Shown piece by piece: positions 1 through 64,000 of a DNA stretch of 64,000 nucleotides. How positions within the stretch are numbered: the stretch's first letter is position 1; each line of letters starts with the position of its first letter. Source of the DNA: Cavia porcellus (taxonomy: Eukaryota; Chordata; Mammalia; Rodentia; Caviidae); NCBI RefSeq assembly GCF_034190915.1, contig NW_026947507.1, forward strand, positions 20,437,501 to 20,501,500. Reading direction: 5' to 3'. Below the pieces are notes generated by a model. It searched no databases, was not told the DNA's origin, and saw nothing but the letters and a program-made list of their open reading frames with translations. The position numbers and the translations under genes were made by a program.

Positions 1-1855
1 CTATTATCATAAAACTTATTGCAGGCATTAAACACCTAAACACTCAAGTAACATGTGGTCAAGTTATTGGCCCTGATTTTCACATTATTCCTCTGCATTT
101 ATGTCCTTGCCATAACCTCATCATGCTCAGACAACGTATTCCTGCTTATTGCTCTGGGATTGCCACGTAACAAGATTTGCTCAATTATATGTCAGCAGAA
201 GTCACCATGTTTTACTCCAATCCCTGGTTGTAGAGCTGTTTCCATTCATACCTTCATGCTTTGACATCAATATAGAAAGAACTCTCCATATCTACCCACA
301 GGTCCAAAAAAGTGAATGAAAGTCCTAAACTGAGTAAAATATCACATTTTGCCTCATTGACAACAGCTAGAAAAGCTGGCTAAAAATTTAAACTCCAGAT
401 CTCAGAGAAAAAGGCTGTCTGCAGAGCCAAGATAAATACTGTGTATGTATGCATGCTTTTTCCTTAGAAGAATTTGCACATATAAAAATAAAAGTATTGG
501 TCTAAATTTTAAGAGGTCATGAGATTTTTGGCAATCTATCATATTTGAGAGAAAAAAATTGGAGTTCAGATGCTGCCAAGGAACAATTGCTTGAAACTAG
601 TGTCCTTTCAGTGAGAATCACCTGGGTCTGTACACTAAGAATAATTAAGAAATGGACAGAGACTACTCCTCACAAAGACTTCATCTTCAAATAAAATCAC
701 TCAGTGATTGTACTAAGGTGATGTGTCCTGCCTTAGTATCTTCCAAAAGCAAAAAATATGTTACTCTGGAGGAAGATAATGTTAAATGATTAGCAATGAA
801 TAAAATAATAACCAGATAGGCATTAACCAGAAATTATGGTTCTACTTCTACTTTAAGGAGATACAAATATTGCTCCCAACTTACAGTAACTAAAAAAAGG
901 GGATAATCTTAAACTCATAGTTCTTCTTGATCTCATTAAAGAGTTGAGGTAGCAAATCAATCAAAGAATTGCATATAATGATGAGATCCTTTGTACAGAC
1001 AGTACCAGGTTACTTTTTCATGTTGACAAAGCATGGCAAAAAGAATTGACTGCCATAAACTCTAGTAGAAAAAAACAGATGAAAGTACATTAATTCTTTA
1101 AGGCCATATGTGAAGAAGAGCATTAGTTTAGAAAACCTGAAAGTCTCAGATGCAAACTGAGTTTGCATTCATTTGAAAGATCTTTAAAGACTTCAACTGA
1201 GTGCTTAGAAAAATGAGGGACGGGATCAGAGAAAATCCCTCAATGGCTGACATAAAAGAAAAAAAAAAAAACATTGGTTACCTAAGTCTGATAAACATGA
1301 AACAATGTGTACTTCCTTGAACTTTTATTTCATCTGAAGAGAAATACTTAAGCTGCAGGGAAACAGCTCGTACTGTCCAAGAAAATGGAAAAGAAGTAAA
1401 AGCATCCTTCATTTTCCTCTGGGGAGGGAAAGAAGATCTTAGGAATCAATCATAGATGTCTTCTCCTTAGGAAAAGAAAAGCAAAAGCTTTCATCCCCTG
1501 AGATTTAGGCAGAAAAACATTTTAAAACCCAATCTTGTGACAAAACAAAGCATAGTTCTGCTGCTGATTGAAGAAGCACAAAAATGTCTCTTCAAACTGA
1601 ACCTTGCCATGTATCACAAGCTAATTATGATCGCCACAGAAGGGCACTTAGGTGTGGAAAGGACACACAAGTCTTCCCTAAGATCCACACTCCTTCAACA
1701 TAAGTGATGGAAATTGGGGTGTAAGATTGGGATATTAAATGATAATTATGTTTATTCACTGCTAATAATTATTTTTTGACATAGATTGTATTAAAACACT
1801 GAACTTTGCTTAATTCTTGAACAATATTTTACTAGGAATATAGTTTTTTTTTTTT
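1..1855. other. AT-rich non-coding stretch, nothing recognised
   Basis: No SINE, LTR or LINE segment was recognised. Reading frames are short and broken. The longest (55-264, plus) has a hydrophobic start but no homology that I recognise and no coding context. An A-run lies at about 1259-1271. Probably old intronic or intergenic DNA. Confidence 0.5.
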
Positions 1856-1861
1856 TTTCTC

Positions 1862-2085
1862 AGCAATCCAAACACATATTTCAGGCTCAAAGCAGGGGTG
1901 TATTCCTCTAATTCACACTCTTGGAGGCTGAGGCATAAGGATCACAAGCTCAAACTGGGGAATTTAGCCACTTAGTGAGATTATTTTCAAAATTCAATAA
2001 ATAAAATACTTTCTTAAAAGGCTGGTGATGTGACTCAAAGTGAAGTTTCTTGGTTCAATCTCCAGTACTGTAAGAAACAAAAATA
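1862..2085 (+). repeat. Old B1-ID composite SINE
   Basis: A diverged B1 body (GGAGGCTGAGGCATAAGGATCAC near 1924-1946, then TTAGTGAGAT) is followed after an A-rich linker by a diverged ID body (GGCTGGTGATGTGACTCAAAGTG near 2020-2042, GGTTCAATCTCCAGTACT near 2053-2070). This order, 7SL-derived head then tRNA-derived tail, is the dimeric rodent SINE layout. A T-run at 1846-1858 precedes it. Confidence 0.6.
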
Positions 2086-2389
2086 CTGCTCTATTGATTC
2101 TGTTGCCATTTGTAACCATCCCCATTTGCTGAAAATTTACATAAAACTTCCAATCAAAATCTCTAACTTGTTCTGACCCAAAAATAAAGAGAGAAAATGA
2201 CTTGCATTAGGATAATTCAGTGTTATTGGGCACCATAAATTAAATATTGTTTAGACTATAAGATGGAGTTCTAAATTATCTGCCATCTAATGTAATTTTG
2301 TTTTTTAAAAAAAAATCTATTTTGAGCAGTTTCTAAGAGCACTATTTCTAAGAAACAGAAATGCAGTCTATCAGAATTCAAAAAGATTT

Positions 2390-2535
2390 TAAATTTACTT
2401 TTAACTTTTTCTTCTTTTTTTATTTTAAAGGGAGTAAAACAAAATAGAAGAAAGGAAACAAAACAGTGATAGGACAGTAGGAAATCCACAATTGTTACTA
2501 TATTGCACATTATTCTCTAAATAGTTGCCCAAACA
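2390..2535 (-). repeat. LINE-1 3'-UTR-like unit, minus strand
   Basis: The block reading GTAGGAAATCCACAATTG then AGTTGCCCAAACAAC recurs, diverged, at 3740-3835 and 3915-3975. It belongs to the LINE-1 sequence filling 2.4-6.0 kb. It is AT-rich and non-coding; a minus-strand frame through it has no recognisable product. Confidence 0.45.
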
Positions 2536-2539
2536 ACCG

Positions 2540-3070
2540 CCCCCAGACTTGCAAAATCAACCAAGCAACATGAATGTCAGGCTACTTCCCTGCTTCAGTT
2601 ACTGTTATCTCCACCTGCGATGTCTGGTTGCTTACAGGAGAGGGAGGCAGAGGTGGCTTCCTTGCTGGTTCTCCCTGGCCAACAGAGCCTCCACCAGCAC
2701 CCAGGAAGGCTGATAGCTTCCTTGATGCTCTTCCCGGGCTGGTGGGGCTTCAGCCGGCACACAGGGAGGCTGCAGGCTCCCTTGCAGCTTCTCCCTGGAT
2801 GGCAGAGCCTCCTGGCATGTGGGGTTTGGCTGCTGCATTGCGTCTTAGCTGTTTCTCCCTGCCCAGCAGGGCCACTGTCTTTGGTTTCCTTATTTTTGCT
2901 GAATTCCTGGATTCTCTCTCCCCATGGGCTTTAAATCTCAGTTCAGATCCTTCATTCATGCATAGGATTCACCTCTCTCCTCCTTTTCCTCATGTTGCTA
3001 TATTCTAAGAGCTGAACAACAAAACTTGGAGTTCTTTCTCTGTTGCTCACCACTCTGCCATTTTCCCAAA
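2540..3070 (-). repeat. Probable LINE-1 5' region with a 60-bp repeat
   Basis: A GC-rich block bounded on the right by TTGCTCACCACTCTGCCATTTTCCC (about 3041-3065). On the minus strand this reads as the NNATGGCAGAGTGG-type start seen in LINE-1 5' ends. It contains the three-copy 60-bp repeat listed separately. Overlapping frames in all directions arise because 60 bp is a multiple of three; none resembles a known protein. Confidence 0.4.
2658..2837 (-). repeat. 60-bp minisatellite, three copies
   Basis: Copies begin at 2658 (TTCCTTGCTGGTTCTCCCTG), 2718 (TTCCTTGATGCTCTTCCCGG) and 2778 (TCCCTTGCAGCTTCTCCCTG), so the period is exactly 60 bp. On the minus strand the repeat reads as 20-residue units beginning EALPSREK, EAPPAREE and EALLAREN, with no recognised protein family. 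It probably belongs to a LINE-1 5' UTR. Confidence 0.75.
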
Positions 3071-3189
3071 AGTCAAAATTGATTTTTCTTAATAGGAATT
3101 TGTTGCCACTTCACCTCTTCAGAATACGACCCTAGTTTTCAAATAAGTCTCAGAAATGATCATTAGCGATTTTTTAAAAGATATTTTAT

Positions 3190-3690
3190 TATTGACACAA
3201 TGACAGCTTCTGGGAATGCATCGGTCACATTGTTCTGTACTCATTATGAAAAAGAATATCTAGACACAGACTCACCTTTCCCAGGGTGCATTGGGCAGCT
3301 GGGCTCTCCCTCGGGAGTGCCTGCCCATCCACAGGTGTCTCTAGGAGGTACAGGCAGATGTGCCACCAGAGAACACTGGATAGTCTTCCACCCGTGCTGG
3401 AGCATCTCACCACACTTAAGGCATATAGTGCATAATCAGGATGCAGGTCCTGCCTTTCCCCAGGGAGTGTGGCACCTGGTGCCCTGTGGTGGTGACCCTG
3501 TCCAGCCATGGCACTCATCCCAGGTGCTGCCACACTCACTTGCTAGCTTGTGCCAACCTGCTCAAGGCACTATCATCTTGCTGTCCCTCAGTAGCACAGC
3601 ACTCCTGGGCCCTGCCTGGTGGCAGTGGATGTGGGGCCAAGGCCAGGAGCAGGATACCATGAGTGCAGCCCTTTCCCCCTCCTCCCACTT
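3190..3690 (-). repeat. GC-rich block, probably LINE-1 5' UTR derived
   Basis: This moderately GC-rich, non-coding block is joined at about 3695 to the AT-rich tandem units. The junction sequence (ACAGAATAAAGCCAA) reappears inverted at about 9636-9650 beside another GC-rich tandem pair, so GC block plus AT unit is a recurring pair. Assignment to LINE-1 is an inference from context. Confidence 0.35.
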
Positions 3691-3699
3691 CCAACCAAA

Positions 3700-4075
3700 C
3701 AAAATAAAACAGAATAAAGCCAATAAAAATACAACAATGAGAGTGATACAAGACTTCAAAACAAGATAATAGGCAATCAACAATGGTTACCATAATATAC
3801 CTCGTTATCTTCAATATAGCTGCCCATATCACCAGACCTAATAAAATTAAACAAAACAAAACAGAATACAAAAAAAAAAAAAACAATGAAAATGATACAG
3901 TACTTCAAAGGAACAAAATAATAGGAAATTAACAATGGCTACCACAATGCCTTCAAAACAGTTGTCTAGACCATCAGAAAAAATAAAATTTTAAAAAACA
4001 GAATAAAATAAAATATAAAAAAGAATCATAAAATTAACCCAATAATACATAAAATTAACCCATTAATACATGAAT
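3700..4075 (-). repeat. Tandem AT-rich units of ~140 bp
   Basis: Two diverged units lie head to tail. The first (about 3700-3838) contains AATAGGCAATCAACAATGG and CATATCACCAGACC. The second (about 3839-3980) contains AATAGGAAATTAACAATGG and TCTAGACCATCAG. A partial third unit follows, with the direct repeat ACATAAAATTAACCCA. They resemble the LINE-1-like unit at 2390-2535. Confidence 0.55.
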
Positions 4076-4399
4076 TAAGTTTCTTCTTCACTTCAGTTGT
4101 TATCTTTTCAGAAATTTCAGGTGTGTGACTTATAATTTATAGTATGTTGGTGTCTCCTGAACTTGTTCTGTGTGGGCTGCAGGTCTGAGATTGTATTTTG
4201 TGTCTTCATTTTGCTGTTTTCCTGTGTTCCTCTAAATCAGCCCATTGCTGCATCCTGGGTGCTTCCAGCATTGGCTGCCAGTCCCTCAATGTAGTAGACT
4301 GGATTAGGCACCTGGCTTCCTCTAGTCTTTAGTTCCTGGAGTGTAGAGAGTCACGGGGCAGTGGTTCACCAATGCTTCACCAATGGTATCAGGGTCGCA

Positions 4400-4565
4400 G
4401 GGTATGGCTTCTTCTTTGGGTCCCCACTGTGCTTGCTGGATCTCTCTAGGCCTCTCCAGGCTGCTGGCTCATGGCTTCAGTGTGACTTCTTCTCTAAGCT
4501 GGCACTTGGTTTCTGGATTTCTTTGGGCCTCTGCTGTACAACCCCAAGGTATGGCTTTTTCCTAT
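4400..4565 (-). repeat. 78-bp imperfect tandem duplication
   Basis: Two diverged copies start at about 4408 (CTTCTTCTTTGGGTCCCCAC) and 4486 (CTTCTTCTCTAAGCTGGCAC). Each runs to a GGGCCTCT/AGGCCTCT core. The block sits within the LINE-1-derived segment and is probably part of a 5' UTR array. Flanking 4076-4399 has no recognised feature. Confidence 0.5.
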
Positions 4566-4604
4566 GAACTCAATTTGTTCACCTGTTTGGTTCAACTCTG
4601 ATAT

Positions 4605-4800
4605 TTATCTTTGTTCATTTTCTGTCTAGTTATCTCTTTCTCTGTGATAATGGGGCCTCCTGTTATAACCATATTATTATTGCTCATTTGATTTTTCATG
4701 TCTACTAATAACTGTGATATATAGTTAGATGATTCTTTATTAGGTGCATATATATTTATGACTATTATGGCATTTGTGCTTTTTCCAGTTTTCTCACTGA
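4605..4800 (-). pseudogene. LINE-1 ORF2 endonuclease-region fragment
   Basis: The minus strand is homologous to the early endonuclease part of LINE-1 ORF2: the plus strand carries TTAGGTGCATATATATTTATG (about 4740-4760), antisense to the conserved NIYAPN-type coding block, after a region antisense to the GDFN block. It is heavily diverged with stops and directly abuts the ORF1 start fragment, so ORF1 C-terminus and the ORF1-ORF2 junction are missing. It cannot encode an active enzyme. Confidence 0.5.
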
Positions 4801-4819
4801 CCCCATCAATCCTGTGTTA

Positions 4820-5272
4820 TTCTTCTTTGCTTCATCTTATAGTAACTGGATTGATTTCTCATACTCTCTTGCTAATTTTTTTTTCTGTCTTCAAGATCTA
4901 TCTCTATTGATTTCTATCCTTTCATTTGCAGAATCTGTTGCATATACTTTCAGTGGAGCTTTTAATATCCTGGATCTCTGTTTGGATCTATTTCACAGAT
5001 TCCATTTCTCTCCTACATTGGGCATTTTTTTTTGTTTCCATCTTTTTCTAAGCTCATCTATTATTTGTATCTTCTCTATTATCTTTGAGCATCATTTGTA
5101 TTTGTGCCTTACAGATCATTTTCTCTGTAGCCTTTTCCACTTGTTTTTTCAATTCTGTTATCACTTCACAAAATTCCAGTGTTTGACTTCCAACTTCATC
5201 CATCTTGTTGGGTTCTAAGGTGCGCTGGGGGTTTGGGGGTTTGGGGCCTCTCTGTGTCTTGGCATTCTTCAC
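4820..5272 (-). pseudogene. LINE-1 ORF1 N-terminal fragment
   Basis: From the ATG at 5272 the minus strand reads MKNAKTQRGPKPPNPQRTLE, then a lysine/glutamate-rich helical stretch (ITELKKQVEKATEKM) typical of the LINE-1 ORF1 coiled coil. ORF1p is the RNA-binding, trimeric chaperone of LINE-1 retrotransposition. The frame stops at 5054 after 72 residues, and related sequence continues brokenly to about 4820; RRM and C-terminal domains are absent. The start lies downstream of a monomer array on the same strand, as in rodent LINE-1 elements. Confidence 0.6.
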
Positions 5273-5705
5273 CTTGTTTTTTTTTTCTTTTATCTTCTAT
5301 GTTGATGTCTCCTAGCCTCCCATGATATACAGCTGTACCACTAGTATTGAGGTCTTTGTCAAGAAAGAAAGGAGATGTCTGAGCCACAGAATGTCTTGCA
5401 GATATAGTTGGTTCTTTATAGCTATCCCAAGAACCTATTTTCTCCTGGTGTTTACAGCTCTGTGATAATGTCCATGTTATGTCCCAGAAATATGCTGGAT
5501 ATAGAGCCAATCATTGCCTCTGGATGTGGTGGCTGGGACTGGTTTTCTATGGGTGGAGTTCTCTATAGAGTCTAGCTCTTATGTCATCTGAGCTGCTTAA
5601 GATGCTTCCCTGTATTGGCCTAATTACTTTGGCCCCCAAAGATGTGTCTGTGTCTGTGCACCAGGCTGCTGTCCTGGCTCTTGGGGTTCCAGTCAGTCTC
5701 ATACT
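5273..5705 (-). repeat. LINE-1 5' UTR, non-monomeric tether
   Basis: This segment lies between the ORF1 start and the monomer array. In rodent LINE-1s a unique tether occupies this position. It has no open frame of its own that matches a family; the minus-strand frame at 5196-5510 runs out of phase into the ORF1 region. A G-run lies at about 5727-5736, just past it. Confidence 0.45.
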
Positions 5706-6045
5706 CTTTCAGCCAGCCCTGCCATGGGGGGGGGGGTAAATGAAGGAGGCCCAGATCACATATTCAGTCTTCCAGTTGGCCTCACCATCACAGATGTAAC
5801 AGAGGGGCACAGAGCACAAACTCACTTTCTCCCAGCCAGCTAGCCCTCTGGGATGCAGTGAAGGAGGTATAGATTGTGACCTCAATGTCTTCCAGCCAGC
5901 TCACCCTCTGGAATGTAATGGTGGAGGACAGAGTGTGAACTCTGTCTTTCAGCTGGCCCAGCTATCAGGGATATAATGGAGGGTACAGAGGGTGAACTTA
6001 CTTTCTTCCAGCTAACCTGCCTTCCAGGATGCAATAATAAGTTAA
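5706..6045 (-). repeat. LINE-1 promoter-type monomer array, ~60 bp, about 5.5 copies
   Basis: Five and a half imperfect units of about 58-62 bp follow one another. Each begins with a CAGCCAGC/CAGCTGGC/CAGCTAAC core, then a CTCTGGGATGCAGTGAAGGAG-like core, then GTGAACTC...CTTTC. Examples start near 5711, 5772, 5836, 5895, 5950 and 6010. The array is upstream of the ORF1 start on the same strand, as LINE-1 promoter monomers are in mouse and rat, but those monomers are much longer (about 200 bp or more). Confidence 0.65.
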
Positions 6046-6604
6046 CTTTTATAAAAGTTGTCTAACAGCAGAAAAAGTCTAATAAGATTTTAAAAATATA
6101 TTTAATCCTTATCTAAAATTCACCTTCACCCTTGCTGTTTCATAAACTCTAGAGTAAATAAATTCAAACTGTCTTCTGAAAAGCATTTTACAAGATGCTA
6201 TTTGGCAGTACATATATAAAACAAGATGCATATAAACCTAATATTAGAGAAAATAATTTTAATTATAGAAATAAATGTATTGCTACATACTATATTTACA
6301 GGAAGTTTTGCTAATAAATAAAATTAAGACATCATTCACATTAACAGATAAAACATGCTATTTTTCAGGTTACTTTCACTCTGCTTCTTGGATCTTCATT
6401 ATATGTATTGAGGCCTTAACAAATACTTTGGATCATAAAGATGATGGTTATATATGAAGAATCAGAAGAATAATAAACTCAAATGAATATGAATATGAGA
6501 TCACTGAAAATTTGGACTTCCTATCTATCTAAATACATACATATATATATATATAAATACTTTATTTTACAGAATTTCATTTTCCCATTGTATTTTTTAT
6601 TATT
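6046..6604. other. AT-rich stretch, nothing recognised
   Basis: Flank of the LINE-1 5' end. It contains a short (TA)n at 6540-6555. Plus-strand frames at 6275-6457 and 6483-6686 are short and AT-driven, without recognised homology. Confidence 0.45.
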
Positions 6605-6621
6605 TTTTTTTATTTCTTTTT

Positions 6622-6692
6622 TTGGTACCAGGGATCAAACTCACAACCTCAAGTTTGCCAGGCAGGTGCTTGTGCCACTGAGCTAAATTTCC
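6622..6692 (-). repeat. ID-type SINE (tRNA-Ala derived)
   Basis: The plus strand shows the reversed body GGTACCAGGGATCAAACTCA (B-box side) to TGCCACTGAGCTAAATTTCC (A-box side). On the minus strand this reads as GGAAATTTAGCTCAGTGGCA..., with the tail toward lower coordinates. The oligo(A) is degraded to T-rich sequence at 6596-6621. Confidence 0.8.
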
Positions 6693-6980
6693 TTTTCCTC
6701 TTTTTTTTTTTTAACATGAAAGAAAAATGAACTTCTTTTGTTTAATCCACTATTATTTTGCATTTCTCTATTACATGCAGCTAAATTCAAATCATACTTG
6801 AGAAAGTGGAATTGGTTAGTCAATAATATCAATTAGTCAGAGCCTTTTAGTAGTCTTCAAATATAATTATCTATGTTTTCTTCACCCAAATAATAATATA
6901 TTTAAAAACTCAGTCCTTATTTATAGTAATTGCTATAGGCAGTGTTGCTGTTATTTTGGCTAACCCATTACAATTTCTGT

Positions 6981-7127
6981 CTTTTTTTTTTTATTTAAGA
7001 GGAAAAAGAGAAAAACACAAAACAAAACAAAGCAGTGTAAGGTTACACATAATACAGAACTACAAAAAAAACATAACAGTAAGAAATCACCTTTTAATAG
7101 ATTACATATTATCATCTTGGAAATAAG
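6981..7127 (-). repeat. Short 5'-truncated LINE-1 3' end
   Basis: Starting with a T-run (poly(A) on the minus strand), the sequence matches almost base for base the reverse complement of the 3' terminus of the LINE-1 at 51985-52156, including AAGAGGAAAAAGAGAAAAAC and CAAAGCAGTGTAAGGTTACA. Only a few substitutions and an A-run length difference separate them over roughly 145 bp. Homology stops at about 7126 (CTTGGAAATA). Confidence 0.85.
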
Positions 7128-7621
7128 TACTACCTCATTAATATCACATGCTGTTTAGTAAAAAGTTAATGTGTGTATGTTAGCTGCAACATTTAATTTC
7201 TTTCTGCAATAGCATGTATAATGGTGATAATGGTAAATAGTAAAGATACAAACAGGAAATCAAGCCCTGCTTCAAGAAGTTCACAGCGTAGAAACCAGAC
7301 ACAAAACTGGTCCAATCAACACTAACTGTGGTCCAATCAACAACCACTCCCAACTGTCTTTCCTTAGCAACAGATCCCCCAAATAATTTTGGTGCAGGTG
7401 AAATCAAGCTGATCTCAGAGAACACAAGCTCTTTCTCATTCCCCAGTGAATGACTGGTCTAACCAAGTATTAGAATTTTACCTTCCTTGGACAATTAATG
7501 GATTGTGTGGACATTTACTTTTTCAGATGAGATATAAAAAAATCTGTCTCTTTTCCAGCCTTTTTTTTTGATTTGAACATTGACATGATGCTATTGTTGT
7601 TATAGCAGCTATCTAGTATTG

Positions 7622-7645
7622 ATCAAGGATAGGCCAAGAAAACTT
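7622..7645 (+). repeat. Outer arm of a split inverted repeat
   Basis: ATCAAGGATAGGCCAA (7622-7637), followed by GAAAACTTT, is the reverse complement of 8827-8842 (perfect over 16 bp) and, with one mismatch, of the adjoining AAAGTTTTTTT at 8818-8828. It pairs with the right arm at 8794-8846. Confidence 0.75.
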
Positions 7646-8270
7646 TAGAAATGTTGTGAGTCTGCCATTATTAGTGCATTATATGCATTAATTTAGTTAC
7701 ATAAAATTGTGTACATTTTAGCCACTGATTTTCTGTTACTGGCAATTTATTTCTAATATAAATGCATAAATACATGCATGAAAATATGAGATTCTTGAAA
7801 TGCTAAAGAATGAACAGAGGCTCAAAAGAACAGAAAGAAAAAAGTCTAACTCTGTTTAAAGTGGTCAAGAAGGCTAACTAAAAAAGGTAAGATTTGAAGT
7901 TTTAGACAAAAATGAATTTCTATGCCTAAAGCATAAATAGACATAACAACACATTCAAACAGATATGCACAAATAAAATGATGGAAAATCACATATATCT
8001 CAAGAATCATGGATTTATTTTATACATGAGAGACAGAACCATTTTAAATTTGGTAATGGTGGCATTAGATTTTGTGGCTTACAAATATTATACTAACACT
8101 ATTATTTACAGGACACTAGGATTTCATACAAACCACCAAAAAGATTTCTGGTCTGTAGACTTAAAACATAAATGGTCTGAAACCATACATAATTCAACTG
8201 TCTTGCTACCATGAGGAGACTTCTAGGGTTGCCAGAGCTTACTGCCTGGAGATGAAAAAAGCTAGTACAA

Positions 8271-8296
8271 TTAAAGGAACTGAGTAACAATGATAT
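8271..8296 (+). repeat. Inner arm of a split inverted repeat, 26 bp perfect
   Basis: The 26 bases starting TTAAAGGAACTGAG and ending CAATGATAT are a perfect reverse complement of 8794-8819. Together with the arm at 7622-7645, the two left-side blocks correspond to one continuous block on the right, 8794-8846. Confidence 0.85.
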
Positions 8297-8793
8297 ATAG
8301 GATATTCATCACCAAAAAACAAAATAATGTGTACATTTCTGCAGGCCCCAAACTCTTCTTGAATACTGGATAAAAATGAGAAAGAGATAGTGCTGTGGTT
8401 TCTGTGTTATACTGGAATAGCTCTGTTGTTTTCTGGTAGACATAGATCTTTTGTTTTACTAAACTGAGAACATTTAGTGAGGCAGTGACAAGTAAGTTTA
8501 CATGTTCAGACTTTCTGGTAGAGAGTCTTTCAAAATTTCTAGCAGCATGGGTGCACTTGCGACACTCCTATGGCAGCACTTTTGTGTTTAGTAGAAATTC
8601 CTTCTAAACAGCAATGTGGTTGATGCTGAGACATTTTTTAGGGCTGTTTTGTGTTTTTTTATAATCTTATAAATGTCAATAATTGTTTTGGCTTGTAGGC
8701 AACATAAAGTACAGAACACATTACCAATTCATGTAACTAAAATGCTAGGCAGAGAGTTTAAGATTGTATCATTCACAGTTTGAGTCTCCATTG

Positions 8794-8850
8794 ATATCAT
8801 TGTTACTCAGTTCCTTTAAAGTTTTTTTGGCCTATCCTTGATAGGCCAAA
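8794..8850 (-). repeat. Right arm of the split inverted repeat, with its own hairpin
   Basis: This contains the perfect 26-bp complement (8794-8819) of 8271-8296, the 16-bp complement (8827-8842) of 7622-7637, and a local hairpin: TTTGGCCTATC, loop CTT, GATAGGCCAAA (8826-8850, 11-bp perfect arms). Confidence 0.85.
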
Positions 8851-9383
8851 TATAATTCTTTCAAGAATAGGAATGCACATTTTACCAGCTCAAAGGATAG
8901 GGCTGGAGAGTAACACTGACAAAATAGTGATCATGAAGAAAACAAAAAGCAATAACAGAATAAAAATTAACAAGTAAGAAATTTTTAAAAAAACTTTTAA
9001 ATTTTATAAAATGGAGAAAAGTCAGACTGGAATCATTTGCCACCAGTGCCCAAAACTTTAAGAGACCAGTGATATAATAACTACATTAAACAGAAAAATC
9101 ATCATGATCTCACTATCCTGTAATGTGCATATGTGAAGAAAAACAGAAAAATAGTCTCATAAATACCAAGATTAAGAAGACAATTTACAAATTTAAAAAT
9201 TAAAGAAAAATTACAGTCTTTTAAAAAACTAATCACAATTAAGAGCTCAAATGCAGAAATTAATATAATTTTTAAAAATGTATTAAGCAAAGAAATCTGA
9301 ATATGGTTTTGAAAATAAACATGACAAACTAATTTTTAGAAGACAGGCAACATAAAATGGTAGTTATAAAACCTAAAAATTTG

Positions 9384-9610
9384 CCCTGGTAAGTGACTGT
9401 GGTGTGGCAGACTCTGGCCCTTCCAGGTGGAGAACCACCAGCAGCGTGTTGGAATTTAGGATGCTGGGAATCTAAGCGAGCACCTCCCCTCCCTGGTAAA
9501 TGGCTACAGTGTGGCAGATTATGGCCCTTCCAGGGGGAGAACCACCGGCAGCTCCTGAGATCCCCACCATGACAGAACTTAGGACGCTTGGAATATCCGG
9601 TAACCTGCTG
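9384..9610 (+). repeat. ~107-bp tandem duplication, GC-rich
   Basis: Two diverged copies begin at 9384 (CCCTGGTAAGTGACTGTGGT) and 9491 (CCCTGGTAAATGGCTACAGT). Both continue through GTGTGGCAGA, TGGCCCTTCCAGG and GGAGAACCACC. They are followed at 9636 by GGCTTTATTCTGT, the inverted form of a junction at about 3710, so this is probably another LINE-1-related 5' UTR piece. The 97-residue minus-strand frame here is a by-product of the repeat. Confidence 0.7.
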
Positions 9611-9719
9611 TGAAGTTTTCACTATACAATCTTAGTTGGCTTTATTCTGTCTTGTTCTGTTGTATTTTACTACTTTCAAAATAAAATTTAAAAAAATACA
9701 AAAAAAACCCCCTAAAAAT

Positions 9720-9954
9720 TTTAGTGTTTTTTCCCCAGAAGCCTTAATTTAGGAAGAGACCAAAGGTATAATAATTTTCTCATTTTGTAGATATACTCAA
9801 TAGATATAACTTGCCTCTTGATATTTAGGGGAAAATGGATTCAAAAATATTACTGAGAAATTGACTCAAAGTCATTTTTGTAATTTAAAAGACAAGTGAC
9901 AACAAATTTTGAAACAAAACTTTAAATTCCAAGTTTTATGTTAAAATACAGTGC
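9720..9954. other. AT-rich stretch, nothing recognised
   Basis: A/T-rich sequence between the tandem pair with its AT-rich tail (9620-9720) and the MaLR LTR. No coding or repeat signature recognised. Confidence 0.4.
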
Positions 9955-10343
9955 CTGAGTCACTTTCCTTATTGCTGGAACATAGTACCTGACACTCGAA
10001 CTACAAGGAGGAAAGGTTTATTTTAGTTTCCAATTTGTAGAGATTTCAGTGCCTAGTCAGCTGGCAGTGTGTAGTCAGCCTAAGGCAAGGTAGCATAGCA
10101 CAGGGCATGATGTAGGGAAAGCTGCTCATCTAATGGCAACTAGGAAGCAGATAGAGAAGGAAGAAATCCCAGAGATAAGACCTGCCCCACCAAGTTATGC
10201 TCCTAATGACCTGCCTCTTTCTACCAGACCCCATCTCTCCTAATGTCTCATTTAGCTAGAGCATTGCTATGACAATCATCCTTCAAAATCCCTGCCTGTG
10301 ATCACAGGAGGTTTTGGGGGACATCTTGATATGAACCATAACA
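9955..10343 (-). repeat. MaLR-type LTR, minus strand
   Basis: On the minus strand the element starts TGTTATGGTTCATATCAAGA at 10343 and ends near 9955 with the typical MaLR tail (AATAAACCTTTCCTCC, then GTTCCAGCAATAAGGAAAG). It is a diverged solitary LTR of the ERVL-MaLR superfamily; no internal sequence was found beside it. Confidence 0.7.
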
Positions 10344-11461
10344 TATACCATAGGCAAAGTAGATATAAACATTTATATAAAATGTTTTAATATATACAGA
10401 CAATTGATGGTTTTGAAAAACATAGTCATTAAAATGATATGTTACAGTTGTGTGCTTTAAATGAAAATTTACATATATGCATACATCTATGTACAAATAT
10501 TAAGCGCTAAAAAATGTATCACAAGCTAACAATTGGTTTTTCACAGTTTTAAGACTTAGAGAAATGTAATTGACTTTTTATTTTCGTAATTTTAATAATC
10601 CATTTAATCAATAAATATTTAATCAAAAACTACATGCTAGGCAAGTACTGAAGAAAAAACACAATAGATAGAAGTCTGTCTTTCATTTGTATAAGAGGGA
10701 ATTAAAAAGTAATCAAGATAAATATATAACGATATATAAGATAAATTTGTGGTATTGTATAGATAAAAAATGGTGCAGAGTAAGAGAATTGGAGGTTCTG
10801 GAAATAGAGCCCACATTACAATCTTTTAAAAGATGGTATGGGAATACTTCACATAAGTACTGATATTGAACAAATAGTTGAAGGAGAAAAAGCAAAATAC
10901 AAAAATAAATGTGAAAAATCTTGCCAAATACAGGGAATAGTGAAAGCAAAAGTTCTCAGGCATGTTCCTGGAAGGTTTAAGAAATAGTAAGAAAATCACT
11001 AAAAGTGCCTAAAAATGTATAATTTAAAGTCAGAGATATAACAGCATGGTATGATTCAAAAAGATTTTTTAAACTTACTTTTATAATATTTTGAATTCTT
11101 AAAATTTCCTGTGAAATGCTTTGCCTTAAACTATCTCATTGAAAAATCTGTACTAAATATTCAAAATATACTATGCACTCAGAGCTATGCAAAAATCTTT
11201 ACACAATGAGGTGTGATTACTATTTGAGACAATATTTGAAAAGTAAAGAAAATTAGAAGAAGTTTTTAAACCATCCATTAACTAATTTGAAATTTTCTAT
11301 TTCTGCCATCCTGTAAGTCTAAATGACCATCATACTCATTGTTAAAATAGCCATAAATTATAAGGCATAAATAGGATTTTTTAAAAAAATGTTTACATCA
11401 GTTCATCTCAATGTGTGTTTTTCAGGTATTTTCTAATATAATTAATTTAGAAACTAGCTAC
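10344..11461. other. AT-rich stretch, nothing recognised
   Basis: Low-GC single-copy DNA. Short minus-strand frames (10302-10496, 10713-10949) are AT-driven and resemble no family that I recognise. Confidence 0.45.
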
Positions 11462-11578
11462 AAATGCAGACTTCTTGACCAGATCCTAAACCTAGGAAAT
11501 CACAATCTTGGGATGCAGTTTTTCAGCATTATCCCCAGATGATTTATATGCACAGTAGGCTTGAGAACTTCACCTAGC
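11462..11578 (+). repeat. MER5-like hAT DNA transposon remnant
   Basis: The pattern AAATGCAGACTTCTTGACCAG ... CCTAGGAAATCACAATCTTG ... CCCCAGATGATTTATATGCA ... GTAGGCTTGAGAAC matches the layout of the ancient non-autonomous MER5 family by eye. Strongly diverged. Confidence 0.45.
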
Positions 11579-12600
11579 TAGTAGCAGTAGAAATAATTTA
11601 GCATGAAACTACTTTTAACTTCTACTAACAAAAATTATATCCTTAAATTTCTGTCATCCTTGAGTTTAACTTTTAGGTGTGTGGCATAGTATTTTGTCTA
11701 ACCATTGTCATTATATGTCAAGTCATGATGCTCTTAAAAGCTTACATGATAAAATAGGTCACAAGTACAGCATTACCCTACATTAAAATCCTGGATTAGG
11801 TAGCAAATAGAAAAGGATCAGGTTCACAAAACCTGATCCTGTGATGGCAGTTCACAAAATGACCACTTTTACCAGCATAAATTCTAGTTTGATGGCACAA
11901 ACTTTATACGTAAGACTGAATATTATATATTAGAAAAAAGCAAGATACTAACTCTAAAAAGAGTGAGAAATATTAATGCAGTTATCTTCACCATCAATCT
12001 ATAGATATTTATTGTTATAGTCTCATACATTTAAACCATCAAAATAAAAATTATATATATTGCATATAAAATAAATAAAAGTTATATATATTGCATATAT
12101 ATAACTATGCAATTACATTTATCTACTTCCTATTTTTGCAACATGGAAATATTTTTTATTTCACTGAAGATGTAATCCATTTTACCTAATCAGCTAATTC
12201 ATAATATCTTCAGTGTGACCATTCTGAGAGTCAGCCAAAGAAAGAGGCGAAAAATCACAAATTCCATTTATAAACTAAGAAGTTACAAGTAAATATTTCA
12301 CTCAGTGAGCATTATAAAAGTAAATATTATTATAGAAGGTACAGAATTATTTCCTTAATAGAGCACGGTGAAACATGTACAACCCTGGTGTTATAAACAG
12401 ACTTACTCTTCATGAAGACTTGAGCTATGCTATAAATAGTTCTATAAGCCCAAGAGCCCTTGCTCCCTTCTAATTAATCTGGACCGTGAACTGCATTTTA
12501 GAAGTAAGTATTGGCAGCCCCCAAATATGTCTTAAATTTGCTAAGCAAGGATTTGTATCAGCTAATATGGGAGCTATGCATAGAAAATGTTTGTTGCTTA
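11579..12600. other. AT-rich stretch containing one hairpin
   Basis: No gene or transposon recognised apart from the hairpin at 11814-11840. AT-rich runs (TATATATTGCATATA near 12050-12110) occur. Confidence 0.4.
11814..11840. repeat. Inverted repeat, 11-bp arms, 5-nt loop
   Basis: AGGATCAGGTT, loop CACAA, AACCTGATCCT. The arms are perfect. It lies in unique sequence, with no T-tract that would make it a terminator-like element. Confidence 0.85.
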
Positions 12601-12607
12601 TTTATTA

Positions 12608-12631
12608 ATGGGTAGACTATTGTCTACCCAT
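12608..12631. repeat. Inverted repeat with GTCTAC core
   Basis: ATGGGTAGAC, loop TATT, GTCTACCCAT. Perfect 10-bp arms. The GTCTAC core is reused in the 44-bp palindrome about 100 bp downstream. Confidence 0.85.
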
Positions 12632-12734
12632 CAAAAATTATGTTCATAGCAATAAAACAGGAACCACTAGTCATGCCATTAGTTATGATTAGATATTATG
12701 TCCAAAAACCTACTATTGAAATATGGTAATGAAA

Positions 12735-12778
12735 TATGTCTACTCATATGTGTATATATACACATATGAGTAGACATA
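12735..12778. repeat. Perfect 44-bp palindrome
   Basis: The left half is TATGTCTACTCATATGTGTA followed by TA; the right half is its exact reverse complement, with no spacer (centre between 12756 and 12757). Pairing fails at the next base on each side. The sequence continues into further TATGTCTACTC-like and (AT)n sequence. Confidence 0.9.
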
Positions 12779-12808
12779 CATATATGTCTACTCTATCTCT
12801 ATAGACTC

Positions 12809-12833
12809 ATATATATATATATATATATATATA
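12809..12833. repeat. (AT)n microsatellite
   Basis: About 12 uninterrupted AT units next to the palindrome, then an imperfect TACATATG continuation. Confidence 0.9.
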
Positions 12834-12861
12834 CATATGTAAATATATAGACAGAGAGAGA

Positions 12862-12989
12862 GTTATTTTTGAGACAGAGTCTCACTCTGTAATTCTCACT
12901 ATGCAGCCCAGGCTAGCCTCAAACTCATGGAGAACATGCCTTGGCCTCCCAAGTGCTGGGATTACAAGCGTGCGCCACCACATCCAGTC
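12862..12989 (-). repeat. B1-type SINE
   Basis: The plus strand reads TTTTTGAGACAGAGTCTCAC, then CCCAGGCTAGCCTCAAACTC, CCAAGTGCTGGGATTACAAG and GCGCCACCACATCCAG, which is a B1 element in reverse. Moderately diverged. Confidence 0.85.
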
Positions 12990-13149
12990 ATTATTACATT
13001 TTAAAGGAGTTTATTTATTTAGTAGTGTATTGTAATTGAAAGTAAAGCTTCAAAAGTAAAAAAGTACATGTACATAACCACCTCAATAGATGACCAAGTC
13101 CAATGGCATGACGTCCTCATCTTGGTATTTCTCCAATTCTAAGACAATC

Positions 13150-13280
13150 ACTTGAGTCTTGTTAGGATGCAGAGTGGGCCCCTCATCAGAAATTCTGATT
13201 TGGCAGGGGTGGGTGTGACCAACCCTAACGTAATCTAAAAGCCTAACAAACTCTCCAGGGAACTACTGATAAGGTTGATC
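13150..13280 (-). repeat. MER5-like hAT DNA transposon remnant
   Basis: GGATGCAGAGTGGGCCCCTC, then GAAATTCTGATTTGGCAGGG and AACAAACTCTCCAGGGAAC, follows the order of blocks in the MER5 family. Family assignment is by eye and the strand is tentative. Confidence 0.4.
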
Positions 13281-14438
13281 TAAAGATGCTAATAACAGAT
13301 CTATAAGTGGTATCTAGTACCAAAGTGAAAGAAAGCCTAGAACATAAATGTACCCAATTTTAAAAATGCATCTAAGTATAACAATAACTAGACTTCAGAT
13401 ATAACTTCTAAAAGGCACCTAACAAGCAATTTATAAAAGGAATATTCTTAATATCTAATCATAGATTTCACGGTCTGTGTACACTTATGTACCACAGAGT
13501 GCAGTGGAATAAAGAATTTCTAAAGTAGCAGATCACAAATCACACAAAAAGCTTTGCAGCAAAACTTAAATTGCACTAGTAATCAAGCTAATAAATTATG
13601 CTGTGGGAAGATATATTTAAACTAATATTTAGTAAACTTTTAATATTAAATAAAACATTTGTGTGTACAATTATTCTAACTACAAAAATGATTTAAATCT
13701 AAATTATTCAAAAATTTTAATTAATCACTTGAAGTATAATGAAAAATAAAATAATGTTGGTAATATATTTTACAACTTTAGAGGAGCAGCATGATGCTAT
13801 ATGTCAGAACCTAAGATTCTAGATGAATTTTCCTAGTCTTAACTTTGAGAAACAAAATGTTTGTTTGTTGTTCTCACCTTAATAATAGTGTTACATTAAC
13901 TGGTCTCTAAGGATTCTTCTAGCTTAAATTCTTAAACAGCTTCTGCAAACCTACTGTCATGTTAATCTTTAAGAAAAGTACTGTATAATTCTTTTCATTA
14001 AGGGTCACTCAAAATGCATTTTAAGCCAAACAACTGTGTGTTAGCTATTTCTTGTTAACCAATTATTCAGTTTCCAAGATTGCATGTGAAACTGTTTGCA
14101 TTAGAAAATTTAAAACGTGCTATTTTATAGCACATTAAACATGAGTGATTTGTTAGTAAGAATTACTTTCTACTTTCTAACTTGAAAGTGAATTTTTGTA
14201 TGTGATATGAAATTGAACTTATTATACATACCTGTAAAGAAGCTTTCCTGGAATACTAGTACATGTTCACAATTTAATGGGTCAAGAATTCAAAAAAGAA
14301 GCCAATGCCTAACCATAAGGAAAACTGAGAAACTTTAATCAGTTCTCTATCTTTGAGCATTTGAATTTGTGAAATCGTGTTCAGTAAATGCCCACTGACA
14401 CGGAAATTTATTTCAAATCACACTTCACACTTCATTTT
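13281..14438. other. AT-rich stretch, nothing recognised
   Basis: Single-copy AT-rich DNA. No frame longer than about 60 codons with any recognisable character. Confidence 0.45.
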
Positions 14439-14477
14439 GTGTGTGTGTGTGTGTGTATTATATATATATATATATAA
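14439..14477. repeat. (GT)9 plus (TA)n compound microsatellite
   Basis: GT units at 14439-14456 are followed by TA units at 14460-14477. Confidence 0.9.
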
Positions 14478-14673
14478 TAGCACATGTACATTACTAAAAA
14501 GTAAGATCTTGAACACTATATATTAAAATTATTTCATTCAAGTAGCTGATAATATGACATGTGGATGCCAAGTGCCAGTCAGCCGTAGCTCCAAGTTCAG
14601 ATTTTTTCCTTCTGTTGTTGCAGTTTAATCTGTTATAAATGTTTAAATTTCCCTTAAATTGGTAATATAACTG

Positions 14674-14849
14674 CTTTTCACTGATTTTTTTTTTTTTTTT
14701 TTGAGATGGGGGTCTCTCAGTGCAGCTCAGGCTGGGCTTGAGCTCACTTTGTTGCCCAGGCTGGTCTTGAACTCTCAAGGATCCTCCCACCTCAGCCTCC
14801 TGAGTGCTGGGATTACAGGCAGGAGCCACCATGCCCGGCTTTTCACTGA
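14674..14849 (-). repeat. B1-type SINE with target-site duplication
   Basis: The element proper is about 14685-14838 on the minus strand: a T18 run, then GAGATGGGGGTCTCTCAGTG ... TGCTGGGATTACAGGCAGGA ... CCACCATGCCCGGC. It carries the internal duplication (AGCTCAGGCTGGGCTTGAGC followed by CCCAGGCTGGTCTTGAAC) of derived B1. It is flanked by CTTTTCACTGA on both sides (14674-14684 and 14839-14849), a perfect 11-bp target-site duplication, so it is a fairly recent retrotransposition. The 123-residue minus-strand frame crossing it is not a gene. Confidence 0.95.
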
Positions 14850-17185
14850 AATTTGATGAAAACACCTTGAACTTTCTCTTCTACTGTGACAGCTCATGCA
14901 TTGGCATTTACTCTGAAATCTTTCTAGTAAATCACAATGGGATTTTTTTCTCTTTCAGTATGTAAAGGCATTGTACAGCTTTCCCTACCAACTTATATTA
15001 CGAACTTTACAAGTCTTTGTTGAGCCCTTTAAATGAACTCAATTTTTAAAAAGTTTTATTCTGTGTTTTGTTTCTCTGTGCAGCAGATTCTTTGGGGAAT
15101 TTCTAAAATTCTCTGTAGGTATCCATATCTAATTTCTTGCTCACAACTCTCTAAGGTACACTCTCACCAACAATGAGAAAACAATCACCATATTATTATA
15201 ACAGATGCTTTGTTATTATAACATCATGCCTTGTTGGAGGATGGAGAGTACCAACCAACTCTTAGTTTAATGTTTCTGATACAAGAGAAAATAGCAGTCT
15301 GAGTTAAGAAATTCCATTCACCTAATATAATTTTTATGATTGTAAATGCTCTAAATAAAATCTGTTTGTGAAAACACACTGAAAGTTATATGGTATCACT
15401 TTGGTATTTCAATCTGATAAATGAAACATATATAAAAATAAAATGAGATAACTCAGTGGTGGTAGAAAGTTAGCTATAATGCGTGCATATAATATGCATC
15501 GTTATGAATAGATGACTGATGTGGTTATTCAATAAAGTTAATATCCTTCTTTGCATATATCAGATTTCAATAAATTCTGGAATATAGGAAGAAAATGTAA
15601 ATTCTTCAAAATTGTTGGAAATTCCATTTTAGTATTCATTACAATTTTTAGGAAAATTTGAGGAATTTACATATCCTTGATTAATAATGGCATCATAAGC
15701 ATTCATATTGGACTTTGATCCATAGGGAAAAACAAATGTACATACAAAAGCAAACATTAAACAGTTCTTCTTCTTTTCTGATAAAATTAAAAATGTCCAT
15801 TCTACACTCAATAAAATGGTTACCAGGTAGATTTATAGTAAACAGTAACAACACATTGCTAAGCTCTACTCTTTCCTCTGCTGGGAGCAGAGGAATTTAA
15901 AAACTTAGTTTTCTAAGCTAAATTAACATGCTACTTTCTTAAAATAGTTTAATATACCAATATATAATTATAAAAAAGAATGAAGAATTTCAAAAGTTTC
16001 AAGTACACACACATAATGTTTTCTTCAGAGTTGGCCACAATTCTTTTAGGCATTTCTATTATTATCAACATACGAGAAACTCTGATCATTATAGATAATG
16101 AAACTCAACTAGTCTTTTTTTTGTCCTCACTCCAGAAATGCGATTTTTCTTTCCATGAATATTTTCTGAAACAAGTAATTGCTTTGTTTCAACGTAGAAT
16201 ACCTTCCAGGAAACGTAATGCATTGACCTAAAACTATCATTTGTACCATTAATCTCTAAATAATCCACTAAAGCATGTTACCCAAAATTCTACTGAATTG
16301 GCTGTTTTTTGTAATCATTTAATTATTATATTTAATTTTAGATCACAGACCTGGAAAAGTTGGCAGACCACTTGTTTTAGACTTCTGCTTTCAAACAAGT
16401 AACCTCTAACTACATCCATTTTGTACGTGCTTGGGGACTTAAGACAGAATTACAAAAAGATAGAATGTTGTTTTGCAAATGCAAGTTGTAATCACCATCA
16501 GGACAGCATCAGTTAGTTTCCCTGAAGGTAGTGATAAGAAAATTGACAAAGTCACAACTGCACATAATCATATAATGTTTAAACATCTGTTGTATTTAAG
16601 TCTACAAATCCTCATAACTGATTTTCATTGATTTTGTACTTACTGTTATTCAGCAATGATATTAGAGTATTAAAATGGGCAATTATAATCTGTTGTTGAA
16701 CTTTACATTGACACTATTTCACACCTTTTAGGGTTTGCATTTAGTTAGGCTTCTTTTAAGGACATTTGTCAAACACTTAAAAGTGTAATCGCCCCAAACT
16801 TCTGTTGAACATATACATGTACAATAATTATGACTTACTTTTAATATATGTTTTAACTGTTTAATTTCAATGCATTTTAAAAACTAATATAGTTACCTAA
16901 ATATTTTTGTTCCATTAACTTGGAATGCGAAAATGTCTATTTGGGTGCAAGACAAGGAAAACTATTTTTTATGAATCACTGAACACACAACATACTTCTT
17001 CATACTCCAGACCACATTTTCCCCCCTGGACCACATTTCATCAAAGCTTTCTTAGAGCAGCCCTAACATTCAGATCACCTGCAAAGGTTTAATCTGTGCA
17101 GAAGCAGTTGACAGGCGCCGTGAACAGAATGACAAGCCAGGCTCCACACGTACTGAGAGCACAGATCGGGGTTTCTGGAAGTGGC
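14850..17185. other. AT-rich flank of the CpG island
   Basis: No repeat family or exon recognised. If the minus-strand exon at 17426 is real, this is the start of its first intron. Frames at 15629-15811, 15715-15900 and 15980-16231 are short, AT-rich and without recognised homology. Confidence 0.4.
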
Positions 17186-17425
17186 CTTGTTTCACATTCC
17201 TGTGGCAGTTCACCCACAGACACGCCGCGTGGGATTCAGGTGTGTGACTACGACGCGGGGCTCTCGCCGACCGACCGGGCACCTCGCGTCGTGGGCAGAG
17301 CCCCGCCGGGCGCAACAGCACGCACGCGGCGGTGTCAGGGCGAGCAGAGCCCCCTACGCGACGCCGCAGCGGCTCCGGAAACACACTGCCGGGCTCTCAC
17401 ACCCGCTGGCTCGCGGGCTCCTTAC

Positions 17426-17560
17426 CTGTGGGCTGCTCGGCTGCGGACAGCGCTCGGTGCTGAAGCGAGTGTGGCGGGAGTGCGAGCTCCGCCCGCGCGC
17501 GGCCTCAGAGTCCCGCTCCGCCCGCCCAGCTTTGCCTCGCCCCGCCTCGCCTGAGCTCTC
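17426..17560 (-). other. Putative first exon of an unnamed gene (minus strand), 5' UTR
   Basis: On the minus strand the sequence reads ...GCCGAGCAGCCCACAG|GTAAGGAGCC, a near-perfect splice donor with the last exon base at 17426 and the GT at 17425-17424. It lies just downstream of a GC-box cluster, so transcription would begin around 17480-17600 and run toward lower coordinates. The exact start cannot be seen. A minus-strand frame is open from 17685 to the TAA inside the donor, but it starts upstream of the GC boxes and is probably not translated; the exon is best read as untranslated leader. No downstream exon was found in the 17 kb to the left, implying a long first intron or an end outside the window. 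Confidence 0.6.
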
Positions 17561-17671
17561 AGGGGCGGGGCGTCCGGGCCCGCGCCTTCCCAGGGGCGGG
17601 AAGCGCGCGCCTTGAACCGGACCGCATCGCCCCGTGGGAGGGGGCGGCTCTTAGGTATCGCCCCCGCGGCC

Positions 17672-17679
17672 CACGTGAC
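17672..17679. promoter_or_regulatory. E-box CACGTGAC
   Basis: A palindromic CACGTG core with a 3' AC, the preferred form for USF/TFE-type bHLH-zip factors, 20 bp from an inverted CCAAT box. Function is inferred from motif and location only. Confidence 0.6.
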
Positions 17680-17693
17680 AATCATCCTAGTCG

Positions 17694-17701
17694 CTGATTG
17701 G
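17694..17701 (-). promoter_or_regulatory. CCAAT box (inverted)
   Basis: CTGATTGG on the plus strand, CCAATCAG on the minus strand: the standard NF-Y recognition sequence, placed upstream of the minus-strand GC boxes and first exon. Confidence 0.6.
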
Positions 17702-17765
17702 AGAGACTGGCAAGAGGAGGTGGGAACAGCTCGCGACCACTGGAGACTCGAAGTGGGTGGGAGAA

Positions 17766-17846
17766 ATGGTTACCTGGCAACGCGGCGGCAGCCCGGAAGA
17801 CGAGGTTTCCAGGCGCTGGGATAAGGCTTCAGATCTCGGTCGGTAA
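17766..17846 (+). other. Small open frame, possible start of a divergent transcript
   Basis: An ATG at 17766 with a purine at -3 and G at +4 opens a 26-codon frame (starting MVTWQRGGSPEDEVSRRW) that reaches a weak splice-donor-like TCG|GTAATG at 17842/17843; the stop lies just past it at 17844-17846. A spliced coding first exon on the plus strand is therefore possible. Against it, the ATG directly abuts the X-box, which usually lies in promoter or leader sequence, and I recognise no protein with this start. Low confidence. Confidence 0.25.
17769..17781. promoter_or_regulatory. RFX X-box
   Basis: GTTACCTGGCAAC consists of two half-sites GTTACC and GGCAAC separated by one base, matching the X-box consensus (GTTNCC, 1-3 bases, RGNAAC; left half GTTACC). 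RFX factors bound to X-boxes near transcription starts drive ciliary genes, and also some others such as MHC class II. Here it lies within the CpG island, about 200 bp upstream of the likely minus-strand start and close to any plus-strand start. Confidence 0.7.
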
Positions 17847-17865
17847 TGAGATCGGAAGTTCGCGC

Positions 17866-20403
17866 CACCTAACATTCCATATCCTGTCTCTACTTTCTAG
17901 GAAAGTGAGGCAAATAAATCATCCTACCTCCTCAGGACCCTCGTCTTAAACCATCGCCTGGAATGTGAATGCAGAAATGCTGCCTGTCTTGCGCTTCTAA
18001 CTGCCTGATTGGGCTCAGCTCTCTCTGTGGGAGGACACAGTGGAAGAGATTGCTTCCTTTAATCGAGTTCTAGTCTGGCCTCTCAGTGATGCAAAATTGA
18101 CATTTTCCCTGTGGAATCTGGTTGAACAGTAATGTTTGATATTGACATTTCAGATTTTTTCATGTCTGAAACATCCTATCTACAGCCCTTATTCAATACG
18201 CTGTACACAAATAGGACAACTTCATGTGCTTGACATGTGGCCTACTTAAAACATCAATCTTTAATTACATGCCAAATCCTAAGTAGCTTTAAATTAATGG
18301 TCTGTGTCTACCAGGGAAACTCCTGAGACATAGCTCTTAACCTCCTGTGCAATAGATTTGTCTCTCTCTCTCTTTTTTTTTTTTTTTTTTCAGCATAGTC
18401 TCTGAAAAGGCCATTCCTCACCACTGCACTTACTTGATTTTGTAAATTAAAGTCAAAAGATGTTTCTTCTTGTGAGCAATAGACTAAGGTCATTTCTTAC
18501 AACTCTGTTTGCTATATTCTGACAAATGCCTAATAAGTACTAAGCCTTCAGTAAATGCTTGTTAGGTAAATGAATAAATTAGTGTATAATCTACTACACA
18601 AAATATAAGCATCAACTAAATATTCAATAATTTATTAAGTTCTAAAATAGAGTTATTAAAAATTATTGAAGGCAATTTCAGATGAAAGGGAATAGGGAGA
18701 AAGTTTTCTTCCAGTACACCCAGGGAAACTTCAGTAAGACTACTATTCTAACAGTGACTTGTTAGACTTAATAAATATAGGACTTCATCCATAGAAAAAA
18801 GGAATGGAATCATATAGTCTTAACTTCTGCACATGTGTCTTCCAATAGATTTAGGATTTTTACTCGTATTGAATTCACAAATGTGTTTATTGAGTCTTTG
18901 AATGAAACTAACATTAATTTTCAAATTCTCAAAACCATGATTCACCAACCTGCCTTATCACCCACCTCTTCTATGACGAGAAAATTTTTTCATATATTCA
19001 CATAAAATTGCATATAAATTGAGAAGATTCACAGTTTTAAATTTCCTCAAAGACACACGTCCCTAACTTACAAATCTTTGCTGGGTTGGGTCCTTGCTTC
19101 TGTAACGCATTTGCCTTTGCCCAAGTAGAAATAACTTGCCTTTGGTAAAAATATCCGTTTTTACTAATTGAGTTTCAAGCTATTGCACTCTTTTTATTTG
19201 CTCTTTCATTTACCTTGGTAATTCTTTACTACCTTTTTCCAGTTAAACTTGTTTCACATATAATTAAAAAAAAAAAGAGCATAGTGTTTTCATTCAGCAC
19301 TATCCTGCAGCTGTACTGGCTTAAGAGAAACAGCCTGCTTTCTGGGATTTTTTCAGCCTGTTATTAAACATAGCAGTCATAAAAATTAAATTATATGAAA
19401 TTATAATTAGAGTTTTAAAAAGTAAAGTAAATACTCAAAGCTTATCAATTAATTATTTCTCAATATTTTCTGCTTATCCAGTACTTGAGATTATTTACGT
19501 AGGTATTGCAGTGTATAGCAGAAGTACTACGTGATACTATACATTTCTCTCCAATGTGTTTAGTTGCATCACACTGGTACCTTGAAACTGAGGATAGTGG
19601 GCACATTTTTCCTTGAAAATCAGCTAATTCTACAAGTTAGGACCTAGTTTATGGTTCTGTTGAATGACTAGCCTAAGCTGTTTAATAAGATAGCTACAAG
19701 TAAAATGTAGTTATTTAAATGAATTAAAGTGAAATAGAATTTAAAATGTTCATCAATCACAGTAGTCACATTTCAAGTAATCAATAATTACATGCTGGTT
19801 GAGTATTCTATTAATGATGACAAATAAGGAACATTTCCACTATCACTGAAGTTCTGTGGATAAATTTCACCTTTCAGGACATGGAAAACATTTTCTGTGA
19901 AGATCTAGATAGTAAATATTTTATACTTCATAAGTCATTTGGTCTCTGACACAAGTATTACTTCTGTTGTGACAGATACTCTCTAGTATAAAATCCATCA
20001 CAGACAATATATAAATTAGTGAATATGACTAAGTCTCAAAAAGCTTTTTACATAAAATCATAAGTTAAGTTGGATTTGACCTAGGGTCTATAGTTTATAA
20101 TACAGGTATAAATTTAAGAAAAAAGGTAATACTAGTACAATTTAACTTTTAAAATGTGTTATAACTGCTGTACTATAAATAGCACAAAATTAAGAAACTA
20201 TCATTCTGATATCCCCAAAATTACTTATTAATTCTGCATAGAATTTGCTCATGATAAAATGAGATCTATGTATGCCTACATTTTAAAAATTTGTATCACT
20301 TATTAATGTGAAAAAACATCAAATGAAATTATAGTCAGTATTATACACATTTGGAAGCATAGATTGTCTACAAGTACCAAAATTTGGCAAATTTAATAAA
20401 TGC
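17866..20403. other. AT-rich stretch, nothing recognised
   Basis: Sequence right of the CpG island. It contains a TC/T-rich tract ending in CAG at about 18360-18393 and AT-rich single-copy DNA beyond. No exon with supporting splice sites and no transposon recognised. Confidence 0.4.
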
Positions 20404-21672
20404 TGTTATGATTTAAATCTAAAATGTCTCCCAAATGTCTCGTGTTTAGAGGTGGTGCTATCAGAAGGTGATTAGATCATGAGGACTCCAACTCCAACTC
20501 TAGATTAAGCCAGTGATGTAAGCAATAATGTAGTGACATTATGGGGAAGTGATGGAAATGTAACAGGAAGGGTCTGGTGGAAGGGCATGGGTTATGGACA
20601 CTTGACCTTGGGGACCCTCTTGTCCCTGGTTCCTTCCACTCACTCTTTGTCTCTCTTCCTGCTTCTTGACTGCCATGGGTTGAACAACTGTCCTTTGCCA
20701 CATTTTCTACCATGATGTTTCTGTGTTGCCTCTGGTGTTAACCCTTCTCAGGGATATCAGATCTTACGTGAGAGATACAAACTCTTCTTACATGTTATTA
20801 AGGAGGTAACAGCAGACCTGAGAGCTCTGCAGGATTAAAAAACAATGGATGATGGTGTATGCATGCGATTCCAACACTCTGGGATCACAAATATAGGCCC
20901 AGCATGGACAAGTTAGTAACTTAGCAAGAACTTGTCTCAAAAAAAATTGAAAACAAAAATTTTTAAAAGGACTGAGGATGTAGCTCAGTGTGAAGGCCCT
21001 GAGTTTATTCAATTATCTGAGGCCAAGCCTAGACCCCCTATCTCCCAAACGAGTATACAGCAAAAACTTAAATAAATGAGACAAGTGGTATGATTTTAGG
21101 GCTCCGGGAGGATCAAAACCCTCTGCACAATTTGAGACTTTGGTGACAAAGACAAATAAAATGGGCAGCCCATATTTAGTTTTTCAAGCAAGGGAGGGGT
21201 TAGGGTGGAAAACGCAGGAAACTGAACAGACCTTGGGAGTGGTTCAAATACTTTTCCAAGTAATATATTATGTTTAATTTAGGAGAACTATCTTATGTTA
21301 ATTTAGAGTAAGTATTTTAGGAGAAGATTCCATGTTTTATTTCCCTACAGGAGTGAAATGCCTACAACTACAGGCTTTATTTAGTTACTAGAATTGGGGC
21401 CAGGTATCCTCCGCTGTGACCTTATCTTGTCTTTTGAGGCATCTCTTTCTTTTCAGATTGGACACACCATAGCCATGCCACAGCCCTGCACATGTGTTCA
21501 ATTTCCAGTTTCAATGGCTCCCAACATTCATTCTTCAATCTGGTGCCAGAAGCAATGCAGTTATCTGATAATGAACTAAAACTTCTGAAAACCTGAACCA
21601 TAATAAATCCTTCTTCCTGTAACATCTTTTTCTGATGTATTTATCCACAGAGAAGAAAAACTGACTAATACA
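20404..21672 (+). repeat. MaLR-type LTR interrupted by later insertions
   Basis: It starts TGTTATGATTTAAATCTAAA at 20404, continues with GAAGGTGATTAGATCATGAG (20465-20484), and ends with AATAAATCCTTCTTCCTG (about 21602) and GACTAATACA at 21672, the start and end signature of mammalian MaLR LTRs. The LTR body breaks at about 20735 and resumes near 21440. The ~700 bp between contains a SINE dimer and about 400 bp of unidentified sequence. Confidence 0.7.
20837..21035 (+). repeat. B1-ID composite SINE inside the MaLR LTR
   Basis: A diverged B1 body (GATGGTGTATGCATGCGATT, AGCAAGAACTTGTCTCAAAA) is followed by an A-rich linker and an ID body (GGACTGAGGATGTAGCTCAG, GCCCTGAGTTTATTC). Same dimeric order as at 1862-2085 and (inverted) 36112-36318. 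Confidence 0.75.
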
Positions 21673-23659
21673 AAAACATTTCATGGAGATTAGCTATGTG
21701 GAATATAAAATATAGTACATATTGAATTATGTATAATATATATATGACATGCTATCAACAATTGTTAAGTACATATATGTGCAGTTGTTTTCTCAGAGTT
21801 CTGGTTGTTAAATATTACTAGCATATCTCTAGAAATTGCTTAAATTTTTCTAAAAATGTAACACAAGGATGCAAAATTCATTGTGGTTTTTCTAAGTTTA
21901 GCTCCACCTATATTTATTTATCTACCTATCTGTCTGTTTGTAAGGTCTGAAAATGTGCTGCTCATCTCTGATCTGAGGGTGCAAAAAGAATAGGTATTCT
22001 CTACTGCGCAACTCTAAATTCGTCCCCATCATGTTGGTGCCCAAACTGTACCTCACAGTATGTACATTTTATATCCATATTAACTATTAGAACTTGGCAT
22101 CTGACTAATTTTTGACAGTTAATATCCAAATGTCCCAGCAATATACAGTTATCCCATCAGATTAAAGGGAAGCTATGAAAATACATTACCCATTTAACAT
22201 ATATTTATTTTGTGTATTAGTAGTTAGTAGAAACATTAGTAAAATAACTTGACCATGTTCAGCTTCTTTTTTAGTTTATTATACTCTAGATAAAAATTTT
22301 TGATATGAGTACATGTAACTTGTGTCTAAGAAGGCCATTATAGCTCGCTAAGTCTAAAATTCTCCTATATAGACTTTGTTTGTGTGTGTGTGTGTGTGTG
22401 TGTGAATGTGTTTCAATAAGCTTCTCCAAAGCCAAACCCAATATACTGACACAGCAAGAGAGACCAAGCCCAGGAAAAACAAAGTTTATATTTCTGGCTC
22501 TAATAATGACTAAGGTCATTTTGTCAAGAAAACAAAATAAGATGTTGCTATGAATGGGAGTCCCTCATGGAGCAATTTGCTGAATATATTTCAGGAGACT
22601 TTGAGTTCCTAAGGTAAGCCTTTTTTTGTTGTAAAGTGCACTGTTAACACATTTAATTCATAGTTTAAATCATTAGTGACAAGTTGAAGGGCATTTAATT
22701 TTTCACCTACTTTTAAAACCTTATGATCATAAATCATAAGAAGAAACCTAGCCACCAAAAATTTTTGTTTAGAGCATGGCTCACTTCCCTTTCATTATGC
22801 TTTGTGAGAGCAGATTTAAAATTAAACCTCAGAGGATTTCTTCCATGTTATCTTTGTATTTCTATTGTATTCTGTATAGTACACAGAAATATTGCCAAAC
22901 AGAAACGGTGGGGAAGGGGGAATTTTGAATACATAGTTACAAAAATATGAAAGTAATATGTTATATTGTGTTTCCCTGGATGACAGTGATGAATTGATGG
23001 ATTTCATTACCTAGAATAGAAATTTTTCAAAAGAGCAAAACAGAATAAATTAAGAAAAAGCTTCATCTGTTTTTTTTTGTTGTTGTTGTTGTTATTGTTT
23101 CTGTTGTTTCTCTACACTATGAGGTTCCTGTCAGATAACCACCAGTTGATTTTGTTGTTGCTTTTAAGGGAATTAAAAAATAAGGATGTGATCCAAATTC
23201 TCTGCTGAAGGTGTTAAAATTTAAATTAACTTTTCCTCAAAAGGACAAAATGGGCTAAAGAATATAAACAGATTGTTCAGTAAATATCTATATAGATCAC
23301 TCACCTAAATTATTTTCTTAAATGAAAGATAGAATTTTTAACTTTACTATTTAAAATTACTAAGGAGACTGCTATATTTCACTTTTCAAAGCTTTATATT
23401 AAGTAATGTTTTATTAGTAAGGTTAACCTTAGAGGTTTATCAAAAGACAGGATCCTTAGTGATTCATTTATAAGTAGTCTATAGCTTTTTTTGCTAGAGC
23501 GTTTTTGTATAGTGTAGAAATCCTTGAGACAGTAAGGGGTTCCGTATCTACTCAGGTTTACTCCGGTGGGACAGAAGATTGCTAACTCCCAGGAGCTGGA
23601 ATATCATTTTGTTGTTGTTGTTTAGCATATTTTTTGAGCACAAAATTATCTAATATAGC
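21673..23659. other. AT-rich stretch with (TG)12
   Basis: Single-copy sequence without a recognised gene. A pure (TG)12 microsatellite is at 22381-22404 and a TTG-rich tract at about 23070-23110. Short frames here are AT-driven. Confidence 0.45.
22381..22404. repeat. (TG)12 microsatellite
   Basis: Twelve uninterrupted TG units. Confidence 0.95.
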
Positions 23660-23664
23660 ACATA

Positions 23665-24640
23665 TTTTCCTTTTTTTGCATTTTTTAATTTTATTGATAC
23701 TTAAAATTACATCTTTTATTAGAGATACATAATGATCACATTATCATAGGGAATTTGTACCTTTACATAATATATCTGATTCTTCTTTTTTTCCTATTCC
23801 CATACCTTTCCTTTAATCCCTCTTTTTCTCCTTATTCACAAAAATTCTGTTTTCAATTCTTCTATTATTTTTTGATGTCCCTTCCTTCCTTCCCCTTCCC
23901 CTCTCCCTTGTCCCCCTTCTCACTTGAATATTCTCTTCCCATTTCCCAACCTCTTTTATATATTTTGGTCTTTATTTATACTTTCATTTTCTCACAGCAG
24001 AAAAATGATGCAACACTGACACATATATGTCTGATTTACTTCACTTAAGAGTATAGTCTCAAGTGCATCAACTTGCTTAGAAATATCTCAGAATTATCCT
24101 TCTTTATGGCAAAATTATAACCCACTGCATAAAAAAAACCCCACATTTTCTTTATCCCATTCATTGATTGGTGGGCATTTGGACTGTTTCTAAGATTTAG
24201 CTATTAAAAACTGTGCCATTATAAATGTGGAGGTGCACACATCACTGTATTATAATGCTAATTCTTTTGGGAAGATACCAAGAAGGATAATAGCTAAGTC
24301 AAACGGGACCTCCAATCCTAGTTTTATGAGAAATCTCTATACTGATTTCCTGTGTGGTTGCACCAGTCTACACTCCCATCAACAGCGGAGAAGTGTTCCC
24401 TTTTCCCCACTCTCCTCCAGCATTTGTTATTGATTGATTTCTTGATGACAACCATTCTTTCTGGAGTGAGATGGAATCTCAGCTTTGTTTTAATTTGCAT
24501 CTCTTAAATGATCAGTGACGCTGGACATTTTTTCACATATTTATTTTCTGTTTCTACTTATTCATCTGAGAAGTTTGTATTGATCTGAGACACTCATTTT
24601 TGGATTGGGTCTCTACATTTCAGAGGTCTGATTTTTTTGT
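23665..24640 (-). pseudogene. LINE-1 3' part: ORF2 C-terminus and 3' UTR
   Basis: On the minus strand, 24560-24100 corresponds to the last part of LINE-1 ORF2 (downstream of reverse transcriptase): the plus strand has GTTGCACCAGTCTACACTCCCATC and TTCATTGATTGGTGGGCATTTGG, antisense to the conserved cysteine-rich and WNQPNC-like blocks. The 3' UTR runs to a T-rich tract near 23670. The frame is broken by stops; it is an old 5'-truncated copy. T-runs at 24640-24656 separate it from the following LTR. Confidence 0.75.
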
Positions 24641-24661
24641 TTTTTTTTTTTTTTTTGAGTT

Positions 24662-25006
24662 TGTCATAGTTTATGTCAGGAGCCCCCGACCCTCATGCAA
24701 TTATGAACTCCACCAAATCTAGCATTTGTGATTGTGTCTTGCACTCGGATTGGTGGTGTGAGTGCTATACCCACCTAGGGATAGAGCCAGTATAGATTGT
24801 AACAGTGGGAAGAAGGTGTTCTCTCTCTTGTCAGTTTGCGCTTTTCTGTTTGCAATCAGCAATGAATGGTGGCCTGCCATGCTACCCTGCCACTTGGAGC
24901 CAGCTGAGTATGGACCAAAACCTCCAACCTGTAAGAAATAAACCTTCCTTCATTTTGGGTGTTGGGTATTTTGTCCCAGCAACAAGAGAAAAGCAATTAA
25001 GACAGG
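24662..25006 (+). repeat. MaLR-type LTR, plus strand
   Basis: Diagnostic tail at the right end: CTGTAAGAAATAAACCTTCC, TTGGGTATTTTGTCCCAGCA, ACAAGAGAAAAGCAATTAAGAC. The middle holds GGTGGTGTGAGTGCTATACC, shared with the LTR at 53130-53513. The reading frame at 24805-25158 crosses it and is not a gene. Confidence 0.75.
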
Positions 25007-27334
25007 GTTCTTCATATGTTTTCTATAATAGTCCTTTGAGGAACAGCTGGCAAAGGTTTTTCCTACTCTGTGAGTTGTCTCTTCACTACTCTGTTGGTGG
25101 TTTATTTTGCTGTGTGAAAGAATGTTTTGAAGACAGGGTGTATTACAAACTAGAGTAGAGATGGATCTTATGGGAAAAACAAGGAAGCTCCCTAGAAAAA
25201 AGTTAATTCAGCCAACCTGTCACCTTACCTTGCTAACCTGAGATAAACCCCTGCGCTCAGCGCAATAGTATGGCTTGGTTGTTCCTCAATAAATTTGGGA
25301 GTTTGAGTCAGTTTGGAGCATAGTTTTAGTGAAGTACCTGACCCTCTGCAAAGATATTGTCTGTCTCTTGAGTTTTCATTCATGTCTCTATTGCAGTTTC
25401 CTGGCCCAAACCCAGCAGTATAGTTATTTCCATTATGCAATGGTAACTTGCATTCTATTTAAAAAACGTGCTTAAATTTTGAGAGGCCTCTTGTTTAATC
25501 ATTATTCCACTGCCTCAATTATAAATATTTTATGCACATATGAGGGAATTAGGCAGTTGTAAGTCAAAGCAAGATTGGTATTTGAATTTAAATGGAGCAA
25601 AATCTTCTTTTGTTAGGATGTTTTGTTTGTTTGGTTTTGAAAGCGTCAAATCTTTAACATAGAGGACTAATTTACATATTTTTCATTTGCCCCCAGTTTT
25701 TAATGAGAAAAGTATTAAACTCTTAAGAGTTACAAAGATGCTTGGTTAAGGTATGGAGTTTTAAAAAGGTTTTGAATGTTATCTGAAATAAAGCGTAAGT
25801 TGCATTCACTGGACAATCTTAACCTTCGAATGATTTTTTAAATCACCACTAGATGACACTATTGTATCCTCAATTGAGTTAGTATGGGTAGATATAAGAA
25901 ATCTCTTGTTTTGTCAGGCCAGGGTTAAATCTAGTCCCTTTATTTGATCCTATTTGCTGGTTCATGAAATGTCATGCAGACCAGCAGTCAATATAACTTG
26001 TTACTTTTATAATGATGAATTGACATAGTGATCATTACCGCTTGTTCTATATTGATACAGTTATTCTACATTGAAACAAAACCAAGGAATTCCAAACCAC
26101 ACTCTTCTATTGGTGCTGTGACTGTGTTCCTGCTGGTTGCCTACCTGGGAATTTTTCTCCCATTCTTTGTCAATTTTCTGTGGTCACTGGCTTAAAAGCA
26201 TAGTCATGGTTCCTCCTGCAGGATGGTACAGACTGCTTCTCTGGAAGCAACAGCAGAAGTACAGTGTATTTGGTTTATCTATCCCTTCACACTGCACATT
26301 AGTACCCACTAATGAAACTTTTTGAAGGATTTATATGAAAAGAAATTATCACATAGAAGGGAAGCAGCTTCAGATTAAATGTTAAATGTGCTTTTCACTA
26401 TCATCCAAAAGCTAAGCACTCAGACTTTAAAATTTTCATACTGTTAGTATTATAGATAGATAAGTTAGGCAGAAGATGGAAGGCAGCTGGAGAGACACTG
26501 GGTCCAGTCAGGATACAGTTAGGATGACCAAGCCTTTGTCAAATAAATAAGAATCTGAGGTCAATAGTTCATAAGAACAAGATGGACATTGAAGTCCAGG
26601 GATGTAATAAGCCAGGTGGCAAAAGATGATGCATAACCACTATGACAACTTCTGACCTATCTAATTGGAAAATCTTTCTTTTCTCTTGCTTTGTTCTTTT
26701 AATAAATCCCTAGGACTCATTAAAAGGGCAAGATGTACCAGTAGATTTATACTTGGTACGTTCTCAACTTCTCATTTCTAGCTTAAGTAAGCTTGTTTTA
26801 GTCCTATAGGTTGACCTTAGCTTGATTTAAAGTGATTTTGGTTCAGATCATTTTTTGGTGTAAAAATGCCTAAAGAGCGTCCTTGTGACTAGACATGGAA
26901 ATACAGGGTTGCTGGATTTTAGACTTGCTTTGCCACCAATCCTTTGTATCCCCCTAATTGTAACTTTTAGAATGAAAATGTTTATCATGTGCCATTAAAT
27001 GCGGGAAGTGTTTAACTTTTCATTTGTACAGAAACTTGCAGCTAAGAGTTGCTGTATATCCTGGAGGATACTTGGGACTTGGACTTTTTAGCAATGCTGA
27101 AAGTATTAGGGCTTTGGCAACTCTTTAGAGATGGACTAAATGCCTTTTGCATAAAAGGCTGTGCAGGAGTCTTTGGGGGCCAGGGAAAGAATATAATGGT
27201 TTTAATGTAATGTAATGTAATATCGATAGCCTTAAAACTAGTTCTTAAGGATTGTTAAGCCTGTTGTAGTGTTCAAGTTGTGAAATGATAAAAATAAGCA
27301 TGTCTTTGTGTCTAGAGACCAGTTTAAACAAATG
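25007..27334. other. Unclassified sequence
   Basis: No coding gene recognised. A segment around 26440-26800 with AATAAATCCCTAGGACTC may be part of an old LTR, but I cannot assign it. A GTAAT-rich short repeat lies at about 27203-27222. Confidence 0.35.
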
Positions 27335-27730
27335 TGTCTGGTTGCCAACTTAACAAGGAGTGGACTGTTACAGCTGACTCTTGTAACATGAGTAGTTTAG
27401 AAGCTTCACTAGGTAACTCAGCTGGGGCCAAGGCCCTCACTTTGTAAACATCTTAAGCCTGTGCAAGAGGAGGTCACAGAGAAGATGTGAGTGCTACACC
27501 CACACACGGGAGTGGTAGCCTTTTTACCACGAAAGGGAAGAAAAGAGACTTGCTCCCCACCTTTTGCTCCTGTTGCTTTTGCTGTCTTCTGCCAATTGAA
27601 CTGTTACTCCTACGCCATGCCACCATGCTTTGGAGCCAACTAATTATGAACTGCAACCTCCACAAACTGTGAGCTAAATAACTTCTTCTTTTCTTAATTT
27701 TGGGTATTGGGTATTTTGACTCAAAAATGG
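27335..27730 (+). repeat. LTR (MaLR/ERVL-like), plus strand
   Basis: It begins TGTCTGGTTGCCAACTTAAC and ends with CTGTGAGCTAAATAACTTC and TTGGGTATTGGGTATTTTGAC, like the other MaLR tails in the window. Retroviral internal sequence of a different class follows about 500 bp later, so the pairing of this LTR with it is uncertain. Confidence 0.55.
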
Positions 27731-28159
27731 TACCAAAACTCCTCCTTTATCCAATTCCTGAGATTCTAAAGGCATCACAAAACATGCTTCTCCTTCTTGC
27801 TGTAAGAAGCTGAGTACTTCAAGAGGAACTGTTGCAAAGGTTGCTACTACAAAAAGCTGCTTAACCCATGCCCCGTCTATACCGACGATTACTGGAAGTC
27901 AGACTGTTCTAAAAACAAAAAAAGTTTCTAGGGTCAAATGCATCTTACCAGCTAGTGCAACAGGACTGAAAGGTCCTTGCACACATAGCACAGTCATCTC
28001 TGTGGAGGAGCTCTGAGTAATCATGACACTGCTAAACACCAACCTCCTCAAACAGTATGACCATAAAAGGTGGGACTGAAAAGACTGTGGTAAGGTATTT
28101 TTCATAGCCACTTGTTGTACCTGGGATGACCTCTTAGTCACGTCTTTTTTTTATAACAG

Positions 28160-28520
28160 CTGAGCGTCCTGCTCTCCTCCCAGGATAAGGCCTTCTTTCA
28201 TGTAAATATTATCACTTACAAGTATCCTAAGCAGGATTTTTCATTCTGGTAGTGGAGACAGAGATAAATCCTATGGTATGGTCCATGAAGGGAAAACTAG
28301 GAGGAGCCCTATGCAGATCTAAAGACCCCACTTTGTTTAAAGACCCCACTTTGTTCCTTTACCATATGCAATACCTATTAAGACTAGAGGTCAGAAAAGG
28401 GCTACAGCCCGTTACTGATAAGTTAAAGGCACAAGGTTTTTGTACCCCTTGGAGCATAAGACTCATTTTTATCATCAAGGCATATAAATGTGGGTCTATC
28501 AGACCCCTATTTATTTAGAA
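28160..28520 (+). pseudogene. Class I endogenous retrovirus fragment (start of pol)
   Basis: The frame 28252-28518 contains, near its middle, a block (RKGLQPVTDKLKAQGFC, from about residue 49) that resembles the N-terminal part of gammaretrovirus-like reverse transcriptase, just upstream of the fingers domain. The homology is lost within about 20 further residues. There is no YXDD box and no integrase, and no LTR pair was established. An 18-bp direct duplication (28321-28356) adds a repeated KDPTLF. It is a dead remnant; 27731-28159 may be preceding retroviral sequence, but I recognise no domain in it. Confidence 0.55.
28321..28356 (+). repeat. 18-bp direct duplication
   Basis: AAAGACCCCACTTTGTTT is repeated immediately, with the last base T to C. 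In frame, it duplicates six residues within the retroviral remnant. Confidence 0.9.
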
Positions 28521-28598
28521 TATTTTTATTGGGGAACTATTTATTATAATTTTTGTGAGTTTTATTACATTAAACAATGAATACTTAACAGGAAAAAA

Positions 28599-28750
28599 AT
28601 TATGTGGTAGTGCACACCTGTAATTCCAGCACTCAAGAGGCTAAGACAGGAAGATTGTTGTGGGTTCAACCAGCCTGGGCTACAAAGTGAGCTCCAGCCC
28701 AGCCTGAACTACATAGTGAGGCCTGGTCTCAAAAAGGCAGAAAAAAATAT
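28599..28750 (+). repeat. B1-type SINE
   Basis: TGCACACCTGTAATTCCAGC, AGCCTGGGCTACAAAGTGAG, then the duplicated block CAGCCCAGCCTGAACTACAT and GAGGCCTGGTCTCAAAAAGG. Derived B1 with the internal duplication and a short A-rich tail. Confidence 0.9.
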
Positions 28751-29239
28751 TGGATTTTTGGTATTTATTATTTATTTAAAAACATCAAATTTTCAACATT
28801 GACTGCTCTAGATGCTCCAGTCCTAAGTTTTCTGATTGGACACTTTCACTTTATACTTAAGTGAAAGAAATGGCATGGCCTTTGGTGTTTGAACACCAGA
28901 CCAGGAACTCACCAAGGAGCTGGTGGGATATCTAAGTTGCAAACTAGACATAGCTGCAAAAGGATGGCCTGCCTGTTTTAGGGCAGCAACAGCAGTGGCT
29001 CTTTTAATATCAGAAAATTTTAAGTTGGTTCTGAAGCCAAAGGATCAGAAAAGGAACGTAGAAAAACCCAAGAGATAGCTGAGAAGACTGTATGCAATGT
29101 TACAGTGAGACTATGTAAAACCATAAGGTATGGTTGCCTTGTCATGGAACCACTCAGGAAAATCATTTCTTCTTGACAAGTGCTTAGAGTTGAAGCAAGC
29201 TGTGTCAACTACAGAACACTGTTAGGTAGAAGAGGGTTA
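28751..29239. other. Unclassified sequence
   Basis: No repeat or gene recognised. A short minus-strand frame (29020-29208) has no support. Confidence 0.35.
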
Positions 29240-29990
29240 TGGAATAAGAACTGGTGGTCAACTTAACGCCAGCTGGATTATATCAGCATGGCACTGAGAG
29301 AAGATGCTCCACCTGAGGGAAGTTGGCAGCATAAACAGGTGGAGAAGGAGAAGGAGGGCGTTACTGCATTGAGGCCTTTGGGTCTTTTTATGAGTTGCTG
29401 TTTGAGCTGTTATATTCTCTTGGAAAAGCTTTGGTCCTCACATCAAGCATTGTTTTTTGGCTCTGGAGGGAAGGCATTTATTGTTTGGTCTCTAGGATAA
29501 ACTCATCATGCTGGCTCCCTGGCATGTACCCAACCGTGCTTGTTGTCGGAGGAGCTCGGAGCCTCCATGTCACTGAGGATGACTGTGGTGCCTTTTAGGA
29601 CAGCCCTGGTCTTTGTTGTGAGTGTGACTTTTGGGCTCCAGCATAAAACCCTCATCCCGCCAGCACAGCTCCTTTACCCTGCTGGCATAGATTTTCTGAC
29701 TTGCACTGCTGACCTTTGGGCCTTCGCAGCACGGATCTGAAAAAGAGACTGGTGTGAGTCCTTCTTGTGGGCTCTGGACTCCAGTTGGACTCATGGGAGG
29801 CATTGTCATGAGCTCTGGGTTTTCATCTGGACTCATGTGGGACACTGCTGTGGGATTCAGGCTCTTGACTAAATATTGTATGTCTTTGGTGTTACAGATA
29901 GATTTCCTACATTTTCTTGTGTTACCTCCTGGTGACCATTATAAAAATAATATTATAAACTCCATGTCCTGATTCTAATTGTTCTCTGTG
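29240..29990 (+). repeat. Probable ERVL-like LTR or related repeat
   Basis: It starts with GGTCAACTTAACGCCAGCTG, like the start of ERVL (MLT2-type) LTRs, and shows repeated GGCTCC/GGACTC blocks (for example GGGCTCTGGACTCCAGTTGG near 29769) typical of their middle part. The end is unclear. Open frames in it (29288-29500, 29395-29598, 29570-29845) overlap on both strands and match no family, so I do not call a gene. Confidence 0.4.
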
Positions 29991-30571
29991 CACAACCCCT
30001 GACTACAACAAAGAGCAAAAGCAAAAGCAGAAATTTAGGAATGGGCTCTTGATATCCTTACCACCAAACTGATAGCTGTGTTTATATGTATGTGGTTTTT
30101 TGTTGTTGCTACCTTTCGCTTTCTGTGATATTACAGATTATAAGGACTGCCACTAGACTTCCCGTCCAATGTTAGAAAATTTGATATATCACAAAATTTG
30201 GTCTCCTCTGACATTTGGAAAAACAAAGATTGTTGATTGTTTAGGTTTTGAGTTGATGAGTAATACTTAGAATTTAGTAGCTTTGTTTTTCAACAGGGGA
30301 GATATTGTAAATCATAGAATATAGCATGATTTTTACACAGAATGAACAACAGAAATTTCTATCCTTTTTGCTGTTTGGCAAAATAGGCAACGTCCGGGGA
30401 ATGTTATGAAGTGGCTAGCGGAAGAGAGTTCAGTGTTCTTTGATGTGCTTGGATATGACTGGTTAATGGATTTATATTATTGCCATACAGAAACTACAGC
30501 TGTGGGCCACACCACCATTCCTTCAGTTGCCAGCTATCTCTTTGGATTAAACCAAAAGTAGATAAATACTG
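29991..30571. other. Unclassified sequence
   Basis: Nothing recognised. It contains a short CpG-bearing patch (GGCAACGTCCGGGGAATG near 30388) without other promoter signs. Confidence 0.35.
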
Positions 30572-30965
30572 TCGAAACTTGTCTTGTTTCCTGACACTCA
30601 AATTAAAGAAGGAAGGGTTTATTTGGCTCATAGTTTGTAGAGGTTTCAGTTCATAGTCAATTGACTCCAAGGCAGGGTATTGTGGCAGATGGGCATTGCA
30701 GAGGAGAAATGATCCATAGCAAGAGGCAGATGAGAGAGCACAGTAGACCTCTTTCTGTCCTTTACATTTTATGCAGGCTATTTTAGAGTGGGTGTGGCAT
30801 TCACACCCCTAATCCTAGGAAGAACTATGCCAAACCTATCAGTGGACTGATTTAGTGATTACACATCCTTAATACCAGTATCACACTCTCTACATCCAGT
30901 CACATCTGAAAAGCCCCACTACAAGTGCCTGAGACTTTGGGGGCATCTAGACACAGACCATAACA
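30572..30965 (-). repeat. MaLR-type LTR, minus strand
   Basis: On the minus strand it starts TGTTATGGTCTGTGTCTAGA at 30965 and ends with the AAATAAACCCTTCCTTC tail near 30610 and GTGTCAGGAAACAAG. Solitary LTR. Confidence 0.7.
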
Positions 30966-31082
30966 CATTCATACATAAATACATAAATGGATTTCTTATA
31001 TTGATTATTCTAAAAATTATCTCACAAAGCTTGTCCACATTCATCCAGGAATAGTTTATAAAAACTTTAAAATAAAAGTTTG

Positions 31083-31242
31083 GAGCTGGACATGGTGGCA
31101 CACTCCTGTAACCCCAGCACTCAGGAGGCTGAGGTAAGAGGATCATTGCAAGTTTGAGACCAACCTGGTCTACAAAATGAGCCCAAGGCCATCCAGAACT
31201 GCATAGTGAGATCTTGTCTCAAAAATAGATAAATAAAAAATA
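31083..31242 (+). repeat. B1-type SINE
   Basis: GAGCTGGACATGGTGGCACA, TGTAACCCCAGCACTCAGGA, GACCAACCTGGTCTACAAAA, GCCATCCAGAACTGCATAGT, then TCTTGTCTCAAAAATAGATA. Derived B1 with a simple A-rich tail. Confidence 0.9.
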
Positions 31243-31567
31243 AGAGCTGGAGGACCTAACATTGTAAAATTACATAATTATAACATACTGGAAATACTGT
31301 GAAGGAACCTCTTGCTTATTTTGAAGATGTAATGCAAAATGTTCTGTTTTTAATCCACACTGATTTTATGCTATCATATTCATTTATTCTTCCTTTACTT
31401 TACAAACCTCTTGACTCTTGACTGTAATATAGATCTGTACATGGTTCTGAGATAATTAACTCAGAAGGATTAATATTTAGGGTTAAGAATATCACAATCA
31501 AATGATAACAGCAAAATACAACTCCTACATCATGTAATGTTGCAACACAGTCTGTGTGTTGGGTCTT

Positions 31568-31691
31568 AGAAATGATAGAGGTGGGCTGGGGATTTAGCTC
31601 AGTGGCATAAGTGCCTGCTTTGCAAGCATGCAGTCATGAGTTCGATCCCAGGTACCAAAAAAAAAAAAAAAAAAAAAGAAAGAAATGATAG
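31568..31691 (+). repeat. ID-type SINE with target-site duplication
   Basis: The element (31583 to about 31680) starts GGGCTGGGGATTTAGCTCAG, with an A box TAGCTCAGTGG and B box GAGTTCGATCC, so it could be read by RNA polymerase III. It ends CCCAGGTACC plus an A-run of about 22. AGAAATGATAG lies on both sides (31568-31578, 31681-31691). tRNA-Ala derived. A young copy, not a functional tRNA. Confidence 0.95.
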
Positions 31692-33230
31692 GGGATTTGA
31701 GGTGTCAGAGATGCCTTCATAGAGAAAATTACTGCCATGCAAAAATTTCATCATCCTCTAAATATTTTGATGAAATGTAAGGGCATCGTAAGAATAAAGG
31801 AAGCAAGAATCATTTTATTTCTCTTATTTTTAAACAAATTCAAATCTGATTTATTTTATATCAATGGCAATACTCTCTATGGAAGCATTCCCGGCCCCAT
31901 ACCTCATTCCCCTTTCTTATCTTTTCCTTTCTTCTTCCTATTTTCTTCCCAAAATCCTTAGCGCACATATTCTTTTAGAAAAGAGAGCCTTTTTATGGCT
32001 TTTGCCTAAAAACCTGACAACCTGGGTTTCATGCATCAGTTTCCCCATTTTTTATTCTATCTAGCTCCTGGCATTAAGTTCTCTTCTAATTCTACTTCTG
32101 TATGGTTTCCATATGCTTATGGAAGACTTGTTTGCAGTCAGGCCTGTAAGTTCACCATTTCATTGTTAATTTGCTCTATTTCACTCAATTTAACTCCATG
32201 ACTCTTGGGATCATCGATGTTAATTCTGTAACTGTGAAGAGTTTAATATGTTTTAAAGAGTTTAAGAAGTTTTAAACCTGCAAGTGTAAAAGTTACATTA
32301 TCATGCTCATAGCTAGATAGACGATGTAGATATGGATATATATATAGAGAGATAGGTGTAGATATAGATATAGATATAGGTACATCTGTATGTGAATGCA
32401 CATATAAACAGAAACGTCAGTAAAATAAAGCCTCTGGACTTGAGAGCCACCTGTGGTCAGCTCATAGAGTATGTATTCTTTCCTTATGCTGAAGTTTCTC
32501 ATTGAAAGATACAGCAATGATCACATAAACCTGAAGGAGCTGGACTCATTTAAAAGAAACAAACAAATTGAGAAATTGCATTAGAATTTCTGGGGATGGG
32601 GCAGAGGAAGAGAAATTGACTGACAGGAACTTCTAACCTAGAAAATAAACAAATCTTGTTTTGGGGGAGGAAGAAAAGATCTTTACCTAAGGATATAATC
32701 CATGGACACTGGAAGATAAGAAAGCTGTTGTTAGAATTTATTGTTCCTAAAATATGAACAAAATACCTCTCTAGAATCGAGAAAAGAGTTTCTTTCTTTG
32801 TACAGTGTCCATTTCCATGGTTTGCGATGATTCTGACAATTCAGGAGTGTAGAAATACCCAGAGATTATCTTGCAAAGATCAACTGCTATAAAACCTCTA
32901 TAATTTCTATTGTGAACATTCTACTTTGTAATCACTTGCTCCTATTTTCTAGATCACTCTCTTTAGTACACAAGCTAAAATATTTCTTGTTTTCTTCAAG
33001 ATGTCCAATGCAATTCAGTATTTGTTTATGTTTTGAAAAACTAGCCAACCAACTATCTACTTCTCCATTTCTCTTTTAATTATAATATTTCATTATTATC
33101 ACTGGCCACGTAATTATCTGTTTCTATTTTTCCTCTATTTTGGAAATACTTCAGATTAAAAGTAATCACACAACTGAAATAAACATTTTGATTTAATTTA
33201 ATTCATTTGATTTAATTCATTTAAATAAGT
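31692..33230. other. AT-rich stretch with a GATA-rich microsatellite
   Basis: A (GATATA)-like simple repeat lies at about 32330-32385. No gene or transposon recognised; short frames are low-complexity. Confidence 0.45.
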
Positions 33231-33299
33231 AGGATATTTACTAACAAGACTGTGGCTTCTTTAGAACACAGACCTTTGAAATTATGTCCTTTAGCCTCA

Positions 33300-33585
33300 G
33301 ACTGAAAGTCATACCATTAGTTTCCCTGGTTCTGAGACCTTTGGACTTGGACTGAACAATTTTGATTCTCCACCTTGAGACACACTATGGAGGGGGAGCT
33401 AAGGCTTCTCTAATAATTTGAGTCAGTTCCCTAATAAAGCCCTCTTACCTATCTATATACTTATGTATGTCACCTATTTATGCATGCATCTAGCCATCTA
33501 TCTATCTATCTATCTATCTCTATCTCTGTATCTCTATCTATTGGTTCTGTTTCTCTGAAGAACTCTGATTAATAAATCATAACAT
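33300..33585 (+). repeat. ERVL-type (MLT2-like) LTR end
   Basis: CCCTGGTTCTGAGACCTTTG and GACTTGGACTGAAC, then CCTAATAAAGCCCTCTTACC, a (TATC)n tract at about 33490-33520 and the end CTATTGGTTCTGTTTCTCTG with AAGAACTCTGATTAATA. This order is characteristic of MLT2 LTRs of the ERVL family. Confidence 0.65.
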
Positions 33586-33679
33586 GTTCCCTAAGTTTGG
33601 CTTGTTCCACTTTCAGGAAGGTTGAGGTATAATTTTTCATTTTACATTTGCATGCTCTCTTTTGTCTCCAATCTTATTT

Positions 33680-33787
33680 TTTGCTACCATTTTTTTTTGT
33701 CCTGGTGATCTAACTCATAACCTTACACTTTGCCTGGTGGGCACTTGTGCCACTGAGCTATGTCCCTGATCCCTTTTTGCCACTATT
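33680..33787 (-). repeat. ID-type SINE with possible target-site duplication
   Basis: A T-run, then TCCTGGTGATCTAACTCATA ... GTGCCACTGAGCTATGTCCC is an ID body in reverse (about 33691-33773). TTTGCTACCAT before it and TTTTGCCACTAT after it look like a diverged target-site duplication. Confidence 0.75.
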
Positions 33788-35464
33788 CTTGAATCAATTC
33801 TTCATGTTATTGTAAGTCTAATTCCTGACCTTTTTTTTTCCATTTTCACTATTTTAGCTCTCTTTGATCTAATGGTCTATAGTACAGGTTTTAATAGACA
33901 ACATGTTATATCCCTGACAATTATTGATGGCCCCAAACAGATTGTGTTTATGTAGTTTAGAAAGTTATGGTGTTAGAAATTGAGAATTAACATTTTGAAT
34001 CAATTTATTTAAAAATAATATTAATAAACTTCATTGCAAGTACAAGTAATTAATGCATTTTCTATTATAATAGTTAAATTCACTAAGTGAAAAAAAAAGA
34101 GTGTAACATTTTCCAAATCTTTCCACTGAATGTTTTAATGGTACATGACTATAGGACTTTGACACCTGTTTTTCATTTTACCTGTTGAGATATCACACAT
34201 CCTCAGCTCTCTGAAATGCCACAGGGAAAGAATGAGAAAAAAGAGGTAAAGAATGCCTAATCATTTGACTGGAAAATGTTGATGTTATGTAATAATATCA
34301 GAGACAGCAGGTGTTCCTGGGTCATACTGTGCCCACCACTGGTCTCTCTGGAAGACTTGTCCCACTACCGCTTCACCCCTTTTAAATCAGCTCTTCTACC
34401 TTCTCCTCGTGATGGTCCATCAAATTCCTGCTCATTCTGAAAGCAAGACTTCCTTGCACTAGGTACTCTGTGAACAGAACAGGTTAACAATAAATCTCTC
34501 CATACCAAATGGTCAGTTGTTGATGTTCATAGAGGGTGAGGCATAGCAGAAAATGCCTCCCAGTCTTTAGTCTGGTTTATGGACAGAGGAACTGCAGGGG
34601 ATAGAGGGAGGAAATCAGACTCTAGTATAAGAGAAGAAAAAGTACAGACCACAAGCTTATGCCTCCTAACTTCTCCCAGGCTTAAAACTGAATGCTTGTG
34701 TATAGGGGTGAAAATGTTACCTCTTTAGCTATTCTTTGCATATGAAGAAGTCTCATACAGTGTAGTTACAGAGGTAAGTTATACGGATAAAACATCATGT
34801 CTCTAGATTTTAGATTCATGGAAAAATAAATCATTTACTATGTTATATAGTGTGATTGTCCTAATGGCAATATAACTGGATAAACAAAGGTAAACTGTCA
34901 AATCTGTGGAGTCTTAACATGAGTCTACTGAAAAGACTGTAGACTGAAGTCAGACTCAGAAAGGATAGCAGCAAGGTAAAAAGCAATGAAATTAACCTAA
35001 GAAATGAGTGTGAGATTTCATGGGTGGAGTGGTAACTATCAGGACAGCATCCAGATAGGCATCCAACAGTACTTTCTCCCTATTTTAGAGCAACTTCTAG
35101 ATGAAACAGAGGAATCTGAAACAATGATTCAATCCTAACTAGACAATAATGTGTACAATGACCTCAAACTGGTTTTATATTTAGCTCCACCCAGTTTTAG
35201 ATTCAACTTTTTCCTTGTTAATTTAATAATGAAATCATTTATACCTCAAAGACAGCATTTAGACTTAAGTCAATGGAGATAAATAAGTGAGAGTTTATTT
35301 AGGGTTCTGTTTAGAGGTGCTTATTACTTATGGGAAAATATTTCACATTTATATTGTAAGGAATAAAGGCATCTTCTTTACCTGGAGAGGGACACATAAA
35401 AGCACATTAAAAGGCTAATGTCTGGAGATGATATGGTTATTTTAGAAAACGGTAAATGAGTTTT
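33788..35464. other. AT-rich stretch, nothing recognised
   Basis: No repeat family, exon or long frame recognised. Confidence 0.4.
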
Positions 35465-35465
35465 G

Positions 35466-35605
35466 CTAGGTGTGATTGCACGTGCCTGTAATTCCAGCAC
35501 CATGGAGGCTGAGTCAGCAGGACTGCCATAAATTCAAGGCCAGTTTGGGCTACATAGTGAGTTCAAGAGCAGGCTGAACTATATAGCAAGATGCTGTCCT
35601 ACCCA
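35466..35605 (+). repeat. B1-type SINE
   Basis: CTAGGTGTGATTGCACGTGC, TGTAATTCCAGCACCATGGA, GGCCAGTTTGGGCTACATAG, GAGCAGGCTGAACTATATAG. B1 with the internal duplication; the tail is replaced by the CA-rich tract beginning at 35620. Confidence 0.85.
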
Positions 35606-35621
35606 CCACTGCACTCTGCCC

Positions 35622-35690
35622 CCGACACACACTCACACACACACACGCACATGCACGCATGCACGCACGCACACACACACACACAAACAC
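35622..35690. repeat. (CA)n-rich microsatellite
   Basis: Imperfect CACACA / GCACGCA repeats grown from the 3' end of the B1 element, a common origin for rodent microsatellites. Confidence 0.85.
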
Positions 35691-36111
35691 AAGAGTTTTT
35701 CAGCTATACACCTATAGCTGAATTGTAAGTTGCTATTCTGGATTGTAAATTGCTATTCTCTAGTTGTGTGGTGTAAAAAAATTGACTTTACTATTTTTAG
35801 CTATAATATCCTAATTTGTAAAGTATGAAAAATAGTATCTACCTTTACAGAATTATTTTAAATATTAAATAAGAAATAATGGAAAAAGGATTAACACAGG
35901 TTAAGTCTATAGAGGGCCCTTAAGAAGTCATTATAAGGTAAAAAAATTATTACTGATTTTAATTTCTAAAGGATAGACACAAAACTTATTTTATAGGTAA
36001 ATCTATTTAATAGAGACTTAGTAGAGAATAAAGAATTACTTTGTTACCAAATATAAGCAATTTTTAACAGAAAGACAAAGCAAAATCATTGTAATATTCA
36101 GTTACTGTGTA
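35691..36111. other. AT-rich stretch, nothing recognised
   Basis: It contains a short direct duplication (TGTAAGTTGCTATTCTGGAT / TGTAAATTGCTATTCTC at about 35725-35763) and nothing else notable. Confidence 0.4.
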
Positions 36112-36318
36112 GTATTGGAGACTGACCCTGGGGTCATCACTCCACGCTACATCCTCAACCTGGGTTTTAAAATTTTAATTTTAATTTTAGTTTTTTTTAA
36201 AATTTTGAAACAGAGTCTTGCTGTCTCTAAGTTGCTCAGACTGGGCTCAAACTTGCAATCTTCCTACCTCAGTCTCTCAGAAAGGCTGAGGCTATAGGTG
36301 TGTACCACCATGCATAAT
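36112..36318 (-). repeat. B1-ID composite SINE
   Basis: Reversed ID body (GGAGACTGACCCTGGGGTCA to TACATCCTCAACCTGG), an AT-rich linker, then a reversed B1 body (GAAACAGAGTCTTGCTGTCT to GGTGTGTACCACCATGC). On the minus strand the order is B1 then ID, as in the dimeric rodent SINE. Confidence 0.8.
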
Positions 36319-36535
36319 CATATTCTTAAGCTAATATAGTTGACTTTTCCCACATAATTTAAATGTAAAATCTCATAAATAATATTTCTGATGAAAGATT
36401 TAGTTGTATGCAAATTATCAAGACGATTGTTAAAAATTCAGCTTTTCATACCTGCTAAGTGCTTCTCAGATGTTATTAAATGTATCTATATAAATATATA
36501 ATATATACATATGAATAATTTGGATATATATTTAT

Positions 36536-36564
36536 CAGTAAATACATACATACATATATATACA

Positions 36565-36602
<38 letters not shown>
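36536..36602. repeat. (TA)n / (CATA)n microsatellite
   Basis: Imperfect TACATA units from 36536, then a pure TA run at about 36571-36602. Confidence 0.9.
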
Positions 36603-36605
<3 letters not shown>

Positions 36606-37473
36606 TTTTTAAATGGTTAAACACAAAAGGTCTTTGCAATAAGGCAAAGATGAACAACCAACCTCACGGGTTTGCTCAGGACATCCCTAGTTTTAATGGT
36701 TCTTCCTTGTCTTTGAAATCTAGTATGGTCAGTCACCTGTTAAATAGGATGCATTATCAAGATGTAGTGACTATAACAAAAGCATATAATGTTTTCAAGG
36801 TCTTAGATTTTCAATTAAGTTTTTAGAAAACAAGAAAAAAAGACATTTAAATCATGATTTCACTCATAACCCACTTTGTAAAGAATCAAGAGCAGTCTGC
36901 TTTGAAAACTAACAGTCCTTGTGGGTAGGCTGACCTCTGGTGGGAATGTGCTTTCAGTTACAGTTACATATTTGACCTCAAACACTGCGATTGAATTGGA
37001 TATTTCTTTAAGATTTTTATTTCCTTTCCTGTCTATTCAGAAGAAATATGTCCCATCTATAGTTTCCCCTTTGATATTAAATATATAAAAGAAGCTCTCT
37101 GTAATTATACTAAGAATGTACATTATTATAATGCTATAGTTCTATGCCATGTAATTACACAGGAGGAAAAGTGTTTCCTACTGGTGTCGTAGATACTTGC
37201 ATTTTCTTACTTGTAGGAACAATAGTAGGAACAATCTTATTTACTATGAAATACATAACAACAGTGGTGATTCAAAACTGAATTTTGAAATACTGGTCTT
37301 TTTAAAATTTTTCTCAGATTTCCTTGTGTGTTTCTCTTGCTTCCTTCAGATCTCTGATTAAAAGCTCTCCTGATCACACTGCACAGAATAGCAACTCTTT
37401 TCATCATACCTTTATAATCTTTCCCTTAGCTAAGAATCCTTTAGAAAATGGTCTGTCTCTGTGTCTGCTTATG
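36603..37473. other. AT-rich stretch, nothing recognised
   Basis: Single-copy DNA. No feature recognised. Confidence 0.4.

Positions 37474-37525
<52 letters not shown>
37474..37525. repeat. (TATC)13 microsatellite
   Basis: Thirteen uninterrupted TATC units. The 77-residue frame (37324-37557) merely reads through it. Confidence 0.95.
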
Positions 37526-37582
37526 ATCTATCTGCCCCTATTTCTATTAGAATATAAAGGTGGGAGCTTTGTATTATTCTCT

Positions 37583-37975
37583 ATTAGTTAGTGTCCTCCA
37601 GAGGAACAGAATCAATGAGAAATACATGTAAGGGAATTTACTGGATCAGAAGAAGGAGAGTCCACAGTAGCTGTGTGTTGGGGAGCCTGAGAGTCCGCTA
37701 GCTGTTCAGTGCGAGGAGATGGAAGTCACAGAACAATAGAGATCAAGGATGCAGTCCCAACCCAATCTTGGAGGCGTAGAGGCTCACTGTAGTGTTGCTG
37801 GTATGGGTCTGCTTTGGAAGAGTGAAGACCTGAAGACTGATTTCCAAAGGCAGTGGTAAAGGTGTGAGAGCTTTAGATACATGGACACTTCATTCTTCTT
37901 TCCCTTTTTCATTCCATCTAAACTGTAAACGTATTAACTTGTATCAGCCACATTCTGAGTGAGTCTTCTCCGTTC
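37583..37975 (-). repeat. ERVL-type (MLT2-like) LTR, minus strand
   Basis: The plus strand starts TTAGTGTCCTCCAGAGGAAC, AGAATCAATGAGAA, the reverse complement of the MLT2 LTR end seen at 33540-33575. The rest is diverged and its other end is approximate. Confidence 0.55.
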
Positions 37976-37998
37976 AGTTCTCTGGTTTATATTGCAGT

Positions 37999-38060
37999 TG
38001 CACACATGCACATACACATACACATATATATGCACTTGCACACACACACACACACACACA
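37999..38060. repeat. (CA)n-rich microsatellite
   Basis: CACATGCACATACACATACA, then a pure CA run at about 38040-38060. Confidence 0.85.
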
Positions 38061-39138
38061 GAACTGTGCTCAATTGACTAGGCATTTCTTAATACATTAA
38101 AGTTGACATATAATAATTAAGGTTATCATTGTGTTATCTATAATATCTAAGTCAAGACATCCAGTAGGTGCCAATAGATGCATACTGTGAAATCAATGAA
38201 AGTACATGAATGAATAGATGAATGTAAATTTTTAATCAGCATTATACAAATCTTGGAAAGACAGCCAATAGTCAAACATAGCATTGCTGCTCTTGCAAAG
38301 AAAGTTTTAGTTAAGCCACACTGTAGACTTTCCTATCATAAGTAAGTGACCTCATTACCTCATTTCACAAAGTACGTGAAGTGGCAATGGCATGTGTCAC
38401 TCATGCAAGCCTGGGAGCAAAATGGGATATGAAGAATGTGTAGTGCCTCAGTTGCTAAGCAGGACTGGTTAAAATATTTCTTAGAGTAGCCTCAAACTCC
38501 ATATAAATTATAAATTGTGTTGGATAAGAAATCAAAAGTCAGAGATAGAAAAGCCACATTAAGTGTTAGATTGATAGGATGAAAACATACATACATACAT
38601 ACATACATAGGTAAGAAAACAAGATGGCAGAAAGCTTAGATTCTCCTCACAAAGCTAAGCTTCATATTATTTTAGACATATCAGAGACCCATTCCGGTGC
38701 CCTGGTTTATGGACTTACAAAGTATATATGTGCGAATAAGTTACTTCTTCTTTTATAATCATAAGATAAAAAGAATCCCAGGAACAATCTCTCCTTCACA
38801 TAAAACATACACCCAGAAAACTTGATTTCAGAGAACACAAGCAAAGCATTACAGTTGGCCCTAAATCTGGCACTAAATCAAATGACTTTTAGAGTTATTT
38901 TAAGCAACAATTGCTAAAATTTATTTTGATGGACCACATGTAAATTACCTTGAACATTAATTTAAATAGAAAATCTCACATTTCAATACAGATGTGTAAA
39001 TGATGTAGGGTTTATTTATTTCTTCATACTATTCTTTAATTATTTATAGATGGTATGGGGTAAAAGACATAATACTTTTCCTCTCCATTCTAAGGATGGT
39101 GGTCAGCACTTCTTTATCAAAAAATAGATTAACAAGAA
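38061..39138. other. AT-rich stretch with (CATA)6
   Basis: A CATACATA tetranucleotide tract lies at about 38586-38609. No gene or transposon recognised. Confidence 0.4.
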
Positions 39139-39252
39139 CCAGGAGTAATGGCACATATCTGAAATCCCAGCATTTTGAGAGCCAGAGATAGAAGCATGAC
39201 ACATTCCAACCGAGCCTTTGTAACTCTGTGAGTTAACAAGGTCCTGTGTGTA
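39139..39252 (+). repeat. Diverged B1-type SINE
   Basis: CAGGAGTAATGGCACATATC, TGAAATCCCAGCATTTTGAG, CAACCGAGCCTTTGTAACTC. Heavily mutated B1. Confidence 0.65.
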
Positions 39253-40672
39253 GACATGAGGAGATATGAACTAAATCTAGCACAGCTCTGGGGAGACAAT
39301 AACTATTTTTCTTGCTCATATTTAATGAGGAAGTAGGACTTAACTATAAAATTTGGACATTAGAGTAAGAATATACCTAAGATCGTAAAAATTGTTGGTT
39401 TGAAACATACAGCTTAAATATTTTTCAATTTTTTATCTTAACATAGAAAAGTTACAAGACTCTTGAAAGAACTTCCATATACTTTTCAATCAAATTTCCC
39501 CAAATGTTAACATTTGTTACTTTTGTTTCTGCCATGTTTATGTTTTTTTAATCTTTGACATGTATCATATACCTAGACAATATAATATTCTCTACATTAT
39601 TTCTCCATGTTTGAAAAGCTACGTTTTTTTTTTTTGTTTTGTTTTGTTTTGTTTTTGTTTGTTTGTTTTTGTTTTTTTTACTTCTAAGTATTCCGGTGAC
39701 TCTTTCCTAAAAGCAAAAACATACTCTTTTATAACCGAAGCAGAATTATCCAAATCAGGAAATTAATGTTGACACTGTAATTTAATCTGCAGACATTCAA
39801 ATAAATTTTTCTGCTTTTCTCAACAGTATTCTTTATAGTGAAAGATATTCTTGGATCACACATTCCTGCTCCTTTTATGGCTTTTTGGTCTTCTCTAATC
39901 TTGAACATTTTTCAGGATGACTTGATTTGTTTTCATAATTTCAGTGCAGGAATAAAGCAGGTGCTTTGTAGAATCTTACACTTGTGCTTATGAGGCACTT
40001 TGACTTGAGTGGACTCACTTCATGCACTCACTTTGGTCTAGAGACCAAAGATGTGTCGTGCTGCCGATCCAGTTTATAGGAGGCTCATGACAACAGCTTG
40101 TCCAATTACTAGTGATCAGAAATCATTTCAGAACAAGGATGTCTGTCATTATCCTCATGGAAAGTTATATTTTTGCCTTTGTAACTAGTAAGTATATTAC
40201 AAGGGATAGTATGAAACTTAGATATATAATTTATTTTGTTGCTCATCCAACTTTCACCCACTATTTTTAACATCTGCTAATGATTCTTTTGGAATCAGTT
40301 ATTACTACATTAGCTGCCAAATGATGAGCCTAATTTCATAACAGTTCTGCTTTAGTCAGAAATCAGAAATATCACATTAGCTAAAGGTTTACTAAAATTT
40401 TCATAGGTCATTTGGGAAAAAGCTACTGATTTTATAGTTTGTTTAGTTCTTAAATAATAAGTAATTATTTGCATTGACCATTTATTTTGACAGTTTAAAA
40501 AGCAATAATGCTGAATAGTTTACGAATGGGCTACTGTTTTCTATCTGGAACATGATTTTTTTTTAAATAAATGTTTTCTATTCATTAACTTGGTATTAGA
40601 TTTCTCCAAAAAGCTGCAATTTACCAATTCTGGATCAACTATTAGGATACCAAGAGCTGTGGAAAAGCTTTT
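39253..40672. other. AT-rich stretch with GTTTT-rich tract
   Basis: A low-complexity (GTTTT)n tract lies at about 39624-39680; the 68-residue frame over it is low-complexity. A small palindrome CTTTGGTCTAGAGACCAAAG is at 40030-40049. Nothing else recognised. Confidence 0.4.
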
Positions 40673-40804
40673 TAAAATTTTTTTTTGCTGCAGATCTCTC
40701 TATGTGATTATGCTGCCTTGAACTCACTAAGTTGATCCTGAACTTTTGGCAATACTCTTCTCTGGATGTACTAGGATTACAGATGTGTGCCACCATACCT
40801 GGTT
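40673..40804 (-). repeat. B1-type SINE
   Basis: A T-run, CTCTCTATGTGATTATGCTG, GATGTACTAGGATTACAGAT and GTGCCACCATACCTGG: a diverged B1 in reverse. Confidence 0.75.
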
Positions 40805-40880
40805 AAAAAGTCTTTTTTGTTTTTCTCTTCTCAAGTTATATTCATTTTTCCTAACTGCATGATACCATGTGGTTAGTATT

Positions 40881-40973
40881 ACAAGATACAAAAATGAGGG
40901 GCTGGGAATTTAGCTCAGTGGTATAAGCACCTGCCTTGCAAGCAGGCAGTTGTGAGTTCAATCCCTGGTACCG

Positions 40974-41007
<34 letters not shown>

Positions 41008-41024
41008 ACAAGATACAAAATGAG
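40881..41024 (+). repeat. ID-type SINE with long poly(A) and target-site duplication
   Basis: The element (40899 to about 41006) starts GGGCTGGGAATTTAGCTCAG, has a B box GAGTTCAATCC, ends CCTGGTACCGAT, and carries an A-run of about 30. Flanks ACAAGATACAAAAATGAG (40881-40898) and ACAAGATACAAAATGAG (41008-41024) are a target-site duplication differing by one A. The long pure tail marks it as one of the youngest insertions here. Confidence 0.95.
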
Positions 41025-42323
41025 TTTAATTTTAATTAACTTTAGTTTAGAGAAAGTGCTATGTAAGTAGGAACATACTAACAAAAGCCTTTAAACATTA
41101 AATAATATTGGATAATCATGGGAGTAACAGAACTTAAATTTACCAAACTGAGGAGACACTGACATACTAGACTCTTTTTACATACCTAGGACTTTATAAA
41201 TAAATATCAAGGGTTGAAATATGAAGGGTTGAAATATGTTTACCTGGACACAAATGTTACTCTAAAATTTATACATTCTTTATCATGTTAAATGTGATTC
41301 TTGAATTATCTGTGGGAATGAGGGTCTTCATCTTTGAAAAGTGATATAAACTAGTGATATTATATTGTGATAAAGTTGAAAATACAATTGGGAAAATTTT
41401 ATCATGTAAGCCTAGAGTGACGTATTTTGGTCATTTGATGATAATTAAATATAATGCTAATTTTGTTATTAACACTGTCTCCAGATAATAGCCACCTGAG
41501 TGCTTGGCTAATAGTTTCAGAACTATACCTTTTGTATATATACCTTGTTATAGTATTGGATACATATCATGTTGTTGCCATAAACATGTCCTCATATCTG
41601 CTTACCCCAAAACTTGGTGACTTTAAACCATAGTAACTTTCTATGTTTCATGATTGGTCACCTGAGTAGTTTTTTTCTCTATGTGTAATTGTTTGAGGTC
41701 TTCAGGTTGACTATATTTAAATTACAACTGACTCAGCCGAGATATCCAAAGGCTTTATACTGGCTTTCCATGTGATGTCCAATTCCACATGATCCTCTTT
41801 CTATCACACTACTCTGGACATTTCACCAAGTGGCTCCAGAGTTTAAATAAGCAAAAGTGGGTGCTTCTGGACCTGGTATAGCCTTCTTCATTCTTTTAGT
41901 CACAAGGCCACCCTGCTTCCAAATGTAATGGAGATGGACTTCAGTTTTTGACGGAATGAATATTATATGGTAGGAGGAAGTTAACAGCTGAGTTTTGAAA
42001 TTTTGTGTGAGAAACACAGGTACTTTTCAAGCTACCCAGACTAATGTTGCCTATTTTCATTATTCATATCACTTTTCATCACACATTTATTCTTCCTGGT
42101 CTCAGTCCTTACACTGTAATTAAAGCTTTATCCCTAACTCAAGTATAAAGTACGGTCCTGGACTTAAACCACTCAAAGCACAGAAATGTATTGGTTTTTG
42201 AGTTTGAGAAAGAAACATGACCTTACCATAATTAAGTGGGTGGGAGGAAGTTTAGTTACCTGGTCATCTTGGAAAAGAGCTCTTCATTCTCCTTTTTGAT
42301 GGGATTGAAGCTAAGATGCTACC
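41025..42323. other. AT-rich stretch, nothing recognised
   Basis: It includes a short direct repeat (AAGGGTTGAAATATG, twice, about 41209-41238). No gene recognised. Confidence 0.4.
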
Positions 42324-42363
42324 TTAGTTATTTTTGTCTCATGACTGAGACAAAAATAACTAA
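42324..42363. repeat. Perfect inverted repeat, 18-bp arms, 4-nt loop
   Basis: TTAGTTATTTTTGTCTCA, loop TGAC, TGAGACAAAAATAACTAA. The right arm is the end of a minus-strand MaLR LTR; the left arm is its exact inverted copy. Confidence 0.95.
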
Positions 42364-42552
42364 TACCCAACACACAAAGTGAAGGAGGAAAGATTTATTT
42401 AGCTCAAAGTTTGTAGAGGTTTCTCCTCTGTGATGCCCCTCTGCTAAGCTGTCCTGCCTTAGATGATTATGAATTGACACCTGTGTAAATTTGAGCTAAA
42501 ATAAACCATTTCTCCTTTAACTTGTGAGTATCAGGAAGTAACTAAGACACAG
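42342..42552. repeat. MaLR LTR ends joined head to head
   Basis: The left part (42342-42425) is a minus-strand MaLR tail (GAGGAAAGATTTATTTAGCTC, then TTTGTAGAGGTTTC). The right part (42425-42552) is a plus-strand MaLR end (TGAGCTAAAATAAACCATTTC, GTGAGTATCAGGAAGTAACT). Two opposite LTR ends meet within 210 bp, pointing to an internal inversion or deletion. Confidence 0.55.
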
Positions 42553-44269
42553 ATGGAATGATGGCATAATCTAATGAGCTCTGATATGGGAGGAGCACAG
42601 GATTAGACTGCAATATTTAGAAGGTATGTTTATCTAAGTCACTGGGTCATGGAGAGTCAACACAGCCAAGTTGGAAAATGAAAAGAATAGATATTGACAG
42701 AGCAGCAGGAAATGAGAGGGTTGGTGATTTGGTAGGGGAAGGAATTATTAAAAACTGAAGGAACATCAGAGTTGAAGGACTGCCTGGAAAGAAAGCTTGT
42801 CAAATTAGGAAATCAAAGTGAAACCTCAATGATTATGTGTGGGGAAGATACAAAGATCAATGTGAGGAACAGGAATGCAGTGAGGAGAAGATGGCCAGGG
42901 AGTCCAGAGCAATTCTACCAAGAAAGGAGTTAGACCTTCAAAGCATTCAGGTGTTAAAGTTTTAGGGAGGATTTTGAGCCAGGATACTGCGTGATCAGAT
43001 TTGTGTTTTTAGGAAGATGAATGTGGTGGGACAATAGGGGTAAAATGGTGGAATGCAGGTATATACCATCAAGAATTTGTCACATGTGGGCAATCAGGGG
43101 CTTCTAACTGCCTCTCTTGCTCTCAGACACTGTCTTGACTGTCTTGTTCCTGAGAAGTGATGGTACTAAAGCTTACTTACTGCTCTGGTCCAGATAGGCC
43201 TCTTTCAGGCTGCATGATCAAGAAGTATTACTAAAGCTCTTGGTGGTCTCATCAAAATGCATTTCTTTTACTAGTAAGCTTCCCCCATTGTGTTTGAACC
43301 ATGTCTTCAAAATCTGGCAAAGAACGTCACTTGTTGTCATTAATTATAAAGAAGATCAAAACTTGAGACTCAGTCTGCTATTTAGTAATATTTGCTGCTA
43401 TATATTTAAATATAGATTAATAATAGGAATATACCATTTCAGGGTTGCTGAGAGGATTATGTTTATGGAAAGGACTTCACATATAGTATATTTTATAATG
43501 AAACATCTTTATTATTTATTACAAATATGACCTTTCATGAAATTCTTTCTTTATAAGACTTAAGTATTCTATGTAAATGTAACCTGTTCACCCAGTCACA
43601 TAATCAAAATAACTTTAAACATATTTAGGTTATCAACACAAAAGACAGAATGTTACTCAAATAATACGTAAAAAATAATATCCAGCATCTCCGAGGATGC
43701 AAATGAAAAAGGAAACATGAAAGTATTCATGTTCATTACAGAAATACTTGAGGTCTGACTGAAGTAATGAGATTTAAGTGGGACTATGAAGCCTGGCTTT
43801 AAGCCCAGATGCACATAGAAAATTCGCTTTGTGCTTAGTTCACAGCAGGAATATTAGCTTGATATAGATAGGAGATATGTGGTCCTTCTACATTAAATGT
43901 AGCTCTCACTTGAATAATATATTACCTTGCATTTGTGATGTTAATGAAATAATTCATCATCAATATGTTTGAATTTATGAAACTAAAATTTTTGTGGACA
44001 TATCAAATCCTTTTCATCCTTTGGTTATTCAGCATGAGGAATATTTAAAATTGCTTCTTTGGTAAAAGAAAAGATTATAACTCAGTTGCTTTTGGTAATT
44101 GGGTCATATATTACAATAGATTTAAGGTAGAATTTGTTAGTGTTCCCTTATAAACTTCATTGCATACAGAATGTCATGTTGTTAAATAATTCCTTTTTTA
44201 TGCAGAAACTGTAGTTCTTGCAAAAATCTCTTTTATACTTTTATTATCTGAAGGCCTTCTATAGTATCT
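42553..44269. other. Unclassified sequence
   Basis: No gene recognised. The frame at 43240-43530 (96 residues) has no family resemblance, no CpG context and no splice support. Confidence 0.35.
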
Positions 44270-44690
44270 TTTTTCCCTTTACTTTTTTATTAGTGCATGT
44301 TTAGTACATAATGTTTATATTCCTTGTGAGGAGGTGACCTGTGTACATAACACATCTCAATTCCTATTTCCATCCCTTTCCCATCAGCTCCCCTTTTGCT
44401 TTCCTGTGACTCTTGATCCCCCTTCTCATTTGTGAAAGATCTCCTTGCTTCCTGTTACCAGTTATTTTGTTATTTATTTATACTTTGAGTTTATCATACT
44501 AGAGAAAACTTGGGCTACTTAAATTTGTGTTTTATTTATTTCACTTAATATTATCATGTCAAGCTATATCCATTTTCCTATAAATGATTGAAGTTTAGCC
44601 TTCTTTAAGGCAGAGTTGTACTCCACTGTGTGTAAGCACTGCGTTTCATTCATTCATCTGTTGCTGGACATATTCTGTGATACCTTAAAC
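44270..44690 (-). pseudogene. LINE-1 3' part (end of ORF2 and 3' UTR)
   Basis: The plus strand reads AAGGCAGAGTTGTACTCCAC and CATTCATTCATCTGTTGCTG, antisense to the [12 protein letters not shown] and WIKK-like codons at the ORF2 C-terminus. The 3' UTR lies to the left. Old, truncated, frame-broken. Confidence 0.7.
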
Positions 44691-45057
44691 ATTTTTATGT
44701 AACTTTAAAAATGATGTTTGTTCTACATCTTTACAAAAGTATGTGAAGATTTACAACACATTATAGGCCTAACTTTTCAGATAAAATTACAGATCTTTGT
44801 TTTATTTCCCATATTTTCTTGTATATTAATATAAACACTCAGAAAAAAATTTTAAAATTTCCTCACAAGTCTGGGGAAACAGACATAAAATTTTGAAATG
44901 CTGTCTTTCATTTTGGTGTCAGCCAAAATTATTAATATGTAGTTGTTTTGGGAAACTTTTCTTTTAAATAGTTATCAATGAAGCAAAGAAAGCTAGAAAA
45001 TATCTTTTAGTTTACATGTGTGAACAATACATAAAATACAAAAAAAATTGAGGGATC
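44691..45057. other. AT-rich stretch, nothing recognised
   Basis: No feature recognised. Confidence 0.4.
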
Positions 45058-45411
45058 ATTTTAGTCAGCTTTCCATCACTGTATCAAACAGCTGAAATAA
45101 ATCAATTTATAAAGTGAAAAGGGTTATTTTGGCTTATGGTTTTAGAAGTCCCAGTTCATAGTTAGTGGGTGCATTGCTTTGGCCTGTGACAGGAACTGTA
45201 CCACGGCAGGGTATATCTCATTCATCTCATTCCCTGACGGCAAAGCAATTGAAGTGCAGGGGCCAGGGCCTCACCCTGGTTGAGGGAACACTCCCAATCA
45301 CCTGAAGCCTTCCCACTAGGTCCCACATCATGAAAGCACCACCCACACCAAATTGAGTCAAATCCCTTAACACATGGATATTTAGGGGTCATTTTAGATC
45401 CAAACTACAAC
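45058..45411 (-). repeat. MaLR-type LTR, minus strand
   Basis: The plus strand begins TTTAGTCAGCTTTCCATCAC and has GGGTTATTTTGGCTTATGG, then CCTCACCCTGGTTGAG, CCCACATCATGAAAGCACCA and TTGAGTCAAATCCC: a MaLR LTR in reverse. Confidence 0.7.
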
Positions 45412-45587
45412 TGCTCATACAGCATAGGTTTTGATTGTTTGGGCTTTTTTGTTTGTTTGTTTGTTTTGACTTTTTTTGCTTATTTGTTTTGTTATAGAAA
45501 TACTAATTTTAGTGAGAATCTGAAGTTGTTACAAATGTCTTTTACACCAAGAACATGGCAGGAAATATGGTATATTCTTTAAGTATA
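45412..45587. other. T-rich and TTTG-repeat tract
   Basis: (TTTG)n at about 45448-45468 with T-runs. Confidence 0.6.
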
Positions 45588-45589
45588 CA

Positions 45590-46315
45590 TGAATGCAAAA
45601 TTTAATAAAATATAAAGGGATCCTAGATCTAAAACTTTCAAGACCCCTGAGACTATCAGTTATAAATGGTGAAGTAATGTGGTTACAAAATAGTTGCAAT
45701 GTGGGTCAGATCCTAAAGGTGTTACAGGCAGCTGAGTTAGTTAGAAATATTATAGGCAGTCAAACATGGCTGACCCTCAAAGGAGCCAGTGAAGAAGACC
45801 AGATATCTTGCAACCTTGGAGGAGACAGACATCTTCTGCTGTGGGCCACATCTTAAGACAAAAAAGCAAAACAAATGCAACCACACCCTAAGTATAAACA
45901 TCAGGGATTGTTATTCTAAAAAGGTATAGATCACCTGTGAGGAAGCCAGGAGTTACCATCCCAACCCCATACAGGAAGAGTCACTGTTCTTTAATCATGC
46001 CCACTTGGTACTTACTTCCTCATTTGTTCCTGATTTAATCAATTTTATCTGAGCAATTAATCTTATTGGTTAACCACAGATCTCTCCATCTTGCGAGTTC
46101 CCATGGTTTCCCTATCTTGGACCCATCTTACCCATGGTTTTGGTTCATTAAAGTCCCTAGAAAAGACAATCCTTGGCAACCAGTTCAGGACCCCTTCTAT
46201 CTCTCTCTCCCAGATAGAACTTTCTCTCAATAAATATATTCTGCTCTTAACCTAAAATTGTTCCTAAATTCATTTTGAGAACATGAACTCTTACTGAGAC
46301 ATCTATAGGTTGGGA
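45590..46315 (+). repeat. Probable solo LTR of an unassigned endogenous retrovirus
   Basis: An AATAAA signal at 46229-46234 follows a pyrimidine-rich run (CTATCTCTCTCTCCCAG) and a CATTAAAGTCCCTAG block. The upstream part is GC-neutral, with several GG-rich stretches. No pol or gag sequence was found next to it. Ends are approximate; the 87-residue frame at 45593-45856 has no recognised homology. Confidence 0.4.
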
Positions 46316-47418
46316 GTTTCATTCCCCTATTTCAAAGAGGGTACAACTCAGTGAGCAAAGCTAGTAATAGAAGTACTAATAGGAGCAAGAACTAAAAAGT
46401 GATAAAGTCAACACCAAAGACATAAATTAGATTAGAATCAGCATTGTTTGATAGAAGAAATGAAAATGTCAGTGCTGATTCTGCCTCTGAATTTTAGTAA
46501 TTGTGAAGGACACTCAACTTGTTTGAATCTCAGTCTTTTTATCTGTAATTTGAAAAATACTAATTCTTTGCAGTTTTATTGTAAGGTTTTAATAGATAAC
46601 AATGTAAAGGGGCCAAAAGACTATGCTTAACAATGCCACTGAATAAACATTAGCAGCACATAATTCTAGAAGTAGTGCATATGAAACCAAATAGCCTCAG
46701 AACTGTCAAATGTGAAGCAAGACAATGCAGGAAGTGGCTGTAAACCAAGTTGCACTAGATAGCTTTTAAAAATACTTAAGAGAGAAAGTTTAATGTGTTG
46801 TGGTAGGGTTAGGTTAAATATCAAAAGTTCTGAAACGTGTGGCCAGGTTTGAGAATCAATGGTGTAGCCAAAGATGCAAAAGCAGCTCATAGTGACAGTG
46901 TGGTATTACAGAGAGTCAAGATACTCAGACTTTATTTTGTATTAGAAAACAGTCCAGAATTTTAAATTCCCACCAACACATTTGACTTTAGCCATTGTAT
47001 TTATTTCTAAGCATTTATTTATGCATGAAGCAGTGGTCTATAATTTATCTGGCACAACACGTGAAACAACAGTGATAGCATAAAAGTAATACAAGAGATG
47101 CTACCTAAATTGTCTGCTACAATTTTGAAAGAGCATTAACTTTTTGATTTTTTTCTCTTTTTAAGTAAAAATGTAGATTAGACGTATAGGTGTGGGGGCT
47201 AATAAAAATGATTTCAAAATCAACTGTGGAAGCCTCAAGGAAGAAACTAATATCATTAATACACCTAAGAATTTTATTATCAGGGGGTGATTTTATTAAC
47301 ACTTTAATGAAGGAGAAGCCTACAAACCCTTTGCAAAAGGGGTTGCAAAACATGATAAATCTGGCAAAAGCACCATTCTGCCTTTATTTCTGTCTGAAAA
47401 GTTCTTCTTAATGTAGAT
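46316..47418. other. AT-rich stretch before provirus 1
   Basis: No repeat family or gene recognised. Two opposed frames at 47117-47411 overlap and are chance. Confidence 0.4.
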
Positions 47419-47422
47419 GTTG

Positions 47423-47769
47423 GTTTAACAACTGTAGAGGGGAGGAAGAGGAGGAGGTGGAGCTGCGGTGGCTGAAAAGATAAGAAGTATAAAATCTAAG
47501 TAACCTTTATTTTGGGAATGCGGGAGAGACACCCCCGACCCCATGGGGCATGGCATCTCCACCCCGGGGCCATCAATCTCTCTGTGGAACACGTGGAGTG
47601 AGGCACATAAGTAGCCTCGGCCTGGGGTGGAACCTAAGGGAGCATTAGTGATGCACAGGTAGCCCATTGGTCTTAGTTTGGCACCAGAGGTAATTCCTAA
47701 GGGTGGGGGAGATAGGAGCTTCCTGGATTTACTGGCTACAGTATCTGGCCTGGGCCAGCAACCCTTTCA
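47423..47769 (-). repeat. Provirus 1 3' LTR
   Basis: On the minus strand it starts TGAAAGGGTTGCTGGCCCAG at 47769. An AATAAA signal lies within (TTTATTTTGGGAATGC on the plus strand, about 47510). The outer end (GTTTAACAACTG) is altered relative to the other LTRs (TGATAGAACTG), so the exact end is tentative. Confidence 0.85.
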
Positions 47770-47815
47770 TATCCCGTCTTATGATTATTATGAAAAGGGG
47801 TGAAGATTTCTCTAA

Positions 47816-48172
47816 CTACTTCCTGCTGGCTGAGGGTGCTGTACTGGGGTCTAGGGGAGTCGACAGGATGACAGTTGATGCCCATGTAGAAGCTGGTGCC
47901 AGGAGTTTTAGCCAGGACAACTTCACTGGTGAATGCACGTATGTTAGACTGAAAAAACAAAGAGACAAGATGTTATGAGGAGACATGGCACTGTCAGAAT
48001 TATGGACCCAAGTGGGGTAGAGGAAAAGGTATCTTTGATTTAGACATGTTATTTTATCAGGATGATGTTGAGGTAGGAACATTTTTATGGCAAGGCAGAA
48101 TTCTGAAAAGTTAAACATGGGATTAGGAGGAGTGAAGTTATGAGAGGTGCTTATTCCCCCATATGAAAGCAT
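47816..48172 (-). pseudogene. Provirus 1 conserved block upstream of the 3' LTR
   Basis: A 118-codon minus-strand frame in the position where env would lie. It is clearly homologous to 61527-61800 of provirus 2 (shared PHNILSLCF and LTYVHSPVKLSWLK). I do not recognise it as surface or transmembrane envelope: no furin-type site and no CX6CC motif is visible. It may be env-derived or family-specific sequence. Confidence 0.5.
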
Positions 48173-48263
48173 AAAAGTTAAAAGGTAGGTAGGTAAGGCT
48201 TGTCTCTGGTATATATGACGTTGTAGTCTGTAGGCAATCCTGTTAAAGAGTCTTGCTCTTTAA

Positions 48264-48309
48264 AATGATCATTAATAGAATGTAAGAATGATCATTAATA
48301 GAATGTAAG
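48264..48309 (-). repeat. 23-bp perfect tandem duplication
   Basis: AATGATCATTAATAGAATGT + AAG occurs twice in a row. The second provirus lacks this block, so the duplication arose after insertion or in a sub-lineage. Confidence 0.9.
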
Positions 48310-48387
48310 AAATTAAGTACCAAAGTGGATAACAAAACATGAAAGCCTGTGAGTCGTAAGGCAGAGATGAGTATCAAAAGGATACTC

Positions 48388-48773
48388 TTATGTCCACGAA
48401 TATAGAAAATGTCTTACCTTAAGAGTTTGGGCGTTGAGACAGACACCCACAAAGGTGGTTGGCCCCTGTGAATCTCGGGCAACAATTTTTGTCAGTGACA
48501 AATCTGGCAGTGCCCTGTGAGGGCTAGAAGTTAGGATGGCCCAGCTATTCTCTGGTGGCCAGGATAGCCCAACAGCCCTGGAGTAAGGCATCAAAGAATG
48601 CCAGGATGGGGCATTTTTTGTCTAATGTCTTCTGCTGCATTTGAGCGTGGCCCACGGCGGGGGGCGGGGGGGCAGGTAGCTTTACCTTGTGCAGATTTGT
48701 CTGTCTCAGAACTGCAAGTGTTATTTAAAATATGAAAAACCATATCAAGGTCTCTGTGGAGCTTGAAGGTCAA
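48388..48773 (-). pseudogene. Provirus 1 nucleocapsid-protease remnant
   Basis: Two out-of-phase minus-strand frames (48591-48773, 48388-48594) are homologous to 60204-60660 of provirus 2. The first covers sequence just before and into the zinc-knuckle region. The second ends where the protease active site would begin (VRHFLYSWT), then homology jumps past polymerase and integrase. Frame breaks and loss of all catalytic domains make it inactive. Confidence 0.5.
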
Positions 48774-49289
48774 GTTTTGCCTTGTTGTTTGAGATTTGGA
48801 CTATAGTAAAAGCTATCTGTATAATTAAGTAAGTATGTAGGAGCTTAATATTGGCATTTAAGATTATAAGGCAGGCTTTATCTGGATGTTATATCACTTT
48901 TTATAGGGTGTCACATGGAATTAACAAAAAAGACTTTAATGGAAACATTTTGCAGTAAAGGTTTATCAATTTTATGAATAAATTTATATGATCCAGTTGT
49001 TAAACAGGAGGTTGGTGACAACACAGTTTAACAGAGAACATTACTGGTGGTGGACAACATTAGAATTTTTTCACAAAACTTTGTCTTGGAACAGAGCTAG
49101 TGGTTTCCAGCAAAAAGGAATTGATAAATATCTCTTAATTTTAGTGGTCAAAAGAGGATTAGTGTAGACTTTGATTAATAAGCAAGGCTGGTAAAATTAT
49201 CAGGTGGCCAGTAATATTGAATAAATGGTAGAAAAATTGTAAGAAAAAAATAGCCTCTCTTGAGTGGAAGTGAATTGTAAAAAAAAAAA

Positions 49290-50075
49290 AAATGTTTGAG
49301 TGGAGCCGCGAGACGTTGGAAACGCGCAGTGTTTAAGGCAGCTTGAAACTCTGAGATAGATAGTGCCTGTAGGGAGAAAGCAGAGTTGTGATTGGGATGG
49401 GGTGAGCGCCACCACACAACACGCAGGGGCAGGCTGACATGGAACATGCAGAGTGGGCAGGGTGAGTGCTGGGACATAGCACGCAGGGGCGGGCAGAGAT
49501 CCCACCTAGAAGCTGCTATGACGGCGTTAAGACGGCACAGGGAAATAATGTATTTCAGCTGCGACCGCACATGGCGGGGGGCTTGGAGGCCTGTAGTGGT
49601 GGCGAGAGGTGGCACCTGGTGCCACGGAGAGACAGTGGCAGCGGCAGCATGTGCTCGGCGCCGTGGGGGGGTGGTGCCGCAGAGGGACGCCGGTTGTGGC
49701 GTGTGCCTGGTGCTGCAGTGGGACGCCTGTGGCGATGCATGCCCGGCGCGAAGGGCTGTGGGGTTAGGGGGCAGAAGCTGCGGTGGTAGTGGGGCTGGGA
49801 GACGCATAGCCTGAGGCCAAGTGGGCTCTGCTCCCAGAGGTGCAAGACCGGCAGCTGGCGAGCGGCAACCTGTAGGAGCCGGCTCGTTTGCAAGGGACGC
49901 GTGGCCCAGGATGCTGCGCCAAAAGCTGAACCCGTGGTGTGGACAGCTCGCACGTATCTCTCAGCGGTGGAATGGGCCAGCACCGGCACAAATGAGCTGG
50001 TGCAGCGTGGAACAGGTTGGATGAGGAGCTGAAACTGTGGGGCCCACAGAATTGGAGCACAATGTGAGAGCAAAA
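49290..50075 (-). repeat. GC-rich, internally repetitive proviral leader
   Basis: CpG-dense sequence made of degenerate units of roughly 35-45 bp built on CACGCAGGGGCGGGC, GTGCTGGGACATAGCACG and GGGACGCCTGTGGCG-like cores. It is matched by a CpG-poorer counterpart at 59040-59460 in provirus 2. Long overlapping frames on both strands (for example 49175-49807 minus, 49392-49814 plus, 49555-50073 minus) result from the GC content and repetition; none resembles a retroviral protein. Confidence 0.7.
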
Positions 50076-50577
50076 AGAAAAAAAGCTGTTTAAAATCTAA
50101 AGCAGTTTTATGTGAATCTCTTATCGCCTGGTCTCATTTTAATCTTGGCGGCAGGGGGGATGGGTTGGCGCGCACGGGAAACAAAAGGAAGCTGGCAGTG
50201 CGGTGCGGGGGAGAGGAAGCGCGCACTGGGAAACAAAGAGACGCTGGCAGCGCGGTTGGGGGTTAGCAGGAGAAAAGGAGGCACTGAGAAAAACTCTTAA
50301 AGACTGCAAGGGAAGAGCTGTTATCTCTTTAAGTGCAGGGAAGGGGAGGGATCCTGGAAGAGACAAAGGGACAGGGAAGCTGGCAGGAAAGGGGCACATT
50401 TTAATGCAAAGATAAGAGAGTTTTGTAAGCTTATCTGCAGTGTGATAAGCCATAAGTAGCTATTGTTTCTGAAGGGGACAGGAAGGAGTCCCCGAGATAA
50501 AATCTGGTGTGGGGTTTAGCCCATGGGGCTACAATCAGATGAGGCAACAGACCGTGGTCTGTCAGGATTTAGAGTCG

Positions 50578-51084
50578 CAAATTAAAACCACACTGAGATA
50601 CCATCTCACTCCTGAAAGAATGGCCAGGATCAAGAAAACCAACAACAACAAATGCTGGAGAGGCTGTGGGGAAAAAGGAACTCTCCTGCACTGTTGGTGG
50701 GAGTGTAGACTGGTACAGCCTTTGTGGAGGTCTGTCTGGAGGTTTCTCAAAAAGTTGGGATTGGAAATCCCATTTATTCCAGCTATTCCACTTCTAGGCA
50801 TATTCCCAGAAGAACTGAAAGCATCATACCACAGGGATATATGTGCACCTATGTTTATAGCAGCACAATTTGTAATCTCCAGATCTTGGAAACAACCCAA
50901 GTGTCCATCAACTGAGGAATGGATAAAAAAGATGTGGTATTTCTATACAATGGAGTATTATTCAGCTATAAAGAAGGATCACATTGAGATATTTATCAAT
51001 AAATGGGCACAGCTTGAGACCATACTCATAAGTGAAATAAATCAATCTCGCATGTATGAATACCGAATAGTTTCCCTAATGTAA
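50578..51084 (+). pseudogene. LINE-1 ORF2 C-terminal fragment
   Basis: The frame, open to TAA at 51082-51084, encodes about 168 residues of the ORF2p C-terminus: it starts [20 protein letters not shown], contains the cysteine-rich [18 protein letters not shown] segment, then [22 protein letters not shown]2p is the endonuclease/reverse transcriptase of LINE-1; both catalytic domains lie upstream and are absent. The frame is intact over this length, so the copy is fairly young. The ATG upstream (50509) lies in proviral DNA and is irrelevant. Confidence 0.9.
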
Positions 51085-52156
51085 GTAATGATTCAAATAT
51101 ATAAAAATATGTGATAATCATGATTCCCCATTATGTGGCCTTGAAGCCTTATAAAATTTTCACTTATTAATTAGAAAGAAGGCTTTATTCTGGGCTTTTT
51201 GATATGGAAATATTTGAAGCTATAGTATATGAAGTTTTATCCAAATATTTTAAGGAAAAAGACAGACACTATGGTAACTACTATTCTTTAAAAAAAGTAT
51301 TTAGCTATCTCTTATGTTTATTTTAATTAAGGGAAAAATTTAAAAAATTAGGATATATAGTAGTAACTCTTTTCGATCTCCTATTAACTTGTTTTGAAGT
51401 CCTGTAATACTCCCAAGATCTTGTTTTGACTGATTAGACTCTGTTCCATTCTGTGCGATAGTAGCAAGTTTGAAGGTATAGGCAACTAATTTGAAGGCAA
51501 TAAGATTCACAAAGATGCCCATTCTGGTTTGACTATTGTCTCCTTTGGAAGTCCTGTAATGTTCACAATGCCTAAGTTTTATTGGTCTTGTTCTCCACTG
51601 TTTTGTCCGGCTTTATAATATCTAATGAGATGGACAATTCCTTTTAAGGAAACAAGAGACAATGTTGATAACCATTGTTGATAACCTTGTACTCTGTTCT
51701 ACATCATGTGCTAGGTCTATCCTTAGTTTTGACTTACAGCTTTGTTTTGCCATATTTGACTTTATTCTCTCCCCCCTAAAAAAGTAATAAGAACTAAGGA
51801 GTAATAAAATCCAAAATGTGTAAATTTTGTTGTAAAAAAGAGAGGGAGGGGAAAAAAAAAGAGCTCTAATGGATATAACAGCAAGTGTGTTTAGGGATGT
51901 TAAATAGCTGACTATATTAATGTTTTTGGATCATTGAACACAGCTGTTTGCAGTCTCTCTGTTTGAATGTCTACTTTGTATTCTTTGATACTGTGATTTG
52001 AGCAACTATTTCCAAGATGTTAATATGTAATCTATTAACAGGTGATTTCTTACTGTTATGTTTTTTTTTTTTGTAGTTCTGTATTATGTGTAACCTTACA
52101 CTGCTTTGTTTTGTTTTGTGTTTTTCTCTTTTTCCTCTTAAATTAAAAAAAAAAAA
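51085..52156 (+). repeat. LINE-1 3' UTR
   Basis: About 1.07 kb between the ORF2 stop and the poly(A), long for a LINE-1 3' UTR. It contains a purine-rich tract (GAGAGGGAGGGGAAAAAAAA, about 51840-51860) of the kind conserved in LINE-1 3' UTRs and able to form G-rich or triplex structures. Confidence 0.8.
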
Positions 52157-52556
52157 TAGAGTTGTCACACTGTACCCCGGACTGACGGATTGGCTATATA
52201 AAAAGCTTTAAAGTGAGGGTTTCTCAGTGTGGGCTGTCCAGAGTGGACATCAGCTTGCCTAGAAAGCCCCAAAAGCTCTGGAAAAAACGTGAGGGCCTAG
52301 GTTTGGGCTATCTAAAAGACATGAAAGGGTCACGAACCCACGCAAAGAGGGGAGAAAATCCACGTGAGCCTGGCTCAGTGGCTGTCTCCGGGGAGTTGCT
52401 CACCTGTGGTAAATTGGTGGGTGTTGTTTGAGAAGCAGAAGTGAAGCATGTAATTTCTGAGTATAGAAGTGAGGAATTACAGGATGAAGTCTGGTGGGTC
52501 TTGAACAGCAGGGGACTCAAAACTGGCAACCAGCCCCAAGAGTCTCTCACCTGCTG

Positions 52557-52574
52557 TTCCTGGTCACGACACCA
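52557..52574 (-). other. Provirus 1 primer-binding site
   Basis: Two bases inside the 5' LTR, the minus strand reads TGGTGTCGTGACCAGGAA. It best fits a mutated tRNA-Glu site, given the clearer copy in provirus 2 at 58215. Confidence 0.55.
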
Positions 52575-52576
52575 TC

Positions 52577-52916
52577 TGATAGAACTGTAGAGGGGAGGAA
52601 GAGGAGAAAGACTGGCGGCGGCTGAAAAGATAAGAAGTATAAAATATAAGTAACCTTTATTTTGGGAATGTGGGGAGAGACAACCTCGACCCCCTGGGGC
52701 GTGGCATCTCCACCCCAGGGACAGCGATCTCTCCATGGAACACGTGGAGTGAGGCACATAAGTAGCCTCGGCCTGGGGTGGAACCCAAGGAGGCATTGGG
52801 GATGGTAGCCCATTGGTCTTAGTTTGGCGCCAGAGGTAATTCCTAAGGGTGGGGGGAGATAGGAGCTTCCTGGCTTTACTGGCTACAGTGTCCAGCCTGG
52901 GCCAGCAACCCTTTCA
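52577..52916 (-). repeat. Provirus 1 5' LTR
   Basis: It starts TGAAAGGGTTGCTGGCCCAG at 52916 and ends TTCTATCA at 52577 on the minus strand. It holds an AATAAA signal (plus strand TTTATTTTGGGAATG, about 52656). By eye it aligns with the 3' LTR along its full length. Confidence 0.9.
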
Positions 52917-52985
52917 GTTGGGAAACTCTTTTCTCTAGGTAGATAGCTAGTTATCTTAATTAAAGTATAAAAAAGAAGAATCAGC

Positions 52986-53055
52986 ATTCTTAAGTGAATA
53001 AAGGTGAATTCTTAAGTGAATAAAAAAATTTTATTCTTAAGTGAATAAAAAAATT
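52986..53055. repeat. Three-copy tandem repeat, ~22-26 bp
   Basis: ATTCTTAAGTGAATAAA occurs three times, with short A/T-rich spacers. Confidence 0.85.
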
Positions 53056-53129
53056 CCTGTATTGGGAACTTTTTTGATCAGTGATTATATATCTGGATCT
53101 AGTTTGTAATTCAGTTGGTTCATTACAGA

Positions 53130-53513
53130 GTGTTATTGTTTGTATTGAAAGTCTCTCTTCAAAGCTTCATGTGGTGATGGTGGGGAGCTTTTCAGAGGTG
53201 GCTGATTCAAGAGTTTGCGGTTGATGCATTGTCTAATGCTGGGATTAATGGTGTGAGTGCTATACCATCCTAGGGCAAGTAGTCTGCATACAGGATAAAA
53301 GAGGAACAGAGAGGCTTGTTTCTCCCTTTTGCTTTTGTTGCTTTAGGTCTCTTCTGTTAGCATGAAAAGTCACCCCACTGTCACACCACCCTGCCTTAGA
53401 GTCAGGTGATTATGGACTGAAACCTCCACAAACTCAAGATAAATGAACTTTCCTCTCTCAGTTTTGGGCATCAGGTATTTTATCTCAGCAACAAGAGAAA
53501 AGTAATCAAGGCA
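53130..53513 (+). repeat. MaLR-type LTR, plus strand
   Basis: It starts TGTTATTGTTTGTATTGAAA and contains TTAATGGTGTGAGTGCTATACC, CCTCCACAAACTCAAGATAAA, then ATTTTATCTCAGCAACAAGAG and AAAAGTAATCAAGGCAC at its end. Confidence 0.8.
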
Positions 53514-53518
53514 CAAAG

Positions 53519-53604
53519 CTACTCAGTTCAGGAGCCTGAGCCAAGAGGATTGTAGCCATTTCAAAGCCATCCTGGGCTACATAGTGAGACTCCATCTCAA
53601 ATAC
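53519..53604 (+). repeat. B1-type SINE fragment
   Basis: TACTCAGTTCAGGAGCCTGA, CATCCTGGGCTACATAGTGA, GACTCCATCTCAAATACAAA. 5' end missing. Confidence 0.8.
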
Positions 53605-55100
53605 AAAGCTACTTATATAATCATCCTAAAATCTTAAAACTTAGCACATGCATAATTTGTGGATATTTATGATAACATACATAAAATCTTGCAAAAGTTC
53701 AGAGACTGGGAATCTCCTGGTCTTATGAATACACCTTTATAGATTCACACAGTTCACTTACTGTTAAAGAGACCAATGAATACTCATTTTCAGCATCACA
53801 GAAATCTTGCATATACAGCTTTTAATTGGTCTTTTTTAAACATAACATATTTGACCTTTAATATTTAATTATTAATATATCTCAAACAATGATAACCTTT
53901 AAATGTTAATTTTCAGCCACAGACTAGGGGAAATATTTTGAGAAACATATCTGATAAAAGATAATAGCTGTCTAGAATGTACAAAGAAGTATTAAAACTG
54001 GAAAATAATTAAGCAAGCAACCTGGCTAAAAAATGGACCAAAGATACAGATACTCTACCAAGATAATACCATAATGTACGAAATCAGTATATAAAAGATA
54101 CTCTACATCATGTGCCTATATCTATCTTTATGCTTTCTATATTATAAAATTGAAGACGAAACTGACAAAAAGGCATGGTCAGAAAAATGTGAGAAAGCAA
54201 ACATCCAACATGAAAAACATGTGTAGAAATAGAAACTCTTGGTCATTGATTGGAATGTAAGATGGGCCAGCCACTTTGAAAGATAGCTGGGTAGTGTCTT
54301 GTGAAACTACACAATAGTCGTAAAATGCAAACCAACATGAAGATCTATAGCATCTTTGTTTATTTAGAATAGCCAAAATGTGGAAGCAATCAAGACTGAG
54401 AGAAGCATAAGAAAACTGGAATCTCCAGAAAATGAAATATTAGGTGGCAGAGGATGTGTAGAAAATCTTAGTAATTTCTATTCAGTTTTTCTTTGAATCT
54501 AAAACTGCTCTAAAAATTTATTAAGTGTGAAGGAAAGGAAAGAAAGAGTGGAAAAAGGGAAGAACAAACTTGCTTTCTTAACCAACAGGTATAATCTCTG
54601 CATTCTGAAATAATAAAGTAGATAAAGCAAATCTTTAGCTCCTAGAAAGGAAAAATTTCTCTAGTATAACTGAACAAGATATGAAATAATGTATCTTATT
54701 GTGTATCACAAGATGGAATATTTTTGTGTAGTTTTATGATGTCAGCTAAATTGTAGCATCTTTCAGAGTCGAAGGACAAAAACATTGCATATTTTAAGTA
54801 TAGAGATTATACATTCTTTAAAAACCTAAAATTGTTATAGCTTTTCAAACTAGGAACAAAAAGGTCACTATGGCATCCTATAGACTTTAATTTGTAAACA
54901 TAATAAATAACCCATATAAATGGAAAGTTTGGAGTACACCCCTACTTGTTCTTGATTAATGAGTTCTTGCAACCAAAGTCTCATAAAATATATTTCTTGT
55001 TGTGATCCCATATGGAGCCATTTTAAAGGAATTCTAAGCCCTTCTTGAAGTCCCTAGTTGAGCTTGCTTACTTTGTCCTTCTAGCCCAGGAAACGAGTTT
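53605..55100. other. AT-rich stretch, nothing recognised
   Basis: Single-copy sequence. The small frame at 54179-54376 has no support. Confidence 0.4.
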
Positions 55101-55119
55101 TCCATGCGTGAAAGACTTG

Positions 55120-55345
55120 GACCAAAATTAATTTTTTTTCCTCTTGGCTTTTTGAATGTTTTGCTTTTCATTTTCATCCTCTACTTTTTCTCATTTTTTT
55201 TCTTGATTCTTTCCTCTTCAATTTTGCTTTTCTTATTTTTTATTTTGTTTTTCTCAGTTTTCCTTTCTTTTTGCTTTCTTAATTTATTACTCTTCCTCAT
55301 TTTTTATTTGTTCTTTTTTGTAATTTGGTTAGTATTTATTTTCAT
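55120..55345 (+). repeat. Polypyrimidine-rich, T-dominated tract
   Basis: About 225 bp of TTC/TTTTTC/CTTTTC-rich sequence with almost no purine runs. A 94-codon frame (55104-55388) through it yields only F/L/I/S residues, the expected product of low-complexity T-rich DNA, not a membrane protein gene. Confidence 0.75.
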
Positions 55346-55389
55346 TTATATATTTTGGATTTCAAACTATGTTTTGATTTCATTATAAT

Positions 55390-57175
55390 GAGTAGGTCAC
55401 TGCACAGACTTTATGCCTGGCTTTCTTGAAAGCGATTTTCACTAGCTTTTAAAAAATGTAAGCTGACTTAGGGACACCTTGCTCTCAATCTCATCAGTAA
55501 TTTCAACACACTGCAGAGACTCTCAGCCATCCCTTTTCAGAAGGAAACTCATATTATCAACCATCAATCTCTTTGAAACTATCAGGAAGCACAACTTCTC
55601 CAAAAGGAAGAGGTCAAAGAAGTAATGTGAGTCTCATTAACATGAGTCAGCAGAACTTTCCCAGCCTCTTGCGATTATTTCACAAAGTCCAAACATAAAG
55701 CCTTGAATCATTTTGTCACAGTGAAATTGTTGGTCAATCATACACTGGTAGAGGCAATATGGTTTCATCACCTAGTACCTCATAGCAGGATGAAAGAGGC
55801 TCAAGGCAAATTCTGTCTGTTGTTCACACTGCCACCAGAATCTTATTGTCCCTCAAGATCTAAAGTAAGAAAGCTTGCAAAACTGATTTGTGGACTTTGT
55901 TTCTATAACAAACCACATTTGGCAACAAGCTGGTCCCCTTAGGCTGCCTCAGAACTCTTCTAGGTCAAACCAGTAACAGCTCCTAGTATATGAGTGGGAC
56001 TGGACATTATCCTCTGCAGATTTGTTGGTGGCTGCCTGTCTTTTGAAGAAACTATAAGACAGGATACTGAAGAGTCAGAGTAGTTGTGGAAAATATCAGC
56101 AGCTTGAGAAGGTCCAGAAATCAGAGTGGAAGGCTAGCAGCACTGCCTAAGTGCTTGCCAGTCTCCTCCTAACCTGCCTGGAGATGCAGCCTACCTCCTT
56201 ATAGTGCAGTCCCCAGCATAGTCTTCCCTTATACTCACAACATCAGCAGCAGTGATGGAGCCCAAGTTATTTATTCAGTACCAGGGATTGAACTCACAAC
56301 CTTGGCTTCCCAGGCAAGCACTTGAGCTGATGAGCTAAACCCCCAGCTTTGGAGCCCAGGTTAGAAGCAACTCCCACCGTGTGTATCCTCCAATTGAATT
56401 TCTCTTTACTTTGGGTAGTTCTGAAGGTTCAAGCCCAGTAGAATGGCCCAGTAGGATGTGATTCCAACCTCTCTGGCAAAAGTCAAGGCTTGCTCAGGAC
56501 CGTTGTAAAATTCATCACCTTGATCTACAAGCACGTATGTTTAAATTTGGCTAGAAAATGGCAGCATAAAGCTGGAAGCAGAGTGGAGCAACCAAATACC
56601 ACCTGGTAACTAACAGAAGCAGGCATGTTCATGCAGAATGAAAGAACAATGTGAGGAGATTAAACTGTGGTCTTACATTTTGTGTGAAGCAAGAGGATAA
56701 TATGTTTCATGGAACATAATGAGATTCGATGGACTGGTTAGTTGGGTGTTGGACACAAACAGATGTAAGTGAAATCTGATCAACTTGTACAAGCTGCTGA
56801 GAGTGAATATTCAGATGGCCAGAAAAGATATCACTGTGAAGGGTAAAGATTTACCTGCCTGTCCAAGTGGAATTCTCTCCATGGAGTTCAAATTAAGATG
56901 ACAACCGGTTCTTCCAGTAATAAGTTAAAACATTATCTCTGAAATAAGTGCTAATTTTAATAGACTATCAATAGACATTACAAGAGAGGGAAATCTGCCT
57001 CTAGTTGTAAACATGGTCCTTGTCCCAGATCTAGTTGAAACTAGTCTGGATTTTTTCTCTGGAGCACATTCTTCTCCCTTAGGCTTCTTTGTTTTATTTT
57101 CCTGTTTGTATGAGAGAGGAGATGGTTCTGTACAAATAAACTCAATTTGTTTGTGCTTAAATATTTAAAAAAAAT
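55390..57175 (+). other. Unidentified 1.8-kb segment, possible old retrocopy
   Basis: The segment ends with AATAAA at 57135-57140, followed 26 bp later by an A8 run (57167-57174), as in the 3' end of a reverse-transcribed mRNA or an LTR transcript. Its base composition is less AT-rich than its flanks. All frames are broken (the best is 79 codons, 55703-55942), and I cannot identify a parent gene. An ID SINE (56269-56349) was inserted later. Confidence 0.3.
56256..56362 (-). repeat. ID-type SINE with target-site duplication
   Basis: The reversed ID body at 56269-56349 (CAGTACCAGGGATTGAACTC to GAGCTAAACCCCCAGC) is flanked by TGGAGCCCAAGTT (56256-56268) and TGGAGCCCAGGTT (56350-56362), a 13-bp target-site duplication with one mismatch. 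Confidence 0.9.
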
Positions 57176-57454
57176 TACCCTGCTATATTATTACATCTGT
57201 CACAAAATATTTTACTACAACTTTGCAAAGGAAAAGCCATGGACTTTTCAAAGTTTTTTTCAAGTTTTCTTGTCACCCAACTAAAATTTAAAAAAATCAT
57301 TTTCCTTAAGGGAAATGATCTTAAGAATGGACCAGTTATTAATGGATTATAAAAAGGATTGTCTTTGGGAGCTGATGTGTTAACTTTTCTTGCTTAGGAA
57401 ACAAAGAAGCCTGAGGATCACATCTGCATGAAAAACATTGCTGTGAAACAATCT
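57176..57454. other. AT-rich stretch, nothing recognised
   Basis: No feature recognised. Confidence 0.4.
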
Positions 57455-57820
57455 AATGTAACCCTAAAGGCTCATGTCTTAATAGCTTTGTTCCCAGCCT
57501 GTGGTCTATTGGGAGACAGTGAAATTGTAGAGGTGGGGCCCAGCGGAAGCAAGTTGGGTCATTTGGCTATGTGCGCTTGAAAGGAATATTAGGACTCCAG
57601 CTCTTTCCTCTTTCTCTGCTTCCTGTAAACCATAAAGTGAGCAGCTTTATAACATCCTGTACTTCTCATCATGATGTTCTGCCTTGCCACAGGCCCAAGA
57701 AGCAGCAAGGTCACAAATGACTGTGGACTGAAACTTCTAAAACCATGAATCAAAACAAATAATTTCCTGTTGATTATCTGAGGTAGTTTGCCATAGTGAT
57801 GGAACTCTGACTAACATACA
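57455..57820 (+). repeat. MaLR-like LTR, plus strand
   Basis: CTAAAGGCTCATGTCTTAAT, GAGGTGGGGCCCAGCGGAAG, GGTCACAAATGACTGTGGAC, AACCATGAATCAAAACAAAT, and the end GATGGAACTCTGACTAACAT: the usual MaLR block order, diverged. Confidence 0.65.
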
Positions 57821-57898
57821 GTCGCTTAACTGTTTATAAGACTAAAACAAAGCAACAACAAAATGCACAACAACAAAATGATGTATGTGTAGTGGATG

Positions 57899-58212
57899 TG
57901 AAAGAGTTTTGGCCCAGACAGGACACTGTAGCTGGTAAAACCAAGGAGCTCCATCTCCCCCACCCCTCTGGTGCCAAATGAGTACCAATGGGCTACCTGT
58001 GCATCCCTAATGCCCCCTCAGGCTCCACCCCAAACCTAAGCTACATATATGCCTCCACTCCATGTGTTCCACGGAGAGATCACTGACCTCGATGGGAGAT
58101 GTTGCACCCCAGGGGCTCGGGGGTGTCTCTCCCCGCATTCTCAAAATAAAGGGCATTTATATGTCGTACTTCTTATCTTTTCAGCTGTCACTGGTCCCCC
58201 ACAGTTCTATCT
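57899..58212 (+). repeat. Provirus 2 5' LTR
   Basis: It starts TGAAAGAGTTTTGGCCCAGA, has a TATA-like ACATATATG near 58043-58051 and AATAAA at 58145-58150, and ends TTCTATCT. Compared with the 3' LTR it lacks about 14 bp near 57967. Confidence 0.9.
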
Positions 58213-58214
58213 TA

Positions 58215-58232
58215 TGGTTCTCTGACTGGGAA
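58215..58232 (+). other. Provirus 2 primer-binding site, tRNA-Glu type
   Basis: TGGTTCTCTGACTGGGAA, two bases after the LTR, differs at two positions from the complement of the tRNA-Glu 3' end (TGGTTCCCTGACCGGGAA). This places the element with the Glu-primed class I retroviruses. Provirus 1 has a more degraded version. Confidence 0.75.
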
Positions 58233-59039
58233 TGGCAGAGGAGAGATTCCTGGGGCTTTCCCACTTTGAGTCCCCTGCTGTTCAGGACCAGGACTGGACT
58301 GCATCATGCATTAATTCCTCACTTCTACACTTGGGAGCTGTAAACCTGTCACTGCTGGTTCACAAACAACACCAACCCAGTTTACCACAGATGAGCAACC
58401 CCTGGAGATTGCTGCTGGGCCAGGCCCCAGGCGAGTTTTCTCCCCCTTTCCATGGGTTCGCGTGACACTCTCATGTCCTTAGATAGCCTAAAGCAGAGTC
58501 TTTCTGGGCCAATCTGTGTCCACACTGGCAGACTCTTATGTCCTTCAGAGCTTTTTAAGTTCTCATGGGCAGAGTTGTTACTAAACCCATGTGAAATCCA
58601 CTCATATATTGGTGATGGGCAATTATGAGTTTTGGAACCATAAAATACCGATTGGTCTAGAGTAAAAAGTGATGACTTTAAACTTAGCAGACCACAGTCC
58701 GTTGCCTCATCTGGCTATAACTCTGGGCCAGACCTCACACCAGATTTTATCTTGGGGACCACTTCCTGTCTCCCCCAAAAACCATACCTATCTATGGCTT
58801 ACCACACTGACAACAAGTTTACAAAACTCTCTATCTTTAAGCCTTTGTTTTGGGAATGTGCGTCCTTTCCCACTCCTCCAGGAACCCTCCCCCTCCCCAC
58901 ACTTAAAGAGATAATAGCGTCTTTCTTTGGAGCCTTTCGGAGCTGTTCAGCATCCTCCCCCCACTGTGCACCAACCCATTCCCCACTGAGATGGGAAAAA
59001 CAAGCCCAAACAGTGTTGAGAGATACACACAGGGCTGCT

Positions 59040-59465
59040 TTAAGCTGTTTTAAGCTTTCACACCGTGCCCCAACTCCACGCAGTATCTCGGCTCTTATGT
59101 GGTGCTCCAGGTCTGTGTGGGGTTCAGCTTTAATGCTTTGCCCTAATTCGCATGCCCATGAGCAGATCTGGCTCCACATGGTGGCTCAACTCCGTGTCAG
59201 TCCACCAGCATGTAAGGGCCCAGCTTCGTGCCATGTCCTAACTCCACCTCCCAGCTCCGCCCGCCCCGTGCGCCGCGTGCCCCTGTGCCACCGCTGCTGC
59301 CCTTGCCGCTGCCACCCTGTGCGCGTTTCCAGGGTTAGTCCCAGCCTGCCCTGCATGATATGTCCCAGCACTTGCCCCGCCTTCACTCTGCATGCCCCAC
59401 CCCCACACTGGGCATGCTCTGCTGGTGCACCGGACCACAGACACAGCTCTGCTCAGAGATGCTAT
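59040..59465 (+). repeat. GC-rich, internally repetitive proviral leader
   Basis: Degenerate units of about 35-45 bp built on CAACTCCRYG...GTGCC and CCAGCTTCGTGCCATG-like cores, matching the reverse strand of 49290-50075. The 245-codon frame 58752-59489 reads through it but resembles no retroviral gag and is not conserved as a frame in provirus 1. Confidence 0.65.
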
Positions 59466-59489
59466 TTTTTACATTCTCAAACCATTTAA

Positions 59490-60200
59490 TCAAGGTTAAA
59501 TAAGCTGGCAATAGATAAGACTTTGGCTGATAAACGGGAAAGTGGTCACCTGGTAATTTTTCCAGCCTTGTTTATCAATTAAAGCCATCAGTAATCTCCT
59601 CTTTAACAACTAAAATTAAGATTTATGAATTCCTTTTGCTATAAACTACTAGTAATGTCCTATGTTAAGCTTACTGCCTGTATTATACTGTATTATCACC
59701 GATCTCCTGGTTGACAACTAAAATTAAAAAAAAAATAATTATAAATTCCTTTTGCTGGGAACCACTAGCTCTTTTCCAAAACAAGGGTTATTTGATATAT
59801 GCAAAACAGCAAAACCAACACAGCTGCAGAAACCAAACTTAAACCTTTCCCAGCCTATCTGCCTGCCCTAGCTCAGCCCTCTACTGAGCCATAATTAACT
59901 ATATTCAACTGATATTAAATAACACTGTAGCTGATATCTCTCCTAAATAAAATGGTAAAAATTAATTAAATAGGCCATCCTCCAAAAATCAGATGGCATT
60001 AGACATTTTAATAACATAAAGAGATACTCATATATATGACATAAATAACATGTTGGTTCCTAAAATTCTCTGGACCCATCCTCCTTATGGGAAGTCATTA
60101 CTAATAAATAAATACCCTGCTAATTATATTTGACACCTGCATACTTACTTAATTCTACAGATACCTTCTACTGTAGTCCAAATCCCAAACAAAAAGGCAA
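59490..60200 (+). other. AT-rich proviral segment, non-coding
   Basis: Multiple stops in all frames. It contains a diverged direct duplication around ACAACTAAAATTAAGA (59607-59622) and ACAACTAAAATTAAAA (59714-59729). It is homologous, inverted, to parts of 48800-49290 in provirus 1 (for example CTCTTAATTTTAGTGGTCAA). Confidence 0.5.
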
Positions 60201-60203
60201 AAC

Positions 60204-60545
60204 TTGACCTTCAAACCTCATAGAGACCTTAATATGGCTTTTCGTGTTTTCAACAACAGAGATAACAATAACACTTGTGACACTTGGAGATATGAGACAG
60301 GTAAACCAACACAAGGTGAAGCTGCTTGCCCCCCCCCATGGACCATGCCTCAAATGCAGCAGAAGACATTGGGCAAGAGAGTGCCCCATCCTGGTGTTCC
60401 TTTGGGAGCTTACCCCAGAGCTATTGGATTGTCCTAGCCACCAGAGAGTGGGTAAGCCATCCTAATTTCCAGCCCTCAGAGGAAATGCCAACAATGCCAG
60501 ATTCATCACCAACAGATCTGCTTAAACTTACTGCAAAAGACTGAC
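60204..60545 (+). pseudogene. Provirus 2 nucleocapsid remnant
   Basis: The frame 60244-60465 contains CLKCSRRHWAREC, a retroviral zinc knuckle in which the spacing is C-X2-C-X3-H-X4-C, one residue shorter than the usual CX2CX4HX4C. Nucleocapsid packages the viral RNA. Matrix and capsid are not recognisable upstream, and frame shifts surround the motif, so it is inactive. Confidence 0.6.
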
Positions 60546-60559
60546 AGGGCTCAGGGCCA

Positions 60560-60840
60560 ACATCAGCCCCCTATATGGATGTCTGTCTCAGAGTCCAAGT
60601 CCCACTAAAAGTCTCAGGTAAGACATTCTCTATATTTGTGGACATAGAGGCCATATATACAGAGTTCTTCCTGAGTCTTCAGGCTGCTATATTAAATCCT
60701 CAGCCTCTAGGAGTATTGAGGGTCAACCTATGCCATTTACAAACAGGGCCTATTTCGTGCAGGTCCCAGACTGCTTCTTCCCAGTCCACCCAGTGGTGCC
60801 AAATCTTCCCTCCACCACTCACTCTTCAGTACTAAATCTT
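60560..60840 (+). pseudogene. Provirus 2 protease remnant
   Basis: The frame 60575-60835 holds GKTFSIFVDIEAIYTEF, which occupies the position of the aspartic protease active site; the D-T/S-G triad is changed to D-I-E, which abolishes catalysis. The flap and C-terminal part are not recognisable. It follows the zinc knuckle directly, as in a gag-pro-pol layout. Confidence 0.5.
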
Positions 60841-60925
60841 AAAAATGCTTTTTATTCCCTTGTGTTTATACAGGCTGACTTAGACACTGAGGCCTCAACA
60901 GCTTACACCTGTTATCATTAGTAAA
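60820..60925 (+). pseudogene. Provirus 2 reverse transcriptase remnant
   Basis: The frame 60730-60921 ends with VLNLKNAFYSLVFIQAD, which resembles the LDLKDAFF-type motif of the retroviral reverse transcriptase fingers/palm, bearing a catalytic aspartate in live enzymes (asparagine here). The YXDD box, connection and RNase H are gone; integrase-like sequence begins about 100 bp later. Confidence 0.5.
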
Positions 60926-61014
60926 CCTCTCCTCGGTGATATAAGACCACCCCCTTCCTTTCTTATTCACCAATTTCTCAGACAACCCTGGTCAAGACTG
61001 ACAGATAAATTTTG

Positions 61015-61190
61015 TCTTCTCACTTTGTTTATACTTTTTCAGGATACATAAAAGCCTTTCACACAACCAGGGAGACTGCTGATATACTTGCTAAAGTTCT
61101 GTTACAGCAAATCATTCCAAGGACTACAACCAGGTTACAGCAACCCATACCTGATATTTTTGGCAACCTCAACAGTGATTAGAGTTGCTA
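61015..61190 (+). pseudogene. Provirus 2 integrase core remnant
   Basis: About 61035-61135 reads FSGYIKAFHTTRETADILAK followed by VLLQQIIPR, matching the retroviral integrase core just after its first catalytic aspartate. The zinc-binding and C-terminal domains are absent, and the two remaining acidic residues are not visible. Confidence 0.55.
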
Positions 61191-61439
61191 GACTGCCATC
61201 ATGGTTTCACATTACTCAGGCTAAGTGGTGCCCTTCCAGCCCTAGATCTCACCATCCTTTTGCCTACTCATCTCTGCCTTACCAAGGCCTCACAGCCACG
61301 ACTCTCAGGCTGTCATGTTTTGTTACCCAATTTAGTTTCTAATTTCTTATTCTTTTTACAGCAGGACTCTTAATAGTATTTCCTAAAGACTCCATTGTCA
61401 TGCATACCATAGACAAGCCTTACTACCTACTGTCTTAAC

Positions 61440-61850
61440 CTTTACCCTTTCAGATGGGGGAGTAATCACCTCTAATAACTTCACTCCTCCTAACCCCACA
61501 TTTATTTTTCAGAATTCTACCTCACCATGACAATGATCCTACCTCAACATGGTCCTGATATAATGACATGTCTAAATCAAAGGCACCTTCCCTTTTACCT
61601 CACCTGGCTCCTTAAATATGGTAGTGCCATGCCTCCTCATAACATCTTGTCTCTTTGTTTTTCCAGTCTAACATACGTGCATTCACCAGTGAAGTTGTCC
61701 TGGCTAAAACACCTGGCACCAGCTTCTACATGGGCATTAATTGTCATCCTGTCAACTCCCATAGACCCCAGTACAGCACCTTCTTCCAGCAGGAAGCAGT
61801 TAAAGAGAGAAATCTTCACCCCTTTTCATAATAATAATCATAAGACGGGA
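61440..61850 (+). pseudogene. Provirus 2 conserved block upstream of the 3' LTR
   Basis: The frame 61527-61892 (121 codons, running into the LTR) is the counterpart of 47816-48172 in provirus 1. Position suggests former env, but no envelope hallmark is visible. Conservation between two otherwise decayed copies suggests that the shared ancestor already had this compact structure. Confidence 0.5.
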
Positions 61851-61852
61851 TA

Positions 61853-62178
61853 TGAAAGAATTTTGGCCCAGACAGGCCACTGTAGCTGGTAAAACCAAGG
61901 AGTTCCATTTCCCCCACCCCTAGGAATTTACCTCTGGTGCCAAACGAGTACCAATGGGCTACCTGTGCATCTCTAATGCCCCCTCAGGCTCCACCCCAAG
62001 CCTAAGCTACATATATGCCTCCACTCCATGTGTTCCATGGAGAGATTGCCAACTCCGGGGCGAGATGCTGCGTCCCCGGGGCTTGGGGGTGTCTCTCCCC
62101 GCATTCTCAAAATAAAGGTCATTTATATTTCATACTTCTTATCTTTTTAGCCGCCACCGGTCGCCCACACTTCTATTA
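61853..62178 (+). repeat. Provirus 2 3' LTR
   Basis: It starts TGAAAGAATTTTGGCCCAGA, has AATAAA at 62111-62116 and ends TTCTATTA (CA mutated to TA) just before the GATG duplication. Confidence 0.9.
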
Positions 62179-62220
62179 GATGGAGCTCTCATTCCCTGGA
62201 AAACTAGCTTGATCTTTCAA

Positions 62221-62251
62221 CAAGTCCTCAGGACTTGACATTTCCTCTTGA

Positions 62252-62301
<50 letters not shown>
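62221..62301. repeat. Short palindrome and (TA)n microsatellite
   Basis: CAAGTCCT-C-AGGACTTG (62221-62237) is followed 20 bp later by about 22 uninterrupted TA units (62258-62301). Confidence 0.9.
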
Positions 62302-62305
<4 letters not shown>

Positions 62306-63199
62306 TAACAGTATACTATTCACATTTCTGGTAATCCCTCGACTGTCTCCATTTATTCTCTCCAGTAATATCCATAACCACAACTAATATTTAAAATACT
62401 TTGCTTGACTTGCATTTCAGTGCTTCAAATGCTTTATGTCACTTACATTTTATTTAAACTGTGTTTTTCTTTCCAAGTCCTGCTGTGTATGTACAAAGAT
62501 ATTCCCAACAGCTGACTTTGTCTTGCCTGAATAGTAGGAACCATCACCTCCATCAAGCTTTATGACATTCCTCTTTTGGCCTTTGTTTGGGTTCTGTTGT
62601 TATTCCATGTTTCTCAGGCTTTGTAATATTAAATTCCAATATAGTAATAGCAAAATGCCAAATTCCACACATTTCTTTTATACTTTGTTTCCCGTGAATC
62701 TGTTCATAAATTTCATTGACATTTTCAGTTCCTTGACTTCATTATATCCTAGCTATGGACACTGCTATGGGATCATCTTCCTTCCTATATAGTTTAGAGT
62801 CAAAAAGCATTTTTAAAAATTACTTTTTATTTATTTAATTATTAATATTTGTATTTATTTATTTTTTCCAGCAGGCTTAATTGCTTCTTCCTGTTTTAGA
62901 CACCCTAGATCCAGGTTATTAAATAGAATTAACATAATCACATCCATACAGATGGGTTTCTCTCCATATAATCTTATATTTAGTGTCAGCTGGAATGTTA
63001 GTGTTAGTCTCAGTTCCACTTAACATTTCTTTTTATGCAATGGTCAGCTCTCTATCCTGCTCACTGTGGGAGTTCTGACGAGCTTCATTTCTTTCCTTAG
63101 GTAGATCTGGAGCCCTAATTTGTTCTTTTTCAGTATATTACTTTCTTAATGCCTAAACTACTGAGAATATTGGGCTCTGGGTCACTTCTGCACCTAAAG
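62302..63199. other. AT-rich stretch, nothing recognised
   Basis: Single-copy DNA. The frame at 62562-62792 is short and AT-driven. Confidence 0.4.
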
Positions 63200-63278
63200 C
63201 TTCTTCTTCTTCTTCTTCTTCTTCTTCTTCTTCTTCTTCTTCTTCTTCTTCTTCTTCTTCTTCTTCTTCTTTTTTTTT
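63200..63278. repeat. (CTT)~24 microsatellite with T-run
   Basis: Uninterrupted CTT (GAA on the minus strand) from 63200 to 63270, then a T-run to 63278. The poly-leucine frame at 63149-63385 is just the repeat translated. Confidence 0.95.
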
Positions 63279-63983
63279 CATTTTACTTTCTTTCTCAAAA
63301 TCTTTCCTTATTGCAAGAGATTAGAAATATTTGCCTCTTTCACCAACTTTTCACTCTTCAGAACACATCTTTTCCTCTACTCTAAAAAGTAGATGCTAAG
63401 ACTATCATCTCTATATTCACCAATATATACAGCATATTCATAACTTCATCTTTTAAAAAATAAACTTCCCTTGATCCCAGACACTGTTACAGACATGGCC
63501 CTATAGTCTTTCTTTCTCTGAAGAACTAGGATTGGCTTGTTCGAGCTCTTTTTCTACCTCTACTTCCTCATTCCTTCCTATTCTCCTTCAACATTCTTTG
63601 CTCACTGTACTTTAACAATATTCTTGCTAATGTTTTACCAATAAATTCCTAATTTTGAAACCAAGGGAAATTCTTTTTTCTCTGTAATACTTAGTCTAGC
63701 TGACCATTTCTTTCCCTCTTTCTTATGGAAACTTTCCTTGTGCCATCGAACTATATTCCTGACCCTATATAAACAATTCTTGTAATTTACTAGGAATGTT
63801 TAAAATGCTTATGAGTTGTACTTACTCTAGGAAGATCGGATAATGTTTTTTTTCAATGTGGCAATTAATCTGTGTCCTGAGAGATGGCATGGTAAATCAA
63901 TTAAGGTCATAGCATCGGGATTATATATTTCTACTTATTCTCTACATAAATTTGGACAAATGCTTAATTTCTCTGTATCTCAG
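63279..63983. other. Pyrimidine-rich single-copy stretch
   Basis: No gene or repeat recognised. Confidence 0.4.
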
Positions 63984-64000
63984 TGTTATGGATTGGAAAG
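63984..64000 (+). repeat. Possible start of a MaLR LTR cut by the window end
   Basis: TGTTATGGATTGGAAAG resembles the start of the MaLR LTRs at 20404 and 53130. Only 17 bases are available. Confidence 0.3.

Follow-up and report, generated by a model that had tools for sequence, protein, structure and literature searches.

In the mouse, Wdr17 is transcribed from two start sites: a common one used in brain, retina and testis, and a rod start with another first exon. CRX and NRL are both found at the rod start and neither is found at the common start (PMC5480877); the available part of that report does not mention an X-box for either. The protein has been described as being of unknown function and highly expressed in retina and testis (PMC10250166). 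A shorter WDR17 transcript is present in human retina, with coordinates not tied to the guinea pig exons (PMC1802077), and methylation of human WDR17 DNA serves as a marker in anal cancer, in a report whose available text contains neither 'CpG island' nor 'promoter' (PMC8564631). In the accessible part of another study, WDR17 is listed only under motifs other than the X-box (PMC1173081). RFX factors activate many genes of the cilium. They accept spacers of 0 to 3 bases in their sites (PMC2797782), spacers of 1 to 3 bases were used for X-boxes in PMC2375033, and the X-boxes of proven human RFX targets lie mostly between -500 and +500 of the transcription start site (PMC5838959). In mouse testis, the motif at the centre of RFX2 sites has 14 bases (PMC4498915). 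The mouse Spata4 promoter is bound by RFX1, which acts there as a repressor, and fires in one direction (PMC3795713).

We analysed a 64-kb stretch of guinea pig DNA (the window; C24:20437501-20501500 within a 3.145 Gb genome), in which unprefixed positions up to 64,000 are counted from its first base. The window has a background GC content of 0.37 and a CpG observed/expected ratio of 0.20. Scanning in 200-base steps revealed a CpG island at 17061-17980 (GC 0.64, observed/expected 0.95), a long unique stretch above GC 0.5 and a ratio of 0.6; its core at 17190-17865, which served as the query, has 676 bases, a GC content of 0.69, 82 CpG and a ratio of 1.02. A DNA search of the 3.1 Gb genome with the core returned the core itself as the sole match. 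The preliminary description had counted only one CpG island in the 64 kb; the island at 17061-17980 stands, but three further stretches exceed GC 0.5 and a ratio of 0.6. Of these, 49301-50360 is the largest and represents a dispersed repeat that has at least 68 matches, itself included (a lower bound, with 40 of 394 candidates scored); 59141-59420 and 61981-62200 are short and weaker than 17061-17980. The region 17061-17980 is the only strong island in the window shown as unique sequence. A CpG-rich repeat was rejected as an explanation of 17190-17865, which matches only itself, in contrast to 49301-50360. The preliminary description had named a CpG-rich repeat without conservation outside this species as its own refutation; this is contradicted by the single genomic match and by the rabbit and marmoset matches given below. 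The best other full-length copy of the repeat at 49301-50360 is 88% identical.

An Rfam search over the window gave one match, a weak tRNA at 40904-40967 (32 bits), which is followed by a run of A at 40976-41006; the two together are probably a tRNA-derived SINE. The region 58000-62200 contains ORFs that include a CCHC zinc-knuckle-like stretch at 60208-60465 (plus strand), its GC-rich parts resemble by eye the repeat at 49.3 kb, and its appearance is that of an old retroelement. Another strong CpG island lies 200 kb to the left of the first (C24:20254741-20255780; L003:7241-8280), with 98 CpG, a ratio of 1.15 and an included run of N; from the human gene order we assume that it is possibly the SPCS3 promoter.

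The gene at this locus is WDR17. Among the six-frame ORFs listed for the 200 kb left of the window, WD40 exons were found on the minus strand. A tblastn search guided by a WDR17 protein sequence placed 28 pieces of more than 60% identity, all on the minus strand and in order, a set from which lower-scoring WD40-repeat cross-matches and two weak plus-strand matches were left out. A segment of 819 residues from the guinea pig protein matched P0001 ('WD repeat-containing protein 17 isoform X1 [Cavia porcellus]') at 100% after rounding. With P0001 itself as the query, all 27 pieces of at least 70% identity lay left of the window, on the minus strand and in order, and covered 1254 of 1314 residues. 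The first coding exon has its start codon, which opens the peptide MAW, at C24:20428580; an exon with a second start, MSQ, begins at C24:20421354, and the last exon ends at 20344307. Pfam assigned propeller families to the protein (25 of 44 matches listed), and its relatives among the 120 matches listed came from fish, birds, reptiles, amphibians and mammals. An unnamed or novel gene was rejected on the mapping of the guinea pig WDR17 record to this place in 27 ordered minus-strand pieces, and the 'orphan' promoter of an 'unnamed' gene in the preliminary description thereby acquires a name.

The island carries a consensus minus-strand splice donor, CAG/GTAAGG (17420-17428), with 17426 as the last exon base and the intron running from 17425 downward. 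The sequence CAGGTAAG has one copy on either strand of the 64 kb, two in all. From the donor, at C24:20454926, the distance in the 3' direction is 26,346 bases to the MAW start codon and 33.6 kb to the MSQ exon, so exon 1 sits 5' of the WDR17 coding exons and on the same strand. We place exon 1 at 17426-17685 (minus); its 3' end comes from the donor, its span from the rabbit and marmoset matches, and its 5' end, the transcription start, is approximate. From the donor and the exon order, positions 1-17425 (minus) would be the window's part of the first WDR17 intron, with the MAW and MSQ exons both left of the window. The donor at 17426/17425 is thus as first described, the donor and the rabbit and marmoset WDR17 records support the proposed 5' end of a minus-strand gene with an exon ending at 17426, and the very long first intron suggested at the same time would measure 26.3 kb if it ends at the MAW exon and 33.6 kb if it ends at the MSQ exon.

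Support for this exon came from WDR17 records of other mammals. Two rabbit proteins (P0005 and P0121) carry 71 residues before MSQ and two marmoset proteins (P0033 and P0129) carry 89; in both species the extension ends in AN and lacks the MAW peptide. In the guinea pig, the MSQ exon begins with GCA AAT ATG behind a TTTTTTCAAG acceptor. The rabbit extension matched 17638-17429 on the minus strand by tblastn (33.1 bits), ending 3 bases short of the donor, and the marmoset extension matched 17665-17513 (37.0 bits) and 17685-17443 (35.4 bits), also on the minus strand and ending 87 and 17 bases short of it. A similar first exon joined directly to the MSQ exon is therefore seen in four records from two species, all of them predicted proteins from GC-rich DNA. 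When the extensions were shuffled, 1 of 100 rabbit peptides scored as high as the real one (best 33.5 bits) and none of 100 marmoset peptides did (best 30.4 bits); 28 of the shuffled rabbit peptides and 27 of the marmoset ones had their best place in this island. Owing to GC-richness on both sides, the real extensions also scored 29.6 bits (rabbit) and 29.3 bits (marmoset) in another CpG island, 200 kb farther left. The rabbit match by itself is weak, and the argument is carried by the marmoset match together with the common strand, the closeness to the donor and the lack of any residues between the extension and MSQ.

The same comparison was extended to 188 WDR17-type proteins (P0176 fell outside the parsing pattern), of which 15 have an N-terminal stretch of more than 30 residues before MSQ, the length above which extensions were compared. 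Only the four rabbit and marmoset records among these 15 matched the island. Five others (P0084, P0094, P0099, P0177 and P0185) carry the MAW peptide, the extension of the vole protein P0178 gave a weak match elsewhere in the window (31473-31387, 31.6 bits), and tblastn found no convincing place for those of P0043, P0055, P0089, P0168 and P0169.

Exon 1 is best read as a non-coding 5' UTR, because the guinea pig frame that joins MSQ contains no ATG in this exon; the frame opens after a stop at about 17651. The rabbit match lies in the frame that continues into MSQ, and the marmoset peptide aligns partly in that frame, through a stop, and partly in a second frame, so the peptide has not been kept as such. 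A protein-coding guinea pig exon 1 was rejected on these two grounds, the missing ATG in the MSQ frame and the marmoset alignment in two frames with one passing through a stop.

We consider it highly probable that the island is the common, TATA-less CpG-island promoter and first exon of guinea pig WDR17. Transcription would run leftwards on the minus strand from a start within approximately 17480-17760, and exon 1, ending at 17426, would be joined across an intron of 26 to 34 kb either to the MAW exon or, with that exon skipped, to the MSQ exon; in the latter case translation could begin at MSQ. By analogy with the mouse gene, the island may represent the common WDR17 start. As at the mouse common promoter (PMC5480877), whose start site is presumably orthologous, exon 1 in the island would lie apart from the MAW exon. 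The surroundings of the MAW exon (C24:20428580-20428640) are CpG-poor, with 2 CpG in 1001 bases. Just upstream of this exon lie TTACTTTAG, a possible acceptor, and TGCTGAC, a motif that we take to be NRL-like; with these two features, the MAW exon could be an internal exon or a rod-specific first exon.

The island contains the usual elements of such a promoter. GC boxes (GGGCGG) are present on the plus strand at 17563-17568, 17594-17599 and 17642-17647 and on the minus strand at 17489-17494 and, as two overlapping copies starting at 17518 and 17522, at 17518-17527. A single E-box (CACGTG) is located at 17672-17677 and a CCAAT box, its position read from the sequence, at 17697-17701 (minus). 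The GC boxes, E-box and CCAAT box reported earlier were all recovered, and a motif scan of the island found no TATAAA. Basal activity would be provided through the GC boxes, the CCAAT box and the E-box; the candidate factors are presumably of the SP1, NF-Y, and USF or TFE types.

At the right-hand side of the island, 17769-17781 reads GTTACC-T-GGCAAC, an X-box with inverted half-sites GTTACC and GGCAAC and a 1-base spacer, exactly as it had been reported. The strict form of the motif (GTTRCC N0-3 GGYAAC) matched only this site in 264 kb (the window and the 200 kb to its left), and allowing one mismatch added a single further site, at position 2102 of the window. When the island was shuffled 3000 times with its dinucleotides kept, the strict form never appeared. 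The loose form, GTNRCC N0-3 RGYAAC, appeared in 16 of these 3000 and has four sites in the 264 kb, 17769-17781 among them. These figures overstate the surprise somewhat because the motif was chosen after being seen. The exact 13-mer has 115 copies genome-wide, approximately one per 27 Mb, and some of the 100 copies listed sit in evenly spaced arrays; the 13-mer written backwards has one copy genome-wide, which is not a fair comparison since this control contains a CpG. The X-box is 343 bases from the WDR17 donor, so any island start upstream of the donor would lie within 500 bases of it, and starts in 17480-17760 would lie about 0.3 kb or less away.

RFX control of WDR17 through 17769-17781 is a plausible prediction from these letters, and we lean slightly towards an RFX dimer at this site that would tune WDR17 in ciliated or male germ cells; the effect could be up or down. 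The site shares with RFX2-target promoters of spermatogenic and ciliary genes the inverted GTTGCC-type half-sites near the start (PMC4498915, PMC2797782). Like RFX2-target genes, Wdr17 is high in mouse pachytene spermatocytes (PMC11117263), the cells in which RFX2 rises (PMC2797782). The X-box has 13 bases compared with 14 in the mouse testis RFX2 motif (PMC4498915) and, unlike the targets named there, WDR17 is absent from the main text of that study. RFX binding at WDR17 is a prediction.

These differences lend weight to a reading that keeps the same WDR17 promoter and treats the X-box as accidental or idle, with the GC boxes, CCAAT box and E-box alone driving the gene without RFX. Our literature search found no paper linking WDR17 with an X-box, and the papers naming both RFX and WDR17 gave no RFX binding at WDR17 as judged from their titles and the beginnings of their abstracts. 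Neither WDR17 nor Spata4 is named in the main text of two reports on RFX targets (PMC5838959, PMC4498915). The 1-base spacer departs from the 14-base RFX2 peak motif (PMC4498915), and X-boxes alone predict poorly, having been equally frequent in Drosophila control genes for the most degenerate consensus (PMC2375033). Set against this are the lack of the strict motif in all 3000 shuffles, its single occurrence in 264 kb, its typical place near a promoter and the coincidence of Wdr17 and RFX2 in pachytene spermatocytes (PMC11117263, PMC2797782), and we regard an idle X-box as a real possibility that nonetheless falls on the doubtful side.

The X-box is 0.34 kb from the WDR17 donor, near the border of the island on its plus side, and its role might instead concern a plus-strand transcript beginning around 17790-17860 and leading away from WDR17. 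Bidirectional firing is common among CpG-island promoters, and the preliminary description had allowed for a divergent second transcript. Nothing of the kind was found: no exon or gene was recognized by eye among the ORFs of at least 70 residues in the 46 kb between the island and the right end of the window, the nearest plus-strand gene found is of the GPM6A type, at 20755328 and beyond, some 300 kb off, and the neighbouring Spata4 promoter is one-way in the mouse (PMC3795713), which together make such a transcript improbable. An assignment of the island to GPM6A itself, as a far upstream promoter in place of WDR17, would draw on the GPM6A-type exons on the plus strand to the right. GPM6A is known for long 5' introns. 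The 300-kb separation, the consensus donor on the minus strand of the island and the rabbit and marmoset records that tie the island to WDR17 leave this assignment with very little credibility.

The gene order around the island is ASB5 (plus), SPATA4 (plus), WDR17 (minus), the island and the GPM6A-type gene (plus). We take the plus-strand ORFs left of WDR17 to be SPATA4 and ASB5; Pfam identified ankyrin repeats in the ASB5-like ORF and no family in the SPATA4-like exon. Proteolipid-family exons (PF01275) were found on the plus strand of the right side at 20755328, 20769500 and 20783730, and these exons are presumably GPM6A, a name given by place. GLRA3, ADAM29, GPM6A, WDR17 and SPATA4 are listed around one human variant (PMC12680644), and the guinea pig order fits this list if, as it appears to, the list follows the chromosome.

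The presumed SPATA4 is the next gene beyond WDR17 at the same locus. The mouse Spata4 promoter resembles the WDR17 island in being a CpG island without a TATA box, with SP1 sites and an RFX site near the start (PMC3795713). It differs in that its RFX site is a 14-mer with RFX1 binding demonstrated by ChIP and reporter assays, whereas the WDR17 X-box is a 13-mer and a predicted site (PMC3795713). In the guinea pig, an X-box-like 14-mer, GTTGCCATAGGAAC, lies 20 bases before the presumed SPATA4 ATG (C24:20331780-20331793; L011:4280-4293). The strict scan missed it because it is two mismatches from the strict form.

Indirect hints suggest that WDR17 may have a ciliary role. It appears in the list from an ARL13B purification that also contains IFT-B proteins, alongside importins, exportins and similar proteins (PMC3854969), and in a profile study it falls into one group with IFT140, IFT172 and further proteins of the coatomer type (PMC4773986). 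Counting against such a role, Wdr17-knockout mice are reported to be fertile, to be born in Mendelian numbers and to show no significant change (PMC11117263); the text of that report contains none of 'cilia', 'flagell' and 'RFX'. The arrangement looked for was that of IFT-A and COPI subunits, a pair of WD40 propellers with an alpha-solenoid behind them. When solved structures were searched by sequence, the best 60 rows were all WD40 propeller proteins. A model of crocodile WDR17 (1128 residues, 40 sequences) showed propeller strands and then paired helices, at a mean pLDDT of 61.9 and a pTM of 0.40. In Foldseek with this low-confidence model, the top matches were double propellers of ribosome-assembly proteins and of Gemin5, and IFT-A chains came at ranks 37, 43 and 44; in a second look with the weak model, a single propeller filled the listing and no IFT chain appeared among the best 50 rows, an absence that carries no information.

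A wider proposal would join these strands: WDR17 as a direct RFX2/RFX3 target through the 13-base X-box, encoding an IFT-A- or coatomer-like transport protein of the cilium and sperm programme that is not essential in the mouse and forming with nearby SPATA4 a small RFX-governed block, while photoreceptors use a second, CRX/NRL-driven start. Tentative at first, this proposal is rather unlikely in full, because Wdr17-knockout mice are reported to be fertile (PMC11117263).

The WDR17 promoter described here is of the ordinary mammalian CpG-island type, and the gain is one of annotation and prediction, with no new mechanism. The X-box might explain part of the expression of WDR17 in testis and retina, and a strict X-box in the common promoter provides a testable reason to seek WDR17 in cilia and sperm.
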